DNA of 64,000 nucleotides, taken from assembly GCA_009781315.1 (NCBI GenBank), contig WQYI01000003.1, positions 62,001 to 126,000 on the forward strand, given 5' to 3'. The notes beneath the pieces were generated by a model. It saw nothing but the letters and a program-made list of their open reading frames with translations. It was not told the origin of the DNA and ran no database searches. Shown here in pieces: positions 1 through 64,000 of this stretch (its first letter is position 1; each line of letters begins with the position of its first letter). A program made the translations under genes and the position numbers. The stretch comes from Candidatus Endomicrobium embiratermitis. Its GTDB lineage: Bacteria > Elusimicrobiota > Endomicrobiia > Endomicrobiales > Endomicrobiaceae.

Positions 1-409
1 CCTGAGACGCCAAAACAGTAATTGAAGCGTTATTTTTTTTGTTTTGCTTTAAAAGAGCCGACAAAGTCGAAGACTTTACAAACGGAACATCGCCGCTTAC
101 AACTAAAATTTCGCCGTTGTAGTTTTTAAGTTCTTTTTGCGCCTGCATTAAAGCGTGAGCAGAGCCAAGCTGTTCTTTTTGATATACGATTTTTATTTTG
201 GGATTTTCAAGGCTTTTTAAATATTCTTCAACTATTTCGGCTTTATGTCCCAAAACAACTACTATATTTTCCGGATTTAATTTCTCAACGGAGCTTATAA
301 CCCAATTTATGATCGGTTTTCCGGAAAGTTTATGCATAACTTTAGGCAAGGCCGACTTCATTCTTGTGCCGGCGCCCGCCGCAAGTATTACCGCAGAAAA
401 ATTTTTCAT
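1..409 (-). CDS. glmU: GlmU N-terminal part (UDP-N-acetylglucosamine pyrophosphorylase), cut by window edge
   Basis: The first 136 codons of a nucleotidyltransferase run off the left edge. The start is a classical sugar-nucleotide pyrophosphorylase signature, LAAGAGTRM followed by PKVMHKL, then EQLGSAHAL and VSGDVPF, whose Asp is the usual metal ligand. In GlmU this domain makes UDP-GlcNAc from GlcNAc-1-P and UTP in the cytoplasm for peptidoglycan and LPS. The C-terminal acetyltransferase half is outside the window, so a single-domain uridylyltransferase cannot be excluded. The ATG at 409 is the only start that keeps the whole signature. The leader of about 70 bases runs back to a predicted promoter at 488-516 and contains a small CTCACC/GGTGAG stem at about 450-476. 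Confidence 0.85.
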   Translation of the reverse strand, partial: MKNFSAVILAAGAGTRMKSALPKVMHKLSGKPIINWVISSVEKLNPENIVVVLGHKAEIVEEYLKSLENPKIKIVYQKEQLGSAHALMQAQKELKNYNGEILVVSGDVPFVKSSTLSALLKQNKKNNASITVLASQ

Positions 410-487
410 ATATAACCCGCTTAATGATAAAGTAAAACACTCACCCAATATTGTTAATCAGGTGAGGAAATTAAAATTTACATATAA

Positions 488-516
488 ATGATACAAAAAA
501 TAGACTAATTTTTCAA
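488..516 (-). promoter_or_regulatory. Predicted sigma-70 type promoter of glmU
   Basis: On the minus strand TTGAAA (516-511) is followed by 17 bases and TATCAT (493-488). Transcription would start near 481 and give a leader of about 70 bases before the glmU ATG. Confidence 0.5.
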
Positions 517-579
517 TTGGCTGCAGAACCTCACAGCATATCGGACTTTTTGGCATTTAAGAGCGCCATAGAAAGAAAG

Positions 580-987
580 TTATATGCCGCTGGCATCGTT
601 CAATTCAAACAAATTGCCTTCAGGATCTCTAAAATAAACACACCGCATACCCCAGTTTTCGATACGCTGCGGTTCGCCTAAAAATTGAACGCCAGCTTCT
701 TTCAGACGGCTGTAATCTTTATCCAAGTCGTTTGAAGGTATAACAGCTACAATAGTGTCGGGCTGAGTGCTTCCGGACGGCTGTTCATATCCCTTAAACA
801 TAGTCATATTGGTTCCTGCAAAGATGGCAAAGCATGGCGGCTCACCTTCTTTTACGGCAAAGGAAGTATAAGGACCGTTTCTGTCTCCCCAAATCGGCAC
901 CAATCCTATTGTGCGTGTGTAAAAATCAAAGCATGCGCCATAGTCTTTGCGCACCAAAATTCGTATTGTTGTTTCATTAAACCGCAT
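580..987 (-). CDS. VOC-family (glyoxalase/bleomycin-resistance fold) protein
   Basis: A 135-residue protein with the vicinal-oxygen-chelate fold pattern: an N-terminal half FYTRTIGLVPIW and a C-terminal half ending in VYFRDPEGNLFELND, which is the typical last strand with its metal-ligand Glu. Such proteins bind a divalent metal and act as isomerases, dioxygenases or antibiotic-binding proteins. The substrate cannot be told from sequence. I chose the ATG at 987 because AGAGGT lies just upstream at ribosome-binding distance; an in-frame start at 1044 adds 19 residues without family similarity. The gene stands alone between glmU and a lipoprotein gene. Confidence 0.8.
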   Translation of the reverse strand: MRFNETTIRILVRKDYGACFDFYTRTIGLVPIWGDRNGPYTSFAVKEGEPPCFAIFAGTNMTMFKGYEQPSGSTQPDTIVAVIPSNDLDKDYSRLKEAGVQFLGEPQRIENWGMRCVYFRDPEGNLFELNDASGI

Positions 988-1071
988 TTTATTACCTCTG
1001 ATATCACTGTTATGGTCAAGGATGGTAACTCCTCCCGTGACCAAATATAATGAATGATGAATAATCCCGCT

Positions 1072-1479
1072 TTAAGCTCTTCTTAATACTTTTATTTTTA
1101 TTTCTTCTAAATTTTGAAATTTTGGAGCCAGTTTTGCCGTTTCAACAACCAGACGTACTTGCTCTCCATCTTTAATCAAATTATCAAAGATATCACTTTC
1201 TCCAAACTTTACACCTTGCTCATCATAGAAAATAGCTCTTATACCGTCTACCACTTTCTCCTTGCCTTTTTTATTTACCCGTAAAGTTATATAGTACGCA
1301 TCCAGTTTGTATCCAAATACATTACTAATATTGCCCTTTTTTACACGATAATTTATAACTTCATACCGTCTTAAAAAATCATCCGAGAATGTGACTTCAG
1401 CTTTAGTAGTGTTAAAAATATCGCAAGCATTAAAAAACAACAGCGGGATTATCATTAAGAATGTATAAAGTTTTTTCAT
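1072..1479 (-). CDS. Small predicted lipoprotein of unknown function
   Basis: A 135-residue protein with a short signal peptide ending in the lipobox-like LFFNAC; Cys19 would be lipidated, placing it on the periplasmic side of a membrane. The mature part has alternating hydrophobic and charged strands (YYITLRVNKKGKEKVVDGIRAI is 22 residues; its core is YYITLRVNK) that resemble small FxLYD-like beta-sandwich domains, but this is only a resemblance. A strong GGAGGT precedes the ATG at 1479. No neighbour suggests a function. The 3' end lies close to the VOC gene start, so the two could be co-transcribed. Confidence 0.75.
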   Translation of the reverse strand: MKKLYTFLMIIPLLFFNACDIFNTTKAEVTFSDDFLRRYEVINYRVKKGNISNVFGYKLDAYYITLRVNKKGKEKVVDGIRAIFYDEQGVKFGESDIFDNLIKDGEQVRLVVETAKLAPKFQNLEEIKIKVLRRA

Positions 1480-1611
1480 TTTACCTCCGACAAATTTTTA
1501 ATACATTGTACAAAATTATTCTTTAAAGTTCGAATTGGTGTAAAAAATTCGAATGTTAAAACTGATTAGTTTAAATTTTTTACATAAAACAAAAACACAT
1601 TGGTTTTTCAA

Positions 1612-1646
1612 TAAAAAAAAGCCCTTTGACAAGGCTGCCAAAGGGC
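1612..1646 (-). terminator. Rho-independent terminator
   Basis: GCCCTTTG (1621-1628) and CAAAGGGC (1639-1646) form an 8-bp stem with a 10-base loop. Read on the minus strand it is followed by eight T residues (1620-1613). It would end the transcript carrying the ispE group and tRNA-Gln. Confidence 0.85.
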
Positions 1647-1649
1647 TCA

Positions 1650-1745
1650 ACTTTTTATAAAGTATTTTAAATTTAGACAAGGAAGTGTGCGCACAAAGGT
1701 AAATGACCGCTGCTTCTGACGCAGTATAAATTTAAAAGACGAAAT
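1650..1745 (-). ncRNA. Possible small RNA or structured 3' segment between tRNA-Gln and terminator
   Basis: About 100 bases with no open frame lie between the tRNA and the terminator. An exact 11-bp inverted repeat, TTTTAAATTTA (1665-1675) and TAAATTTAAAA (1727-1737), encloses about 50 bases that contain the palindrome GTGCGCAC (1686-1693) and a CTGC/GCAG stem (about 1709-1724). This could be a small RNA released from the tRNA transcript or just spacer. I do not recognise an RNA family. Confidence 0.25.
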
Positions 1746-1752
1746 AAAAAAA

Positions 1753-1823
1753 CTCCGGGACTAGGATTCGAACCTAGACAAAGGGATCCAAAATCCCTTG
1801 TGCTACCATTACACAATCCCGGA
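1753..1823 (-). tRNA. tRNA-Gln (anticodon TTG)
   Basis: Seventy-one bases fold as a tRNA. The acceptor stem TCCGGGA (1823-1817) pairs with TCCCGGA (1760-1754), with discriminator G at 1753. The T arm contains GGTTCGAATCC. The anticodon loop reads TTTTGGA around anticodon TTG, decoding CAA. The 3' CCA is not encoded, so it must be added by a tRNA nucleotidyltransferase; a candidate for that enzyme is encoded at 29398-30792. Confidence 0.96.
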
Positions 1824-1835
1824 ATTGACGCGAAA

Positions 1836-1875
1836 TGACTGGATTCTTCGGCGCTTTGCGCCTCAGAATGACGGC
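1836..1875. repeat. Palindromic repeat forming the 3' end of ispE
   Basis: The module runs ATGACTGGATTCTTC, hairpin GGCGCTTTGCGCC (1850-1862), then CAGAATGACGGC. It is the GTCATTCTGA..GAAGAATCC family also seen near 6241-6280, 18231-18314 and 48459-48535. The ispE stop codon (1863-1865) and its last three sense codons lie within it. Confidence 0.8.
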
Positions 1876-2729
1876 AGAGTTTCTACAAACCAATACGACC
1901 AACTATATTTTTTTAATTCTGTTTCTATTTTTTCCCTGTCTTCAGATTGATAAATCCCGAAAACCGTTGCGCCTGAGCCGGACATAAAGCTTGCGCAGTC
2001 CGAAGATGCCAAGACATCTTTTATTTTTTTGATTTCAGGGTAATCATTAAGGACGAAGTCCTCAAGCCTGTTAAAACACGCTTCTTTTGCATTATCAACG
2101 TTAAAAGAGCCTTCATTTATCAGGTTTTTGATTTTATCAATTTTCTGTGTGTTTGTAAACGGGAGTTTGACTTTTTTATACACAGACGGCGTTGGTACGC
2201 CAAACCCGGGATTTGCCAATACTAACGACAATGCGGAGTTACGCAGAGGAGTAACAATTTCACCGATGCCTTCACACAAGGCTGCGCCGCCTGTGAGAAA
2301 AAACGGAACATCCGCGCCGAGTTTCGCGGCTATTTTGTTTAGTTTTTCCTTTTCGGCTTTTATATCCCAAAGTTTTACAAGGGCTTTGATAGCCGCGGCG
2401 GCATCCGAAGAACCTCCGCCAAGACCGGCGCCTAAAGGAATGTTTTTCTTTAAGGTTATTTTCACGCCTTTTTGTATGTTGAAGTTTTCTTTTAAGGATT
2501 TGGCAGCTTTAATGACAATATTGTTGTCGTCTAAAGGCAACCCCTCACCCTGCCCTCTCCCGCAAGGGGCGAGGGAAATACTTATTGAATCCGACAACTC
2601 AAAATCCAACTCGTCATACAGGCTTACGGTCTGCATTATCGATTCTAAATTATGATAACCGTCAGGCCTTCTTCCGGTTATTTCAAGGAACAGATTAATT
2701 TTTGCCGGTGTTTTTATCGTCAATTTCAT
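1863..2729 (-). CDS. ispE: 4-diphosphocytidyl-2-C-methyl-D-erythritol kinase
   Basis: IspE phosphorylates CDP-methylerythritol with ATP in the MEP isoprenoid pathway. The GHMP-kinase signatures are present: TPAKINLFLEI at the N terminus (catalytic Lys), PLGAGLGGGSSDAAAA (ATP loop), LGADVPFF (catalytic Asp) and SGSGATVFGI near the C terminus. I chose the ATG at 2729 because the family begins at MKLTIKTPAKINL; an upstream in-frame start adds an Arg/Lys-rich stretch that overlaps the preceding gene. The start overlaps the TPR gene by 35 bases. Two oddities come from repeats: an in-frame 40-bp element (2536-2575) adds an LAPCGRGQGEG segment at about residues 52-64, and a second repeat provides the last codons and stop. 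The catalytic motifs are untouched. Confidence 0.95.
   Translation of the reverse strand: MKLTIKTPAKINLFLEITGRRPDGYHNLESIMQTVSLYDELDFELSDSISISLAPCGRGQGEGLPLDDNNIVIKAAKSLKENFNIQKGVKITLKKNIPLGAGLGGGSSDAAAAIKALVKLWDIKAEKEKLNKIAAKLGADVPFFLTGGAALCEGIGEIVTPLRNSALSLVLANPGFGVPTPSVYKKVKLPFTNTQKIDKIKNLINEGSFNVDNAKEACFNRLEDFVLNDYPEIKKIKDVLASSDCASFMSGSGATVFGIYQSEDREKIETELKKYSWSYWFVETLPSF
2536..2575. repeat. 40-bp GC-rich palindromic repeat inside ispE
   Basis: This 40-base stretch is identical to 30968-31007. It contains the inverted parts CCCCTC..CCCT and AGGGGCGAGGG. In ispE it is read through in frame as CGRGQGEG and neighbouring residues. It belongs to the widespread class of bacterial repeats that translate to GRGEG-like peptides. 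Confidence 0.9.
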
Positions 2730-4890
2730 TTTCTGTTCCCTGAGGCGCCTCTTGCGTCTGCGCCGAAACATCTCTTAGGTGTTTTCTGTCAGACAAAGTA
2801 AATTTGTTTGCTTCGAAAGTTCCTTTCAGTTTTAATCTTTTGGAACTGACTTCAATTTTTGACGGAAGTTTTGAAGCCATAAAATCTTTATACGCCGAAA
2901 GTTCGGCGGTTATTCCGTTTTTTGAAATTTTTTCTATCAAAGCGTTTTCAAGATTTAAAACAAGTTCCGAGCCGTCGTCCGTCGAATAAATAAGTTTTTT
3001 GCCTTTTTGGACGGTTTTTGCGCCCGAAAACTGTTTGTAAAAATTGCTGTTAAAAACAGAAGCTGCAAAACCTATGATTTCAGTCATTTCAACGGGAATA
3101 TAATTTTCCACGGCTTTAGGCTCATACGATATTTCGCCGTTTTCTATATATACAACGGCGCCGCCCATTATGAACCTTCCGGGAATTTCTATGCTTATTC
3201 CTTCGCTTTTAACATAATTAAAAGGAATATATGTTTTTAAACTAAAAACCCCCGAGCTCAGTTTTGAAACAAGCGCCGTTTTAAAAGAAAACAGCTTAAG
3301 ATAGTTGCTTTGGCTTCTCAAAAGCATTTGTTCGTACAAGCCGTCTTTAGGAATTTTAGCCTGCATTATATCAAGTTTCTTTTTAACATCTTTATCATTT
3401 TTTATATCATACGATAAAGCGTACGCCACCCACGCTTCGCCTATTCTGTCAAGCTCGACATAAACATCTCCCAAATGGTCGTATATCAGAGGATCTCTTG
3501 TAAGGTTTGCAGCAGACAATAAAAGCTGCGATGCGGCTTCGTAATTGCCCTGCCTGTAATAAAGCCAGCCGAGCGAATCCTGAAACGCGCCGTTTTTCGG
3601 TTCAAGAGTTATAGCTCTTACCAAATATTGTTCGGCTTCTTTAAGTTTTACGTTTCTGTCGGCGTACATATAACCAAGATAATTTAAAGCTCTTGTATGG
3701 TCGGGATTCATTTCCAATGCTTTTAAAAATGCTTTTTCGGCATTGTCAAAATCTTTGCTTTTCTCGTATGCCGAACCTAAAAAGAAATACGCGTCGACTA
3801 AATCAGGTTTTATTTCAAGCGTCTTTATGAGATATTGTTCGGCTTTATCATACTTCTCCCAGTCGAGATAATTTAACGCGGTCAAATACACAAGTTCGTG
3901 GTTTTGAGGCTCTTTTTCCAAAGCCGTTTTAAATTTTTCCTCCGCTTTCGCGTAATTTTTAAGTATCGAGTAGTAATAACCCAAACGCGCAAGTATTGCC
4001 ACGCTCTTTTCTTTTTCGTACACGCGTTCAAACTCCGCCGCGGCTTTTTCCATATTTCCGGTTCTCTCGTATATAATGCCAAGCCAATAGCTTGAAGTTA
4101 TGTCTTCAGGGACCCCTTTTTTTGTTTTTAAAAAAGCTTCTTTTGCTTTTTCATTATCCCCTTTTTCAAAGTAGCATCTACCGAGATACATTAAAACGTA
4201 AAGGTTGTCGGGAAAAACTTTCACGTATTCTTCGTATTCTTTAATCGCCGAATCGTACTGTTTATTCACCTCATATATTCTGGCTTTTGAAAGATAAGCT
4301 TCTCTTGCTTCCGGTTTTAAAGATATGACTTTATCGAAAGATTCCAAAGCTTCGTCTGTTTTGCCTAGTCTCTCCTGAACCAAAGCCAACTGCAAATAAC
4401 CTGCAGCGGAATCCGGCTGCTGGGTTAAAAATTTGTTCCAGTATTCCGCGGACTCTTGCAATTTATTATCGGAATAATAATACGCGGCAAGATAGACAGT
4501 CGCGGTTTCATTATCAGGGTCAAGCTGTAAAGTCCTTTCCCAATATTTTCTGGCATTATCCGGTTCATTAGCGATAAGATAAAACGTGCCTAAAAAAATT
4601 GAGGTTTGCGGATTGTTTTCGTCAATCTCGGCTATTTTTTCAGCGGCTTTAAAAGCTTTGTCTTTATTTCCGGACTGCCAGTACAGATAAATCAAATCTT
4701 TATATACCGCCAGCGCCTGCGGGTCTAAAGAAACGACTTTTTCGTATTCTTTTCTGGCTTCTTCGATTTTCCCCGCTTTTAAAGCCAAAACGCCTTTAAG
4801 ATACGATTTGTACGCGTTGTAATTAGACGCGAAAGCCGAACTTTGTATAAAAAACACAAAACCTAAAACCAAAACAATACTTTTTTTCAT
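2695..4890 (-). CDS. Exported TPR-repeat protein with C-terminal LolB-like region
   Basis: A 731-residue protein with a signal peptide (MKKSIVLVLGFVFFIQ, cleavage after SSAFA). About thirteen tetratricopeptide repeats follow at residues 25-520, recognisable by W/Y..G.....A...F..AL...P spacing such as YLQLALVQERLGKTDEALE. The last 200 residues form a beta-rich domain (FSLKTYIPFNYVKSEG, ..GAVVYIENGEISYEP) that resembles LolB/DUF4292-type lipid-binding folds; this part is inferred. It likely acts in the periplasm or at the outer membrane as a scaffold in envelope assembly. Its start overlaps the rimI stop by 4 bases and its end overlaps ispE, so translation is probably coupled. Confidence 0.85.
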   Translation of the reverse strand: MKKSIVLVLGFVFFIQSSAFASNYNAYKSYLKGVLALKAGKIEEARKEYEKVVSLDPQALAVYKDLIYLYWQSGNKDKAFKAAEKIAEIDENNPQTSIFLGTFYLIANEPDNARKYWERTLQLDPDNETATVYLAAYYYSDNKLQESAEYWNKFLTQQPDSAAGYLQLALVQERLGKTDEALESFDKVISLKPEAREAYLSKARIYEVNKQYDSAIKEYEEYVKVFPDNLYVLMYLGRCYFEKGDNEKAKEAFLKTKKGVPEDITSSYWLGIIYERTGNMEKAAAEFERVYEKEKSVAILARLGYYYSILKNYAKAEEKFKTALEKEPQNHELVYLTALNYLDWEKYDKAEQYLIKTLEIKPDLVDAYFFLGSAYEKSKDFDNAEKAFLKALEMNPDHTRALNYLGYMYADRNVKLKEAEQYLVRAITLEPKNGAFQDSLGWLYYRQGNYEAASQLLLSAANLTRDPLIYDHLGDVYVELDRIGEAWVAYALSYDIKNDKDVKKKLDIMQAKIPKDGLYEQMLLRSQSNYLKLFSFKTALVSKLSSGVFSLKTYIPFNYVKSEGISIEIPGRFIMGGAVVYIENGEISYEPKAVENYIPVEMTEIIGFAASVFNSNFYKQFSGAKTVQKGKKLIYSTDDGSELVLNLENALIEKISKNGITAELSAYKDFMASKLPSKIEVSSKRLKLKGTFEANKFTLSDRKHLRDVSAQTQEAPQGTENEIDDKNTGKN

Positions 4891-5330
4891 TTTAATTTTT
4901 TCCTTAGCATTAACGCGTCTTCCCCGCCGGCTATGCCGGTATAATATTTTTTTCTGACATTTGCTTTTTCAAAACCAAACGAATCGTACAGGCGAACAGC
5001 GGCTGAATTATTTACCCTGACGTCAAGAAAAATACATTCCGCGTTTTCTTCTTTCGAGCGTTCAATTATATATTCGAGCATTTGTTTCGCGAAAGACTGT
5101 CTTCTAAATTCCAAGCCGACGGCAATATTTAATATTTCAGCCTGCGCTTCCAAAATCCAAAACAAACAATATCCCGCGATTTTTCCGTTTTCAACGGCTA
5201 CTTTAAATTCAACATGTTCATTAGCCGCGGAATCAAGAAACATACTCTCTTTCCAAGGATTAGGAAAGGATTGGTTTTCTATGACTATTATATCATTTAA
5301 AAACTTCGGCGAGAAATCTATAAGTTCCAT
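4887..5330 (-). CDS. rimI: Ribosomal-protein S18 alanine N-acetyltransferase (GNAT family)
   Basis: A 147-residue GNAT protein close to RimI in length and architecture: IVIENQSFPNPWKESMF at the N terminus (the RimI E..F..PW pattern), AEILNIAV (strand 4), then FLDVRVNNSAAVRLYDSFGF (the conserved V..N..A..LY...GF). The acetyl-CoA loop is FRRQSFAKQML, where the usual glycines of RGxGIG are replaced, so the cofactor loop is atypical. The known role of RimI is acetylation of the N-terminal alanine of ribosomal protein S18. The stop codon overlaps the ATG of the TPR gene. Confidence 0.85.
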   Translation of the reverse strand: MELIDFSPKFLNDIIVIENQSFPNPWKESMFLDSAANEHVEFKVAVENGKIAGYCLFWILEAQAEILNIAVGLEFRRQSFAKQMLEYIIERSKEENAECIFLDVRVNNSAAVRLYDSFGFEKANVRKKYYTGIAGGEDALMLRKKLK

Positions 5331-5344
5331 TTAAAATACCATTT

Positions 5345-5450
5345 AATTAAGATGTTGAGAGGGTGAGAAGGGGGATGCTGAGTAACGACGAAAAAATCTT
5401 TGTTTGCCTTTGCTCAACTTCTCATCATCTCATCTTCCCATCCTCTGCCT
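5345..5450. repeat. Inverted word-repeat element overlapping the 3' end of pdxA
   Basis: The left arm 5350-5382 is built of GATG/GAG/GGG-type words (AGATGTTGAGAGGGTGAGAA). The right arm 5412-5448 is its rough complement (GCTCAACTTCTCATCATCTC). The core between them carries TAACGACGAAA. The pdxA stop codon (5430-5432) and its last codons are part of the right arm. Confidence 0.7.
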
Positions 5451-6464
5451 TTTCGCGGCGCAACGCGCCGCAAAAAGTATGGCTTCTATCATTGCCGACG
5501 GATCTGCTTGGTTTTTGCCGGCTATGTCAAACGCGGTGCCGTGTCCGGGAGAAGTTCTTACAAAAGGAAGTCCTGCCGTGACATTTACTATTTTTTTCGC
5601 GTCTATACATTTTAGAGGCATCATTATCTGATCGTGATACATCCCGCATATCATGTCAAATTCTCCGTTTATCGTTTTAAGCCACGCTGAATCCGCGGGC
5701 AGCGGAACGGAGACATTTATTTTCATTTTTTTCAGTTCGGTATAAGCCGGATAAATTATTCTTTTTTCTTCTTTGCCCAAAATACCGTTGTCGCCTGCGT
5801 GAGGGTTTAGAGCGCAGAGAACGACTCTTAACGGCAATGAGGAGGGAGGAGGGAGGAATGACTTAAAAAAATCTATGGCAAGTTTTACGGTTTTTACTAT
5901 GTCTTTTGATTTTAGTTTTTTTGAAACCTGCGAAAGAGGAATATGCCTTGTTACCATTACGCTTAAAATTTTGCCGCACGACATTATCATTGCCACATTG
6001 CGGCTTTTGGTTAGATCTGCCAGCAATTCAGTGTGTCCCGGATATTTTATTCCGGCAAGTTTTAGAGATTCTTTTGATACCGGAGCAGTTACCAAAGCGT
6101 CGGCTTTGCCGTCAAGGCAAAATTGCGTTGCGGCTTTTATAGCATTATAAGCCGCGATTCCTGATTTCTTTGAAGGTTTGCCTAAAGCGATTTTACCTAG
6201 ATTAGAAGTAGGGATAAAAAACAATGAGGAGTGAACAGCTGGATTCTTCACTACGCTTTCGCTTCGTTCAGAATGACAGGCAACAAATTTGTTATTTGCT
6301 AATTGTAAATTGTCAATTGCCGTTTTGTCGCCGAAAATGACAGGGCTGCAAACCCTTTGAACTTCCAAAGAATTTACAGCCCTGAAAACTATTTCACTGC
6401 CTATTCCCGCCGGATCTCCTAAAGTTACGGCTATACGGGGTTTTGGGGACATTGTCCCGGTCAT
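5430..6464 (-). CDS. pdxA: 4-hydroxythreonine-4-phosphate dehydrogenase
   Basis: PdxA oxidises 4-phosphohydroxy-threonine in pyridoxal-phosphate synthesis. The family signatures are clear: RIAVTLGDPAGIGSE at the start, YPGHTELLADL, LNPHAGDNG and GMYHDQIMMPLK, which hold the three zinc-ligand histidines, and TSPGHGTAFDIAG. At 344 residues it is slightly long because of repeat insertions: residues about 48-80 (NNKFVACHSERSESVVKNP) come from a palindromic module and residues about 201-210 (PPPSSLP) from a GGAGGGA word repeat. The C-terminal residues and stop also lie in a repeat. The start at 6464 is 6 bases after the previous gene; an alternative ATG at 6452 begins MSPKPRIAV and is equally possible. 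Confidence 0.93.
   Translation of the reverse strand: MTGTMSPKPRIAVTLGDPAGIGSEIVFRAVNSLEVQRVCSPVIFGDKTAIDNLQLANNKFVACHSERSESVVKNPAVHSSLFFIPTSNLGKIALGKPSKKSGIAAYNAIKAATQFCLDGKADALVTAPVSKESLKLAGIKYPGHTELLADLTKSRNVAMIMSCGKILSVMVTRHIPLSQVSKKLKSKDIVKTVKLAIDFFKSFLPPPSSLPLRVVLCALNPHAGDNGILGKEEKRIIYPAYTELKKMKINVSVPLPADSAWLKTINGEFDMICGMYHDQIMMPLKCIDAKKIVNVTAGLPFVRTSPGHGTAFDIAGKNQADPSAMIEAILFAARCAAKRQRMGR
5836..5862. repeat. GGAGGGA word repeat inside pdxA
   Basis: The stretch AATGAGGAGGGAGGAGGGAG plus GAATGAC is read in frame in pdxA as a Pro/Ser-rich insert. The same words occur in mfd at 11011-11043. Confidence 0.7.
6222..6320. repeat. Composite palindromic repeat inside pdxA
   Basis: It consists of GAGGAGTGAA words, the GGATTCTTC..TTCAGAATGAC module (6241-6277) and AATTTGTTATTTGCTAATTG words (6286-6316). 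It is translated in frame in pdxA as the HSERSES-type peptide known from many bacterial genomes. Confidence 0.85.
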
Positions 6465-6470
6465 AATTTA

Positions 6471-7526
6471 TTACCAGGTTTTGTTTATTTTTATAGTCGC
6501 TTTTGATCTCAAATCGCTCATAAAGTTAGTATATGCCTCTCTTTGGGCATTTCTGAACAGAAGTTCGCCTATATCATTTTTAACTTCGTCGAAAGTAAAC
6601 TCTTTGCTGGCTCTCTTTTCTTCGACTCTTATAAAATGAAAACCGGTCTCGGTTCTAATTGGCTCTTTCGTATACTCGCCGACATTCATGCCGAAAACTT
6701 TTTTCTCTATTTCAGGAAGCAAATCGCCTTTAACGACTATGCCCAAATCTCCGTTTCTGGCTTTAGACGCCGGATCTTCTGAAAATTTGCCCGCAACGTC
6801 GGCAAAACTTTCGCCGCTTTGAAGCGCTTTTTTTACAACGTCAACTCTCGCCTGCGCGGCTTTTGCTTCGTCCGCACTGGCGCTTTTAGGACTGCTTATA
6901 AAAATCTGTCTTATCCTTATCTGTTCGCCTGACATTTTTTTAAGAAAAACAGAAAGATTGTCGGCTAAAGCGTCTTCCGCGGGAGAAAGGCCGGTTACTC
7001 CGCCTTTCATTTTTATCACAACTTTATCATAAAAACTTCTTACGTCCGCTTCCGTCGGAGCTTTAACTTTTGAATCCACAGCTTGTCTTACAAGTTTCAT
7101 AACGGCAAGCTGCTCTTCAAGTTTTTTCTCAAAAGCCGACATCGTCAAGCCTTCTTTTTTAAGTTCGGCGGCAAATTCGGATTCGTTGGCGAACCTTTTC
7201 TTTATCTGGTCAATGCCGTCCTGAAGCTCTTTCTTTGAAACTTTAATTTTTTGTTTTTTAACTTCCTGCTTTAAAAGTATGTCGTCTATTTTCTGGTTTA
7301 AAACATTATCTTTAAGCTCGCTGATCTTGGCATCCGACTGTTCGCTTGCCGGAACCGTCTGTCTATACTGCTCAAGTATAGGCATAAGCACGGTGTTAAA
7401 TTCCGACGCAAAAATAGGCTCGCCGTTTACTACCGCAATTGTCTGGTCAACTACTTCCGACGCTGCAAAAATATTTGCCGCAAAAAAAACCGACATTAAA
7501 ACAGCTGCTAAGTTTCTTTTCAACAT
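6471..7526 (-). CDS. SurA-like periplasmic chaperone / peptidyl-prolyl isomerase
   Basis: A 351-residue exported protein: signal peptide MLKRNLAAVLMSVFFAANIFA, a SurA N-terminal domain (residues about 25-150, starting VVDQTIAVVNGEPIFASEF), then one parvulin domain at about 205-305 (IRIRQIFISS, SGESFADVAGKFSEDPAS, NGDLGIV, ETGFHFIRVEEKR). SurA-type proteins escort outer-membrane proteins through the periplasm, which agrees with an outer-membrane barrel protein elsewhere in the window. AGGAG precedes the ATG at good distance. It lies 16 bases after a second isomerase gene, and the two are surely co-transcribed. It has one parvulin domain where E. coli SurA has two. Confidence 0.9.
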   Translation of the reverse strand: MLKRNLAAVLMSVFFAANIFAASEVVDQTIAVVNGEPIFASEFNTVLMPILEQYRQTVPASEQSDAKISELKDNVLNQKIDDILLKQEVKKQKIKVSKKELQDGIDQIKKRFANESEFAAELKKEGLTMSAFEKKLEEQLAVMKLVRQAVDSKVKAPTEADVRSFYDKVVIKMKGGVTGLSPAEDALADNLSVFLKKMSGEQIRIRQIFISSPKSASADEAKAAQARVDVVKKALQSGESFADVAGKFSEDPASKARNGDLGIVVKGDLLPEIEKKVFGMNVGEYTKEPIRTETGFHFIRVEEKRASKEFTFDEVKNDIGELLFRNAQREAYTNFMSDLRSKATIKINKTW

Positions 7527-7542
7527 TTTCCGCTCCTGTGTT

Positions 7543-8451
7543 TTATTTTTCCGAAGACTCTACTGCTTCGTCAATCTCTATTCCCGCCCCTTCATACGGC
7601 GCTGCTGCGCTTGGCATCGCCAAATCGTAATTTACCTGCACGCCAAGGCTCTTTCTCTTATCTTCAAACCATTTTTCAAATCTTTCTTTCTCGATTATTC
7701 TTCTGATTTCGGGCGCTGCGCTTTCAAAAGAAACCGCCGGAAGAATCTGTTCGGAAACTTTAAATATTATATGGTATCCGTAGGACGTTTCCACGATTCC
7801 GGACATTTCGTTATTTTTAAGACTCAAAGCAACCTTCTCAAATTCCGGGACAAGTTCGCCTTTTCTAAACGGCCCTATGAGCCCCCCGTTTTGCGCGGAA
7901 CCTCTGTCCTGCGAAATTTCTTTAGCTACTTTCTCGAAACTTTCGCCTTTTTGAAGTCTTGCGTAAGCCGATTCGGCTTCTTCTTTGCTGGATACGAGAA
8001 TATGCCTGACAGTATAAGCGACCGGTTTTTCAAACTCTTCTTTATTAGCATCGTAGTACTTCTGAATATCAGCGTCGCTTGCCATTATGCTGCTATGAAG
8101 TTCTTTTATGTAAGTTTCGATTAAAAGCCCGCTTTTATATTCTTCAAGCTGTCTTTGCTGTTCGGCTTTAAACTCTTTTAAAGCTTCGGAATACTCTTTT
8201 CTCTTTTCCACACCGGCCTGTTTTGCCGCTTCAACAACTATCGCCTCTCTGACGACTGAATCTATAAACTGTTTTCTGCCGCTGGGCGTGTTAACATAGC
8301 TTTGATACGCGGGAGGCGTAGCCGCAAGTTTTTCTTCAAGCGCCGCTTCCGTTATTTTCGTTCCGCCGACTTTGGCAACAATGTTACCGTCTCTCTTACA
8401 TGCGCTAAACCCTATTAAAACAACTGCCGCAAACAATAACGTTTTCTTCAT
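7543..8451 (-). CDS. PrsA/PpiC-type lipoprotein peptidyl-prolyl isomerase
   Basis: A 302-residue lipoprotein: signal peptide with lipobox IGFSAC (Cys18), a SurA_N-like helical segment (VAKVGGTKITEAALEEKL), and a parvulin domain at about 145-240 (YTVRHILVSSKEEAE, KGESFEKVAKEISQDRGSAQ, GGLIGPFRKGELVPEFEKVA, SYGYHIIF). It is expected to be anchored in a membrane and to fold exported proteins. SD GGAGAA precedes the ATG. It sits directly upstream of the soluble SurA-like gene, giving a tandem of lipid-anchored and soluble foldases. Confidence 0.9.
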   Translation of the reverse strand: MKKTLLFAAVVLIGFSACKRDGNIVAKVGGTKITEAALEEKLAATPPAYQSYVNTPSGRKQFIDSVVREAIVVEAAKQAGVEKRKEYSEALKEFKAEQQRQLEEYKSGLLIETYIKELHSSIMASDADIQKYYDANKEEFEKPVAYTVRHILVSSKEEAESAYARLQKGESFEKVAKEISQDRGSAQNGGLIGPFRKGELVPEFEKVALSLKNNEMSGIVETSYGYHIIFKVSEQILPAVSFESAAPEIRRIIEKERFEKWFEDKRKSLGVQVNYDLAMPSAAAPYEGAGIEIDEAVESSEK

Positions 8452-8522
8452 CAGTACTTCTCCTTTTCCAATTCTCGACTAATTCGTTAATTTACAAATG
8501 TTACTATTTTAAAAAAAATTAG

Positions 8523-11500
8523 TCAACTTTTAAAATAGCTGCCCAGTTTTGAAAGAAATTCCTTTATATATTCCGGACTTACGGCTTTTATTTCCGACCC
8601 TTCGGCCTTGCTCAGGGCATGCTTTTTCAGTTTGAAGGCATAGCCTTTTCCGCTTATAAATTCAACCTCTTTTGAATAGTTCTTTATAAAAAGCGGGATG
8701 TCGGCTTTTGAAAAATCAGCATTCCGGCTAAAATACATATATATATAGTTATTATCTTCCGATATTCTTTCAATATTGAGTTCCTGGGCTTTCAGCCTTA
8801 ACGCCGTAATTTCAAAGAGCATTTTGACTTCATCAGGCATTTTGCCGAAACGGTCTGTCAGTTCGTCTTTTACTTTTTCCAAAGTTCCGGTATCTTTGGC
8901 ATCGGAAAGCTTTCTGTAAAACAGTATTCTTATATCCTCATCTTCAATGTAGCCGTAAGGTATTAACGCATTAACCTTCAAATCTATTTCACTGTTTTCC
9001 GACTCTTTTTGCGGGCGTTCGCCCGGATTTTTTATTTTTTTACCTTCTTCCTCCAGGAGTTTGGAAAACATATCGTATCCGATATCGCGCACAAAACCGT
9101 GCTGGTTCGCGCTGAGTATCCCGCCCGCGCCTCTTATCTCCAAATCTTTTAAAGCCAGCCGGAAACCCGAACCCAGCTCGCTGAACTCTTTCATGGCTTC
9201 AAGCCTTTTTACAGCCTCGTCGCTTAAAGCTTTATCTTTATAAAACAGATAACAGTATGCTTTTTTACGTTCTCTTCCTATTCTTCCGCGCAGCTGGTAC
9301 AGCTGCGAGAGTCCGAAATTTTCAGCTTCTTCGATTATCATTGTGTTGACGGAAGGTATGTCCAAACCTGACTCTATGATAGTCGTGGCAAGCAATACGT
9401 CAAGCTCCATATTTGTAAACTTCCACATGATATTTTCAATATCTCTTGCTTTCATTTGCCCGTGAATAACGCCAAGTTTCATATCAGGCACGAGCTTTTT
9501 AATTTCCGCGGCTTTTGTAAGTATGGTTTCCACTCTGTTATAAACGTAAAACACCTGCCCGTTTCGCGCGAGCTCCGCCTGTATTATATTTTTGACAAGT
9601 TTCTCGTCATACATCGATAAAGCCGTTTCTATAGGAAGCCTGCCGAAAGGAGGCGTTTCTATTACGGACAAATCCCTGAAACCCGATAAAGCCGAAGACA
9701 AAGTGCGCGGTATGGGCGTCGCGGAAAGCATTAAAATATCTACATTTTTTTTCATTGTTTTGATTTTTTCTTTCTGCTTCACTCCGAAACGATGCTCTTC
9801 GTCGACTATCAAAATACCGAGATTTTTAAATTTGACGTCATTTTGCAAAAGCCTGTGCGTGCCGACAATAATATCGACTTTGCCCTGCCCGAGTTCCGTA
9901 ATTATTTTTTTCTGGTTTGATTTGGACTGAAACCTGCTTAAAACTTCCACTCTCGTGGGAAAAGGCGACAGCCTGTTATAAAAAGTATTGAAATGCTGCT
10001 GCGCTAAAACGGTTGTAGGCACTAAAACCGCCGCCTGAAAACCTTCCTGAACCGCTTTAAACGCCGCGCGAACCGCGACTTCGGTTTTTCCGTAACCCAC
10101 GTCGCCGCAGATAAGCCTTTCCATGGGATATGGCTTTGAGAAATCGCTTTTGACGTCTTCTATAGCTTTAAGCTGGTCGGGAGTTTCGTCGTACGGAAAA
10201 GCGTCTTCAAGTTCTTTTTCCCACGTTGTTTCCTGCGTAAAAGGAATCCTTTTAATTTTGCTTCGTTCGGTATAAAGTTTTAAAAGTTCTTTGGCAAACT
10301 CCGCGGCCGCTTCGCGCGCTCTGGATTTTATCCTTTCCCAGGCGCCCGTATCCATTGAGTAAAGTTTCGGTTTTACGCCTTCAACGCCTACATATTTTTT
10401 AACCGCTTTTATTTCATCGGGCGGCACATAAAGTTTATCGCCTTTTTGATATTCTATGCACAGATATTCGGAAGTTTTGTCCGCGCGCGAAATGGTTTTT
10501 AAACCCGCGTATCTTCCTATGCCGTATTTTTCGTGCACTACGTAATCGCCTTTAGATATTTCCCAAATGCCTTCCAGCCTTCTGCCGCCTTTAATTTTCG
10601 GGAAACTTACGGGCTTTTTCTTATAAAGCATTTCGCGGCTTGATATTACGGCAAGATTCTCTCTTTCTAAATAGAATCCTTGGGAAAGATTGCCGTAAAC
10701 AAATTCCGGCGCTTTGCCTGCCCAGTTGCTTTCATGAAAAATATCAACGATTCTTTCCCTTTCCCCGTCATTAGCGCAGTAAATTTTTATTTTAACTTTG
10801 TTTTTGGCAAAACCTTTTATGGCATCTACAAAATATTTAATGTCTCCCTGAAAACTACCTTTGGTAGCGCCTTTGGCGCCGCCGGTTAAGCCGGTAAAAC
10901 TTTTATAACCCTGATAAACGGCTTTACTGTTTAGCGGGTCGTTTATGATAAGTTCGTGTTTAGCATAAAGTTCTTCGTCTTCTTTGGATAAAGGATAGTC
11001 AAAGAACAGAAAGGATGAAGGAGAAGGGAGGAGGGAGGAGGGAACGGCTTGCTTTGTTTTGCCTTCTACCTCCTCCTTCCTCCCTACTACCTGTAGTTCA
11101 AAGTAGTCTTTTATTGTTGCGGTATCATTTGCGCTGTTTACAGGCAAAACTTTAATCTCGTCTATAAAAGTGTTGGAAAGCTGCGTTCCGGGGTCAAAAA
11201 TTCTTATAGCATCGATTGTTTCATATTCAAACAATACGCGCACAGGCATTTCGTTTGCCGCGGGCCAAATGTCAACAATATCTCCCCGCACGGCAAACTG
11301 TAATTTATCTTCAACAAAGTTCACTCTGTTGTAGCCCATTGAAACTAAAAAAATGACAAAGTCCTCGAATTTATGATTTTGCCCGGGTTTAAGATTTATC
11401 CCCGAATCAACTTTAGGATCCGCGATAGGAGAGTTTATGGAAATGTCCGTAGCGCAAACAATAAAACTTTTTAAGCTTTTGATTTTGTCCGCGACAAAAG

Positions 11501-11759
11501 CTCTTTGCTGAACATCATCTGAAGGAAAATACAAACAGTTAGGAATTAGGAGTGAGGTGTTAGGAGTTAACGACAAAAAAGACTTTAGGTCATCATAAAA
11601 GGAACTTTGTTCCTCATCTTTGACAAAAGCAAATACCCGCAAATTTGTTTCGGGGGTACCCCCGGAGCTTTGCTCCTCAAAAATGCGTTTAAACAAATAA
11701 TGGGCTTTACCGGAGCTTTGCTCCCTGCCCCCTATGCCCGACAAATATGTTTTGCTCAT
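8523..11759 (-). CDS. mfd: Transcription-repair coupling factor Mfd
   Basis: Mfd displaces stalled RNA polymerase and recruits UvrAB. Visible parts: a UvrB-like N-terminal region (to about residue 330), the RNA-polymerase interaction domain at about 400-500 (GDYVVHEKYGIGRYAGL), helicase motifs GDVGYGKTEVA (about 548-558), VDEEHRFG (about 648) and RGRIGRERKKAYCY (about 823), and the C-terminal TRCF domain (about 930-1040). At 1078 residues it is slightly shorter than the E. coli protein despite several repeat insertions: three EQSS peptides from short hairpins (residues 12-53), a word repeat at about 62-72, a larger insert at about 223-250 and HALSKAEGS near residue 1050. The helicase core is free of them. 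It begins 26 bases after korB. Confidence 0.97.
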   Translation of the reverse strand: MSKTYLSGIGGREQSSGKAHYLFKRIFEEQSSGGTPETNLRVFAFVKDEEQSSFYDDLKSFLSLTPNTSLLIPNCLYFPSDDVQQRAFVADKIKSLKSFIVCATDISINSPIADPKVDSGINLKPGQNHKFEDFVIFLVSMGYNRVNFVEDKLQFAVRGDIVDIWPAANEMPVRVLFEYETIDAIRIFDPGTQLSNTFIDEIKVLPVNSANDTATIKDYFELQVVGRKEEVEGKTKQAVPSSLLPSPSSFLFFDYPLSKEDEELYAKHELIINDPLNSKAVYQGYKSFTGLTGGAKGATKGSFQGDIKYFVDAIKGFAKNKVKIKIYCANDGERERIVDIFHESNWAGKAPEFVYGNLSQGFYLERENLAVISSREMLYKKKPVSFPKIKGGRRLEGIWEISKGDYVVHEKYGIGRYAGLKTISRADKTSEYLCIEYQKGDKLYVPPDEIKAVKKYVGVEGVKPKLYSMDTGAWERIKSRAREAAAEFAKELLKLYTERSKIKRIPFTQETTWEKELEDAFPYDETPDQLKAIEDVKSDFSKPYPMERLICGDVGYGKTEVAVRAAFKAVQEGFQAAVLVPTTVLAQQHFNTFYNRLSPFPTRVEVLSRFQSKSNQKKIITELGQGKVDIIVGTHRLLQNDVKFKNLGILIVDEEHRFGVKQKEKIKTMKKNVDILMLSATPIPRTLSSALSGFRDLSVIETPPFGRLPIETALSMYDEKLVKNIIQAELARNGQVFYVYNRVETILTKAAEIKKLVPDMKLGVIHGQMKARDIENIMWKFTNMELDVLLATTIIESGLDIPSVNTMIIEEAENFGLSQLYQLRGRIGRERKKAYCYLFYKDKALSDEAVKRLEAMKEFSELGSGFRLALKDLEIRGAGGILSANQHGFVRDIGYDMFSKLLEEEGKKIKNPGERPQKESENSEIDLKVNALIPYGYIEDEDIRILFYRKLSDAKDTGTLEKVKDELTDRFGKMPDEVKMLFEITALRLKAQELNIERISEDNNYIYMYFSRNADFSKADIPLFIKNYSKEVEFISGKGYAFKLKKHALSKAEGSEIKAVSPEYIKEFLSKLGSYFKS
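8596..8622. repeat. Short repeat in frame near the 3' end of mfd
   Basis: The stretch GACCCTTCGGCCTTGCTCAG plus GGCATGC is read as HALSKAEGS. It matches the common bacterial repeat class that translates to LSKAEG or LRQAQG. Confidence 0.6.
11009..11095. repeat. Inverted GGAGGGA word-repeat element inside mfd
   Basis: The left arm (11011-11043) repeats GGAGGGA and GAAGGAGAAG words. The right arm (11061-11092) carries the complementary TCCTCC/TTCCTCC words. The core is ACGGCTTGCTTTGTTTT. It is translated in frame as a Ser/Pro-rich insert at about residues 223-250 of Mfd. Confidence 0.75.
11538..11580. repeat. TTAGGAGT word repeat with TTAACGACAA in mfd
   Basis: Words AGGAATTAGGAGTGAGGTG and TTAGGAGTTAACGACAAAAA follow each other and are read in frame. 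Part of the same word string (TTAGGAATTAGGAGTTAAC) ends the hydrogenase large-subunit gene at 55395-55414. Confidence 0.75.
11601..11724. repeat. Three short C-TTT-G hairpins in the 5' part of mfd
   Basis: GGAACTTTGTTCC (11601-11613), GGAGCTTTGCTCC (11664-11676) and GGAGCTTTGCTCC (11712-11724) are perfect 5-bp palindromes around TTT. Each is read in frame and yields an EQSS peptide. Confidence 0.85.
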
Positions 11760-11785
11760 TTTACTTACGGCTAAACTATCGTTGT

Positions 11786-12640
11786 TTACACATAACTTTT
11801 CATTAATTCATCAAGCTTTGCCTGCCTGTCGGCGCTCCTTTTGTATAAAGGAGTTTTATTGGTTTTGGTGGCTTCAAGCTGTTCTTCAAAAACAGGTCTT
11901 TCGTTTTTATAATAAATGCCAAGCCCGAGTTTGTCTTCTTTGGTAGCCAATATAAAAGCCGCGTTCCTGTCCGAAACGTCATGATTTTCTATATAATAGG
12001 TATTATCTTTAAACCATTGAAACGTGTTAAATTTATTGAAACTTACGCACGGATGCAAAATATCGACAAGCGAGTAGCCTTTATGCTGTATAGCCTGTTT
12101 TAAAATTTCTTTTGTTTGCTCTGCGTCTCCGCTGAACGCCCTTGCGACAAAAGACGCGTTCATAGCTATCGCGACGGCCAAAGGATTAAAAGGCTGTTCA
12201 AAAACGCCGTCAACCTGAATATTCGTTTTTATACCAATCGAACTTGTGGGCGAAGCCTGCCCTTTTGTAAGCCCGTAAATCATATTATTATGCACTATGT
12301 TTGTTATATCGGGATTACGGCGTACTGTGGCAAGAAAATGGTTCCCGCCTTCGCCGTACATATCTCCTTCCCCGCTTTCGGCAATAACAGTCAAACCGAC
12401 ATTTGACACTTTTACCGCAACAGCCGCTGGCAAAGCTCTGCCGTGCAAACCGTTAAAATAACTGACTTTCATATATTGCGGCAATTTCGCGGCCTGGCCT
12501 ATCCCTGAAACCATAAGCAAATTTTCAGGGCTGATTTGCAGTTCGTCAAGAGCGCTTTTTAATATACTCAAAATCAAGTGATTTCCGCAACCCGGACACC
12601 ACGCGTTATTTATTCCTGAAATATCGTATGTGGAAGTCAT
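11786..12640 (-). CDS. korB: 2-oxoacid:ferredoxin oxidoreductase, beta (TPP-binding) subunit
   Basis: A 284-residue beta subunit. The signatures are WCPGCGNH near the N terminus (first Fe-S/TPP contact), [26 protein letters not shown], and the TPP-magnesium motif [13 protein letters not shown] followed by [16 protein letters not shown]. The enzyme converts a 2-oxoacid plus CoA to acyl-CoA and reduces ferredoxin. The arrangement with a fused gamma-alpha partner fits the 2-oxoglutarate (Kor) or branched-chain type rather than pyruvate synthase; the substrate is inferred. A GGAGGT inside the end of korA serves as its ribosome-binding site. Ferredoxin reduced here could feed the hydrogenase encoded at 53-64 kb. 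Confidence 0.92.
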
Positions 12641-12641
12641 T

Positions 12642-14336
12642 TTATTTTACCTCCAAAATAGTTTTTAACTGCTGCGCGACTTTATCCGCGCTGAAAGGCA
12701 ACCCGTCGTATTTTCTGATATGCCCCAACGCTTTAATGCCCGTATTTTGAAAAACGAATTTTTCAAATTGTCCGTTGAAATTATTTTCCACAAAAATAAC
12801 TTTTTCAGCTTTTTTCAGATATTCGTTTGTCTTGGGGTGCAAAGGATAAACCTGTTTAAAATATAACAAAGACGTTTTTTCATCATTTAAAATTTCCAAT
12901 ACCTCTTTTAACATTTCTACCGTAGAACCCCAGCAAATTATTAAATTATCATAATTGAAATTTCCTATAAGTTCGGGCTTTACGGTTTCGTTTAAAATCC
13001 CGTCAAGTTTTTTCATGCGTTTTTCGTGCATGGCTTTACGCATATTTTCGTCTTCGGTAATGCGGCCGTCTTCGTCATGTTCGTCGCTGCCGGCGCAGAC
13101 AAAGCCGCTGCCATAGCCCGGCACGCCTCTTGGCGACACTCCGTCCGGAGTAATTTTATACCTCATATACGGCGGAGAACTTTCGGCAATATGTTTTACG
13201 GGAATTTCAGGCTTATCAAAAGACGGGCAGCAAAAAATCGAGTCGGTAAGATACTGGTCGCTTAAAATAAAAACGGGAATCTGGTATTTATCCGCGATAT
13301 AAAAAGCTTTTTGCGTCATATCAAAACAATCCAAAGGATTTCCGGGGGCAAAAACCGCCCTTTGAAACTCTCCGTGCCCCGAATACAAAGCCGTATCTAA
13401 ATCAGACTGTTCCGTTCTTGTAGGAAGCCCTGTTGCCGGACCCGGCCTTTGGGCAAGATGTATCACGACAGGGGTTTCCGTCATTGCGGCAAGACTTACG
13501 CCTTCGCACATTAAATCGAAACCGCCGCCCGAAGTTGACACCACGCTTCTTGCTCCGGCGTAAGACGCGCCGACAGACATATTGATTGCGGCAATTTCGT
13601 CTTCAGCCTGCTCTACTACAACGCCGAATTCTGTTTGGTTTTTGGCAAGAAAAGCAAAAAAATTCGTGCCGGGCGTCATCGGATAAGAAGCGATAAAATC
13701 GCATCCGCCCGCAAGCGCACCCATACCGCAAGCGTCGGCTCCGCTTATGAGGATTTTATTTCCGACATTCTTACCGGGCGCGACTTCAATATTAATTTCT
13801 TTTAAAATACCGGCGGCTATTTGGTAACCCCTTTTTCCCGCGGCTATATTTTTATCGACGATATCCGCGCCTTTTTTACCGAAATTGCCTTTTATACTCT
13901 TTTCAAGACGGGAAAAATCGACTTTAAACAAACCTAAAATTATTCCGCTCGCGATCATATTTGTATAGATCACGTCTCCTATTGCAGATTCTGAAAGAGG
14001 TATATCTATAAAAGGTTTGTCTGTTTCTCCGATAATTTCTTTATCGGCAAGAATGACGGTATCGTCCGTAATTCTGCTGTATAAATGTTTATAAGCTTCT
14101 TTATCAAAAGGAATAAAAATATCGATTCTGTCGCAATAACAATTTTTAGGGGTTGAAGATATCCTCAACTGTGTGGAATTGCTGCCGCCGCGAACGCGCG
14201 ACATATACTCTTTGGAAGTGAATACGTTGAAACCCGCGGTTTTAAAAATTCTGGAAACGGAATTTTCAACGGTTTGTATTCCGGCACCCGCTTCGCCGCA
14301 CAAAACTACGCTTATGTCGTCTTTAAATTTTCGCAT
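12642..14336 (-). CDS. korA: 2-oxoacid:ferredoxin oxidoreductase, fused gamma-alpha subunit
   Basis: A 564-residue protein in which a gamma domain (residues about 5-180, [19 protein letters not shown]) is fused in front of the alpha domain (about 190-564, [53 protein letters not shown]). The typical [17 protein letters not shown] is at the expected place. The protein pairs with the downstream beta subunit; the two genes are one base apart. TGAGGT before the ATG at 14336 supports the start. It lacks its own ferredoxin domain, so electrons probably go to a free ferredoxin. Confidence 0.93.
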
Positions 14337-14378
14337 TTTAGCACCTCAAAAAAGTGTGGAGGTTGGAGCGTAATCTCT

Positions 14379-14957
14379 TTAAAAGTTGTCTGCAAGTTCT
14401 TCCATATAAGCTTTAGCGTGCAGGCATGCCGGACATTTTTCGAGCGCTTCTTTTCCCGTATAAACGTATCCGCAGTTACGGCATTTCCATCTGATTTCGG
14501 TATCTTTTTTGAAAACTCTGTCGTTATCGAGATTGTCAAGAAGTTCCAAATATCTTGCTTCGTGGTGTTTTTCGGCTACTGAAATTTTTCTCCAGCATTC
14601 CGCTATATCGGGAAAACCTTCTTTGTCGGCAACATCGGCAAACCCCGGATAAAGCATAGACTGCTCTTCATGTTCTCCTGCCGCCGCTTCTTTCAAATTT
14701 TCCGTGGTAGGTCCGATAACGCCTGCGGGAAAAGAAGCGTTGACATTAACCATACCGCCTTCCAAATATTTAAAAAATCTTTCGGCATGCTCTTTTTCAT
14801 TGTCGGCAGTTTCCGTAAAAATCGCGGCAATCTGTTCAAACCCTTCTTTTTTCGCCTTGGAAGCAAAATATGTGTATCTCATTCTGGCCTGAGATTCGCC
14901 AGCAAAAGACTGCATTAAATTTTTTTCCGTCTGAGTTCCTTTAACTGATTTTGACAT
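14379..14957 (-). CDS. rbr: Rubrerythrin
   Basis: A 192-residue rubrerythrin, a cytoplasmic peroxide reductase of anaerobes. The four-helix diiron domain (residues 1-145) shows NLMQSFAGESQARMRYTYF, ETADNEKEHAERFF, EAAAGEHEEQSMLYPGFA and ISVAEKHHEARYLELL with all expected Glu/His ligands. The C-terminal rubredoxin-like domain has CRNCGYVY and CPACLHAKAYM. GGGAGG precedes the ATG. It opens a block with superoxide reductase, flavodiiron protein and rubredoxin genes, which together form the usual anaerobe defence set. Confidence 0.96.
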   Translation of the reverse strand: MSKSVKGTQTEKNLMQSFAGESQARMRYTYFASKAKKEGFEQIAAIFTETADNEKEHAERFFKYLEGGMVNVNASFPAGVIGPTTENLKEAAAGEHEEQSMLYPGFADVADKEGFPDIAECWRKISVAEKHHEARYLELLDNLDNDRVFKKDTEIRWKCRNCGYVYTGKEALEKCPACLHAKAYMEELADNF

Positions 14958-14972
14958 TGTTAAAACCTCCCT

Positions 14973-15102
14973 TTGAACGACAAAGTGGAAAGTTAAAAGT
15001 TGAAATTATGAGTTTTTGCTTTGCAAAAACCTAAAATCCGTTTCGGCTTCGCCGAAACACAATATTTTCACTTTACACTTTTCACTTTGAACTTTGTCTT
15101 TA
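14973..15102. repeat. Inverted repeat element A between rubrerythrin and superoxide reductase
   Basis: The ends are ACGACAAAGT (14977-14986) and ACTTTGTCTT (15091-15100), near-perfect inverted copies. The arms are AAAGT/AAAAGT words. The core holds two perfect hairpins: GTTTTTGC-TTT-GCAAAAAC (15012-15030) and GTTTCGGC-TTC-GCCGAAAC (15040-15058). The right end touches the stop codon of the superoxide reductase gene. Confidence 0.85.
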
Positions 15103-15543
15103 TTTTATCTCAATTTCATTATACCATTTTCCGTGCACATTACAGTTTTCTATAACCTGAATTTTTCCTTTTGTTCCGTCTTTTAAATGAACCACGGCCG
15201 CGGGATTAATATCCGACGTAAGTTCTACCCACGCTATAAATTTGTTATCGAGATAATAAGTTATATTCGTGATATGGTGTTCCGGCAGAGCAGGGTGGAG
15301 AATTTCGCCGATTTTTACGTGCACGTCTACACAGCCGGTTCCGGGTATTAAACCGCACTTTTCAACAACCGTAAAAGCCGGGATATGTTTCTTTTCGCTT
15401 TCGCCTTTTTCGGCTTTAAAATCAGGCATTTTGTAAGCGTCTTCTTTTTCTTCAAAGGCATTCTTCATATGGCAAACCGGACAAACATCCGTTTTTCCGT
15501 CAAGAGCCACATAATTGCAGAATTTACAAACCAAACCTTTCAT
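15100..15543 (-). CDS. Superoxide reductase with N-terminal rubredoxin-like zinc/iron knot
   Basis: A 147-residue protein. The N-terminal knot has CKFC (6-9) and CPVC (21-24). The catalytic domain carries the SOR iron ligands: His53 in KKHIPAF, His83 and His89 in HPALPEHHI, Cys134 and His137 in CNVHGKW. It reduces superoxide to peroxide without making oxygen, probably with electrons from rubredoxin. The usual Glu of the EKH motif is Lys51 here, while the following Lys is kept; SORs without this Glu exist in other lineages. It sits between two copies of the same inverted repeat type. Confidence 0.92.
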   Translation of the reverse strand: MKGLVCKFCNYVALDGKTDVCPVCHMKNAFEEKEDAYKMPDFKAEKGESEKKHIPAFTVVEKCGLIPGTGCVDVHVKIGEILHPALPEHHITNITYYLDNKFIAWVELTSDINPAAVVHLKDGTKGKIQVIENCNVHGKWYNEIEIK

Positions 15544-15557
15544 TTACGCCCCCCCTT

Positions 15558-15694
15558 TAACGACAAAGTTAAAAGTGAAGAGTGAAAAGTGTAAATCTTG
15601 AATTTCGGCAAAGCCGAAATAAAATTAACTCGTTTTCGCTTTGCGAAAACACCATATTTTCACTTTCAACTTTTCAATTTTCACTTTGTCTTTA
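15558..15694. repeat. Inverted repeat element B, sibling of element A
   Basis: The ends are ACGACAAAGT (15560-15569) and ACTTTGTCTT (15683-15692), the same as element A. The core has the hairpins ATTTCGGC-AAA-GCCGAAAT (15602-15620) and GTTTTCGC-TTT-GCGAAAAC (15632-15650). The order and arm sequences differ from element A while the architecture is kept. The right end touches the stop codon of the DUF4019 gene. Confidence 0.85.
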
Positions 15695-16141
15695 TTTCAT
15701 AAAGTATCCGGATACTTTCCAGCTGCCGTCTTCCTGTTTCATAAGAGTTATGGCTTCGACAACAACTGATTTCGGAGCCGCGCTGAAAAGAGTTCCGTAC
15801 TGAATTACCATATATTCGCTTTTAGGCGCATTGGGAAACTCCGGCTCGTAAAACGCGTATATTTCTTTTCTGCTCTCAACGGAACCTAAAGGTTTGCGGT
15901 AAGTCGCCATATCAGCCTGCCATTGCGCGCTTGTGATTCTTTCCTTAGAATATGCGGCAAGCTCGTCATAAGACTGTACATACCAGTTTTTGTCAAGTTT
16001 GCCAAGCCATTCAAGGCTAGCCGATCTCGCTTCTTTTATATTGAGACCTTTTGGAGCGCCTGTTACTTCGTTTTTCGAACAACAAGCCGTGAAAATTCCC
16101 GCCATTGCCAAGCATGCTAAAATCAAAAAATATTTTTTCAC
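15692..16141 (-). CDS. DUF4019-like lipoprotein
   Basis: A 149-residue lipoprotein: signal peptide and lipobox IFTAC (Cys20), then a single domain with the DUF4019 pattern SLEWLGKLDKNWYVQSYDEL, ITSAQWQADMATYRKPLGSV, and a C-terminal strand DGSWKVSGYF. The function of this family is unknown; the fold resembles small NTF2-like domains. The start codon is GTG at 16141, supported by an upstream GGAGGGG. It is embedded in the oxygen-defence block, so a link to redox stress in the periplasm is possible but unproven. Confidence 0.8.
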   Translation of the reverse strand: MKKYFLILACLAMAGIFTACCSKNEVTGAPKGLNIKEARSASLEWLGKLDKNWYVQSYDELAAYSKERITSAQWQADMATYRKPLGSVESRKEIYAFYEPEFPNAPKSEYMVIQYGTLFSAAPKSVVVEAITLMKQEDGSWKVSGYFMK

Positions 16142-16158
16142 CGTCTCTGCCCCTCCGT

Positions 16159-16320
16159 CTATCGATAAAGCCCGAAAGCTCCCGCTATGTGTATAAGCAT
16201 AAATAAAATCGCTCCGACCGCCGCAATTTTATGATACAAAAACTTCTTCTTATGAGCAAAAAGAGCTGCGCAAATAAACAGAATCGCCGCAATCATTCCG
16301 AATATCCTGAAATCCGGCAT
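16159..16320 (-). CDS. 53-residue membrane peptide
   Basis: A short frame of 53 codons starts MPDFRIFGMIAAILFICAAL and ends HIAGAFGLYR. It has two hydrophobic helices (about 7-21 and 33-48) separated by a basic loop HKKKFLYHK, so it should be a two-span inner-membrane hairpin with both ends on the same side. AAGGAG lies 6 bases before the ATG, which is good support for translation. It begins 1 base after the flavodiiron gene and is followed by the DUF4019 lipoprotein gene. I recognise no family. Confidence 0.7.
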   Translation of the reverse strand: MPDFRIFGMIAAILFICAALFAHKKKFLYHKIAAVGAILFMLIHIAGAFGLYR

Positions 16321-16321
16321 A

Positions 16322-17512
16322 CTATTCTCCTTTTATTTTTTTCGCAAACTCTTTGCCCGCCTCAAAACATTTTTGCAGTTCTTCCTGCGTCGGATTAAAA
16401 ACAATTTTAAAAGACGGCTCAAACGAAGCTATCCCTGAAACCGTGTCTTCTATTTCTTTTACCGCTTCGCCGCTCCATCCGTATGAACCGAAAGCAAAGG
16501 CCTTTCGTCCTTTAGCTTTTGAACCTTTTAAAAAATGAAGGAAGCTTGCGATTACCGGAAGCATTCCCCCGTCGTGCGTGGACGAACCGAAAACCCAGCC
16601 TTTCGCGTCAAGCATATAAGATACGATATCCGTTCTGTCGTTTTTTGTGACGTCTAACAAAACGGCTTCTGCTCCTTCGGAAATTATTCCTTCCATTATT
16701 TTTCTTGCCATTTTTTCGGTTGACTGCCACATTGTTTCATAAACTACGGCGATTCTGTTTTTGCATGAATTTGCGGACCAATAAAGATATTTTTGCATAA
16801 TTTCAGGAATGTGTTTACGCCATATAACGCCGTGGCATGGAAGTATCATCTCGATTTGAACGTTCATTTTTTGTATTGCGGCAAGTTTTGAAGCCACAAG
16901 ATTGCTGAAAGGCCACAAAATATTCGCGTAATATTTCTGCGCTTCTTCCATTAAAGCGGCAAGATCAACTTCGTCGTCAAAAAGATTGCTTGCCGCGTAA
17001 TGCTGTCCGAAACCGTCGTTTGAAAACAACACTTTATCATAAGCCGAATACGTAAACATGCTGTCAGGCCAGTGTATCATCGGAACGTCTATAAAATCAA
17101 GCGTTCTTTTGCCGATATTTACGTTTTGTCCGGTTTTAACCGAAGTCCAATTTTTAGCCGAAACTCCGTAATATTTCAACAACCCCTGTTTTGCTTTTTC
17201 AGTGCCGTAAAAATTCGCGTTCGGGCATAGTTTTACGATTTCGGGAAACGCGCCCGAATGGTCCGGCTCTATATGGTTTATTACAACTACGTCTATTTTT
17301 GACGGATCGACGACGCTTTTTATGTTTTCTATAAACTCGTGTTCAAACCCTTTGCGGACAGTGTCAATTAAAGTGATTTTATCGTCTATAATAAGATATG
17401 AATTATACGTTACTCCTCTTTTCGTAATGTAAGTCTGCCCGTGAAAAGTTCTTTCGTTCCAATCAACGGCGCCGACCGCGTAAATTTCTTCTTTTACTAA
17501 ACGCGCAGACAT
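16322..17512 (-). CDS. fprA: Flavodiiron protein (oxygen/nitric oxide reductase)
   Basis: A 396-residue A-type flavodiiron protein. The beta-lactamase-like domain (1-250) has the diiron ligands in NHIEPDHSGAF (His80, Glu82, Asp84, His85), IHWPDSMF and LPCHGVIW. The flavodoxin domain (about 255-396) starts IAVVYETMWQSTEKMA, with the phosphate loop for FMN, and contains GSYGWSGEA. It reduces oxygen to water or NO to N2O in the cytoplasm with electrons from rubredoxin, a gene for which lies at 19.6 kb. It is transcribed first in a short run with the 53-aa peptide and DUF4019 genes. Confidence 0.95.
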   Translation of the reverse strand: MSARLVKEEIYAVGAVDWNERTFHGQTYITKRGVTYNSYLIIDDKITLIDTVRKGFEHEFIENIKSVVDPSKIDVVVINHIEPDHSGAFPEIVKLCPNANFYGTEKAKQGLLKYYGVSAKNWTSVKTGQNVNIGKRTLDFIDVPMIHWPDSMFTYSAYDKVLFSNDGFGQHYAASNLFDDEVDLAALMEEAQKYYANILWPFSNLVASKLAAIQKMNVQIEMILPCHGVIWRKHIPEIMQKYLYWSANSCKNRIAVVYETMWQSTEKMARKIMEGIISEGAEAVLLDVTKNDRTDIVSYMLDAKGWVFGSSTHDGGMLPVIASFLHFLKGSKAKGRKAFAFGSYGWSGEAVKEIEDTVSGIASFEPSFKIVFNPTQEELQKCFEAGKEFAKKIKGE

Positions 17513-17525
17513 AAAAACTCCTTAA

Positions 17526-17617
17526 ATAACGATTAATGATAAACGGTTAATGGTTAATTTGGTGTCGCCGAAGGCGACTCATTTATTTATCATCAATCAT
17601 TAACCATTAATCATCGT
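17526..17617. repeat. Inverted TTAATG word-repeat element C overlapping the zinc-ribbon gene end
   Basis: The left arm is GATTAATGATAAACGG and TTAATGGTTAA words, followed by the hairpin GTCGCC-GAA-GGCGAC (17564-17578); the right arm is ATCAATCATTAACCATTAAT. The last codons (Met-Ile-Asn-Gly) and the stop of the zinc-ribbon gene lie inside the right arm. Confidence 0.8.
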
Positions 17618-17800
17618 AGTTTTACACGACGGACATTCTTCATACTGCGTCAAATATTCGGCTTTGCATTCCGGGCATATTTTAAAATCTCCGGCTTGCT
17701 TTTCATTAATACGGCAGGGCTTGCAAAATGACGGAGAAAAACAGCCGTTTTTCAATTCTTTTTCACAATGAGGGCAACAGCAGGCTTTATTTTTTTGCAT
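17600..17800 (-). CDS. Small double zinc-ribbon protein
   Basis: A 66-residue protein with four CxxC pairs or near pairs: CCPHC (residues 8-12), CKPC (26-29), CPEC (43-46) and CPSC (55-58). It looks like two short zinc- or iron-binding knuckles. It directly follows iscU (TAATG overlap), so it could handle metal or serve as an electron carrier in the Fe-S block. No enzyme domain is seen. Its final residues and stop come from a repeat element, so the original C terminus may have been different. Confidence 0.7.
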   Translation of the reverse strand: MQKNKACCCPHCEKELKNGCFSPSFCKPCRINEKQAGDFKICPECKAEYLTQYEECPSCKTTMING

Positions 17801-18186
17801 TATTTGTTGTCCCCGGCAGATTTGGATTTATAGTTCTCTATCGCTCTGTGCAGAGCGTCGGCGCCAAGGTTTGAACAATGCATTTTGTTTGGAGGAAGCC
17901 CGCCTAATTCATTTGCTACGTCGGCGTTGGTAATTTTCATAGCCTCGTCCAGAGTTTTACCTTTTGCCATTTCGGCAACCATCGAAGAAACGGCTATCGC
18001 GGCTCCGCATCCGAAAGTTTTAAACTTTACATCGTCAATTTTATTATCCTTGACCTTAATATAAAACGTCATCATATCGCCGCAAACGGGATTTCCTATC
18101 TCGCCGACTCCGTCGGCGTCTTTTATCTCGCCGACATTGCGGGGATTTGCGAAATGCTCCATAACTTTTTCTGAATAGAAAGGCAT
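17800..18186 (-). CDS. iscU: Fe-S cluster scaffold IscU/NifU-like
   Basis: A 128-residue scaffold. All key residues are present: Cys35 and Asp37 in NPVCGDMM, Cys60 in KTFGCGAAIAVSS and Cys104 in KMHCSNLGADAL. IscU builds [2Fe-2S]/[4Fe-4S] clusters in the cytoplasm with sulfur from a cysteine desulfurase. I chose the ATG at 18186 (MPFYSEKVMEHF, the family start) because AAAGGAG precedes it; the in-frame start at 18207 would lie on the SD itself. The upstream neighbour is an IscS-like gene missing its PLP lysine, which makes the sulfur source of this scaffold uncertain. Confidence 0.94.
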   Translation of the reverse strand: MPFYSEKVMEHFANPRNVGEIKDADGVGEIGNPVCGDMMTFYIKVKDNKIDDVKFKTFGCGAAIAVSSMVAEMAKGKTLDEAMKITNADVANELGGLPPNKMHCSNLGADALHRAIENYKSKSAGDNK

Positions 18187-18200
18187 CTTTTTATCTCCTT

Positions 18201-18336
18201 TTAACAAAAAAGTTTAAAGTGACACGCAGTGTCATACTGAGGTAACTTTGTTACCGAAGTATCCAGCCGTTAAAAAACTGGATTCTTCATTTCGCTTCGC
18301 TACATTCAGAATGACTCTTATGGAGTCGCTTTGAAC
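18201..18336. repeat. Composite palindromic repeat between iscS-like and iscU
   Basis: The outer arms AAAGTTTAAAGTGAC (18210-18224) and GTCGCTTTGAACTTT (18325-18339) are roughly inverted. Inside lie TGACAC-GCA-GTGTCA (18220-18234), GGTAAC-TTT-GTTACC (18241-18255) and a GGATTCTTC..ATTCAGAATGAC module (18280-18314). Confidence 0.75.
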
Positions 18337-18337
18337 T

Positions 18338-19588
18338 TTATTCTTCTATCTCACAGTGGTCATGTTCGTGGTCAAAATCAGTTCCCGGACCGGCTTCTTT
18401 TCTTTTGCCGGTTTGCATAAAATAAGAATATAACGGCGACATATCTCTCAGCTTTTGCGCTATTTTCGGAAACTCTTCTAAAACGTAATCTATCTCTTCT
18501 TCCGTATTGTATTTTGAAAGCGTAAACAAAATAGAGCCCTGTCCTATTGCCACGTCAACGTTCATCGCGTTTAAAACGTGCGAAAGTTTCAAACTTTTAT
18601 TCGCGCAGGCCGAACCGCTCGCCGCCATGATGCCTTTGGCATCTAATAATAAGAACAACGCTTCACCTTCTACGAATTCTACCGAAAAATTTACATTTCC
18701 CGGCAAACGGTTTTCATTTTGAGACGCGCCGTTTAAATAAATGTAATCTATTCTTTTAGGAAGTTCGGAAATAAGTTTGTCTCTTAACTTTTGCAGTTTT
18801 GTGCTGCTTTCGGATAATTCCTGCTTTACAATTTCGCAAGCTTTTCCAAAACCTGCTATTGCAGGAATGTTTTCTGTCCCAGAGCGTTTTGAGTTTTCCT
18901 GTACTCCGCCTTCTATTTGCGGCGTAATTTTCACGCCTTTTTTAAGATATAAAGCCGCCGCGCCTTTCGGTCCGCACATTACCGAAGCTGAAAAAGTTAA
19001 AGCGTCAACTCCTAAATCCGCAACGTCGACAGGTATTGTTCCGCACGCGCTAACCGCGTCCGTATGAAAGGTAGCTTCGCTACTCTTTTTAGTTAGCGCT
19101 GCTAATCTTTTGATATTCTGAATAGTGCCGACTTCGGGATTTGCAAATTGGATTGATACAAGAATCGTGTCTTTTCTCAAAGCTTTTTGAAGCTCCGCTT
19201 CGTTTATGTTTCCTTTGCCGTCAACAGGAATGTAAGTAACTTCAAAACCTTCTTTTTCAAGCCTTTTTACAGGATTTAAAATTGAAAAATGCTCTATGGC
19301 AGACACTATTATATGTCTGCCTTTATCTTTATAAGCGTCGGCTATGCCTTTTATTGCCAAATTGTTGGATTCCGTTGCGCATGAAGTAAAAATTATTTCG
19401 GAAGGGTTTGCGTTTACCAATTCTGCGATTTGTTTTCTTGCGGTTTCAAGAGCGTCTTTAGACTCGCCGCCTAAAGAGTATATGCTTTGGGGGTTTCCGT
19501 AACTTTCCAAAAAATACGGCTTCATCGCCTCAAAAACTTTTTGGTCAAGGGCGGTATTAGACTGATTGTCCAAATAAATCCGCTTCAT
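18338..19588 (-). CDS. IscS/NifS-like cysteine desulfurase paralogue lacking the PLP lysine
   Basis: A 416-residue class-V aminotransferase-fold protein, clearly of the IscS/NifS family: TESNNLAIKG, SAIEHFSI (His100), SIQFANPEVGTIQ, HTDAVSACG (Asp177), RSGTENIPAIAGFGKA and the active-site loop GSACANKSLKLSHVL with Cys328. However, the SGHK motif that should hold the Schiff-base lysine reads SASV (residues 200-203), so His and Lys are replaced by Ser202 and Val203, and the PLP-contacting Gln is Ser180. The DNA at 18980-18982 reads this Val codon clearly. Canonical desulfurase chemistry should not work without the lysine. A His/Glu/Asp-rich tail DFDHEHDHCEIEE could bind metal. It sits between rubredoxin and iscU. 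Confidence 0.9.
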   Translation of the reverse strand: MKRIYLDNQSNTALDQKVFEAMKPYFLESYGNPQSIYSLGGESKDALETARKQIAELVNANPSEIIFTSCATESNNLAIKGIADAYKDKGRHIIVSAIEHFSILNPVKRLEKEGFEVTYIPVDGKGNINEAELQKALRKDTILVSIQFANPEVGTIQNIKRLAALTKKSSEATFHTDAVSACGTIPVDVADLGVDALTFSASVMCGPKGAAALYLKKGVKITPQIEGGVQENSKRSGTENIPAIAGFGKACEIVKQELSESSTKLQKLRDKLISELPKRIDYIYLNGASQNENRLPGNVNFSVEFVEGEALFLLLDAKGIMAASGSACANKSLKLSHVLNAMNVDVAIGQGSILFTLSKYNTEEEIDYVLEEFPKIAQKLRDMSPLYSYFMQTGKRKEAGPGTDFDHEHDHCEIEE

Positions 19589-19590
19589 TT

Positions 19591-19749
19591 TTATATTTTT
19601 TCAAAAGCGTCTTTTCCTGCACCACAAACGGGACAAGCCCAATCATCGGGAAGTTTTTCAAAAGGCGTTCCGGGAGCTACTCCCGAATCAGGATCCCCTG
19701 CGGCAGGGTCGTAAACAAAACCGCACGCGGTACATTTCCACTTTTCCAT
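19591..19749 (-). CDS. Rubredoxin
   Basis: A 52-residue rubredoxin with [16 protein letters not shown] and [14 protein letters not shown], the two CxxCG knuckles that bind one iron. It is the likely electron donor for the flavodiiron protein, rubrerythrin and superoxide reductase encoded nearby. The start at 19749 ([10 protein letters not shown]) follows AGGAGG; a longer in-frame start adds a stretch without similarity. The gene is 2 bases from the IscS-like gene, so the two are co-transcribed. Confidence 0.96.
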
Positions 19750-19793
19750 TTTCTGCCTCCTAAAAATTTGTATTAACCCATTATACAAAAAAA

Positions 19794-21308
19794 TTATCTG
19801 ATTAATATAGCAGAAAATATAAAAAGATAAGTAACCGACACCACGGGCAGACTGTACCTGAAAAGCGTTTCTTCGTTCAGCGGGAATTTCTTAATGTTTA
19901 TGATAACGGCAAGAAGCAAAACCACGGGCACAAAATATCTTCCCTGAATTCCGTCTATTACGGGACTTCCGACGACATTCCACGCGGCGTAAAGCCCGCC
20001 TGCCACGGCAAACATCGTTAAAACGCAAACCGCGGCAATGACTATTTTATCTTTCATTTTCACATACATTTTTTCGCTGCAGGCAACAGCCGCGATAAAC
20101 AATATGTACGCGAAATAAGAAATATATTCTATCGGTAAAAAAGTATTTTTCGCGCCTATCCTTATTCCCACAAACATGCCCGCGTATTTCGGCAATTCGG
20201 CTATATACGTTTTGCAAGCCAGCAAAATAAATTTTACCGGATTATTTAAAACATACGCGATTTGTTCTTTTGAATTTGTCCCCGGGATGCAATCTTTCGA
20301 ATAATCTTTCATAATATACAGCCAGCCGCCGTCTATGAACACGCAAAGCGCGGCAGAGGCCGCAAAAAAGCAGATATAAAAAGTTTTAGAGCCTATTTTT
20401 TGATACGGCAAAACAAGAAAAAGCAAAACAATAGGGATATAGACGGCTTTTGCCGCGCTCGCGAGTATAAACAGAAACGTAATTAAAATAAGAGTCCGGA
20501 GATTTATTTTTATAATTTTTTCGTCATACGAGTATTTCAAAATCAAAGCTATAACGGCAAAACTTACGGCATTGACAAGGGCGTCGCCCGACAAAGACAC
20601 CGCCTCCTGAACGAAAACAGGACAGAGAGCAATGAGAAAAAAAGTTTTTTTCTTAGCGGGCATAGCGCCCAGCGCAAAGTATAAAACGGCAAGGGATATT
20701 ATAAAAGAAGAAACGCGGCCGGCATAAGCGAGAAAGACCGTTTTGTCCGATAATAAAGACACGGCTAATATGCCCGGCAGCTGAAACGCGTATGTCAGAG
20801 GCGGATAGTACGCGGTATTTGAAAAAGCAATCCACTTTGTATCGTTTTTATCTATTTTTTCGTACGCATGTTTTAATAAAAACCTGTAAGTCTGGGAAAG
20901 CCTGGCCGTATTATCATCAAAATTTATATTGGTATTTTCAATCAAAACGGCTTTAGGTAAAACTCTTCCTCCGCCGGCAGTTTCAGCGTCTTTCTGAGAA
21001 ATAAAATGTCCTCGGCTTATTTCATACGCTCTTAGCCAATGCGCCGACTCGTCGGGAACAATAGTAAACAAAGGGACATAAATAAAATACAAAATACCAA
21101 ACATAGAAAAGAAGATGAGAAAAAGGCGGTTAATAGGAAGTTTATTGAAAAAAACATAGCCGGTAACGCCGCAAACAATTACGGCCGTCAGAATAAAAAA
21201 CGCCGCGGAAATCTGCCCGTTATGTAAATTAAACGCCGTCCAAACGCATAATACGGCGGATACGACGCAGAAAAATAAAAAATACAGTATCGGAACGCGG
21301 TTTATCAT
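19794..21308 (-). CDS. DUF2142 polytopic membrane protein
   Basis: A 504-residue protein with about a dozen membrane helices. The DUF2142 hallmark [18 protein letters not shown] follows the second or third helix. This family resembles membrane glycosyltransferases of the GT-C type that use lipid-linked sugars, with the acidic residue of PDE on the outer face. It overlaps the stop of the GT2 gene (ATGA), which supports a joint role in making or attaching a surface glycan; this role is inferred. Confidence 0.85.
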
Positions 21309-22246
21309 ATTTTTTCATTTTCCAGATATTCTTTGTAAATGTCGTAAAGCCGAAGTTCAAAATCCTGAAGGTTTTTTTGATTTGCCGTGGATAAAATAAA
21401 TCCGGAAAACAGGCATTGAATGGAAGCTATTATGGAAAAACCGCAAACTATAAGCGTCGGAAATTTAGGAACCTGCGAAGTATTGATATACGTTATAAAA
21501 ACAGGAATAAAAAAAGCCAGCGCTATTGAAAAAAGGAGTGCCGACAAAATTCCGAAAAAATAAAAAGGTTTATAATTTTTATACAGCCTGAAAATCGAAA
21601 TTATTACTTTAAAACCGTCGGTAAAAGTATTAAGTTTTGAAACGCTGCCTTCGGGCCTGTCTCTGTATTCCACAGGAACGCTTAAAACCGCGAGTTTTTT
21701 TTCAACTGCATGTATTGTCATCTCCGTTTCAATCTCAAAACCTCTTGACAATACCGGAAACGACTTTACAAAAAGATAAGACATAGCCCTGTAGCCCGTC
21801 ATCACGTCGCTTATTTTGCTTGCAAACAGTTTATTTATAAAAAATTTAACGAGGGAATTGCCGAAGCCGTGGAAAGACCTTTTATTTTCTTTATAATAAG
21901 TAGTCGACAATCTGTCGCCTACAACCATATCCGCGCGGCCGCTTAAAATTTCCGCGCACATCTCAGGCGCGCTTTGCGCCGGGTAGGTATCGTCGCCGTC
22001 AACAAGCAGATAACAGCGCGCGTTTATCTCTCTGAACATTCTTCTTAAAACGAAACCTTTCCCCTGCTGCGTTTCTCTGCGGACAACAGCGCCGGACTTT
22101 TTTGCGATTTCAGCCGTGTTATCGGAAGAATTATTATCGTAAACGTAAACTATGGCGTCGGGAAGGCTTTTTTTAAAATCTTCTATTACTTTTGCTATCG
22201 TTTTTTCTTCGTTATAACAAGGGATTAGAACCGCTATTTTATCCAC
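21305..22246 (-). CDS. GT2 family glycosyltransferase (dolichyl-phosphate mannose synthase-like)
   Basis: A 313-residue enzyme. The GT-A domain (1-225) has IPCYNEEKTIAKVIEDF, YVYDNNSSDNTAEIAKKSGA, GKGFVLRRMF, the metal-binding LVDGDDTYPA and VMTGYRAMSY; two C-terminal membrane helices follow (about 232-255, 268-290). It should transfer a sugar from a nucleotide donor to polyprenyl phosphate at the inner membrane, supplying the DUF2142 protein downstream. The start codon is GTG at 22246 after GAGAGG. It follows the giant TPR gene by 48 bases. Confidence 0.9.
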   Translation of the reverse strand: MDKIAVLIPCYNEEKTIAKVIEDFKKSLPDAIVYVYDNNSSDNTAEIAKKSGAVVRRETQQGKGFVLRRMFREINARCYLLVDGDDTYPAQSAPEMCAEILSGRADMVVGDRLSTTYYKENKRSFHGFGNSLVKFFINKLFASKISDVMTGYRAMSYLFVKSFPVLSRGFEIETEMTIHAVEKKLAVLSVPVEYRDRPEGSVSKLNTFTDGFKVIISIFRLYKNYKPFYFFGILSALLFSIALAFFIPVFITYINTSQVPKFPTLIVCGFSIIASIQCLFSGFILSTANQKNLQDFELRLYDIYKEYLENEKI

Positions 22247-22294
22247 AAGCCTCTCACCCTCAAGTTTTATCTTTGCCGAATGTCATGGAATCGT

Positions 22295-25200
22295 TTAATT
22301 TTCGGCCGTTAATTTTTGTATCTCCGCATCGGCGGATTTGCCGTATTTTATATCAATTTTTTTGGCTTCTTTATAGTTTTCAACCGCCGCGTTTTTGTCG
22401 CCTTTTTGGGCATATATGCCGGCAATTCCGAAATAAGCTCCGCCGTGTTTGGGGTTAAGCGCAATCGTTTTTTTATAATCGGACAAGGCTTCGTCCATTT
22501 TGTTTTCCGAAAAATATATCTCGCCTCTTTTAAAATAAGCGGCAAACGCGTTAGGAGAAAGATTTAAAGCTTTTTCAAGATCTTCCAAAGCCTTGTCATT
22601 ATTTCCGATTTTTGAATAGATGTCGGCTCTCAACACATAACCCTGCGTGTTGCCTTTATCCCGTTCTAATATTTTGGACAAGTCTTCCAAAGCCAAATCG
22701 TACTTTTTATTTTTAAAGTTGACATTAGCTCTTGTAAAAAGAGTGGAGACGTCTAAATTGTTCGCCGCTGCCAAAATACCCGTTTTATCATTAGGAACGG
22801 ACTGATTTGCCGCAGGCGCAGCAAAATTTTTATTTCCCGCCGGTTTAGGTTCTTCTTTGGGTTTGTCTTTCTTGCCGAAAAATTTTGAGAAAAATCCGGA
22901 AGGTTTTTCGGGCTCGGCTTCTTCTTCCCGCGTTTTTTGTTTAATCTGTTTCGGCGGTTCTTCGGACGGATTAGCCTTAGTCTCCGCGAAATCCGCGCCG
23001 CTCGTTAAAACATCAACAGGAGAATTGGCAATGCCGGCCTTTTCAAAATCCGCCGCGGCAAGCTTAGGTTTGTTTAATTTCTGATATATCTCGGCGCGTT
23101 TTTTATATATTCCCTTACTAAACGGTTCCAAGCCGATAGCGGCCGTGTAATCTTTAAGAGCGTCCGTATATTTGCCGAACTTAGAAAGGAATTTTGCTCT
23201 TTCAAGCATCGCCTTTGAATCGTTGGGGCGCATTTTCAAAACTTTGTCATAATCTCTATTGGCTTTATCGAAAATATTCTTTTTACTGTAACTCCTGGCT
23301 CTTGAAAGATAATTTTTAAAATCATCCCCGTCTAAGCTTATTGCTTCATTGATATCGGCTATGGAATTGTCAAAATTGCCGGTTTTAAATTCCGCTTCGG
23401 CTTTGCAGAAATAAACGTCTTTATCTTTAAATCCTAAATTTACGGCCTGAGTCAAATATTTTACGGCTTCTGAAAATCTAAAAATCATAAAACTGCTTAT
23501 GCCCAAATATCTGTAAATTTCCGTTTCGCTTTCGTTTTTATCCGAGGATTCCTGGGCATCCAAAATTAATACCCTGTACATATCTTCGTACGAGTTTTTA
23601 TAATTGCCCAGATTGTAATATATAAAACCTCTTATATATTTTATTTTGGCGTTTTCCGGATGAATCTCCACTACTTTATTTATATTTTCAAGAGCCGCGG
23701 CATAATCGCCGTTACCTATGCATTCCATGGTTTTTTGGGCGTATTCTCTTGAAACGTCGTTATCTTTTGTAAGATTCGTAATAGTTTCGTTAAAGAAATC
23801 AAACTCCTCATTAGAAACCTGCGACGCTTGAATATTCAAATTAAGCGGCTGTTCGATGGCTTCGCTGATTGTTTTCAGTTTTTCATAAGGTTTTGCTTGT
23901 TCTTCATTAACGGTTACTTGTTTTTGCCATGGTTCGGATTCGAGCCTTTCAAAAACAGTCTTAACTTTTTCTTTAATTTTTTGTTCTACGGCTGCCGGCT
24001 GTTTTTGTTGCGCGACAATAGCCGCGACAGCTTCAATTTTTTCACGGACTGTCGGTTCAGGTTCATCAGGTTCTGGTTCTGGTTTTTGTTCTGCGGCTGC
24101 CGGCTGTTTTTGTTCCGTTACAATTTCTTCAACAGTTTCAATTTTTTCATGAGCTTTGGGCTGTTCGGGCGCAGGCTCGGTTTTCTGCTCGACAATTTCC
24201 GAGACAGGTTCGGCTTCGGTTTCCCGACCCGCCTGTTCTTTTTCAACAATAACTTCAGGCTGCTCCTTGATTATTTCGGCAGTCTTTTCGGATTTTTCTT
24301 CGGCAATTTCCGAGACAGATTCGGCTTCGGTTTCCCGGTCCGCCTGTTCTTTTTCAACAATAACTTCAGGCTGCTCCTCGATTATTTCGGCAATCTTTTC
24401 GGATTTTCCGGCGGCTGAGGTTTTTTGTTCGGCAATTTCCGAAACAGGTTCGGTTTCGATTTCCCGGCTCGGCTGTTCTTTTTCAACAACAATTTCAGGC
24501 TGCTGCGCTTCCGGCTCGGAAATATCTTCAATCTTTTGTCCGGTTTCCGGTTGTTCCGGCTGCTGCTTTGAAATATCTGAAACGATTTCAATTTCCTTAT
24601 CGTCGCTTTCTTGTTGTTTCTGCGATTCCGGCGATTCTTTCTTTAAAATATCTTTTTTCAAAATATCTTTCTTTAAAATATCAACTTCATCTTTAACGCT
24701 TACCGGCTCCGGCGGCTTAACGCCTGCGGCAGGTTTTGCTTTTGGAGCGGCTTTCAGCCCTTTTAAATCCAAAACCGGCTTGCCGGGAATTTTCTTCCCC
24801 AAAGGTTTAGGAACAAGCTTCTCTCTTTCAAGAGGAACGTCGATATCGGGATTTAAACTGTACGCTTTTTCAAAATCTTCTTTTGCGGATTTCGGTTTAT
24901 CAAGTTTCTGATTTGTAAATCCGCGCTTTTTATATAATTCGGCGTTTTTCTGATCAATGTCAATTGCGCTTGTGTAATCTTTAAGCGCGACGGAATACTT
25001 TTCATTCTTAAAAAGATAATCCGCTTTTTCCGTAAACAAATCCGCGTCGGACGGATTTAGTTTAACCGCCTTTTCATAATCTTTATTGCCTTTATCAAAA
25101 AGTCCTTTCTTATCGTAATTTCTGGCTCTTAAGACATAACTTTTATAATCCTGCTGGTCAAGCTCGATAGCCGCGGTAATATCCGTTATGGATTCGTCAA

Positions 25201-28200
25201 AATCTCCCAGCTGAAATTCCGCTTCGGCTTTATAATAATATATTTCTTTATCTTTTAAACCGAAACTTACGGCTTGCGCGAGTTGTTTTACGGCTTCGGA
25301 ATAATTTGAGATCTTAAAACAGCTTATTCCCAGATATTTATACGCCTCGGTTTCTGCCGTATTTAATTCCAAAGCCACATGCATTTCGTCATAACATTCC
25401 TGATATTTTTCCAGGTTATAATAAACAAAACCTCTGAAATATCTTGTGCTCGCGTTATCGGGATAAAATTTAATAACCTCGCTGATATCGTCCAGCGCGT
25501 CGTTAAAAGCGTTCCTGCCGACATTATATTCCGCGCGCACGGCATAAGACTGAACGTTATTCGGGTCGGCTTTAATAGCCGCGGCTATATCCTGATAAAA
25601 ATCTTTTTCTTTGCTTAGCGCTTCGTAATTCTGGGCTCTTTTGATAAGCATGCCGGAGTTTTCAGGCTCCGCTTCCAAAGCTTTTGTATAAGCCGACACG
25701 GCTTCTTCGTTATTTCCGAGCAAAGAATATAAGTCGCCCATTTCTTCTAAAACAGACGCGTTTTTAGATTCCGTGACTTTCTCGGCGCGTTTATAATCTT
25801 CAAGAGCATTGGCGTAATCTTCTTTTTTCAGATAAAGGGCCGCTCTTGCCATATAATGTTTATAATTGCCCGGCTCGGCCTTAATCGCTTCTATGGCTTC
25901 CCCGAAAGTGGCTATATTAGAGTAGTCTTTCTTTTCCTGCGGTTTTTCTTCTTCTATAAAAATCGTTCTCTTCTTTTCATATTTCTGGGCGGGAACCGGC
26001 TGCGAACCGGCATTTTTTATCGCTTTGTCGATATCCGCGAGTTTTTCTTTTAAACTATCGCCGGCGCTTACGTCTTCTTGCTCTTCATCATTTACAATAT
26101 CGTCTTTAATATTTTCCGGCTCATCCTGCTCCTCTTCAACTATGGGCTGTTCCTCAGTTATTTCTTCCGGCTCTGCTTCGGTTTCCGAATCGGCCGGTTT
26201 TTGAACATCATCTTTATTTCTGGGTTTTTGTAATAAATTGTCTATATCTTTCAGCTTATCTTTTAATCCGCCGGACACTAATTTGCCGCTTTCTTCATCC
26301 GGACTGCCGGAGACAATATCCTCATCTTTTTCTTTTCCGGCAGGAACAGCCGCTTCGGCTCTTTCTTTTGTTTCGTCTTTTAATTCGGACGGCTCGGTTC
26401 CCAAGATATCATCTTCGGAAGAAACAGGCGTCGAAATATCAAAAACGTCTTCGCCGCTAATTTCTTGTTCAGCGCCAGCCGGAATTTCGCGTTTGCCGGT
26501 ATGTTTTTTCCCAGCGGAACTAATATTACCGTCTTCTTCGGATTTTTTGCTTTCAGCTTCCTTTCCGCGGGTTTCTTTATCCGAAGCTTCAATTTCCGTT
26601 TTCGTTTCAGGCAAGGTTTCGGTTTTATTATCCGGCTCTTTCTCAAGAATTGAATCCTGCTCCGAAACGTCTTTTGATTTCGAACGTTTTGACGTTAAAG
26701 TTTTATCAAGTTCGTCAAGATAAGCCTTAACGGAACTTCCCGAATCCGGAACAATTGTTTCAAGTCCGGACACTTCCGATAATTCTTTCGGAAGTTCCGG
26801 GAAATGATATTCCGTTTTCTTTTTTCCGCCGGTTTCAGGCTGAATTTCATTTACATTGTCTTCTTCGCTAAAAGGCACGGCCTTTATGATTTTATCGTAA
26901 CCCTGTATTTTGCGGTTAATTTTTTCTATATCGTCGTAAAGTTCGGCGAGTTTGCCCGCCTTGTTTTGATAATAATCCTTAAACTCAAACATTCCCTTGC
27001 TGCTTTTTATAACTTTCTGGTTTGAATATATTTTTAAGGCCATATCGTAATTTTTAAGGGAGTCCCCGAAACGGCCCATATTTCTGTAAATTACGCCCTT
27101 GTAAAGATACGCCGAAGGATTATCGTCGTCTATGACTAAAGCGTCGTCAATGTCCACAAGAGCTTTCTCAAATTTTCCGACTTTAAGAAAAAATAACGCC
27201 CTTTTAAGATAAGCATCGACAGTGTCAGGCTTTAAAACCAAAGCGGAATCATAATCTTTTTCCGCCTGTTCAATATTGCCGTTGTACATATTCGCGTCGG
27301 CTTTCAAAAGCAGGGCGTCCACATAATCCGGCATTAATTCGCAGGCTTTTTCGCTGTCCTCAATCGCCCCTTTGAAATTTTTCTGCATAAATTTTATTTT
27401 GGCTCTTATATAATAAGCCGTCTCGTCGCCCTGCGACAAACCAACCGCTTTATCGGCGTATACCATGGCTTCTTCATATTTCCCTTCTTCGGTCATAACT
27501 TCCGCGAGCGTTTTGTGAAGCGAAGGATTTTCCGGATCTTCTTTAACGGCCCTTTGCAAATCCGCGAAAGCTTCGCCCGTCTCTTCGACTTTAATATAGG
27601 CTTTCGCGCGGCGTTTGTATATTTCGGCGGCGGGATATCCCGCGTCTTTAGCCTTTGTAAAATAAGATATGGCGTCCCTGTATTTTTCAAGCTCGTAACA
27701 AGACGCGGCCGCAAAATAAAGCGACGCGGCTTGCTGATATTCGTTTTCCGCGCACTCGATAAATTCTTTAAACGCGCTTTTATATTCCTTAAGAGAGAAA
27801 TAAGCTTCTCCTCTCATATAATGGATTTCGATTATAGTGTTGTCATTGTTTAACGCTTCGTTAAAATCTCTTATGGCAAGAAGATAATTTCTTACAAGCA
27901 TAAACGCCTGGCCGCGCGCGGCGTATATTTCCGCGTTTTTAAAACCCAATTCAACGGCGCGCGTAAAATTAGCGTCGGCAAGTTTGGAATCTTTCCACGC
28001 TAAAGCCGAAAGCCCGGAAGCGTACAGTATTTCGGGAACATCGTCTTTAATTTCTATGGATTTCTTATAACTTTCCACCGCGCCGCTAAAATCTTTCAGA
28101 ATATGTTTTATATATCCCCTGAAGAAATACACAAAATACATTCTGGGCATAAATTCTATGGCCTGTTCCGCGTCTTCAACCGCCATGTCGTATTCGCCCA

Positions 28201-29122
28201 ATTCGCAGTACATATAAGCTCTCATTAAAAATGCCGCGGCGAATTTATAATCGTTTTCGATAGCTTTTTCTATTTCTTTAAAAGCTTTATCCGGAAACCC
28301 TTTATATTTATACAGATTGGCAAGATTATAATGGGCAAACGAATCTTCCGGATTATTATTAATGGCTTCTTTAAAATCTTTTTCCGCGGCGTCTTCGTCA
28401 AGCATTATCCTGTAAGCTATGCCTCTGTTGCTTAAAGTAAAAGAATTTCCGGGCTCTATTTCAAGCGATTTGTTAAAATCGTTTATCGCGCTATCCAAAT
28501 CGTCGTAATTTCTGTAGGCTATTCCTCTGTTTGTATATGAATAATCGTCGTTAGGATTAAGCTCTATGGCTTTTGTAAAATCGGCTATGGAGTTTTCCAG
28601 TTCTCCCTTATATCTGTACGACATGGCTCTTCCGTAAAAAGCCGCAGCGTTTTCGCCGCTGAATTCCAGCGCCTGGTTAAAATAACCGATGGCTTCGTCG
28701 TATTTGCCCTGCCTTCTGTAAACGTTCCCGAGTCCGCTGAAAACCGTGGAATTTTTAGGATTTAACTCGACAGCTTTCCGGAAATCCTCAAGGGAAATAT
28801 CAAATTGTTCAAGAGCCGAGTAAGATTCTCCCCTTGCGATATAGGCAAAAGAATAATTCGGCTCCAATGATATGGCTTTGGTAAATTCCCTTATCGCTTC
28901 TTCGTATTTTCCTTTTTTGTGCTGTATTTGTCCGCGGTTATAATATGCGGACGCGTCGGTAGGGTTTTGTTTAACCGTGCTGCTGTAGAATTCCAAGAGT
29001 TTATCGTATTCGTCTCTTTTTGCTTTAACGTATACGATATTCATGTCTTCGGCGTGAAGTTCTACTCTTTCAAAAAAATTATTAATATATTTTTTAATAT
29101 AAGAAAAATAATTAATAGCCAT
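22295..29122 (-). CDS. Giant 2275-residue TPR protein
   Basis: Four blocks of tetratricopeptide repeats (about 35-700, 1015-1420, 1700-1990, 2135-2270) are separated by acidic, Glu/Lys/Pro/Gln-rich linkers. The repeats are typical, for example AYYNRGQIQHKKGKYEEAI and AYTNRGIAYRNYDDLDSAI. There is no signal peptide, so it should stay in the cytoplasm. The second linker holds a degenerate tandem repeat around EQPEVIVEKEQ..ETEAE.VSEIAE, and KKDILKKDILKKDILKKE occurs near residue 1490. Such proteins act as scaffolds for multi-protein assemblies; the partner is unknown. GGGGAAA precedes the ATG. It lies in a run with a small membrane protein upstream and GT2/DUF2142 genes downstream. Confidence 0.93.
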   Translation of the reverse strand: MAINYFSYIKKYINNFFERVELHAEDMNIVYVKAKRDEYDKLLEFYSSTVKQNPTDASAYYNRGQIQHKKGKYEEAIREFTKAISLEPNYSFAYIARGESYSALEQFDISLEDFRKAVELNPKNSTVFSGLGNVYRRQGKYDEAIGYFNQALEFSGENAAAFYGRAMSYRYKGELENSIADFTKAIELNPNDDYSYTNRGIAYRNYDDLDSAINDFNKSLEIEPGNSFTLSNRGIAYRIMLDEDAAEKDFKEAINNNPEDSFAHYNLANLYKYKGFPDKAFKEIEKAIENDYKFAAAFLMRAYMYCELGEYDMAVEDAEQAIEFMPRMYFVYFFRGYIKHILKDFSGAVESYKKSIEIKDDVPEILYASGLSALAWKDSKLADANFTRAVELGFKNAEIYAARGQAFMLVRNYLLAIRDFNEALNNDNTIIEIHYMRGEAYFSLKEYKSAFKEFIECAENEYQQAASLYFAAASCYELEKYRDAISYFTKAKDAGYPAAEIYKRRAKAYIKVEETGEAFADLQRAVKEDPENPSLHKTLAEVMTEEGKYEEAMVYADKAVGLSQGDETAYYIRAKIKFMQKNFKGAIEDSEKACELMPDYVDALLLKADANMYNGNIEQAEKDYDSALVLKPDTVDAYLKRALFFLKVGKFEKALVDIDDALVIDDDNPSAYLYKGVIYRNMGRFGDSLKNYDMALKIYSNQKVIKSSKGMFEFKDYYQNKAGKLAELYDDIEKINRKIQGYDKIIKAVPFSEEDNVNEIQPETGGKKKTEYHFPELPKELSEVSGLETIVPDSGSSVKAYLDELDKTLTSKRSKSKDVSEQDSILEKEPDNKTETLPETKTEIEASDKETRGKEAESKKSEEDGNISSAGKKHTGKREIPAGAEQEISGEDVFDISTPVSSEDDILGTEPSELKDETKERAEAAVPAGKEKDEDIVSGSPDEESGKLVSGGLKDKLKDIDNLLQKPRNKDDVQKPADSETEAEPEEITEEQPIVEEEQDEPENIKDDIVNDEEQEDVSAGDSLKEKLADIDKAIKNAGSQPVPAQKYEKKRTIFIEEEKPQEKKDYSNIATFGEAIEAIKAEPGNYKHYMARAALYLKKEDYANALEDYKRAEKVTESKNASVLEEMGDLYSLLGNNEEAVSAYTKALEAEPENSGMLIKRAQNYEALSKEKDFYQDIAAAIKADPNNVQSYAVRAEYNVGRNAFNDALDDISEVIKFYPDNASTRYFRGFVYYNLEKYQECYDEMHVALELNTAETEAYKYLGISCFKISNYSEAVKQLAQAVSFGLKDKEIYYYKAEAEFQLGDFDESITDITAAIELDQQDYKSYVLRARNYDKKGLFDKGNKDYEKAVKLNPSDADLFTEKADYLFKNEKYSVALKDYTSAIDIDQKNAELYKKRGFTNQKLDKPKSAKEDFEKAYSLNPDIDVPLEREKLVPKPLGKKIPGKPVLDLKGLKAAPKAKPAAGVKPPEPVSVKDEVDILKKDILKKDILKKESPESQKQQESDDKEIEIVSDISKQQPEQPETGQKIEDISEPEAQQPEIVVEKEQPSREIETEPVSEIAEQKTSAAGKSEKIAEIIEEQPEVIVEKEQADRETEAESVSEIAEEKSEKTAEIIKEQPEVIVEKEQAGRETEAEPVSEIVEQKTEPAPEQPKAHEKIETVEEIVTEQKQPAAAEQKPEPEPDEPEPTVREKIEAVAAIVAQQKQPAAVEQKIKEKVKTVFERLESEPWQKQVTVNEEQAKPYEKLKTISEAIEQPLNLNIQASQVSNEEFDFFNETITNLTKDNDVSREYAQKTMECIGNGDYAAALENINKVVEIHPENAKIKYIRGFIYYNLGNYKNSYEDMYRVLILDAQESSDKNESETEIYRYLGISSFMIFRFSEAVKYLTQAVNLGFKDKDVYFCKAEAEFKTGNFDNSIADINEAISLDGDDFKNYLSRARSYSKKNIFDKANRDYDKVLKMRPNDSKAMLERAKFLSKFGKYTDALKDYTAAIGLEPFSKGIYKKRAEIYQKLNKPKLAAADFEKAGIANSPVDVLTSGADFAETKANPSEEPPKQIKQKTREEEAEPEKPSGFFSKFFGKKDKPKEEPKPAGNKNFAAPAANQSVPNDKTGILAAANNLDVSTLFTRANVNFKNKKYDLALEDLSKILERDKGNTQGYVLRADIYSKIGNNDKALEDLEKALNLSPNAFAAYFKRGEIYFSENKMDEALSDYKKTIALNPKHGGAYFGIAGIYAQKGDKNAAVENYKEAKKIDIKYGKSADAEIQKLTAEN
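24190..24520. repeat. Coding tandem repeat in the giant TPR gene
   Basis: Three imperfect copies of a unit beginning CAATTTCCGAGACAGGTTCG occur at about 24195, 24302 and 24433, with unit lengths of about 106 and 130 bases. They encode the repeated EQPEVIVEKEQ..E.E..SEI segment of the second linker. Confidence 0.8.
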
Positions 29123-29137
29123 TTTCCCCGCTAATGT

Positions 29138-29371
29138 TTATTTATTTTTTTTAAATCTAGTGCCTATTATCAAACCTAAAAACATCCCTATTTGCAAAGC
29201 AAAAATAGCGTCAAAAGATATAATAAGCCCAACGACAAAACCGGCTGCTCCGCCGCCTAAAAGTCCTTCGACGTCGTAAGTTTTTTTAATGTCTTCTTTT
29301 GCTCCCTGCGCATCCGAATCGCCGGGACCATTACTTTGATTCGAAACCGGCTGATTTAATTCATCCGCCAT
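29138..29371 (-). CDS. Small glycine-rich two-helix membrane protein
   Basis: A 77-residue protein: a polar N terminus (about 30 residues, rich in Asn, Gln, Asp) followed by two closely spaced helices GLLGGGAAGFVVGLIISFD and FALQIGMFLGLIIGTRF and a basic end. The glycine spacing suggests tight helix packing. AGAGG precedes the ATG. It lies between the CCA-transferase gene and the giant TPR gene, 15 bases from the latter, and may anchor it; that is only a positional guess. No family recognised. Confidence 0.75.
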   Translation of the reverse strand: MADELNQPVSNQSNGPGDSDAQGAKEDIKKTYDVEGLLGGGAAGFVVGLIISFDAIFALQIGMFLGLIIGTRFKKNK

Positions 29372-29397
29372 TTTTTCCTCTTTGGCTTATAATTCTA

Positions 29398-30792
29398 TCA
29401 TTTTTCTTTGATTTTTAAAAGCTTTTTAGCGTTTTTTAAAGCTTCTTTTTTTGTTATTTCCGGGTCTTCAAGCCGCAGCTCTTCTATTTTATTTTTAACT
29501 TCTTTTACCCATGCTCCGGCCGGGAGTTTAAAATATTCCAATATTTCGTTTCCGCTTGCAAGCTCGCCTTTGAGACACATCAAACCGGCGGATTTCAAAC
29601 TCTCTATTCTTTTTATCAGCCCGCCGATTTTTGACTCGTCGTTATTTTTCCCATAATCGGCTCCTGATAACGCCAATATCAAATCGCGATTTTCGCCGGC
29701 GGTCTTTACAAATCTTCTTACCGCGGCGTCGCTCCACTGCGGCAAATACGTCTTAGGATACATATGATTTTTTATTACTGCAGTAACTTTCTGTATAAAC
29801 TCTTTAGGATATCTGAGCCTTTTTAAAATATCCTGGGCGATTTTAACGCTTTCGTTTTCGTGGCCGTAAAAAGTGATTTTTCCGCCGATTTCTTTATACG
29901 TATCATATTTACCGGCGTCGTGAAGCAAAGCCGACATTCTTAAAACAGGCTCCGCCTGAATTCTGTCCAAAACCTTTAGCGTGTGATTATATACGTCATC
30001 ATCATGGTATTTTTCAGGCTGTTTTAAATTTTTAAGCCTTGAAATTTCCGGCAAAATTTCGCCGAGCAGATTTATATCGTCCATCATTTTAAAAGCTTTT
30101 GACGGATTGCTTTCAGCGAGTATTTTATTTATTTCGTCTCTTACGCGTTCCGGAGAAACGATTTTTATGCGCTGCGCCGAGGCTTTCATTTCTTTATAAG
30201 TTTCAGCCTCTATGGAAAACCCGAGCTGAAGGCTCTGGCGTACGGCGCGTAAAATTCTTAACGGATCCTGCCTGAATATTATTTTGGCGTTGGCGCAATC
30301 CGCGACTCTGATAATTCTATCTTCTATATCTTTTAAGCCTTTTGAAGTAAAATCCAAAACCCGCATATCGCTTAAACGCAAAAACAAAGCGTTAACAGTA
30401 AAATCCCTTCTTAAAGCGTCCTGCTCAAGCGTTCCGATTTCGGTGTCGGGGTTTCTTGAATCGTCGTCGTAATATTCTTTGCGGGGCATTACGAATTCAA
30501 CTTCTTCACCGTCAATAAAAAGTTTTGCCGTACCGAATCTTTCAAAAACCACAGGCTCGCGCAAACCGAATTTCAAAGAGATTTTTTTTGCAAAATCTAC
30601 GCCAGCAAGTCTGTCGCCGCGGCGATTTATATTCTCAACCATAATGTCTAAGTCTTTAGATTGTCTTTTCAAAAACAAATCCCGCACAAACCCGCCGACA
30701 GCATAAGCTTCATATCCCGTTTCAACGGCAGTCCGTAAAATTTTATCCAATATCGGCGCAAATTTATCGGAAATCGTAAATTTCATCTTCAT
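29398..30792 (-). CDS. tRNA nucleotidyltransferase / poly(A) polymerase family protein with HD domain
   Basis: A 464-residue class II nucleotidyltransferase. The head domain has YAVGGFVRDLFLKRQSKDLD (GG..VRD and the catalytic DLD), RRDFTVNALFLR and RQDPLRILRAVRQSLQLGF. An HD phosphohydrolase domain follows (ALLHDAGKYDTY, FYGHENESVKIAQDIL). This set fits a CCA-adding enzyme, needed here since the tRNA-Gln gene lacks CCA, though A-adding or poly(A) polymerases look alike. The ATG at 30792 lies only about 2 bases after the predicted transcription start; a second ATG two codons later is possible. The promoter overlaps the 24-bp repeat that borders the AbiE cassette. Confidence 0.9.
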   Translation of the reverse strand: MKMKFTISDKFAPILDKILRTAVETGYEAYAVGGFVRDLFLKRQSKDLDIMVENINRRGDRLAGVDFAKKISLKFGLREPVVFERFGTAKLFIDGEEVEFVMPRKEYYDDDSRNPDTEIGTLEQDALRRDFTVNALFLRLSDMRVLDFTSKGLKDIEDRIIRVADCANAKIIFRQDPLRILRAVRQSLQLGFSIEAETYKEMKASAQRIKIVSPERVRDEINKILAESNPSKAFKMMDDINLLGEILPEISRLKNLKQPEKYHDDDVYNHTLKVLDRIQAEPVLRMSALLHDAGKYDTYKEIGGKITFYGHENESVKIAQDILKRLRYPKEFIQKVTAVIKNHMYPKTYLPQWSDAAVRRFVKTAGENRDLILALSGADYGKNNDESKIGGLIKRIESLKSAGLMCLKGELASGNEILEYFKLPAGAWVKEVKNKIEELRLEDPEITKKEALKNAKKLLKIKEK

Positions 30793-30800
30793 AGGATATA

Positions 30801-30829
30801 TTTATAACACAAAACATCTGATTTTTCAA
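30801..30829 (-). promoter_or_regulatory. Predicted promoter of the CCA-transferase gene
   Basis: On the minus strand TTGAAA (30829-30824), 17 bases, TATAAA (30806-30801). Transcription would start near 30794, almost at the ATG (30792), giving a near-leaderless mRNA. The -35 box is inside the 24-bp direct repeat. Confidence 0.55.
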
Positions 30830-30832
30830 TAT
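30809..30832. repeat. 24-bp direct repeat, left copy, bordering the AbiE cassette
   Basis: Starts ACAAAACATCTGATTTTTCA and continues ATAT; identical over 24 bases and in the same orientation at 32681-32704. Outside bases differ on both sides. Confidence 0.9.
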
Positions 30833-30933
30833 GTTTATATATTCGGCACAGGCAAAACGCATGAAAGGAAAAGATAATTTCCCGAGGTTATGTATTTTTT
30901 ATACTTTTTCTTTCACAAAACTAATATCTTTTC

Positions 30934-31060
30934 CACGACAAACGCATGAAAAATATTCCTCGACGACGGCAACCCCTCACCCTGCCCTCTCCCGCAAGGG
31001 GCGAGGGTAACGGCTCCGACAACAAATCAGAACGGTAATGGCTTTCATGCGTTTGTCGTG
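30934..31060. mobile_element. MITE-like element with 18-bp perfect terminal inverted repeats
   Basis: CACGACAAACGCATGAAA (30934-30951) is exactly the reverse complement of 31043-31060. The 127-bp unit has no coding capacity and contains the 40-bp repeat shared with ispE (30968-31007). No clear target-site duplication is seen. A non-autonomous transposon or a large palindromic repeat both fit. Confidence 0.6.
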
Positions 31061-31135
31061 ATATTCGGCATTTATTGATGAGATATGGTAAACAATAAGC
31101 TGCGGCATATGCGGAAGGATTAGCTCAAATAAATT

Positions 31136-31972
31136 TTATAAAAAATTAATCATATCAACGAGTTTAATAAAATAATCCGTTGACCATATTTCCAATTCTT
31201 TAGGATTTTTAATAAAAGGCATCATATCTTTTTTTACATTTTCAATAGGAGTTTTGTTAATTTTATCTTTTAGCAAATCTTTCAACATGCCTTTAGTCAG
31301 CTTTTCATTTAATTTATCGGAAAATTGTTCGGCTCTTAAACGAAAGTGATTGAAATTTAGAGGAACAGAATTGCGGACATACCACTCAAAATCATACCAA
31401 TCGCGCCCTTTTACTCTATTTTTCCATCCGCGAAATAAAAACGCATGTATTTTTCCGGCAAACAAATCAGGCAAAACATAACAACGCGTCATAAAAGAAA
31501 ACGGCAATAAAAGCAATTTGTATTCGGTATCAAATCCGGCAGGAGGATTTACATCTACTTCTATTTTAATTTTAAGCATTTCTTCGGAACCGAGTTTTAA
31601 ATCGTATATTTTTGTATTGCCTTTCAAAAAAGCCGACTCTATATTAGTTTCTTTCTGTTTGTCTTTTTTAGATATAATTATTTCTCTTCCTAAAGCTTTA
31701 AACTCGCTTTTAACAGCGACAAAATAATTCTCTAACTTAAATTGATCTCCGTATTTTAATAAAGAAAAATCCATATCTTCGGAGAAACGCTCCGATTTAT
31801 AAAAAATACGAAGGCAAGTTCCTCCGTAAAATGCTGCTTTTTCAAAAAAACCGCCTCTGTATAACCCTGCCAACGCGATTTGCTGCATTACTTCGCGAAC
31901 GGCATTTATATAATCATAATTACTTTCTATTTTATAGCGCGACAGCATTTGGTCAAAAACTTTACCGTTCAT
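31136..31972 (-). CDS. AbiEii-type nucleotidyltransferase toxin
   Basis: A 278-residue protein of the AbiEii/AbiGii family. The nucleotidyltransferase signature FYGGTCLRIFY is followed by RFSEDMDFSL with the catalytic acidic residues, and RDWYDFEWYV occurs further on, as in the family. In characterised type IV systems (AbiE, MenT-like) the toxin adds nucleotides to tRNA or otherwise blocks growth. I prefer the ATG at 31972, which lies inside the end of the antitoxin gene, over a TTG two codons upstream. The toxin and antitoxin genes overlap by 11 bases, giving coupled translation. The pair lies in a cassette framed by direct repeats. Confidence 0.88.
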   Translation of the reverse strand: MNGKVFDQMLSRYKIESNYDYINAVREVMQQIALAGLYRGGFFEKAAFYGGTCLRIFYKSERFSEDMDFSLLKYGDQFKLENYFVAVKSEFKALGREIIISKKDKQKETNIESAFLKGNTKIYDLKLGSEEMLKIKIEVDVNPPAGFDTEYKLLLLPFSFMTRCYVLPDLFAGKIHAFLFRGWKNRVKGRDWYDFEWYVRNSVPLNFNHFRLRAEQFSDKLNEKLTKGMLKDLLKDKINKTPIENVKKDMMPFIKNPKELEIWSTDYFIKLVDMINFL

Positions 31973-32600
31973 TTTCAATCGCCTTTATAAACTGTGTCAG
32001 CTCAGTTTTTTTATGTCCGGTTTTAACTATTTCGCGAACAAGATCCGCATCCCAATTATCGACTGCCGACATATCAATTCTCAAATCCTCAATCAGATAG
32101 CGTTTCATAGCTTTTACCGACTGCAAACGAAGATTTCTTGATGAAATTAACATATCGCAAACGGCTTTTTCTGGAGAAGCTATTAAATATGCGGTGTTGT
32201 CTGATTCCTCTATCTGCCTTATACCTATTTGAAAATACTTTTCCGGAACTTTTATATATTCGAATTGGCCATACGCAGTAGAAAAGGATTTTGATCTCTT
32301 CAAAGTCATAGATTTGGCGGAATATACGGCTTCCGGAATTAATCCATAATAAAACAATGCTGTTTCTAAAGATACGTAAGACGGCCCATAAATATGGTTT
32401 GCTAATAACTCTTTTGAAAACGGACGTTTCGTCAACGCCGGAGAGACAATATATAATCCTTTTTTAAGCCGAATCAAATCTCCTTGACGCTCCATATATG
32501 AGATTTTATCTTTAGGAGATTTATAATCTTTAAATACAGAAAGAATCGTATCATAGTTAACAGGAACAGATTCAAACTGTTTTAATATATCTTTTTCCAT
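31962..32600 (-). CDS. AbiEi-type antitoxin / transcriptional regulator
   Basis: A 212-residue protein with an N-terminal winged-helix-like part (ILSVFKDYKSPKDKISYMERQGDLIRLKKGLYIV is longer than needed; the core is GDLIRLKKGLYIV) and a C-terminal AbiEi domain (YVSLETALFYYGLIPE, ASPEKAVCDML). AbiEi proteins repress their own operon and neutralise the toxin. The ATG at 32600 has GGAG six bases upstream; a start at 32621 lacks a ribosome-binding site. A good promoter lies at 32634-32662. Confidence 0.88.
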   Translation of the reverse strand: MEKDILKQFESVPVNYDTILSVFKDYKSPKDKISYMERQGDLIRLKKGLYIVSPALTKRPFSKELLANHIYGPSYVSLETALFYYGLIPEAVYSAKSMTLKRSKSFSTAYGQFEYIKVPEKYFQIGIRQIEESDNTAYLIASPEKAVCDMLISSRNLRLQSVKAMKRYLIEDLRIDMSAVDNWDADLVREIVKTGHKKTELTQFIKAIENER

Positions 32601-32633
32601 GTAAATCTCCAAAATAGTCATTTTTACATAGAT

Positions 32634-32662
32634 ATTCTAACTATTTCCGATTATATTGTCAA
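32634..32662 (-). promoter_or_regulatory. Predicted promoter of the AbiE operon
   Basis: On the minus strand TTGACA (32662-32657), 17 bases, TAGAAT (32639-32634). The expected start is near 32627, 27 bases before the AbiEi ATG. It lies inside the cassette, so the module brings its own promoter. Confidence 0.7.
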
Positions 32663-32680
32663 TATTTGCTACTTTTGATT

Positions 32681-32704
32681 ACAAAACATCTGATTTTTCA
32701 ATAT
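32681..32704. repeat. 24-bp direct repeat, right copy
   Basis: Identical to 30809-30832. It lies between the AbiE promoter and the terminator of the giant gene. Confidence 0.9.
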
Positions 32705-32711
32705 ATATTTT

Positions 32712-32764
32712 AAAAAACAAAAACCGGCAGGCCTGAGAGCTGCTTTCTCGGCCTGCCGGTTTTG
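32712..32764 (-). terminator. Strong terminator after the giant gene
   Basis: AAAACCGGCAGGCC (32720-32733) and GGCCTGCCGGTTTT (32751-32764, offset by the loop) form a long GC-rich stem extended by GAGA/TCTC. On the minus strand it runs into a T-rich tract (32724-32712). It is symmetric enough to work in both directions. Confidence 0.9.
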
Positions 32765-32779
32765 AATTACGGATTGTTT

Positions 32780-35700
32780 TTACGCTGCCGCCAAAATTGC
32801 GCGGATTCCTTCCTGCTGTTTGTCGGCTTTAGCATGTTCTACTTCAAGCTTAGTAGTTTTTACGATACCGAGCATAAACAATAAATCGGCTATAGCCTGC
32901 GGTCTGTTTTTAGATTCGACTTTATTGTCTTCCAAATCCGAAATAATGGCGTTGATTGCTTCCTGCGACGCCTCTTCTACCTGCGCGGTTTTCAAATTTT
33001 CCGTAGATATGTCATATTTGCCAAGAACTTCTCTGGCGTCTTTTTTATTATCCAGAGATTGTCTTATCTCATCATCGCTAAGTCCGTTTATTTTTGCCAT
33101 TACCAGCGCCGTTCTGTAAACGTCGGCATTTGTTTTATACGCAAACGTTTTTTCGCCGAATCTGTCAAGCAAAAGCTTCTCGAGAATTCCCTGCACATAA
33201 CCTTGCGCCTCTTCTATTGTTTGCAAGGTATTTGCTTTGGAAGTATTCAAAGCTTCGGCAACTGCTTTTATGGCAGACTTATCGCCTTCGTTTAATTTCT
33301 TTAACTCATAATACAGCCAATCTTCCTGGGCAGTTGTTACGGATACAGTTTCTCTGAAACCGGAACGTCTTGCGTTTCTGTAAATGCCTTCAGGCGTTCT
33401 TTTTACATAAGAAGTCCACGCCGATACAATGCCGAGGAAAAGGCTGTACACGTCTATATTTATTCCTCTTGTCGCCAAAAGTTCCAAAACTTCATAATCT
33501 ATAACCAAAGCTTTTGCCCCGCTTGTAATAGCTTTGCGCGCGGATTCCGCTATCGCGTCCGTATCAACCGTATTGTCGTTATAATTTCCGCTTATGTTTA
33601 TATACTCGCCGTAGTTGTCTATACCCGCTATATTCTCGGTATAATATGCGGATTTAATTGATATTATAGCCCCGGAATTTTCTCTTTTTATAACGGAAGA
33701 TATATTTTTCAAACTGTCTTTAATCTCGTCGAACTCTTGTTTATTTAACGAATCAAAATCAAAATTTACTCCGTCAACGCCTATCCAGTTTGTTCTCAAC
33801 GCTTTTAAACCTTTATTGGCTATCAATTTTATAATCGCCTCGGCTTCCGCTTTATTTGCGGGTTTAAAATTGAGAGTAACTCTTTTGTCCTTCGCGTGCG
33901 CTTTATCAATAAAAGTTTTCAAAGCGGCGGTATTATTTTCAAAATCGGCAACCGTCGTCAATTCTACGGAGAGTACGGTAGCTATAAGCGCGTCTATTAT
34001 ATTAGCGTCCTTTATCTTTGACACGTCTATATTGGTAATCAGCGGGAGCTGATTTCTCATATCGTCGCCTTCTCTGTTTATTCTCTGCGTTTCCGCCGCC
34101 ACTTTAAGTTTATTTTCTTCGGACATTCCGTTTGTAAAGTTGGAATATCCTTTATCTTTAGCCTGCGCGTCTTCAGCAGCATTGCGCGTTATCGCAAAAA
34201 CAGCGGCTTGCGGAGCGGCTACGCTAATATCGTTGAATGAAATATCCGACGCATTTTCAACTATGCCGACCAAGCCGTCTAAATTGTCTACGACATGTTT
34301 ATATGCATCGTAAGAGTTCTGAAGATACTCAGGATAATAATATATATTGACTGCAAATCCGTTTTCTTGCTCTATAGTTCTTTTGTAAAGATGTTGAGAA
34401 CCGGAATGCTCGACGACTCTAAGCGACGCTATCGTCTGTTTAGAAGCTCTGCCCATAGGCATAATCACGTCAACATTTTTGCCGAGCTTAGTTTTTGCAA
34501 CAGCCAATTCAATAGCCTCTTCCTCATCAGCTTCTGTGCCGAACACCATAATGTCGCGAAGTCCCGTCAGCGAGGGATAATTTTTAGAAATATATGTATC
34601 TTTAAAATTTATTCCAAGCATTTTGGCGATAGCAACGATAATGTCAAGAAGCCTTTCAACTTCTTGCCGCACGATTTTGAGCGCGCCTGTATCTTCCACA
34701 TCCTTTTGCGCCTCTTTCTCGTTAACAACAACAATCTCATATGCAACTTTCGGCACATAGTCATAAACAATTTGCATTTCTTGAAAACTCAATTTTCCAA
34801 ACGGTCCGAAAAAGCGCTGTATATCATCCGCATCAAAAAACCTTTTAGGAATATTGCGCGTCCTGTCAATATAAAAGTTTTTTTCAACCAATTCCCCGTC
34901 GCCTGCGCCATGCCCTACGTCTTTTACGGAATTAACGCTTATGTACCATTTTCCACCAGGCTTTGTAATCCTTTTTAACTCATTTAAAATGGTCTCGGTC
35001 TCGGTCTCGGTGAAATAATTCAAAGAAAGGTTTGCGTTAATCACATCAAATTGATTATCTTCAAACTGCGCCCAATCCGCTGGGTTCGCCATATCAAACT
35101 TAATTCCCTTGCTTCCGGGTATATTCGCATGCATTTTATCAAGCATCGCTTGCGAAAGTTCCGCAGAAATAACTTCGTGCCCCGCACGCAACAAGTAATC
35201 CGTATCATTCCCGCGACCGGATCCGAGGTCAAGTATTTTTAAACGCCGCTCACCCTCCGAAGTTGTACCAATATAACGATCTATCCACAGAGCGGCGGCC
35301 ACATGCTCACCAGCCTCATCATCTACAGTCCTCCTAGCAACTGCATCCCAAAACGCTTCGAGTGCTTTGCTAGTGGACAACAACTTCTCAGAGCCCGCCG
35401 GCGCTTGCGCGACCTGTGCTCCCGTGGCGCGAGCTGCGAGTACCGCCACATCCATCACCACTTCGCAGGACACTTCTTTCGTTCCTTTTGGCGCAAGCAA
35501 CGCCAGATAATCTGCCAATGACGCTGTCCATGTTACTGCCATCGCGCGCGGCACGCGCGCTACTTCTTTCCCGCCCGCGTAGAACCCGACCGTGCCTTCA
35601 GCCGGATATGCTTTCGCTTCATCGCTGTCCAGATATTTTTTCCACGCTTCCCGATTTTTTCCCTGCATATTTTTCAGGTTTTTGTCGTACTCTGCTTTCT

Positions 35701-38700
35701 CTTGCGGTTCAATTTTTCCTTTGAGGGCTCTTGCGGCATAAGCATAATCTTCCGCCAGCTTCGCAAGATTTTCTTCCTCCGGGCTCATTATTACCAGCTG
35801 CTGCTGGTCAAAAAAACTTTTGCAGATATTTGAATACTCGTCCATTTTCGAATCTGCTATTTTCACCAACAATCCTTCGTAAAAATCCTTTACAGCCTCA
35901 GCCAATACCTGTCTGCCGATTTCCAAATATTTCGCCATGTCCGCGTCGCTCATATTCGCGCTTTCATCCGGCAGAATTCCCACCATCCAGTTGTAGTCTT
36001 TGTTTTCCGTCCCTGTGCCCGACGGACGGAACGTTGTCTCAAGCTGAAACTTCATCACCTTACCGTCAATCTCGACTTCACGTTCCATAATGATCTGAAC
36101 ACCTTCTTCCGGAAAGGCGTCGTAGTTGTTGTCATACTTCCTGTCGCGGTAAATCTTCAAACCCTTAACTTTGTATTTCCCGTTCAAAAACGTTACTGCC
36201 TGACCCTTGTCAAGCGCGCGCTGTATCCAATACGCAAACCTCTTTTCAAAAACTTGCATTGCCGCCACTTTTTTGGCTATGCCTTCCGCGCCGGAATATT
36301 TCTTGAAGTCGTTCTGCGTCAGCGTTACTGTCTTTATCGTTTTACACATTTCCAAATAATTGCCCCACAGCGACTGCCCGTGAACTTTCAGACGCGCTAA
36401 CAACTCCGCAAATAAAGCCGCAGCAAGCCCGCCGTCTTTATCTTGTATGTGCGTATTTATTAATTCCAGGTTTTCTTCTCCGAAATTAACAAATGCTGTC
36501 TTCAGATTCGAAGATTTTTCCAGCAATTGCCGCACCGCCGCATCGTCGGGCTGTTCCTGTTTCGGCCTGATTTCTCCAAACACGCCGTATCCGTTGGATT
36601 CTTCCACGCCGCAGACAAATTCAACATTAGACACCTGCGCCAGTTGTTTAAGCAATTCCGTCTTATCGTCGTCGGCTTTGTACGCCCGCGCCAGATTCAT
36701 CACTTCATCAATCTCGGGAATTCGATTATCTTCCTGCAATAGCTTGAACGGCTCGTACGCTTCCTCGAGCAACGGCAATATTTGTTCCCACGTTGCCCGC
36801 GGATCGTTTAACTCCAACATACGCCGCGCAGTCCACGCCGTCCGCGCAAATTTCTTCAATTGGTCTGCCCGCTCCGCCAGGAGCGTAAAACCGACATAAG
36901 TATCCACGCATGATACAGGATACTCCAGAGCCCGGTAATGATTGGCCAAATCTTTTAGGGCCGAGGTCGTTACGTGGGATTTAACTATCACGTACAGTTT
37001 ATCTTTTTTCAGTTTGTTCTGTCTCTTCAAGTTCTCAAGCTTGTTGTAGGCCAGCATTGTCCAGGCGTCATTGGCCGTAAGCATCAGTTTATCATTCAAC
37101 CGCTTCTCCACTACCTTCAGCACCCGATCAATCTGTTCCTGCGAAAATCCCCGCGACTCCATGCGGTTTTTCAAAACGCCGCTCATAAGCAGTTGCTTAA
37201 TATTGCCCTGTCCGGCGGGAACATTTATCGTTAATGAAAACCGGTCAATGTCCGGATCCGTCGCAATCATCGCTTCATTTTTATTAGTTAACCGCACCGC
37301 CTTGTCCAAGTTCTTTAAATCCGCTCCGGCATTCTCCAAAATATAATCAACTATGCTTATCGCAACTCCGGTCGGATTGCCGGGATCAGGCATGATAGGT
37401 TCCCAGCCATTGACTATGAACGCAGGAAAACGCCCGTCCACATGCTCGGTCTGCCCTTTGACTATATCCACCGAATCATAGCCCATACGCTTAAGAAAAT
37501 CCACAAAGTTGGCCGCGTCCGTCGCGCCCGCGCCGCTGAACGCCGAGTACAATATCTTTGCCTTTTTGCGCTTTTTTTCGGTTTTGGCAGCTTGTTCCGG
37601 GTTTAATCTACCTAAAATATTAACCACCAACTCCTCTATGTGAGCATAGTATCCTGTATAGAAATCCACTCTTTTATCCGAATCAAGGTTGTTAAAACCG
37701 GCCGGCGCATTTTTGTCGCCTACCCAAGTCCATTTGTTCGGATGCTCGCGAATTTTTTGCTCAATGTCCGTATTCGGATCTGCCAGTTCCAGCGCAATAT
37801 CGTCATATTCAATGAGGTTGCGAAACGCCATAATCATCTCCTTGAAAGACGAATCCACCTGCGACATCTTTTGGCCGACAAAAAACTTAAACCCGTTAGC
37901 GAAAGCTTCGCTGTGGCTGGCTGACACAAGGAATTCAAACAGCGCCCCTGTCAAGGTATATGAATATACCGCCATCGGCACGCCTGCCACAAGTTCAAAC
38001 ATAGACACATTCGCGACATCAGCCACGTCCAGCGCCTGCGCATATGCGAAGAATTTACCGTTCATCCTGCTGTCGAAAGCAAATGTCAAATTGCCGGCGA
38101 GGATATCATCTTTAAACTCCTTGGGAAGTGAGATTGCAATATCCTTAATCCCCTGAGCTTTTCCGGCTGCTGCCGCCCGCTTGTACAGCGAGGTAGGCAT
38201 CAGCAAATCTTTCAGTGTTACTTCTATCGCGTCCGGATGCGCTTTCACATATGCTTGAAGCGCCGCAATTATAGCTTTGATCGCCGCCGTCTGCTGCAAC
38301 ATCACGGGCATGCCGATCATATTATGCCCCGTTAAAATCGGCGCATACGGACTTTGTGCAAAAAGTTCAAGTTCAAGCAGCAGTATACTTCTAAAAGAAC
38401 TATTAACCGCCGGGTTACGGATGCCGGCTGTCCCGAACTCTCTCCAGCCTGCCGCAAAAGCAAATATCAAATCATCATGCCGGCCTTCAAGTATAGCTCC
38501 CACTATGCCTTGCTTAATATACATCGGCATTCTGGGCTCATCAAGCCACTCCAATGCAAACTTTTTAGCTTTGGCCACATCTTCTGCCTTTTCCGACTTT
38601 AGCGCACCGCTCTCAATCTTGCCCGCCATGAATTTTTGCATATTGCTAAGACTGTCGAATTTCGCCTCTTTTTGCAGATATTTCTGCAGATTGTCGGGGT

Positions 38701-41700
38701 TTCCGAATTCCGCTTCTATCAGCTCCGAACCCTTCCATGGTCCTTTATGATCCGCCAACAACTGCGCCGCCACTTCTTTTGCGTACAGAGATTTAGCCAC
38801 CATCAGCCAGTCGAAAACTTCACGCTGACTGGCATCCGCCGCTTTTATTATATTGACTTTTTCGGACAATGCGATTAACGCTCTCTGCCGCTCAATCAAA
38901 CTCATCGTTGTATTGTTTATAAGATCCGCCAGATTTTTCTTGGCATCTTTCAATTCCTGCTGTGTAATCTGCTCGTCAAGAATACTTGCCAGCACATCCG
39001 AGCCGGTCTGTTTATTCTTCACTATCTCAAACATCCGCTCGGAAGGCGTCTTCCGGCTGACGTCTGTTGCGCGCGGCGCGTCCGCATCCGCAGGCGTACC
39101 AACCGTCAGCAAACCGCTTTTGCCGAGTTTGTTCTTGTAATTTTCGAGTATTTCCCCAATAGTGTTACTGACTTGATATTGATAGCCTTCAATATTCTTA
39201 TCTAATATATCCGGATTATTCACAATATACTGCGCAATTCTTTCATCTGAAGCCACACCTTTCAGGGATATTAATTTTGTCAGCCAAAGATAAAAATCGC
39301 TGCCTTTTTCTTTCTCTATTACTGTTATTATTTTTTCTATTGTTTCTTTTTTCAGATCATTTACAATTTTGGTATTTATAAAATAATGAGCCAAAAAATT
39401 TGAGGTGATAACAGAACTTATCGCCGCTACAAACAGTATGGGCACCGTAAGAGTAAAACTAAACACTAACAGGCCAATAGCAATGCCTAAGAGCGTAGTC
39501 ACAGAAGCGCCTACCACAGTCAAATTCTGCAAATATCTCGCCGATTCTTTTGTCGCATCCGCTTTAGCCGTACTATCGCTTTCCTTGATATGCGCCAGCG
39601 CAAACCTGCCCGGATTAAAGAGCATCCAAGGCAAATAAAGCAGTTCCACAACCGCCCCGGCAATCCTGCCTGTCCTGCTTTCTATGCCGCCAAACCTATC
39701 CACAATTTTACGCGTAGAATCAAGCGTCAGTATCCCTTCTGAAGAAACTGCTTTCTTCGCAGCTTCTTTGACCATAGAGATATTTTCCGGCGAATCCGTC
39801 AGGCGCAGGAAGAATCCCTGCCCGCCCTGCTCGCTGCGGAGTATGGTCAGCGCGTCATACGACGCTTCCGCAAAGTAATCGCGCACAAGGTTCGGACTGA
39901 CATTGTCCAGATATCCCTTGGCAAAACCTATCGCCCTTCTGGCAGGCTGCTCTTTTTCAGGAACAAAGGAAATGATAAACGGCAGATATTTCTGCGGCTG
40001 CGCCAGCACTTGCTGATAACTGATATGCTGATCCCCGGTGCCCTGCAACACCCATTCAATCCCAAGTTCGGTAAGATAATTCCGCAGTTCAGAAAACTTC
40101 TCGCCTTCCAGATATATAAAAGGCACGAATTTACGATTATTATCAGCCGCGTAATCCATGGCACTTTTGATCGCATCTGCCAGCGTCTGCATGTCCCTGA
40201 TATTTTCCGGAACATACAGCCCGGAAACCGACGTTTTCAATTTTCCGGCTCGCGCCTGTACCTTGACGCTCTCCATGGCGTTGACTATCGCTCCGGGTTT
40301 CCTGCTTTCTTCCTTTTGTAAGTCCTTTAGACGTTTTTCCAGCAAACCTTTGCCCAACTCCACGTACGGCTGGCGCAAATATAAGTTTTCCTGCACGATT
40401 TTCGTCGCAGGATTATCCAGATCGTTCAAATCCACGTCTGCGGGCGTATAACCTTCTTCTAATAATGCCCGCGCTATCAGCCTGTTGCCCACTGTTGACG
40501 TAATTCCATAGAATAATGTTGTAAGATTGGCATACATCTCGACCATTTTTTTAGGAGTTAGTTTCTTAATATTGCCTGTCATGCCTTGCATATTTTGCAC
40601 GTTGAAATTCTTGCTGCTTATATTTTGGCCGGACAAATTGATAACCATTCTGCCGGCATCTTTCTCTTTCAAGTAATTATCCTGCTGGACCTGCCAGTGG
40701 CTTTGCTTTATTACCACCACGTTTGCAAATCTCTCCTGCCATATACTTTCATTGAAATTTTGTTCGATGGATTTTCCGAACCAGAACAGCTCGTCCGGCA
40801 CTACCAGCGCAATGTCCGTGATGTTGTTGTCGATAATCTGGCCTGCCAGCTCCACGCTGCGATGCGTCCCTTCATTGACTTCACGAATCCCCTTATTACG
40901 GGCATTCCAGTACGCTTCTGCATCCAGATTATATAACGCCAAAAAGTCCTCCATGTGCAGGTCTGCGGTCCAGCGGCCGCCGACATTGTCGTACATTTCC
41001 ACGATGATATTTTCCGGCGCGATGCCCAGATCATCCAGTAGTCCCGAATTTATCAGGAATGCAGCCAGCCTGCTCTGCTCCACGCGGTTGGTCGTCTCAA
41101 AGAAAGTGTTGCCAAGGACAACTTTAAATATCTGCTTCACTTGATCGCGCGTAATGTTAAGACCTGCGGCGTTGGCTCTTTCAACGAGCAGGGTGATCAG
41201 GCTATTCGTATTCGTACCCAAACGCTTCTGGGTCTCCTTGTCAATTTTGAACAAGTCCGCTCCCGTCCGTTCAGTTTCATTCCCTTTATCATCTTTGATG
41301 AAATTAATATCGTGCAGCGTATTGAATACCAAGTCAGCAAAACTCTCTCCGTCTATATTATTTATATTCTGTGTGGCAGGAATGTACTTGAGCTGCAGGT
41401 ACAGCAGCTCGCTGTAGATCATCATAGTTTCGTCAGTAGAACCTGATTTTGAGCTTGGCATCACTGCTACCTGATCCCAGCCAATTCCCATTTTCTTGAG
41501 CAGGTCGTTCAATTCCGTCTCATAATCTTTCCCAAGTTCATATTCGCCCAACATCTCGGAACCGCCGTACACCACTACCTTGAATCCGTCGGCGAGACCC
41601 TTGAACGGCGTATTCTGCCCGCCGATACCCGGCTTGATAAACACCTTGATTGGCTTAGGACGATCATGGAAGAATTTCCGCTTGCGGGCGACATCGTCCA

Positions 41701-44700
41701 AGAACTTCTGTTTTCCTTCTTCCGTGTAATATCCTTGATTACCGGATTCGTCAACTGCAAATGACCCGTTGAGGACCGCTTTTGCTGCGACTCCCCAGCC
41801 AGGCTGATTATATCCGCCGTTCAGGAAATCCTTAGAGCTTTTAGAATTCGGATCCAGAACGACTTCTCTCAGCATTTTGCCCACCGCCCGTCCTGCTTTA
41901 GCCTCATTCAGGGGCATTTTAGCTACGATTTCGGCTTTTTGTCTATCGACTTGCTTAATGACTTCGTCGTCAGTTAAATTCTTCAGTTCGTTTACAAAAC
42001 CCACAACGGCTTCTAAATTAGCCAATGTCATAGCCATACTATCGTACATATTTTCCCATATAATAAAGCTTCGCTCAAAGCGTTTGGGATTAGTAATGCC
42101 TAGTTCTAGCGTTTTTCCTTTTTCCTCTTCATCCTCTATATATTTTTTTATCGCGTTCGTTAACCATTCGCCACGGATCCCGCTATTTTCCGGCACCTGA
42201 AATACCGTATACCGCGTACCATCCAGATCGCTCTGTTTAAATAAAAACTCTTCTACGCCAAGCCCAAGCGCTTTACCAAGATTTTCCGGCAAAGCTCTTA
42301 AAAGCTCTTTTATCTTACTGGCTTGTTTACTATCTGTTTCCAACAAGAGCATTTGGTCTAAGGTTTCTTTTATTTGGATTGCTAACGGCTGTTGGGAGAG
42401 GGGAAGGTCTTGTTTTTTAACAATATTAGATTTTTCGATATACTCGTCAATTTTTCCCGGATTATTGATTATTTCAAGAACGAGGTCGAAATTGCCTGCA
42501 CTTTTATCGCCTACAAAGTATTGTAAAATACTTGCGTATTCTTTAGATTTTACGTCTTCTTTCGCATGATCTAAAATTATTCCGAGAGCGTTTGCGGCTT
42601 GCGCCAGCTGCTTGTAGTTATATTTTGAATGGCCGCTGATATTTATGTAGAACATCGAAATAATTCCGATGGCAATGACGGTACTGACGAGTGTGCAAAC
42701 CAGTGCGCCTATAAACAACATGGACACGGGAAGAGCCAATACCCCGAACACTATTGATATTGGAAAAGCCGCTATAGCAGCAAATATGGCTCCGCCAAGC
42801 GCCCCTGTCACAAAAGCTGTTTCAGAGTCTTTCCCCAATTTCTCCGTACCTGTAAGTATTTCTGTTTTAGTTTTGTCAGAATAAAGTTTATGCCTATCTG
42901 CAAATTTAATAGGTTTGCGTATCATCTCAAATATATATCTGGCTTCATAAACAGCCACGGCCAAGCTTCTTACTTTAAGTTCATTGCCTTTAGTAAACGG
43001 CCTTATGAAACCATTAACCCACCAGCTGTTTCTAATCTTCTTCCAAACGCCTGAAGTTTCGAGAAGGCCGGACTTACTGCCTGCCGGTTCTATAAGCTCT
43101 CCTTTGCTGGTAATGACTTTCACTCCGGGAGTTTGTCCGTCTTTTTCAAAATATTGAGCAAACGCATCGCCGCCTGTTGATCCGTGCGTAAGATTTCCTT
43201 TTATTCCAAATTTTTCGAGGAGTCTCTTTATGGCTTTTTTTACACCAATCATAGTTTCTCCGCCGCCGGCAGCGCTAATAATTCCTTCCTTTCCTTTTTC
43301 CGGATCTTCCGTTGCCTCAATTACGGCCATCATAAATTGAATAGTGCCTTCATCAAAACCATTTTCGTTATCTTCAACAACCCCAAGCGGACCGTTCCCT
43401 AAGAACATTCCTCTTTGTTGTGCTACTCTCTCTACTTGTTTCTTATACTCATCAATGGTTTTCGGACCTACATCCATAGGCTCTCTTCCGGCAGGCACTT
43501 CATATGTTTCTGTTACCAATATATCTTTTTTCGAATATCCTTCATTAAATTGGTGCGCATCAAAATTATATGAGCCTACAGGTATCGTAACAAAATCTTT
43601 CGGAAGCACTATTTCTATCTTTTTTCCCTGAGCACGCAATTCTTTTTCTTTGTCAAGTATCTTTCCCGCGAATGTAATATCGCCTTCTTCAATTTTTGCG
43701 CCTCCCATCTTATCTTTTCCGAATTTATACGCAATAAAAGCAAAAGCCATCGGACCGCCGATTATTATTGTGAGATCTTCAACTTTACCTTTTTCGACTT
43801 GCGACAGAGACATATTGACAGTATTCATTTTCTTTGTCACTTTAGAACCGCCGAGCACCTTCAGCAGCGGACTTCTTGGATTTTTATTCACTCCTTCTAA
43901 TACTTTTAGCTCTTTAGCCATCAAATGTCCGCCGACTACTATCACCCCGTTATTTTTTAAATATTCCGGCAATTTCTCAATTGAAGCGTGACTCCTGTGG
44001 GTTGTGCCGAAAGCATCCGTCACGTATATAATGTTTTCCAAATTTCCACCGAAATTGTTGTTGAGAAATTTCTTTACAAACTCTTCGCTATTGGTCTTTT
44101 CTCCGATATCCGGTTTTTTGCGCAGGTTGCCAAGAAGAGCTATGTCTCCGTTATTCATGGCTTTTATCGTGCTGCTATTATTATCGCCTATAACATCCTC
44201 GCAATATTTCACTTCTTTTCCGGTAAGGCTGGCAATTTCGTCTGCCACCGGAGACAAATCATATTTATATAAATTTTCCTCAGGCACAAAAACAAGATTT
44301 TCATCTTCGTCCGCTTCAGGATCTGCTAAATGCGTTATTACTATGACTTTCGCGCCTCTTTCGGTCAGATAACGTATCGTAGGAGCGGTTTGTTTTATTT
44401 TATTATTATCGATTATTTTTACTTTTCCGTCTTTCTTTTCTAACTTAACATTAAGATCCGCTCTTAAGATAACCGTTTTCCCTTCAAAGAATTTTTCTCC
44501 GTATTTTTCCGCCAAATCATCGACTGTCGCTTTTCCGGTCATATCTTCTTCAATTACGGCTTTCTCAGGCAAAACCAGAGAGAGGGCGGCTGCTAAAATT
44601 TGTTTTACTTTCGTTGGCCTGGGGAATTTTTTTTCGGCTTCGTTTAGAATGCCGTCAAGGCGTTCCAATACGGCTGTGGAAGTCATGTCTACAAAAAACT

Positions 44701-47700
44701 CCGTTCTTTCGAAGTCGTCGGATATGTCTTCTCCTCTGTTTTCCCCTATTTCGTCCCCTCTAAGTATATCGCCGATTTTTTCAATTATATATCCATATTT
44801 TTCAGACTGTTGGTTATATTGCTCGGTATGATGAAATACGATCAATTTTGTTTGCGCTGAAGGAGTATCCTCCGGCGATATCGTGATGCCAAGCTCGGCA
44901 AAGCGGTTTGTAATGGTTTTGTAAAGATGGGCTTTATACTGTTCATCGGTCATTTTTGAACTTATGCTTGGGGTTGTTACCATTTCAATAGCAATAGGGC
45001 TTACTGCTTCTTCGGCGGCTTTAAAGAATGCCTCTGTAGTTTCCTTGGAAGGTTTGTCAGTAAATTCAAACGTATTTCTAATTCTGTTAAGCGTCCCGTT
45101 AAACGCTTCTTTATTGTTATCTATAAGAGATTCAATCTTTCGAGCATACTTTGCGTCCCACTTTAATGTATATATTTCTTTTTTATTAAATTGTGTTACT
45201 CCATATTTAAGTCCGCCAAGGCTTATTTCATTTTTTTCTTTATAATGTGCCACAGCTTGGACAAGCTTTAAATGCGCAATATTTTCAGGTTTGCTCAAAT
45301 AATCGGAAATCTTCTTTAGTTCCGCATTATCTTTTATATAATAAATGTGTCTTGGACCAGAATAGGAATCAACTACTTTTGCTTTAACCAGCAGTTCTTC
45401 AAGTACTGTTGTACAAGATAAACCCTCTGCTTTCAATTGTACGAGTTCAGTCTTGTCCAGAATTGATATTTTCTCTGCCGGTATATTATATTCGTTTAAT
45501 TTTCCTTGGATGCTTCTGTTAATACGGTTGTTTTCTATTTCTTGCTGCGTTAATCTTCCTTTTGATAACGACCGATAGCTCGTAAATCCCCCTCTTGCTT
45601 CTTGCTCCGAAGAAGCCACGGCAATCGGTTCTTCAACGCCATAAAAGGTCTTCAGCTTAGAGACAGTTTCGTTTAATTCCGGAGAACTAACTGCTATGTC
45701 TTCAAGCGCAACCTTTATATCGTTTAAAAATATTTGATTTATATCGCCGTATGAACTCAAAACTTTTATAGCATTAATAAGGGCTTCGGCCTTTCCTTCA
45801 ATATGCTGCACAAAACGAATGATATCCATTTTGTTCGCAGGATTAAAAACACTAACTGCATTATATTCGTCCAGCGCTTTGTAAAAATTTAACACTGCCG
45901 TGTTTTTTTGTTTGAAATTATAACTTCTCATATTTTTAAGACTAAAGGTATTTGCGATATGAGCAATAACTTCAAACTTTTTAGTCGCTTCAATACCCAT
46001 TAATCCTCTGACATGCATTAATTCGTGATTTAATATAATATTGTCTACTAAATCTTCATTTAATTTCATCAATGCCAAAGCATTGACTGCTATTACATAT
46101 TTTCCGCCTTCCCCTTTAACGGTTCTGGCAATAACATCCAAGCCCGGAACATTTACAATCCTCAATCCTTTTTTGGACTCTTTCCGAAACCGGCTATTCT
46201 TTTGATTATATTTTTCTTCAAGTCCTGCAACATAATCGTCTCCCGTCTTTTTTTGGGCAGCCGTAAGTTCTTTCGGGGTTGTTGATATAAGAGCTTCTTG
46301 AACCTGCCCGGCATTATATACTGAAGCTGCGGAAAAACTAGCAATTCCTAAACCTACAATAAAACTTGCAACAATACCAAAAACGGCAATTGCCGGAGCA
46401 AGAGGAAAAGATAAAACTATTCCCAAAGCCGAAAGCGCCGCGACGGCAAAAACTCCGATGCCTCCGAGCATTCCCGCTTCTTTTACGTCATATGCTTGGC
46501 CGGGGGCACTATCAACTATTCCTGATTCGGTTATTGTATATTCGCCGGATATTCCGTCCGCTTTCGCAGTTACCGTATAACTGCCGTCTTTATTTTCAAT
46601 GATTTCTATGTCAAATCCGCTTAAGCCTTTATTTCTGACTTGATCTTTTAACGAATTTTCTCCGTTTATAACTTCCGCTACGGATTTCCCTTCTGCTTTG
46701 GCAACGGCTTTAGCCGCATCAAGAACGTCTTTTTGGAAATAAACCCCGACCGCCGCTTTTAAGCTTTTATCAGACAAATCAAACGCGCCTGAAGGCAAAG
46801 CTTTTTGGAAAGTATTTGTAGGAATATATTTTGAAATTCTTATGACGTCTTCAACGAATAATTTATCTGCAAGCGCCGCGTCTTGGGTTACGTTAGGCGT
46901 TATTACCACATAGCTTTGATTGGCATTTTGCAAAATTCTTGACACGTCCTGCGTGTGGAAACCTCCGGTTACCACAACTTCCACTTCTTTGGCGTTGGCA
47001 AGAAGTTCGGCAACGCCGGTCATAATCATATCTTTGGAAAAAGTCATGTTTGCTTCGCGGGTTTTAGGAAGTTTTCCGGACATTTCCTTTACGAAAATAT
47101 TGTTTCTTTCAACGTTTACTTTGTAAAAACTTTCAAACAAAGAATAATACTGCTCAAGCCCTGGAAGTTCCGACATTCTGGTATACTTTGTCCATAAAGC
47201 TTTAAATTTAGGCAATTCTTTTTCAAAATATTTATATTCCGGAGCGGTAATTTTATTTTCAAGAAAACCTTCCATTAAATCTATAAAGTTACCCAAAAAG
47301 AGCAGTTCTCTTTCTTTATTCGTTTTTGCCGCGTTGTTTCTTACTTCCCAAAGCAAAGCTCTTTCTTCGTTTACAAGGTCAAGCGGATTTATTGTCTGGT
47401 TAAAACCTATAAACTGCAAAAATTTGGCAAGCTCGGGATATTTTGCGCCGTAATTCCCTTTATTGTAAAATTCCGCGAGTTTAAAATAAAACACGCCTTC
47501 GGTTTCGGGCTTTGAAGAATACGCTATCAGCTCTTTATACTCGCCGTAAGTTATATTGGATTTAATCTCTTCCAAGAAACTTTCTATCTGCGAATTGACT
47601 TTATCTTTATTTAGTTTATTCTGGACGCTTATAATATCCGACAATAATACTATAGACGGATAAAAGCCGAAGTAAACGTTTTGTCTTTTAGCTTTTTTAA

Positions 47701-48412
47701 CCAAGAAAGAAAAATATTTGTCAAAAGAAAGTTTACCGTTTTTATATCTGTTTACAACGGCTTCGATTCTCTTGTTTTCTTTCCCGTAATGCTGCTCTGC
47801 CAGATACGAAAGAATCGTTCTTATTTCGGGAAACAGCGATCTTACTTCGTCTCTTTGGGAATCTATTTTAACAAGCCTGTTAAAGTTTTCGATATAAGCT
47901 TTTTTATCTTCGATACCTTCTAATATTTTTGTTTTTCCGGAATTAACCGAAAACAATTCCGAACCCGTTAATATACCCTTGGAAAGCAGGGAATTTATTA
48001 TCGAATTTTTTAAATTTTCATCTGAAATGTTTGCCAGCCACGACGTGTCAACGCCGCCGACCGCGCCTTCCACATATACTTTGTTTATTTTATATTTCGA
48101 ATCTAAAAGGGAAAGAATGTTTGCTATATTTCTCTGGGTTTCTTCATGGGCGTGCAAGTCCTGAATTTGCACAATAACTTTATCGCTTTTGAAATTTACG
48201 GAATCAGTAACCCTTCCTATATTAAAAGGAACTACAAAGTTTGAAGGGTTTAAAGCCGGAGAAGTATTGACCGTTTGAAGGCCGGGCGCCGCGTTTTGCG
48301 CAAAAGCTCTTGAGGTAAAACCGCTTGTCGCAAAAATCGAAAAAGTAAAACAGGCCGCCGTAACTACCGAAATAATTTTTTTGTAATTTAACTTCCTTAT
48401 AATCTTAAACAT
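32780..48412 (-). CDS. Giant 5210-residue exported multidomain protein with glycolytic enzyme-like domains
   Basis: One open frame of 5210 codons without interruption. In order: signal peptide (1-38, cut after SRAFA); a ChaN/TraB-like region (about 40-520, IQDLHAHEE and VTGGFHTQD); two membrane helices (about 645-698); a metallopeptidase-like segment with NHELMH (about 794-799); helical linkers; a phosphoglycerate kinase-like domain (about 1290-1790); a hydrophobic block (about 1861-1921); a phosphoglucose isomerase-like domain (about 2100-2880); two helices (about 2963-3009); a phosphoglucomutase-like domain (about 3290-4180); a class I methyltransferase domain (about 4375-4560); and a C-terminal TIM-barrel-like region (about 4700-5210). 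GGGGGAAAT precedes the ATG. Giant proteins of this kind are known in Elusimicrobia and Omnitrophota relatives, but the function is unknown. It may be cleaved, displayed or act as an envelope enzyme array; none of these is shown. Confidence 0.9.
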   Translation of the reverse strand: MFKIIRKLNYKKIISVVTAACFTFSIFATSGFTSRAFAQNAAPGLQTVNTSPALNPSNFVVPFNIGRVTDSVNFKSDKVIVQIQDLHAHEETQRNIANILSLLDSKYKINKVYVEGAVGGVDTSWLANISDENLKNSIINSLLSKGILTGSELFSVNSGKTKILEGIEDKKAYIENFNRLVKIDSQRDEVRSLFPEIRTILSYLAEQHYGKENKRIEAVVNRYKNGKLSFDKYFSFLVKKAKRQNVYFGFYPSIVLLSDIISVQNKLNKDKVNSQIESFLEEIKSNITYGEYKELIAYSSKPETEGVFYFKLAEFYNKGNYGAKYPELAKFLQFIGFNQTINPLDLVNEERALLWEVRNNAAKTNKERELLFLGNFIDLMEGFLENKITAPEYKYFEKELPKFKALWTKYTRMSELPGLEQYYSLFESFYKVNVERNNIFVKEMSGKLPKTREANMTFSKDMIMTGVAELLANAKEVEVVVTGGFHTQDVSRILQNANQSYVVITPNVTQDAALADKLFVEDVIRISKYIPTNTFQKALPSGAFDLSDKSLKAAVGVYFQKDVLDAAKAVAKAEGKSVAEVINGENSLKDQVRNKGLSGFDIEIIENKDGSYTVTAKADGISGEYTITESGIVDSAPGQAYDVKEAGMLGGIGVFAVAALSALGIVLSFPLAPAIAVFGIVASFIVGLGIASFSAASVYNAGQVQEALISTTPKELTAAQKKTGDDYVAGLEEKYNQKNSRFRKESKKGLRIVNVPGLDVIARTVKGEGGKYVIAVNALALMKLNEDLVDNIILNHELMHVRGLMGIEATKKFEVIAHIANTFSLKNMRSYNFKQKNTAVLNFYKALDEYNAVSVFNPANKMDIIRFVQHIEGKAEALINAIKVLSSYGDINQIFLNDIKVALEDIAVSSPELNETVSKLKTFYGVEEPIAVASSEQEARGGFTSYRSLSKGRLTQQEIENNRINRSIQGKLNEYNIPAEKISILDKTELVQLKAEGLSCTTVLEELLVKAKVVDSYSGPRHIYYIKDNAELKKISDYLSKPENIAHLKLVQAVAHYKEKNEISLGGLKYGVTQFNKKEIYTLKWDAKYARKIESLIDNNKEAFNGTLNRIRNTFEFTDKPSKETTEAFFKAAEEAVSPIAIEMVTTPSISSKMTDEQYKAHLYKTITNRFAELGITISPEDTPSAQTKLIVFHHTEQYNQQSEKYGYIIEKIGDILRGDEIGENRGEDISDDFERTEFFVDMTSTAVLERLDGILNEAEKKFPRPTKVKQILAAALSLVLPEKAVIEEDMTGKATVDDLAEKYGEKFFEGKTVILRADLNVKLEKKDGKVKIIDNNKIKQTAPTIRYLTERGAKVIVITHLADPEADEDENLVFVPEENLYKYDLSPVADEIASLTGKEVKYCEDVIGDNNSSTIKAMNNGDIALLGNLRKKPDIGEKTNSEEFVKKFLNNNFGGNLENIIYVTDAFGTTHRSHASIEKLPEYLKNNGVIVVGGHLMAKELKVLEGVNKNPRSPLLKVLGGSKVTKKMNTVNMSLSQVEKGKVEDLTIIIGGPMAFAFIAYKFGKDKMGGAKIEEGDITFAGKILDKEKELRAQGKKIEIVLPKDFVTIPVGSYNFDAHQFNEGYSKKDILVTETYEVPAGREPMDVGPKTIDEYKKQVERVAQQRGMFLGNGPLGVVEDNENGFDEGTIQFMMAVIEATEDPEKGKEGIISAAGGGETMIGVKKAIKRLLEKFGIKGNLTHGSTGGDAFAQYFEKDGQTPGVKVITSKGELIEPAGSKSGLLETSGVWKKIRNSWWVNGFIRPFTKGNELKVRSLAVAVYEARYIFEMIRKPIKFADRHKLYSDKTKTEILTGTEKLGKDSETAFVTGALGGAIFAAIAAFPISIVFGVLALPVSMLFIGALVCTLVSTVIAIGIISMFYINISGHSKYNYKQLAQAANALGIILDHAKEDVKSKEYASILQYFVGDKSAGNFDLVLEIINNPGKIDEYIEKSNIVKKQDLPLSQQPLAIQIKETLDQMLLLETDSKQASKIKELLRALPENLGKALGLGVEEFLFKQSDLDGTRYTVFQVPENSGIRGEWLTNAIKKYIEDEEEKGKTLELGITNPKRFERSFIIWENMYDSMAMTLANLEAVVGFVNELKNLTDDEVIKQVDRQKAEIVAKMPLNEAKAGRAVGKMLREVVLDPNSKSSKDFLNGGYNQPGWGVAAKAVLNGSFAVDESGNQGYYTEEGKQKFLDDVARKRKFFHDRPKPIKVFIKPGIGGQNTPFKGLADGFKVVVYGGSEMLGEYELGKDYETELNDLLKKMGIGWDQVAVMPSSKSGSTDETMMIYSELLYLQLKYIPATQNINNIDGESFADLVFNTLHDINFIKDDKGNETERTGADLFKIDKETQKRLGTNTNSLITLLVERANAAGLNITRDQVKQIFKVVLGNTFFETTNRVEQSRLAAFLINSGLLDDLGIAPENIIVEMYDNVGGRWTADLHMEDFLALYNLDAEAYWNARNKGIREVNEGTHRSVELAGQIIDNNITDIALVVPDELFWFGKSIEQNFNESIWQERFANVVVIKQSHWQVQQDNYLKEKDAGRMVINLSGQNISSKNFNVQNMQGMTGNIKKLTPKKMVEMYANLTTLFYGITSTVGNRLIARALLEEGYTPADVDLNDLDNPATKIVQENLYLRQPYVELGKGLLEKRLKDLQKEESRKPGAIVNAMESVKVQARAGKLKTSVSGLYVPENIRDMQTLADAIKSAMDYAADNNRKFVPFIYLEGEKFSELRNYLTELGIEWVLQGTGDQHISYQQVLAQPQKYLPFIISFVPEKEQPARRAIGFAKGYLDNVSPNLVRDYFAEASYDALTILRSEQGGQGFFLRLTDSPENISMVKEAAKKAVSSEGILTLDSTRKIVDRFGGIESRTGRIAGAVVELLYLPWMLFNPGRFALAHIKESDSTAKADATKESARYLQNLTVVGASVTTLLGIAIGLLVFSFTLTVPILFVAAISSVITSNFLAHYFINTKIVNDLKKETIEKIITVIEKEKGSDFYLWLTKLISLKGVASDERIAQYIVNNPDILDKNIEGYQYQVSNTIGEILENYKNKLGKSGLLTVGTPADADAPRATDVSRKTPSERMFEIVKNKQTGSDVLASILDEQITQQELKDAKKNLADLINNTTMSLIERQRALIALSEKVNIIKAADASQREVFDWLMVAKSLYAKEVAAQLLADHKGPWKGSELIEAEFGNPDNLQKYLQKEAKFDSLSNMQKFMAGKIESGALKSEKAEDVAKAKKFALEWLDEPRMPMYIKQGIVGAILEGRHDDLIFAFAAGWREFGTAGIRNPAVNSSFRSILLLELELFAQSPYAPILTGHNMIGMPVMLQQTAAIKAIIAALQAYVKAHPDAIEVTLKDLLMPTSLYKRAAAAGKAQGIKDIAISLPKEFKDDILAGNLTFAFDSRMNGKFFAYAQALDVADVANVSMFELVAGVPMAVYSYTLTGALFEFLVSASHSEAFANGFKFFVGQKMSQVDSSFKEMIMAFRNLIEYDDIALELADPNTDIEQKIREHPNKWTWVGDKNAPAGFNNLDSDKRVDFYTGYYAHIEELVVNILGRLNPEQAAKTEKKRKKAKILYSAFSGAGATDAANFVDFLKRMGYDSVDIVKGQTEHVDGRFPAFIVNGWEPIMPDPGNPTGVAISIVDYILENAGADLKNLDKAVRLTNKNEAMIATDPDIDRFSLTINVPAGQGNIKQLLMSGVLKNRMESRGFSQEQIDRVLKVVEKRLNDKLMLTANDAWTMLAYNKLENLKRQNKLKKDKLYVIVKSHVTTSALKDLANHYRALEYPVSCVDTYVGFTLLAERADQLKKFARTAWTARRMLELNDPRATWEQILPLLEEAYEPFKLLQEDNRIPEIDEVMNLARAYKADDDKTELLKQLAQVSNVEFVCGVEESNGYGVFGEIRPKQEQPDDAAVRQLLEKSSNLKTAFVNFGEENLELINTHIQDKDGGLAAALFAELLARLKVHGQSLWGNYLEMCKTIKTVTLTQNDFKKYSGAEGIAKKVAAMQVFEKRFAYWIQRALDKGQAVTFLNGKYKVKGLKIYRDRKYDNNYDAFPEEGVQIIMEREVEIDGKVMKFQLETTFRPSGTGTENKDYNWMVGILPDESANMSDADMAKYLEIGRQVLAEAVKDFYEGLLVKIADSKMDEYSNICKSFFDQQQLVIMSPEEENLAKLAEDYAYAARALKGKIEPQEKAEYDKNLKNMQGKNREAWKKYLDSDEAKAYPAEGTVGFYAGGKEVARVPRAMAVTWTASLADYLALLAPKGTKEVSCEVVMDVAVLAARATGAQVAQAPAGSEKLLSTSKALEAFWDAVARRTVDDEAGEHVAAALWIDRYIGTTSEGERRLKILDLGSGRGNDTDYLLRAGHEVISAELSQAMLDKMHANIPGSKGIKFDMANPADWAQFEDNQFDVINANLSLNYFTETETETILNELKRITKPGGKWYISVNSVKDVGHGAGDGELVEKNFYIDRTRNIPKRFFDADDIQRFFGPFGKLSFQEMQIVYDYVPKVAYEIVVVNEKEAQKDVEDTGALKIVRQEVERLLDIIVAIAKMLGINFKDTYISKNYPSLTGLRDIMVFGTEADEEEAIELAVAKTKLGKNVDVIMPMGRASKQTIASLRVVEHSGSQHLYKRTIEQENGFAVNIYYYPEYLQNSYDAYKHVVDNLDGLVGIVENASDISFNDISVAAPQAAVFAITRNAAEDAQAKDKGYSNFTNGMSEENKLKVAAETQRINREGDDMRNQLPLITNIDVSKIKDANIIDALIATVLSVELTTVADFENNTAALKTFIDKAHAKDKRVTLNFKPANKAEAEAIIKLIANKGLKALRTNWIGVDGVNFDFDSLNKQEFDEIKDSLKNISSVIKRENSGAIISIKSAYYTENIAGIDNYGEYINISGNYNDNTVDTDAIAESARKAITSGAKALVIDYEVLELLATRGINIDVYSLFLGIVSAWTSYVKRTPEGIYRNARRSGFRETVSVTTAQEDWLYYELKKLNEGDKSAIKAVAEALNTSKANTLQTIEEAQGYVQGILEKLLLDRFGEKTFAYKTNADVYRTALVMAKINGLSDDEIRQSLDNKKDAREVLGKYDISTENLKTAQVEEASQEAINAIISDLEDNKVESKNRPQAIADLLFMLGIVKTTKLEVEHAKADKQQEGIRAILAAA
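34733..35290 (-). other. Giant protein, SAM-dependent methyltransferase domain
   Basis: Residues about 4375-4560 carry class I motifs: KILDLGSGRGNDTDYLLRAG (motif I), VISAELSQAMLDKMH (acidic loop, Glu as ribose ligand), FDVINANLSLNYF (motif IV) and ITKPGGKWYISVN (motif post-IV). The acceptor is unknown. Confidence 0.8.
35873..38545 (-). other. Giant protein, phosphoglucomutase/phosphomannomutase-like domain
   Basis: Residues about 3290-4180. Four active-site loops are visible: FGTAGIRNP at the start, SASHSEAFANGFKF (phospho-serine loop, from TASHNP..NG.K), ATDPDIDRFS (metal loop DxDxDR) and GVEESNGYGV (sugar-binding GGEES), and finally TFRPSGTGTENKDY (phosphate loop RPSGTE). All key residues appear present, so mutase activity is plausible. 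It is longer than the family because of helical inserts. Confidence 0.8.
39773..42115 (-). other. Giant protein, phosphoglucose isomerase-like domain
   Basis: Residues about 2100-2880. The recognisable PGI landmarks are IKPGIGGQNTPFKGL (first SIS loop), MPSSKSGSTDETMM (phosphate-binding SKS.ST), GGRWTADLHM (the GGR) and GTGDQHISYQQVL, corresponding to [12 protein letters not shown] with its catalytic-region His. It is strongly diverged from the normal pgi at 50783-52435, so it is not a recent copy of it. Confidence 0.75.
43043..44545 (-). other. Giant protein, phosphoglycerate kinase-like domain
   Basis: Residues about 1290-1790 cover a whole PGK fold: ILRADLNV, GAKVIVITHLADP, IALLGNLRKKP, VTDAFGTTHRSHAS, KVLGGSKVTKKM, DVGPKTIDEY, LGNGPLGVVED, AGGGETMIGV and GSTGGDAFAQYF. 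Several 3-phosphoglycerate contacts are kept (Asp and Asn of ADLN, His of THL, Arg of NLR, Arg of THRSH). Others are changed: the Arg equivalent to human Arg38 is Lys (DNNKIKQ) and the Arg of SHLGRP is missing (THLADP). It is either weakened or tuned to another substrate. Confidence 0.8.
45780..46110 (-). other. Giant protein, HExxH metallopeptidase-like segment
   Basis: Residues about 768-878. NHELMHVRGLMGIEATKKFE carries an HExxH zinc motif followed by acidic residues that could give the third ligand, as in M48-type peptidases. The segment follows two membrane helices, which is also M48-like. If active it could process this polypeptide or other envelope proteins. Confidence 0.5.
46850..48300 (-). 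other. Giant protein, N-terminal ChaN/TraB-like region
   Basis: Residues about 40-520. The segment VIVQIQDLHAHEETQRNIA with VYVEGAVGGVDTSWLA, and later VEVVVTGGFHTQDVSRIL, resemble the His and Glu/Gly patterns of the ChaN/TraB/EreA-like fold (some members bind haem or act as hydrolases). It follows the signal peptide directly, so it should be outside the cytoplasm. The assignment is by motif resemblance only. Confidence 0.45.
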
Positions 48413-48455
48413 ATTTCCCCCTTTTGGGACTTTTTTAGTTTTGATTTGTCATCGT

Positions 48456-48600
48456 CTGTCATTCTGAAAGGCGAAGCCTTGAAGAATCCATTGTCTCTAA
48501 AAAGTCTGGATACTTCGTTGCACTCAGTATGACAGGCAAAGCAACTTAACATGGATCCCCGATTACAAATTTCGAGGATGACAACAAAGAACTAATGACA
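48456..48600. repeat. Cluster of three palindromic repeat modules upstream of the giant gene
   Basis: GTCATTCTGAAAGGCGAAGC..GAAGAATCC with hairpin AAGGC-GAA-GCCTT (48468-48480), then TGGATACTTCG..CAGTATGAC, then ATGGATCCCCGATTAC..GAGGATGACA, which matches 57180-57210. The 219-base gap 48413-48631 has no gene; I saw no clear promoter for the giant gene in it. Confidence 0.8.
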
Positions 48601-48613
48601 CAGCAACAATGGC

Positions 48614-48650
48614 AAAAAGAAAACGCCCGATTTATACTACAATCGGGCGT
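48614..48650 (-). terminator. Terminator overlapping the end of the 163-residue protein gene
   Basis: ACGCCCGAT (48623-48631) and ATCGGGCGT (48642-48650) form a 9-bp stem. On the minus strand it is followed by TTTCTTTTT. The stop codon of the gene at 48632-48634 lies in the loop. Confidence 0.85.
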
Positions 48651-49123
48651 CTGCTTATATAATAATTTAATGATACTTCGCAATTATCCTTTTTTCTTAT
48701 GGAAAAAATACACATCAATACAAAAAACAGCATCCAGCCTGCAAAAATATAATCAAAATTTATAGAAACCGCGGATTTGTTGAAATCATTTACGGTTTCA
48801 TAAAACACGGGCGTAAAAAATAAAGCGGTTTTAATAAACTTCTTTAAAACATTATCTAAAACAACAGCCTGAACTTCATTATTCTGTTTTGCTTCTTTTT
48901 TTACAGGGGCTTCTTTTTTAGAATGCTGCCCTACGGAAACGCCGATATCCTGCAAAACTTTATGCGTCATATCAAAAGCCGCCTTTGATATGGAATTATA
49001 ATAACCCAAAATCCCGCTGTTTACGCATAAACGCACAGCGGATTCAGCGTCAACGCCTTTTACAAAACAAGGCAAAATCATAAAAGAAACAATGATAATT
49101 GACACAATCTTTTTTATTGTCAT
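48632..49123 (-). CDS. Exported small membrane protein of unknown function
   Basis: A 163-residue protein: an N-terminal hydrophobic signal (IVSIIIVSFMILPCF), a helical middle (SAVRLCVNSGILGYYNSISK), a Lys/Glu-rich stretch (HSKKEAPVKKEAKQ) and a C-terminal membrane helix (FDYIFAGWMLFFVLMCIFS) with a basic end. It should be anchored in the inner membrane with most of its mass outside. I chose the ATG at 49123; a TTG at 49141 overlaps the predicted -10 box. No family recognised. Its promoter leaves no room for a leader, see 49130-49157. Confidence 0.7.
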   Translation of the reverse strand: MTIKKIVSIIIVSFMILPCFVKGVDAESAVRLCVNSGILGYYNSISKAAFDMTHKVLQDIGVSVGQHSKKEAPVKKEAKQNNEVQAVVLDNVLKKFIKTALFFTPVFYETVNDFNKSAVSINFDYIFAGWMLFFVLMCIFSIRKKDNCEVSLNYYISRRPIVV

Positions 49124-49129
49124 GATTAA

Positions 49130-49157
49130 ATTATACAACAAAGTATAGAAATTTCAA
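49130..49157 (-). promoter_or_regulatory. Promoter for a leaderless mRNA
   Basis: On the minus strand TTGAAA (49157-49152), 16 bases, perfect TATAAT (49135-49130), six bases, then the ATG at 49123. The expected transcription start is the A of the ATG. Confidence 0.65.
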
Positions 49158-49198
49158 GGTTTTTAATGTGAAAAAATTGTGAAATTATTTAGAGCCTG

Positions 49199-50443
49199 TT
49201 AACACATATTACGAACAATAAAGCAGTTTTTATCTATTACTTTTGATAACCTTGCAACAAGATCTTGATCTTCTTTTATATTGATTTTTTCTATTTCTTC
49301 CGCTAATAATTTTGGAAGCAAATCAGCAAATTCCATAAACTCGGTTTTTAAAAGACTGAAAGAATAATCTATTTTTTCGCATAATGATTTCCAATTATCC
49401 AAACGAATCCGTTGTTTTTCATAGGAAGAGTCTATTTTCATGGCCATTTTTTTACTTAGACTAGGATATACCTCCGTTGAAACCAAATCATAAGCCGGAG
49501 ATATATCAATATTATTATCGTTATACAATAAAGAAAAATTCTTTGCGTGCGCGTCATTATTACCGATTAAAAAATTAAACATTATAATTTTCATTATTAT
49601 ATTTCTGTTTTTTGCCGGAGTTGACGTTTGGTTTAGCAGCTCAAAACAGTCTTTGAGAGACGGACCGCCTTCTGCCTGATATTTATTAATACTTAAAATT
49701 CCTAAAGCCTGACAAAAATCCTCCTGATGAATTCTTTTTACCATGCCGTTTTTTATTTCTCTGTCATATCTCTCGATTAATAAATAGCTGATATCTTTTG
49801 CCTGCCCTATTGAAACTTCAGGAGTCGCGACGCCAACGGATTTTGCCAGTTTCATACACAAATATTCATTCAGCACAATGTCCGCAAAATTTTCACTCAT
49901 AGGTTTTACTATATGAGTAGTAGGCGTGCCGTTTTTCGGAAGACATATTTTACCGTCAATAATACTTATGCAGGATTTATTCTGTGCGCCGGCTAAGGAA
50001 AGCCTTATGTCGTTTGTTTCATCCGCAAAAAAAGGTTTTTCCGGTAGTTCTCTCAGATGTTCGGCAAAAGACTCTTCGGTTTGCTCATACCCTTCAAGTT
50101 TTATAAAGATTGATTTTTCTAAAGGCTCGTCTATTGAAGTTAGAGAAATTGCCCCGGCGCAATCGCGGCCTATCGCTTTTAACATCGAAAAATCGCTATT
50201 GTGGCTTATGCCAAATATTTGACCTATTCGTTTTTTTGTTCTTTCGCTTTCGGGAAGCAATCCGTTAAAATACGGTCTGCATTCTTTTTCGTTAAATATT
50301 TTCTTTTCAATAGGAAGGCTTTTTGATATTTGAAATTTTGCATTATCCGAATAAGAAAATTTTAATCTCCCGTTTTCATCCTGCTCTAAAAAACCTGCTT
50401 CTTCCCCATACAGACGGACAGAAAGTATTTTATCTTTATTCAT
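49199..50443 (-). CDS. hipA: HipA-type serine/threonine kinase toxin
   Basis: A 414-residue HipA protein. It shows the N-terminal HipA domain (VRLYGEEAGFLEQDENGRL, RPYFNGLLPES), the ATP loop region THIVKPMSE, the catalytic loop GNNDAHAKNFSLLY and the metal-binding DISPAYDLVST. HipA kinases phosphorylate glutamyl-tRNA synthetase or similar targets and slow growth until bound by HipB. The gene is 8 bases after hipB and is read in the same operon. The kinase residues look intact. Confidence 0.94.
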   Translation of the reverse strand: MNKDKILSVRLYGEEAGFLEQDENGRLKFSYSDNAKFQISKSLPIEKKIFNEKECRPYFNGLLPESERTKKRIGQIFGISHNSDFSMLKAIGRDCAGAISLTSIDEPLEKSIFIKLEGYEQTEESFAEHLRELPEKPFFADETNDIRLSLAGAQNKSCISIIDGKICLPKNGTPTTHIVKPMSENFADIVLNEYLCMKLAKSVGVATPEVSIGQAKDISYLLIERYDREIKNGMVKRIHQEDFCQALGILSINKYQAEGGPSLKDCFELLNQTSTPAKNRNIIMKIIMFNFLIGNNDAHAKNFSLLYNDNNIDISPAYDLVSTEVYPSLSKKMAMKIDSSYEKQRIRLDNWKSLCEKIDYSFSLLKTEFMEFADLLPKLLAEEIEKINIKEDQDLVARLSKVIDKNCFIVRNMC

Positions 50444-50451
50444 ATGTTCCT

Positions 50452-50658
50452 TTATTTCTTTAAGTCAATATTTATGCCAAGCATATTTAGAATCCTTATA
50501 GTTTTACCCAAAGACGCTGTTTCTTTGCCGTTTTCAAGTTCAATAAGAAAACGAGCGCCCACTCCGCTTGACCCCGCTAACATAACCTGCGTGAGATTTT
50601 GAGATTTTCTTGTTTCTCTTATAAATTTTCCTAAAGTTTTTGTATCTTTTATAACCAT
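50452..50658 (-). CDS. hipB: HipB-type helix-turn-helix antitoxin
   Basis: A 68-residue Xre-type HTH protein: LGKFIRETRKSQNLTQVMLA (helices 1-2), GSSGVGARFLIELENGKETA (recognition helix and following turn) and ILNMLGINIDLKK, a C-terminal strand as in HipB. It should bind its own operator and HipA. I chose the ATG at 50658 because the HTH begins there and GGGGA precedes it; a longer frame reaches upstream through the operator. Two matching operator sites flank the promoter. Confidence 0.9.
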   Translation of the reverse strand: MVIKDTKTLGKFIRETRKSQNLTQVMLAGSSGVGARFLIELENGKETASLGKTIRILNMLGINIDLKK

Positions 50659-50674
50659 TTTATCCCCAATAAAC

Positions 50675-50693
50675 AATATTCCCGAACAGTAAT
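50675..50693. promoter_or_regulatory. HipB operator, promoter-downstream copy
   Basis: AATATTCCCGAACAGTAAT; its reverse complement matches 18 of 19 bases at 50728-50746. It lies just downstream of the predicted -10 box. Confidence 0.7.
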
Positions 50694-50695
50694 GT

Positions 50696-50723
50696 TTTAT
50701 ATTTTTTCGACCTCTTCTGCCAA
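50696..50723 (-). promoter_or_regulatory. Predicted hipBA promoter
   Basis: On the minus strand TTGGCA (50723-50718), 16 bases, TATAAA (50701-50696). It lies between the two operator copies, so HipB binding at both would enclose it. Confidence 0.55.
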
Positions 50724-50727
50724 CATT

Positions 50728-50746
50728 ATTACCGTTCGGGAATATT
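50728..50746. promoter_or_regulatory. HipB operator, promoter-upstream copy
   Basis: ATTACCGTTCGGGAATATT, inverted with respect to 50675-50693. The centres of the two sites are 53 bases apart, about five helical turns. Confidence 0.7.
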
Positions 50747-50782
50747 TTAATATATTTTAAACTTTTTTGCAACAAATATTAC

Positions 50783-52435
50783 TTACCGGGAAGATTTTCT
50801 CTTTTCCCTGAAAGTTTTAATGAGGCTTTTTGTAGACACATCGTGGGTATTGTCAGATTTGCCTTCAAGTTCGGGCAAAATAGCGTTTGCCAAAACTTTG
50901 CCGAGCTCTACGCCCCATTGGTCAAAACTGTTTACTCTCCACAATACGCCCTGGGTAAAAATCTTATGTTCATATAAGGCTATTAAAGCGCCGAGAGTTT
51001 TAGGGGTAAGCTCATTTATAAGCATACTGTTGGTAGGTCTGTTGCCTTCAAATACTTTATGCGGCGTAAGCATTTCAACGTCTTCTTTCGAAACTCCCGC
51101 TTTAGTAAGATTTTCAGCTGCCTGTTCTTTTGTAAGACCGAAAGCCAAAGCTTCTGTCTGTGCAAAATAGTTTGCCATAAGCTTTTCGTGATGATCGCCT
51201 ACTCTTTCCGGAGGATTTACAAAACCTATAAAATCGCAAGGAATAAACTTTGTCCCCTGATGTATAAGCTGGTAAAAAGAGTGCTGCCCGTTTGTGCCCG
51301 GCTCGCCCCATATTACGGGTCCCGTTTCGTAATCGACTCTGGCGCCTTCAATGTTTATCGTTTTCCCGTTAGATTCCATATCGCCCTGCTGCAAATACGC
51401 GGTAAACCTGTGCAAATACTGGCTATAGGGCAAAACCGCGTGGCTTTGCGCGCCGAAAAAATTGTTATACCAAAAGCCGAGTACCGCCATAATTACCGGT
51501 ATGTTTTTTTCGTACGGAGTATTCAAAAAGTGGTTGTCTATATAATACGCGCCTTCAAGAAGCTCGGCAAATTTACTAAAACCGACGCAGCAGGCAATCG
51601 GCAGACCTATGGCAGACCAAAGGGAGTATCTCCCGCCGACAAAATCCCAAAACTCAAACATATTTTTCTCGTCTATGCCGAAGTCTTTGACTTTTTTTAC
51701 GTTTGTGGATAATGCGACAAAATGATTTGCCACGGCTTTATCCCCGAGTTTTTCCGTAAGCCATTTTTTCGCGCTGAAAGCGTTGGTCATGGTCTCAAGA
51801 GTGGTAAACGTCTTTGAAGCGACTATAAAAAGCGTTGTTTCGGGATTTAATTTTTTCAATGTTTCGTAAATATCAGCGCCGTCAATATTTGACACAAAAT
51901 GGACGTTCGGCCCGTCCGCGTAATATTTTAAGGCTTCGCAAACCATTTTGGGGCCTAAATCCGAACCGCCTATGCCTATATTTACCACATCGGTAATTTT
52001 TTTTCCTGAGGCTCCGAGCCATTTCCCGCTTCTTAAGTTTTCGCTAAAAATTTCCATTTTTTTAAGCACGGCGTTTATTTCCGGCATTACGTCCTTACCG
52101 TCAACATAAACCGGAGCATTGCTTCTGTTTCTCAAAGCGGTATGAAGCACGGCTCTTTTTTCGGTCCAGTTTATTTTTTCGCCTGAAAACATTTTTTTCG
52201 CGTATTCGCCGACGCCGGCCGACTTCGCAAAAGCCATCAATAAATTAAAAGTTTCGGAATTTATGATGTTCTTGGAATAATCGAACGTTATCCCCAAATT
52301 ATCGTCTGTTATTGAAAATTCGTTAAACCTGCTGCCGTCTTTAAACAAATCCCTCATATGAAGATTTTTGTTTTCCTGTCTGTGTTTCTCCAGATTTTTC
52401 CACTGCGGCGTTTGCGTAAGTTCAAAGGTAGACAT
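50783..52435 (-). CDS. pgi: Glucose-6-phosphate isomerase
   Basis: A 550-residue canonical PGI that interconverts glucose-6-P and fructose-6-P in the cytoplasm. The signatures are [55 protein letters not shown] and [20 protein letters not shown], containing the catalytic Glu and His. The C terminus has [12 protein letters not shown] with the conserved Lys. AGAGGAAC precedes the ATG. It is a normal-length, normal-motif enzyme, in contrast to the diverged PGI-like domain inside the giant gene nearby. Confidence 0.97.
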
Positions 52436-52467
52436 CTTAAGTTCCTCTTTTTGTTATTACCGAATAT

Positions 52468-52502
52468 AAAAAAAGCCGACGGTTTTCCGGTCAGCTTTTT
52501 TT
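52468..52502 (-). terminator. Terminator after the outer-membrane protein gene
   Basis: AAAAAAAGCCGACGG and CCGGTCAGCTTTTTTT form an imperfect stem with a TTTT loop. On the minus strand it is followed by a run of T. It separates the barrel-protein gene from pgi. Confidence 0.8.
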
Positions 52503-52517
52503 GCTTTAAACGTCAAT

Positions 52518-53174
52518 TTAGTTTAAGATTTCATAAGCTTCAGGATTAAATTCCGGTTCAACTTTAGGTTCGGATTGCGGCTGAACGCCGGGCTCCGGCT
52601 GAAATTCGGATTCGGATTTTTTTGAAAGGTCGAATTTATATCCCAGGCTTATGCCTATTTTCATATAATTCAGGTTTATGGTGTCCGGGTTATCGAATTT
52701 GCCGGCATATCTTGAACCCGTCACTTCCATAACAAAATTCTTATATTCCGTTCCTACTCCGCCTCCGTAATATAACCCGCCGCTCGCATTGTCGCCAATA
52801 TCGTTTGTCGCAAATATGCTGTATCCGACGCTCGCTTTAAAATAAGGTTTGGCATCGCCCTTACCCCAGGTTTTAAGAGGCGTAAACATAATAGAAACAT
52901 AAACGGGGACAAAAGAAAAATCAGTGTCGCCGGAAATATCGACTAAGCCTCTGGGCAAATTATATTCCACGCCCGCGCCCCAGGAAAAATAATCCGATAT
53001 TTCGCCGCGAACTTCAAGAGCGGCGTTAAAACCCAGTCTTGTCTCCTGATCGGGTCCGTATTCATAATCCATTGTCGAAGGAATATCAACTCCGATTTTC
53101 GGAATTAAACTTACAGCCTGAAGTCCCGACGCGGCAAAAATTAAAGCAAAACAAATAAACAATATTTTTTTCAT
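52518..53174 (-). CDS. Small outer-membrane beta-barrel protein
   Basis: A 218-residue exported protein (signal peptide MKKILFICFALIFAASGLQA). The mature part shows alternating strands typical of 8-stranded OmpA/OprF-like barrels (FNAALEVRGEISDYFSWGAG, AKPYFKASVGYSIFAT, YYGGGVGTEYKNFVMEVTGS, INLNYMKIGISLGYKF). After the last strand comes an unusual acidic proline tail (QPEPGVQPQSEPKVEPEF) that would extend into the periplasm or outside. The barrel proves a Gram-negative envelope. GGAGG precedes the ATG. Confidence 0.85.
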   Translation of the reverse strand: MKKILFICFALIFAASGLQAVSLIPKIGVDIPSTMDYEYGPDQETRLGFNAALEVRGEISDYFSWGAGVEYNLPRGLVDISGDTDFSFVPVYVSIMFTPLKTWGKGDAKPYFKASVGYSIFATNDIGDNASGGLYYGGGVGTEYKNFVMEVTGSRYAGKFDNPDTINLNYMKIGISLGYKFDLSKKSESEFQPEPGVQPQSEPKVEPEFNPEAYEILN

Positions 53175-53218
53175 CTGGCCTCCGCCTAAATGCGTATTTA
53201 GAGTAATTATATATTTTT

Positions 53219-53707
53219 TTATTTCGGTTTGACAATCTCGAAAATAGCATCCGCAAGCGAAACGGCGGTTTTACGCACTTCTTTTGTTATCTCCGCGCCG
53301 AATTCCACGGTTTCGGGCTGTATGCCTAAAATCAAAGTTTTGCACGGATTATCGCGGGATATATACTTGATAAAAATATTCATGGGCATCATATGCGTGG
53401 AAAAAGCCGCGCCGTCAACGTCGTCAGCGGAAATAACGCCGACTTCGCCGGGATTAAGCCCGCTGTCTGCAGCGTCGCAGATTATAATATGAGTAGGCCT
53501 GATTTTTTTTATTTCGCCGGTAAGATTTTCGGGGGCGGTATAGCCGAGCAAAATTTTAAAATTTGAAGGGAGCTTTTTTTTCTGAAGTTCGTTCGCGGTT
53601 AAAATAGCCGCGGCGTCGTCGCCTCTGAGTTCCGAGCCTATGGAAAGGAAAACCGTTCTTTCGGAGTCTTTCAAAAACCGCTCTAATTTCTCGCGTATTT
53701 TATCCAT
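53219..53707 (-). CDS. hycI: NiFe-hydrogenase maturation protease (HycI type)
   Basis: A 162-residue endopeptidase of the HycI/HybD family: FLSIGSELRGDDAAAILTA (the nickel-sensing Glu and Asp), IICDAADSGLNPGEV and STHMMPMNIFIKYI with the family His. It should cut the C-terminal extension of the hydrogenase large subunit after nickel insertion. It is the last gene of the hydrogenase operon and overlaps the end of the ferredoxin-like subunit gene. Confidence 0.92.
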   Translation of the reverse strand: MDKIREKLERFLKDSERTVFLSIGSELRGDDAAAILTANELQKKKLPSNFKILLGYTAPENLTGEIKKIRPTHIIICDAADSGLNPGEVGVISADDVDGAAFSTHMMPMNIFIKYISRDNPCKTLILGIQPETVEFGAEITKEVRKTAVSLADAIFEIVKPK

Positions 53708-54317
53708 TTATAGAACCGGGAAGGAAATAAAGCTGCCCTTTGGTTTCTTGCTTGGACCGCGCAGGACCGGATACAACGGCATTGCCGCGAGGTTTGTTAG
53801 CTGGAGAAAGTTCTTCAAGCTTTACCGTGAATGCCGGAGGTTTCGTTTCTTTAGCCGTAGTTTTTTTACCTTGCTTGGGCCGCGCAGCGCTGCCGGTGCC
53901 GGATTTACCGCCGGTTTCTTCGCTGCCGGATTTGCCGCCGCCGTCGCTTTCGGAAGAAAGTTCTTCAAGTTTTACGGTGAGCTTTGATTTATCTATTTGG
54001 GCAAGTTCAAAATTGTCCGTAGTGTGTAAAGCTTTTTTAGGGCATGACAAAACGCACTGCGAACAAAAAATACAATTCGCGAGAGAAAGCTCGCAGCTGA
54101 AAATTTTGTCCTCGTCATTTACTTTAGAAATTTTAATCGCTTTTGCCGGACAGCTTCTCACGCAAATCTGGCAGCCTATGCATTTGTCCTGCTCAAACGA
54201 AATCATGCCCGCAAAACTCCCGTGTATATCGCGTTTTTTATACGGATACTGGGAAGTGGCCGGCTTTTTAAAAAGAGACTTTATGGCTTCAAATAAAATT
54301 GTTCCTATATTTTTCAT
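53700..54317 (-). CDS. Hydrogenase 2x[4Fe-4S] ferredoxin-like subunit (NuoI type)
   Basis: A 205-residue subunit. Residues 35-105 hold two cluster motifs, CIGCQICVRSCPAKAI and CIFCSQCVLSCPKKAL, which wire ferredoxin to the NiFe site in group 4 hydrogenases. The last 85 residues are not part of the family: a low-complexity tail in which LTVKLEELSSESD and FTVKLEELSPANK are two copies of an imperfect internal duplication (DNA 53957-53990 and 53802-53835), each followed by a basic Arg/Lys/Gln stretch. It overlaps both neighbours by a few bases. Confidence 0.9.
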   Translation of the reverse strand: MKNIGTILFEAIKSLFKKPATSQYPYKKRDIHGSFAGMISFEQDKCIGCQICVRSCPAKAIKISKVNDEDKIFSCELSLANCIFCSQCVLSCPKKALHTTDNFELAQIDKSKLTVKLEELSSESDGGGKSGSEETGGKSGTGSAARPKQGKKTTAKETKPPAFTVKLEELSPANKPRGNAVVSGPARSKQETKGQLYFLPGSING

Positions 54318-55255
54318 TGCGTTACCGCCGCTTTTATGATTATGTTTATCAAAATCTGAAGCAAAGCCATGGGCGTTAAATATTTCCAGCAGAATCTTAC
54401 CATCTGGTCCATTCTGATTCTTGCAAATATCGTTCTTACAACCGTTAAAACCGCTATTATGAAAAGAATTTTAAGCAAAAAAATTATTATTCCCAGAAAA
54501 AAACCGAGATTATAGCCGAAAGGCATAAAAACCGCAGCCAAAAGCGCCGCAACCGAGATTGCCTGTATATTCATCGCAAGTTTAAAATAGGCGTATAACG
54601 GCCCGGTATATTCGGTAAACGTTCCCGCGACTATTTCAGTTTCCGCTTCGGGAATGTCAAAAGGAACTTTTTCAAGTTTTCCCTGCACCGCTATAATTGC
54701 GACGGCAAAAGCGATAATGTTTACCAAAAATAAAAAACCGTTAGCGCCGTAAAAATTTATAACTGCGGAGAATGTCCACGAGCTTGCCAAAACTCCCGGA
54801 GCCAAAACCGCCATTAAAAGCGGAACTTCGTAAGAAAACAATTGCGTCAAAACGCGCATAGAGCCTATCAGCGAATACAAAGACCTTGAATACCAGCCGC
54901 CCAAAAAGTAAGTAAGCGTAGGTATGGTAAGAATGTATACTACGGCGACAATATTGCCTTTAAACGTAAACAACGATTGCGGATTATAAACCGGAATAAA
55001 CAAAAACGCCGTCGCTGCCGCCGCGCAGGCTACAAGAGGCAGAATTTTAAAAATAAACCTGTCCGCGAGTTCCGGGATAATAAGTTCTTTTGACAAAAGT
55101 TTTATAAAATCGGCAAAAGGCTGAAACCACGGAGGACCGACTCTTGTCTGCATTCTCGCGTAAAGCTTTCTGTCTATGTATTCCGCGGATAAAGCAAGAA
55201 TAAACAAAAACAGAAAACCCGGAAAAATTAAAATTTGTAATAATGATAAAATCAT
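54314..55255 (-). CDS. Hydrogenase membrane subunit (NuoH/HyfC/MbhM type)
   Basis: A 313-residue protein with eight or so helices. The family hallmark is visible: AEYIDRKLYARMQTRVGP on the first loop, FAVAIIAVQGKLEKVPFDIP and EAETEIVAGTFTEYTGPLYA, the loop facing the hydrogenase module. This subunit joins the soluble hydrogenase arm to the ion-pumping membrane arm. Its gene is 4 bases into the ferredoxin-like subunit gene. Confidence 0.94.
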   Translation of the reverse strand: MILSLLQILIFPGFLFLFILALSAEYIDRKLYARMQTRVGPPWFQPFADFIKLLSKELIIPELADRFIFKILPLVACAAAATAFLFIPVYNPQSLFTFKGNIVAVVYILTIPTLTYFLGGWYSRSLYSLIGSMRVLTQLFSYEVPLLMAVLAPGVLASSWTFSAVINFYGANGFLFLVNIIAFAVAIIAVQGKLEKVPFDIPEAETEIVAGTFTEYTGPLYAYFKLAMNIQAISVAALLAAVFMPFGYNLGFFLGIIIFLLKILFIIAVLTVVRTIFARIRMDQMVRFCWKYLTPMALLQILINIIIKAAVTQ

Positions 55256-55278
55256 TTTATTCTATAAACCTCTGACCT

Positions 55279-55397
55279 TTTGTCATTCTCAAAAATGGAT
55301 TCCGTTTTTCAACGGAATGACACGACATTGTTGTCATACCGGCACCGTATTTAGACACTACGGTGTAAACTCCAGCCGGTATCCACGTTCGCAGTTA
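55279..55397. repeat. Palindromic repeats between the large-subunit and NuoH-type genes
   Basis: GTCATTCTCAAAAATGGATTCC..GGAATGAC, then GTCATACCGGCACCG..CACTACGGTGTAAA..CCGGTATCC, then AACTCCTAATTCCTAAC. The last string also forms the 3' end of the hydrogenase large-subunit gene. Confidence 0.75.
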
Positions 55398-56603
55398 ACT
55401 CCTAATTCCTAACTTTATTTTAGTAAAGTCCACGCCTCTGTTTTTCTTATACCAATCTATGCTGTGCTGCCTTAACTGTTTCCACGTCATTTCGGACTTA
55501 CCGTTTACCGCTACTATCATTCTGTCCGTACACGAAAAACACGGATCTATCGCCGCGATAACTATTGTAACGTCGGCAAGATACCCTTTTTGAAGCATTG
55601 TCGCAACCGACTGAACGTTTGCAAGCGTAGGAGCTCTCAGCTTTACTCTTTCGGGTTTATCCGTACCGTTGGCGCGCACATAATGAACATCCTCGCCTCG
55701 CGGGGCTTCATACCTGCTAACCGCTTCGCCCGCGGGAATTTTTAAAGGAGCCGGAACTTTTAAAGGGGTATCGGGAAGTTTTTTTATAAGCTGCCTTATT
55801 ATAGAGTACGACTGCATAAGCTCGCCCACGCGCACCAAAGCTCTTCCGTAAACGTCGCAATTGTCGTCTGAAATCACTTTAAAATCCACTTCGCCGTAAG
55901 CGGCGTATTTTTCTTCGGCTCTTATATCTCTGGTTATTTTTGACGCTCTGCCGGTAGGCCCTACCGCGCCCATTTTTACCGCGTCATCAGGCGATAAATA
56001 ACCGACTTTGGAAAGCCTCTTTTTTATGGTTATTTCTTCGGTCGCGACATGAGCGTAATATTTTGTCCTTTCTTCTAAAATGTCCATGGCTTTTAAAATC
56101 TGGCCTTTTTCTTCGTCGGAAATATCTTTTCTCACGCCGCCTAGTATATTTACCGCGTAATTTACCCTGTTGCCCGTAAGAATAGCCAGCAAGTCCATTA
56201 TAACTTCCCTGTCTCTCCACGTGTACATTAAAAGCGTGTCAAAACCTATTTCGTGCGCGGCAACGCCAAGCCACAAAAGATGGCTGTGTATTCTTTCCAT
56301 TTCGCCTATAATAGAGCGTATATATTTCGCCCTCATAGGAACATTTAAACCGGCTATTTCTTCGACTGCCTGCAAAAAACACGTCGCATGCGAATGCGAA
56401 CATATTCCGCAAACTCTCTCTATCAAGTATAAATCGTGCAAATAAGGCTTGCTTTCACAGGCTTTTTCTATCCCTCTGTGATTATAGCCGAGCTTTACCA
56501 ATATATTTTCAACTTTTTCGCCCTGCAGCGTAACGTCGAAACTTGCCGGCTCTTTTAAAGCGGGATGCTGCGGGCCTATGGGAATAACAAGTTTTTTAGG
56601 CAT
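55395..56603 (-). CDS. Group 4 [NiFe] hydrogenase large subunit (NuoD-like)
   Basis: A 402-residue catalytic subunit. Both nickel-ligand pairs are present: RVCGICSHSHAT (Cys65, Cys68) and DPCFSCTDRM (Cys355, Cys358), so this is a real hydrogenase and not a complex I NuoD, which lacks these Cys. The start QHPALKEPASFDV is common to the whole NuoD family. About 40 residues follow the last Cys pair; this is the peptide the HycI protease might remove. The very end (LGIRS and the stop) is read from a TTAGGAATTAGGAGTTAAC repeat. The enzyme makes or uses H2 with ferredoxin and drives ion transport across the inner membrane. Confidence 0.95.
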   Translation of the reverse strand: MPKKLVIPIGPQHPALKEPASFDVTLQGEKVENILVKLGYNHRGIEKACESKPYLHDLYLIERVCGICSHSHATCFLQAVEEIAGLNVPMRAKYIRSIIGEMERIHSHLLWLGVAAHEIGFDTLLMYTWRDREVIMDLLAILTGNRVNYAVNILGGVRKDISDEEKGQILKAMDILEERTKYYAHVATEEITIKKRLSKVGYLSPDDAVKMGAVGPTGRASKITRDIRAEEKYAAYGEVDFKVISDDNCDVYGRALVRVGELMQSYSIIRQLIKKLPDTPLKVPAPLKIPAGEAVSRYEAPRGEDVHYVRANGTDKPERVKLRAPTLANVQSVATMLQKGYLADVTIVIAAIDPCFSCTDRMIVAVNGKSEMTWKQLRQHSIDWYKKNRGVDFTKIKLGIRS

Positions 56604-57090
56604 TACAGTCCTCCGTTTTTTCTTTCAACGGATTCTTATTAAGTCTGTCCTGAGTCCAGTCTTTTCTTAAAGGATACTCCCCTTCAGGCCAATTGTCAGG
56701 CAAAGGATATCTGTGTCCTTCAGGCAATCCTTCAATTGCCACGCCGAACAAATCGGTAATTTCTCTTTCCTGAAGTTCCGCTGCCGGATACATATCCGTA
56801 ATTGTCACTATTGAAGCGTTTGTTTTGGGAACGGACGTTTCAATGTTAAGAATAAGCCCGTTTAAATCCGCCATGTGGTATATAAAAGAAAAATTTTCTT
56901 TATCGTCAAGACCCGTAAGCATGCAAAAAACATTTATTTTTAAACCCGTTACGGCAAATTCTAAAAACTTTCTGAAATCAGAATAAGGGATTTTCATCCA
57001 AAGTCTGTTTTGGCTCTGTACTTTAATATTTCCCGCAAGTTCAGGGTATTTTGCGGCTATTCTTTCAACTATAGGATGATTATTTTCCAT
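56596..57090 (-). CDS. Hydrogenase subunit, NuoC-like 30-kDa family
   Basis: A 164-residue subunit with the NuoC pattern: FSFIYHMADLNGLILNIETS and the conserved ELQEREITDLFGVAIEGLPE and RYPLPDNWPEGEYPLRKDW. It packs against the large subunit in the peripheral arm. Unlike HyfG/HycE, it is not fused to the large subunit here; the genes overlap by 8 bases. This separate state resembles Ech/Mbh and complex I of many bacteria. Confidence 0.93.
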   Translation of the reverse strand: MENNHPIVERIAAKYPELAGNIKVQSQNRLWMKIPYSDFRKFLEFAVTGLKINVFCMLTGLDDKENFSFIYHMADLNGLILNIETSVPKTNASIVTITDMYPAAELQEREITDLFGVAIEGLPEGHRYPLPDNWPEGEYPLRKDWTQDRLNKNPLKEKTEDCNA

Positions 57091-57106
57091 TTCTGTCCTC
57101 TTTGAA

Positions 57107-57222
57107 ATGACAACTTTGCGTATTTGTCATTCCGGGCTTGACCCGGAATCCATTTTTTATGACCCTTTAATAACTAACGTGGATCCCCGACTACAACATT
57201 CGGGGATGACAAAAGAAAGGGT
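57107..57222. repeat. Palindromic repeats between NuoB- and NuoC-like genes
   Basis: GTCATTCCGGGCTTGACCCG plus GAATCC, then GTGGATCCCCGACTAC..ATTCGGGGATGACA. It is of the CHSGLDPES-translating class; the second part matches 48551-48582. Confidence 0.8.
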
Positions 57223-57689
57223 TAACATCCTGCTTTTGTCAGCTTTTTTGCTTCGCTTTCTTCAAAATGCTTTAACAGTTTTGTCAGACCGTCGATTATC
57301 GCGTCCGGACTTGCGGGACATCCCGGTATATACGCGCTGACGGGTATTGCTTCGTCTATTCCCGAAAGCATATTATAACATCCGTCAAACACGCCGCCGG
57401 AACAAGCGCATGTTCCTACGGCTATCACAAATTTAGGTTCGGGAAGCTGCTCATAAATTCTTACAAGCCTGTCTTTAATTTGCCTTGTTACGGGACCGGA
57501 ACACAAAAGAACGTCGGCATGCCTTGGAGTGCCTTTAAGCTGAACGCCAAACCTTTCCAAATCGTAAGTCGGGGTAATAGCCGCTACAATTTCTATGTCG
57601 CAAGCGTTACACGCGCCGGTATTAAAATGTATAATCCACGGAGATTTCAGACGCGCCCAGTTGATAAGCTTTTGCACGGATTTAATCAT
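57222..57689 (-). CDS. Hydrogenase small subunit (NuoB type)
   Basis: A 155-residue subunit that carries one proximal [4Fe-4S] cluster. Its ligands are NTGACNACDIEIVAA, AVGTCACSGGVFDG and YIPGCPASPDAIIDGL. It is the electron gate next to the NiFe site. The N terminus SVQKLINWARLKSPWIIHF matches group 4 small subunits. The gene ends just at a repeat block and starts 11 bases after the NuoA-like gene. Confidence 0.94.
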   Translation of the reverse strand: MIKSVQKLINWARLKSPWIIHFNTGACNACDIEIVAAITPTYDLERFGVQLKGTPRHADVLLCSGPVTRQIKDRLVRIYEQLPEPKFVIAVGTCACSGGVFDGCYNMLSGIDEAIPVSAYIPGCPASPDAIIDGLTKLLKHFEESEAKKLTKAGC

Positions 57690-57700
57690 TCCTTTCTCTT

Positions 57701-58054
57701 TTAGTCATTTCTTTCCTTCCTGAAAATTATAAGAATGCTCAAATAAGCCGTTATAATAAAAAGTACGATTATGCCTAAAGATTCCTTCATTATTTCCGAA
57801 GGCGTTGTTGCAATCATAAGAGTTATAACGTGCATAATCGTAAAAAAGAAAGCTATGGGAAAAAATTCCCCGTAGTTCAGTTTTATTCTATGGTCTTTAA
57901 CATCTTCGCCGCACGCGTAAGCTTTTATTTTTCCTTCGGGATTTGCGGGATTTTTATACGACATTTTTCCCGTAAAATAAGAAATTATAAGCAAAAAGAC
58001 AAATATTATCGCAAAAGCTATCGGCGGATAAATAAAAAGAAACGAGATTTCCAT
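57701..58054 (-). CDS. NuoA-like membrane subunit of the hydrogenase complex
   Basis: A 117-residue protein with three membrane helices (about 8-27, 62-82, 92-111) and the loop AYACGEDVKDHRIKLNYGEF between the first two. Topology and loop position match NuoA, or the corresponding MbhI-like subunit of archaeal hydrogenases. The acidic residues in the second helix of NuoA are absent; FPIAFFFTIMHVITLMI is seen instead. Its place in the middle of the operon supports a structural role in the membrane arm. Family assignment is moderately certain. Confidence 0.7.
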   Translation of the reverse strand: MEISFLFIYPPIAFAIIFVFLLIISYFTGKMSYKNPANPEGKIKAYACGEDVKDHRIKLNYGEFFPIAFFFTIMHVITLMIATTPSEIMKESLGIIVLFIITAYLSILIIFRKERND

Positions 58055-58078
58055 TTTTTAACCTTTTAAAGAACCCAC

Positions 58079-58153
58079 GGTGTCATGCTGAACTCGTTTC
58101 AGCATCTTGTCGTTAAAGAATAGACCCTGAAACAAGTTCAGGGTGACACAACC
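58079..58153. repeat. GTCATGCTGAAC palindromic repeat between NuoA- and NuoK-like genes
   Basis: TGTCATGCTGAACTCG..TTTCAGCATCTTG, TCGTTAAAGAATAGA, then CCCTGAAACAAGTTCAGGG..TGACACA. Near-identical to 60519-60597 with a different spacer. Confidence 0.88.
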
Positions 58154-58158
58154 AAAGG

Positions 58159-58479
58159 TTATCCTTTTAATTTGTTTATATTTGACACGTCAAGCGAGTT
58201 ATGCTTTTTTACTATATTTATTATGTAACCGGCCGAAATCATAAGAATCACGACTTCAACGACTATCATAGTTATAATTAACGGCTCCACAAGCTGCGGT
58301 TTGCCGTTAAAATATCCCGCGGCGGCAAGCAAAATCGTAACGCCTTTCGTCATAATTTCAAGGCCGATAATCATGGCTATTATATTTCTTGTAGTAATAA
58401 CGGCGTATATACCGACGACAAACAAAAGCGGCGCCGTTATAAGATACAATTTAAAAAGAACTAATGATTCGTAACTCAT
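58159..58479 (-). CDS. NuoK/MrpC-like membrane subunit
   Basis: A 106-residue protein with three helices: LYLITAPLLFVVGIYAVIT, IIAMIIGLEIMTKGVTILLA (with the conserved Glu in helix 2) and PLIITMIVVEVVILMISAGY (Glu in helix 3). These buried acids are the usual proton-path residues of NuoK/MrpC. It overlaps the NuoJ-like gene by 4 bases. Confidence 0.88.
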   Translation of the reverse strand: MSYESLVLFKLYLITAPLLFVVGIYAVITTRNIIAMIIGLEIMTKGVTILLAAAGYFNGKPQLVEPLIITMIVVEVVILMISAGYIINIVKKHNSLDVSNINKLKG

Positions 58480-58988
58480 TTGCCACCGCCGTCGTCTTTA
58501 TTATCTTTAAAAAGCGCGATTACGCCGAAAACTCCGGTCAAAATAATTATAATCTGACCCGCCAAATCTATCTGTCTTGTATTCCACATTCCGGTTTCCG
58601 CGGATACGGAAACCGCGTCCGAAACAACCGGGATAAAATCCACGCTTTTTTCAAGCATATAAAACGCCGCGCCGCAAACCAAAACTATAACCGGCAGAAA
58701 AACAACTCTTTTAAACATTTTTGTTTTTTCTTCGGCGCGTTCTTCGCGCGTCAAAGGATTTGTTAAGCTTATAACACTTATAAAAATCACGGTTATAAGC
58801 CCGGCGCAAACGGAAAGCTCAAATATTGCCGCAAGCGGCATTTTCAAAAGAAAAAGCACCAGCGTAGTTAAAAGGCTTATAAAAGCAAGCAAAATCGCCG
58901 CTTTTATAATTCTGGTATTTACGGCGGCAATAACCGAAAAACTTATAATCAAACCAAGCAATAAAATATGGATGTACATTAAGTCCAT
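58476..58988 (-). CDS. NuoJ/MrpB-like membrane subunit
   Basis: A 170-residue protein with five helices (IHILLLGLIISFSVIAAV, IIKAAILLAFISLLTTLVLF, IFELSVCAGLITVIFISVIS, KRVVFLPVIVLVCGAAFYM and ITGVFGVIALFKD at the end). LKMPLAAIFELSVCAGLITV resembles the helix-3 bulge segment of NuoJ. It forms the link between the quinone-like cavity region and the antiporter-like subunits. Confidence 0.82.
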   Translation of the reverse strand: MDLMYIHILLLGLIISFSVIAAVNTRIIKAAILLAFISLLTTLVLFLLKMPLAAIFELSVCAGLITVIFISVISLTNPLTREERAEEKTKMFKRVVFLPVIVLVCGAAFYMLEKSVDFIPVVSDAVSVSAETGMWNTRQIDLAGQIIIILTGVFGVIALFKDNKDDGGGK

Positions 58989-58998
58989 AAGACCTCAT

Positions 58999-59096
58999 AA
59001 AAATTTACAATTTACAATTAACAAATTACAATTAACGACTATATAATATATTTTAATTATTAACTGTTAACTATTAATTGTTAATTGCCGTTATAT
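58999..59096. repeat. TTAACAATTAA word-repeat element D
   Basis: The left arm repeats AATTTACAATTTACAATTAA words (59003-59037, ending ATTAACGAC). The right arm repeats TTAACTGTTAACTATTAATTG (59052-59088). It is the AT-rich version of the inverted word elements. Confidence 0.8.
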
Positions 59097-60509
59097 TATT
59101 CCCACGGCAGGGAAAATCAAAATCTTAATCACATAAGGAAAAAACAATCCCACGCCGATTGTCAAAGCGCATAATACCATTGCCGACAAAGTAAGAGATA
59201 ACGGCGCTTCATTGATACCTTCAAGTTTCGGGTTAAGTTCCCCGAAAAACACTTTTTTCTGCAAAGTTAAAAAATACGCCATTGTAAAAAGACTTGCAAG
59301 AACCGCTAAAACGGCAAATCCTTTACAGTTTGCGGACCATAAAGCCAAAACAATTAAAAGTTTGCTCCAAAAACCCGAAAACGGCGGAATTCCGGCAGCC
59401 GACAAAAATGCTATTGCCGTAGTTCCGGAAGTTACGGGCATTTTATAACCAAGCCCTCCGAAAGAGTCTACGTCAAGTCTGCCCGTTTGTTTTTCAACGG
59501 AAGCGGAATTTATGAACAAGAGCGATTTAAATATCGCATGGTTAAAAACATGAAACAAAGCCGCGGCTATGCCGAAAGCCGTTCCCGCACCTAAAGCCAA
59601 AACAATATAACCTACCTGACTGATGCTGGAATAAGCAAGAACCCTTTTAAAATCTTTTTGCGTCACGGCTATAAGCGCGCCTATAACTATTGAAAGCGCT
59701 CCGACAATTAAAAGAACGGCTTTTATATTTCCGCTAAAGCCCGCAACCGAATAAAGAAATCTTATCAACACAAATATTCCCGTAGTTTTTGTAACTATCC
59801 CGCCCAAAAATACTGAAACACCGGCGGGAGCTTCCGCGTACGCGCCCGAAAGCCACGCGTGAAAAGGTATAAGCCCGCCTTTGATAAGCAAAGCGGTTAT
59901 AAAAAGCATTATCGCCGCTAAAACTATCGTGTTTCCGCTAAAATCGTTAAGCACGGCGGATATTTCAGTAAGACCGGTTGAACCCGCGACAAGAAAAAAC
60001 AAAGCGATTGAAAACAGCATCATGACGGTCGCTATGGAAGAAATTATAAGATATTTAAAACCGCCTTCAAGCGCTCCCTCTTTTTTGTCCATTGATATAA
60101 GTATGTAAGAAGCCGCGGCTATGACTTCTATAAAAACGTACATAGTAAATATATCTTTCGCGAAAACCAAACCGTTTATTCCGGCAGCCGCGAGAAGCAT
60201 TAAATTGGAAAGCGAAAAAAGCCTGCTGTCGTACTTTGAAAAAACTTTAGACGTAATCAAAGAAACAAAGCCGACAATCGCCGCGGAAATTATCATTATT
60301 TTCGAAATACCGTCGGCATAGACGTTTAAGGTAAAAAATTTGCCAATTAAGTCCGCAATCTGCTGCGATCCCAGAAACGGAAAGAAAACCGAAAAAAACT
60401 GCCAAACAAAAAACGCTAAAGCGGTATAATAAGCGGTTTTCCCCGAAAGTCTGGGGATATTAAGCATAATTACAAGAATGAGTGGAACAAAAATTAATGA
60501 AACTGTCAT
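59091..60509 (-). CDS. Antiporter-like subunit (NuoN/MrpD type)
   Basis: A 472-residue protein with about 13-14 helices of the proton-conducting family: VFIEVIAAASYILISM (Glu of helix 5), FITALLIKGGLIPFHAWLSGAYAEAPAGVSVFL (core AEAPAGVSVFLGG), FKRVLAYSSISQVGYIVLALG and AALFHVFNHAIFKSLLFI (Lys/His line). It is one of three such pumps in the operon. It is probably a sodium- or proton-translocating unit coupled to the hydrogenase. Confidence 0.93.
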   Translation of the reverse strand: MTVSLIFVPLILVIMLNIPRLSGKTAYYTALAFFVWQFFSVFFPFLGSQQIADLIGKFFTLNVYADGISKIMIISAAIVGFVSLITSKVFSKYDSRLFSLSNLMLLAAAGINGLVFAKDIFTMYVFIEVIAAASYILISMDKKEGALEGGFKYLIISSIATVMMLFSIALFFLVAGSTGLTEISAVLNDFSGNTIVLAAIMLFITALLIKGGLIPFHAWLSGAYAEAPAGVSVFLGGIVTKTTGIFVLIRFLYSVAGFSGNIKAVLLIVGALSIVIGALIAVTQKDFKRVLAYSSISQVGYIVLALGAGTAFGIAAALFHVFNHAIFKSLLFINSASVEKQTGRLDVDSFGGLGYKMPVTSGTTAIAFLSAAGIPPFSGFWSKLLIVLALWSANCKGFAVLAVLASLFTMAYFLTLQKKVFFGELNPKLEGINEAPLSLTLSAMVLCALTIGVGLFFPYVIKILIFPAVGII

Positions 60510-60516
60510 TTTTTCA

Positions 60517-60600
60517 AGTTGTCATGCTGAACTTGTTTCAGCATCTTGTCGTTAAAAACAAAAAACAGACCCTGAAACGAGTTCAGGGTGACACATCTCC
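60517..60600. repeat. GTCATGCTGAAC palindromic repeat between antiporter subunit genes
   Basis: GTCATGCTGAACTTGTTTCA, GCATCTTGTCGTTAAAAAC, then GACCCTGAAACGAGTTCAGG and GTGACACA. Sibling of 58079-58153 with the same TTGTCGTTAAA in the middle; both belong to the class that translates to NLFQHL/KRVQGD peptides. Confidence 0.88.
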
Positions 60601-62366
60601 TAAACAAAAAATAAAATTATCACGGCTATGCCGCACAAAGTCCATAAAATATATTGCCGCAGGCTTCCGTTGTGAACTTTCTTAAAAATAAACGAAAGCT
60701 CCAAAACGGTTTTTACTATCAGAACGTCGTAAATCCAATTCAATCCTTTATCGAAATCAAAAGAAGCTTTTCCGAAACTCTTATAAAGTTTCAAAACAAT
60801 ATTGTACGGATCCGCGTCGTCGGCCGCGTCAAGTTTGTCTATTCTGAAAGCCGAAATTAAACCTGAAACAAACCCCAGTCCGTTTTTATATCTCGAAAAT
60901 CCGATTATGAAATTTAAAAGTACGATTACAAGCGCCGAAATTGAAATTACAATCAAAAGAACATGCGTATGTTCCTGAAACCCAAAAGGTATTATCATAT
61001 TTTCAATAATATGCGAAGGAATATTTTTAAATACGCCAAGCAGGAGGCAAAGCAAAGCCGCCGTTACCGCGGGAATCATCGAAGCCACAGGATATTCGAC
61101 ATATTCCCCGTCTTTTGAGAAGAAAATCTTGCCGAACCAGTTTAAAACCGCGCTTGAACATAAAAAAGTCACGATAATCATAACGGCGTACAAAATAATG
61201 TTCAAATGCAAAACGCCGTCGTAAATCAGTTCTTTCGAATAAAACGCCGCAAAAAACGGAACGCCGATAAAAGACGCTATCGTCAAAATAAAACATGTAA
61301 AAATATACGGATTGTTTTTATAAGATATGGTTTCCGATTTTGTATCGTCCATTATTCCCGCGCCGAAAAACAGCGAAGATTTATAAACCGTGTGAGCCAA
61401 AAGATGCAAAACCGCGCCGGCAATAGCCAAAGGAATTCCGCTAAGCAGCGCCGCGGCCATAAAGCTTCCCTGGCTTACGCTCGTATATATAAGCATTCTT
61501 TTAAAACTCTTCTGACTGTTGGCAAGGAGCGCCGCGACCACGGCGCTTAACGCGGCAAAACACATTAATATGAGAGTCGTTTTGCACGGAGCCGCGTCAA
61601 ACATATTCAACGCCACAATAAATAAATACACGCCCAAAACTTTTTCCGCGGCTGTAGCCATAAAAACCATAAAAGGAACCGAAGTTTTTTCCGACGCTTC
61701 AGGCATCCAACTGTGAAAAGGCATAACTCCGAGTTTACCCGCGGCTCCTATGACAATGAAAACAAACGCCGCTATTTGGGAAAACCCGGACAATTCCAGT
61801 GAAATTTCGGAAATATTCATAGTTCTCGCGATTGAATATGTAATCGCTATTCCCGCCATTAAAAACAAATCGGCTACGGCTGTTATGGCAAAAGCTTTTA
61901 TCGCGAGTTTTTTGTTGTCGTTTTCGGAAGAAATAATCATCAATACAAAAGGTATTGCAAGGGCTTCGATAAAAAGCAAAAGAAAAATCAGGCTGTCGGT
62001 TATCAACGCGCCGTTGACGCATGCAACGGCAATCATCATGGAAGCGTTAAAAAGCGAAGCTCTGGGATTTTCTTTCATATTGCTCAAAGCAAATATAGAC
62101 GTAAGAACGGCAAAAAACGCGGGGATTATAAGCATAAATTCTTTAAACCCGGACATCACAAGAGAAAACGAAAAATTAAAACCCGTCCAATCGTAATACG
62201 AAAAGACGGTTTTTCCGAAGTAAAAGCAGACAGCGAATAAATTAAATAACGCCGAAATTACAAAGAAATTCCTTTTAAATTCTTTATATTTTTCGGGGGT
62301 TAAAAACAAAACCGCCGCGCAAAACAACGGTATTAAGATAAAGTAAAGCGTTATCATATTAATCAT
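60600..62366 (-). CDS. Antiporter-like subunit (NuoL/NuoM type), long form
   Basis: A 588-residue protein with about 15 helices. It has the expected FIEALAIPFVLMII (Glu of helix 5), AAGKLGVMPFHSWMPEASEK, FKRMLIYTSVSQGSFMAAALL and AVLHLLAHTVYKSSLFFGAG motifs. The extra C-terminal hundred residues (about 480-588) contain a cytoplasmic stretch and a final helix LRQYILWTLCGIAVIILFF, which might lie along the arm. It overlaps the first antiporter gene by 4 bases. Confidence 0.92.
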   Translation of the reverse strand: MINMITLYFILIPLFCAAVLFLTPEKYKEFKRNFFVISALFNLFAVCFYFGKTVFSYYDWTGFNFSFSLVMSGFKEFMLIIPAFFAVLTSIFALSNMKENPRASLFNASMMIAVACVNGALITDSLIFLLLFIEALAIPFVLMIISSENDNKKLAIKAFAITAVADLFLMAGIAITYSIARTMNISEISLELSGFSQIAAFVFIVIGAAGKLGVMPFHSWMPEASEKTSVPFMVFMATAAEKVLGVYLFIVALNMFDAAPCKTTLILMCFAALSAVVAALLANSQKSFKRMLIYTSVSQGSFMAAALLSGIPLAIAGAVLHLLAHTVYKSSLFFGAGIMDDTKSETISYKNNPYIFTCFILTIASFIGVPFFAAFYSKELIYDGVLHLNIILYAVMIIVTFLCSSAVLNWFGKIFFSKDGEYVEYPVASMIPAVTAALLCLLLGVFKNIPSHIIENMIIPFGFQEHTHVLLIVISISALVIVLLNFIIGFSRYKNGLGFVSGLISAFRIDKLDAADDADPYNIVLKLYKSFGKASFDFDKGLNWIYDVLIVKTVLELSFIFKKVHNGSLRQYILWTLCGIAVIILFFV

Positions 62367-63826
62367 AATATTCCAAACACTTGGTTTGCGGCAAGCTCGG
62401 CTATATTCATAAGCTTGCTAAAACACAAACCAAAAATTAAAGATATAACAGCCAAAAACGACACGCTGAAATTCATAGGCGTCCATACGCTATGCCTGTG
62501 AGCGTTAAGCGTAAGCTGGCGCTCTCCTTGAGGTTTATCCAAAAAGACTTTATAAAAAAGCCTTAACATATAAAAAAGAGTAAGAGTCGCGGCTACCGTA
62601 AAAATAAAAGCAACTGTCGGATAACCTGCTTGAGCTGTACCCGTAATAACCAAAAACTTAGCAAAAAAACCGCCTAAAGGAGGAATACCTATAACCGACA
62701 TCATACACAAAATAAAAGCGAAAGCAGTTATCGGGATAACCGTCAAAAGCCCGCCCATTTTGGTTATATCTTTCGTATGAGTTTCGTGTTCTATTATTCC
62801 CGCGCTTAAAAACAGCCCGGCTTTAGCAGCGGAATGCATAAGTATAAAAAGCGTTGAAGCGGCAAAAGCAAGCGGCTGTCCTGCGGCAAAACCCAAAAAC
62901 ATAAAAGCAAGCTGGCTTACTGTCGAAAAAGCGATAATTCTTTTTATGTCGTTTTCTACCAAAGCCGCTCCGCCGGATATAAAAGCGCTGAGGGCTATTA
63001 TCAAAAATACCGCGGTTCTTATTTCATCCGAAGGAATAACCACGCCGTTAAAAAGCCTGGCGTAAACATAAACGCCGATTTTTACCAAAACCGCCGCGTG
63101 AAGCAGCGCTGTTACCGGAGACGGCGCAACGCCCGCGTCCGCAAGCCAGGTATGAAAAGGAAAAGTCGCGGATTTAGCGAAAATTCCGCAAAGTATTAAA
63201 ATCACGGCAATATTTTTTACGGCTCCGGGAGCTATCGCGGTATGTATGCCCTGATAATCAAAAGTCCCGGCCTGTTCGCCTATCATTATAAAGCCTATAA
63301 GCATAAAAAAAGCTCCGGCGGCCGTTACCATGAAAGCTTTATTCGCGCGCCGGACAAAATCTTCTTTTCTGAAAAACCCTATAAGCCTCCACGAAGCCAA
63401 CGCCGTCATTTCCCAGAACATATAAAGGAAAATAAGGTTGGCGCTGAAAATTATGCCCATCATGGAACCCAAAAACAAAAGAACTATAAAATAGTATTCG
63501 TTTTGGTTTTTGTATGGTTTTATATACTCAAACGAATAAAAAACGATAACCGCGCTGACAAGCGACGAAGCTAAAGCGCAAAACAAAGCAAACGCGTCGG
63601 CTCTCAAAATAAAATTAATGCCGAGCGGCAAACTGTAATAAAAGTTGACTATTTTACCGGAAAAAACCGAGGGAGCCAAATACAGGCATAATCCGAAAGT
63701 AATAACGGCAAGAGATAAAGCCGCTATATTTCTTATATTTGATGAAAAATCCCCGATTAAAGGCAGAATACATGAAAAGATTATCGGGACCGTAACTATT
63801 AGAATTAGAACAATTTCATTTACCAT
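62363..63826 (-). CDS. Antiporter-like subunit (NuoL/HyfB type), first gene of the hydrogenase operon
   Basis: A 487-residue protein with about 14 helices: LYMFWEMTALASWRLIGFF (conserved Glu in WE), FAKSATFPFHTWLADAGVAPSPVTALLHAAVLVKIGVY (core ATFPFHTWLADA), IKRIIAFSTVSQLAFMFLGFA and LFILMHSAAKAGLFLSAGI. It opens a run of twelve genes that ends in hycI. No Shine-Dalgarno is visible before the ATG. A TTGACA promoter lies upstream at 63875-63904. Confidence 0.92.
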   Translation of the reverse strand: MVNEIVLILIVTVPIIFSCILPLIGDFSSNIRNIAALSLAVITFGLCLYLAPSVFSGKIVNFYYSLPLGINFILRADAFALFCALASSLVSAVIVFYSFEYIKPYKNQNEYYFIVLLFLGSMMGIIFSANLIFLYMFWEMTALASWRLIGFFRKEDFVRRANKAFMVTAAGAFFMLIGFIMIGEQAGTFDYQGIHTAIAPGAVKNIAVILILCGIFAKSATFPFHTWLADAGVAPSPVTALLHAAVLVKIGVYVYARLFNGVVIPSDEIRTAVFLIIALSAFISGGAALVENDIKRIIAFSTVSQLAFMFLGFAAGQPLAFAASTLFILMHSAAKAGLFLSAGIIEHETHTKDITKMGGLLTVIPITAFAFILCMMSVIGIPPLGGFFAKFLVITGTAQAGYPTVAFIFTVAATLTLFYMLRLFYKVFLDKPQGERQLTLNAHRHSVWTPMNFSVSFLAVISLIFGLCFSKLMNIAELAANQVFGIL

Positions 63827-63874
63827 AAATTATAAGCTGCGCTTTTATTTATAATTATTCCGCGCAACTTTTAG

Positions 63875-63904
63875 ATTTTACTTTATTTAGAGAAGTATTG
63901 TCAA
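63875..63904 (-). promoter_or_regulatory. Predicted promoter of the hydrogenase operon
   Basis: On the minus strand TTGACA (63904-63899), 18 bases, TAAAAT (63880-63875), giving a leader of about 40 bases. A further TATAAT is right in front of the ATG (about 63830-63836), but without a good -35. Confidence 0.5.
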
Positions 63905-64000
63905 ACAACACACAGATGCTTGGATGCTTGGAAGTTTGGATGCATGGACGCATAGTAAAGACAAACTCCGTTACTACGCATCCGCGCATCTATGCATCCA
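63905..64000. repeat. GGATGC word-repeat element at the right window edge
   Basis: The left arm is GATGCTTGGATGCTTGGAAG and TTTGGATGCATGGACGCATA. The right arm is ACGCATCCGCGCATCTATGC, cut by the window. AAGACAAACTCC is in the core. No gene is visible here. Confidence 0.75.

Follow-up and report, generated by a model that had tools for sequence, protein, structure and literature searches.

Bacterial glycolysis is regarded as a cytoplasmic pathway. A locus of an Endomicrobium (Elusimicrobiota) from the termite gut raises the question of why glycolytic enzyme domains would be strung together behind a signal peptide in one giant protein. The stretch of DNA analysed (the window, 64,000 nucleotides) covers bases 62001-126000 of contig 3 in a 1.90-Mb genome that is 99.97% complete. 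On its minus strand, which carries all features of the protein given below, positions 32780-48412 form a frame of 5210 codons with zero internal stops in the window translation. A first-pass annotation had described this as a single open frame encoding a signal peptide, ChaN/TraB-like, HExxH, PGK, PGI, phosphoglucomutase (PGM) and methyltransferase domains and hydrophobic blocks, possibly as an exported enzyme array, a self-cut polyprotein or a surface structure of re-used enzyme folds, and had allowed for an assembly artefact. Random frames never reach such a length and both ends of the protein have same-locus relatives in other species (28-82% identity), which argues against a chance frame. 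Because these shared ends recur in independent genomes of sister species at the same pgi-linked locus, the frame is not an assembly artefact either, and the reading as one stop-free protein of 5210 amino acids holds.

A terminator-like stem (48652-48621) sits between the giant gene and its upstream neighbour, and an ordinary stand-alone PGI gene (50783-52435, minus strand) is a neighbour of a giant gene in at least eight genomes. A HipA-like frame (49199-50443) flanks the giant gene on the side opposite to an adjoining gene pair (31136-32621, minus strand) that by eye looks like an AbiEii nucleotidyltransferase and AbiEi. Elsewhere in the window, a minus-strand gene run (53219-63826) resembles, again by eye, a membrane-bound hydrogenase or complex-I-like module with a maturation protease, and positions 22295-29122 (minus strand) encode a 2275-aa TPR-repeat protein with acidic Pro/Glu/Lys-rich linkers, duplicated repeat blocks and no obvious signal peptide.

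The N-terminus of the giant protein resembles a signal peptide, MFKIIRKLNYKKIISVVTAACFTFSIFATSGFTSRAFA|Q (amino acids 1-39, AFA|Q cleavage site; 48296-48412). Relatives sharing the adjoining head domain begin likewise, with a hydrophobic segment (h-region) in 54 of 54 testable sequences and an AxA-like site in 47 of the 54, both called by rule rather than by SignalP. The head itself (amino acids 60-530; 46823-48235) contains 26 residues that are invariant among 55 sequences, including QDLHxH, E115, E152 and GGxH486 (here GGFH486), and a TPN motif is also conserved. Erythromycin esterase EreC and the ChaN-TraB superfamily share this H..H, E, E, GxxH pattern and likewise have a mixed fold in which the helical part is large, and the head may tentatively be described as an EreA/ChaN-like hydrolase. 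The residue pattern is the basis for this, as searches of Pfam, the PDB and folds gave no significant match to EreA, ChaN or TraB. Pfam returned no ChaN/TraB match, and with an AlphaFold model of the head (pTM 0.80) EreC structures ranked only 3 and 17 (E 0.5-1.7). In this respect the head differs from the superfamily, and the first-pass ChaN/TraB-like assignment is not established statistically. Weak matches to an EndoS TIM-barrel, DUF1722 and ThiI differed between members of the family and were taken as chance.

Three hydrophobic blocks each lie between domains, at amino acids 645-699 (46316-46480), 1865-1927 (42632-42820) and 2963-3008 (39389-39526); the first is modelled as two long helices, and the others are recognised by hydrophobicity. 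The first block is followed by an HExxH...E metalloprotease-like domain (amino acids 700-920; 45653-46315) with the motif HELMH at amino acids 796-800 (46013-46027). HExxH recurs at a fixed spacing, within 400 residues after the head, in 30 of 73 giants compared to 0.28 expected from shuffles, and the intervening stretch usually includes a hydrophobic hairpin of 40-60 residues. An alignment of 31 such domains conserves N, H186, E187, H190 and a distal E204, the last in at least 90%; these sequences were chosen for having HExxH, from which the invariance of H186, E187 and H190 follows. HExxH plus a distal Glu is the gluzincin-type arrangement. Fold searches with the head and HExxH models gave nothing significant, the latter model having a pTM of only 0.48 and no structural match. 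It is plausible, judging by this motif, that the giant is a polyprotein cut by its own HExxH domain.

The phosphoglycerate kinase (PGK) domain (amino acids 1309-1756; 43145-44488) matches Pfam with E=4.5e-74 (250 bits, profile positions 6-377 of 379) and PDB entry 1vpe with E=6e-50, and has the PGK fold over its full length. Its R122, R170, lysines and GGG/NGP loops are kept, while R38 is replaced by K and R65 by D; in the human enzyme, the salt bridges made by R65 are essential (PMC7729029). In a tree of giant PGKs the window branch, with a length of 5.3, is too long for placement. Further downstream, a class I methyltransferase domain (amino acids 4394-4490; 34943-35233) fits the Methyltransf_11/25 profiles (Methyltransf_11, E=3e-16), and the conserved C-terminal region (amino acids 4567-5210; 32783-34714) is common to same-locus proteins with differing middles. 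The phosphoglucomutase-like domain (amino acids ~3290-4200; 35813-38545) gives only sub-threshold matches to Pfam domains I, II and III, in the correct order (E 5e-4 to 3e-3), but all four active-site motifs of a phosphohexomutase (PGM/PMM) are intact: SASH 3498 for the phosphoserine, DPDIDR 3719 for the metal (DxDxDR), EESNG 3937 for the sugar (EES) and RPSGT 4129 for the phosphate (RxSGT).

The domain between the second and third hairpins (amino acids 2169-2893; 39734-41908) has diverged further, and its identification as a PGI is provisional. It carries the motifs SKSGSTDET, GGRW, QPYVELGK and GTGDQH, and most of the PGI set SKxxTTxET, GGRxS, ESxGK, GxxxQH and QxxVELGK is present in its homologues. 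Profile-profile comparison with PGIs of its own lineage gave three short, collinear, motif-sized matches exactly at the PGI motifs, each of them weak (single E 0.0077-0.039, probability 1-5%). On the other side, no match was found in Pfam (PF00342), NCBIfam or the PDB (phmmer; three-sequence profile), and the lysine motif precedes the histidine motif, the reverse of the PGI order. A stand-alone 715-aa frame of the same diverged domain occurs in another genome (G223, L006:1174-3318). GC at third codon positions is 36-37% in the head and PGK but reaches 55-57% over the PGI-like and PGM domains, as expected if a cassette of the latter two arrived later; G064, which is from a distant family, also has a giant with such a pair. 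Taken together, the signal peptide, the interdomain hydrophobic blocks, the HExxH motif, PGK and the methyltransferase were correctly read in the first-pass annotation, and PGM and PGI were recognisable by their motifs rather than by significant database matches. Broadly right on domains, that annotation nevertheless assumed one protein, where the genome contains about 14 and the phylum a whole family.

When the first 560 residues served as the query, 69 of the 341 genomes searched in the phylum proved to encode the head, and the frames that carry it span ~600 to 11,800 amino acids. The best 80 matches of a scan of GTDB species were from Elusimicrobiota only. The window gene thus belongs to a large family of mosaic proteins with a common head in this phylum. 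Its own genome yields 26 head matches in about 14 giant frames; their combined length of about 48,000 residues accounts for 7.6% of the genome, and several of them reach contig ends. On contigs 9 and 20 (G000; L131, L132/L133) two giants begin at the contig ends with nearly identical heads, and copy numbers are therefore lower bounds, because repeated heads break the assembly. A genome of the same genus (G002; one complete-looking 1.6-Mb contig) has no head copy, so the giant system must be dispensable.

What the head carries is exchanged between species. Sister-species proteins beside pgi are 48-73% identical over their N-terminal 636-973 residues and 28-55% at the C-end, with a different middle: PGM and a methyltransferase in E. 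neocapritermitis, classic PGI and PGM in E. macrotermitis and other sequence in E. labiotermitis. Even the PGI slot is filled by different PGI types in the window protein and a relative. The PGM, PGI and PGK cargo recurs in relatives, in orders other than that of the window protein, for which a search had been suggested; they show NUDIX-PGM-PGI-PGK, ADK-PGM-PGM-PGK-PGI, PGK-ADK-MT-PGI, UDPGP-PGI-PGM and ENO-TIM, as well as aldose epimerase and GH94. Classic PGI domains in giants of other species score 380-632 bits. In a scan of 46 bodies (97,000 aa), picked by head alone to avoid selecting enzyme-bearing ones, such enzymes prevailed among the recognised domains: PGM was found five times, PGI twice and PGK, ADK, GH94, a starch-synthase type, UDPGP and NUDIX once each, next to other families including SecA_DEAD (three), GA, TPR and metallophosphatase; most family cargo sequence has no Pfam match. 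The giant PGIs group outside the stand-alone clade in the tree (that of G060 separately), which suggests that they arose long ago and have been inherited since.

Some members have other contents. A 6090-aa giant predicted to be exported (L122:1409-19678) has the same head, about six AAA_5 (dynein/midasin-like) domains and a weak match to VWA, which makes it a midasin-like chain with a signal peptide. In another giant (L088:2-11929) GH94 domains of the cellobiose phosphorylase type are split; these would supply glucose-1-phosphate to the PGM step. PGM domains are tandem-duplicated with identical active-site motifs in L194 (G022; amino acids 1848-3200).

Within the source genome, a second giant of 5387 aa (L123) carries TIM, GAPDH, enolase, a GpmA-like phosphoglycerate mutase and two FBA copies, and shares no step with the window protein. 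Two further giants contain PPDK/PEP-synthase domains in which the swivelling histidine is kept. Together with the window protein, with its PGI-like domain provisional, these giants include every step from glucose-1-phosphate to pyruvate except PFK, which was not found within giants and is encoded by a stand-alone gene only. Ordinary stand-alone genes for PGK, PGI, PFK, FBA, GAPDH, TIM, enolase and phosphohexomutases are present too. Compared with solved structures, L123 retains N11, K13, H95 and E165 of TIM (loop 6 is altered), C149 and H176 of GAPDH, all metal ligands plus K345, H373 and K396 of enolase and the catalytic residues of FBA copy 2, residues whose catalytic roles we take from general knowledge. 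In giants of other species, enolase was found only in G062 (L195:3060-12428), where it is circularly permuted (the C-terminal barrel comes first, then the N-terminal domain) and has altered active-site loops. Every examined motif covered by the locus is kept in the giant PGKs of four relatives (G019, G022, G027, G030) and in the giant PGIs of six. The giant PGIs, the G027 copy apart, retain 92-96% of 64 columns common to distant PGIs and only 59-64% of 193 columns invariant only in close relatives, which suggests that they drift where chemistry allows; the decayed G027 copy retains 75% and 34%, respectively. Decay is also seen in the PGIs of G030 and G060, the window PGK (R38K/R65D), the phosphoglycerate mutase (second His to Ser) and FBA copy 1.

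These patterns bear on whether the folds have merely been re-used in exported surface proteins such as adhesins, coats or predation devices, with the enzymes as building blocks or moonlighting binding modules whose catalysis is irrelevant. Giants of similar size in Elusimicrobiota and Omnitrophota are read as surface weapons or adhesins in earlier reports (PMC10066038, PMC12057145), and several domains here are decayed or rearranged, such as the permuted enolase and the window PGK. Deep PGI columns, however, are selectively kept, the catalytic cysteine of GAPDH survives in a cysteine-poor chain, and the cargo forms one connected pathway rather than random folds. Glycolytic enzymes are well-known surface moonlighters, and re-use, which the first-pass annotation had raised, would suit single domains (the window PGK, the mutase, one FBA copy); catalytic conservation weakens it for the family as a whole, and we consider it unlikely, if still a serious contender.

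The location of the chain is suggested by its composition. Cysteine amounts to 0.17% in the window giant and 0.19% in four neighbours with signal peptides versus 0.99% in fourteen cytosolic neighbours. Enzyme domains of giants contain 17 cysteines in 9840 residues against 131 in 22,881 in stand-alone homologues, a three-fold depletion (Fisher p=1e-7, which overstates independence as the rows are related sequences). The giants are probably exported out of the cytoplasm, and hairpins of this length would keep the domains together on a single side of the membrane. The exported enzyme array proposed in the first-pass annotation is the best-supported reading, given cysteine level, signal peptide, interdomain hairpins, catalytic residues and recurrence.

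Each giant consists of a head (signal peptide and a ~520-aa domain), often a hairpin and the HExxH...E domain, and then cargo exchanged at the locus. Sec would export the chain, hairpins would tether it to the outside of the inner membrane, where every soluble domain would also lie, and the HExxH domain might cut it into pieces. Most enzyme domains would be active at this site and would duplicate glycolysis and glucose-1-phosphate metabolism outside the cytoplasm. Sugar phosphates and trioses, perhaps from lysed cells or host material, could be interconverted into importable forms, with PGM and PGI funnelling material to glucose-6-phosphate. We put the chances about even that the giants are exported, membrane-tethered mosaic enzyme strings working on sugar phosphates outside the cytoplasm. 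That they amount to a nearly complete second glycolysis from glucose-1-phosphate to pyruvate, on a few tethered, perhaps self-cutting, cassette-exchanging polyproteins, is a more tentative proposal. Its main difficulty is the supply of ATP and NAD, which are normally absent outside the cell and one or other of which is needed by GAPDH, PGK, ADK and PPDK. Within Endomicrobiaceae, the endosymbiotic genus is described as having shifted to sugar phosphates, and most other genera are said to lack OPA-type transporters (PMC11257099), so the import step is not supported in the source species.

Alternatively, the giants could be delivered into the cells (or cell lysate) of a eukaryotic host or of prey, where ATP and NAD would be at hand and the enzymes could rewire sugar-phosphate pools. 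Some members of the lineage are symbionts that live inside gut flagellates and feed on sugar phosphates (PMC11257099), and Chlamydia CT295 is a housekeeping PGM with an acquired secretion signal (PMC9251005). Yet the giants have a Sec-type signal and none for injection was seen, and the enzyme-bearing giants were found mainly in genera described as free-living in guts or water, which makes delivery improbable. Still less credence is due to a membrane-anchored chain with cytoplasm-facing enzymes, that is, a membrane-bound glycolytic metabolon. ATP and NAD are present in the cytoplasm and an odd number of spans in one block would flip the topology, but the cysteine level equals that of exported proteins, the blocks mostly measure 40-60 aa like two-helix hairpins, and the signal peptide has a cleavage site. 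Finally, an assembly or annotation artefact or a decaying pseudogene fusion, to which decay in some domains and contigs broken by head repeats might point, can practically be dismissed given 5210 stop-free codons, matching ends in independent assemblies and giant PGIs that form old groups with kept active sites.

If the exported strings are indeed active, members of a whole phylum would run a second glycolysis on giant chains beyond the cytoplasm, and models of gut-symbiont metabolism would have to change. Giant bacterial genes, whose roles are openly said to be unknown, would then also gain a function. The family contains many natural variants, some with intact and some with decayed domains, that can be compared. 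Giant genes are known in Elusimicrobia and Omnitrophota, with functions called unclear, adhesive or predatory (PMC10066038, PMC11573180, PMC12057145). The giants of Omnitrophota, including Ca. Velamenicoccus archaeovorus, and the Elusimicrobia 'giant genes' are likewise very long, contain several transmembrane segments, are presumed to be at the surface and are numerous per lineage. They differ in being described as poorly annotated, adhesin-like or polysaccharide-degrading, and the passages on them mention no common head or glycolytic cargo (PMC10066038, PMC12057145). A search of open-access papers found no description of either feature. Glycolytic enzymes are also joined in one chain in the bifunctional PGK-TIM fusion (NCBIfam PRK13962) and similar fusions; unlike the giants, PGK-TIM has two domains and is cytoplasmic, and with 242 bits the window PGK falls below the model cut-off of 883. 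The nearest tested precedent is the secreted phosphoglucomutase CT295 of Chlamydia trachomatis, a housekeeping sugar-phosphate enzyme with an export signal that is used outside the bacterial cytoplasm and serves glucose-6-phosphate import (PMC9251005). CT295 is a single enzyme sent into the host vacuole by a type III secretion signal, whereas the giants are strings of enzymes with a Sec-type signal and a common head.
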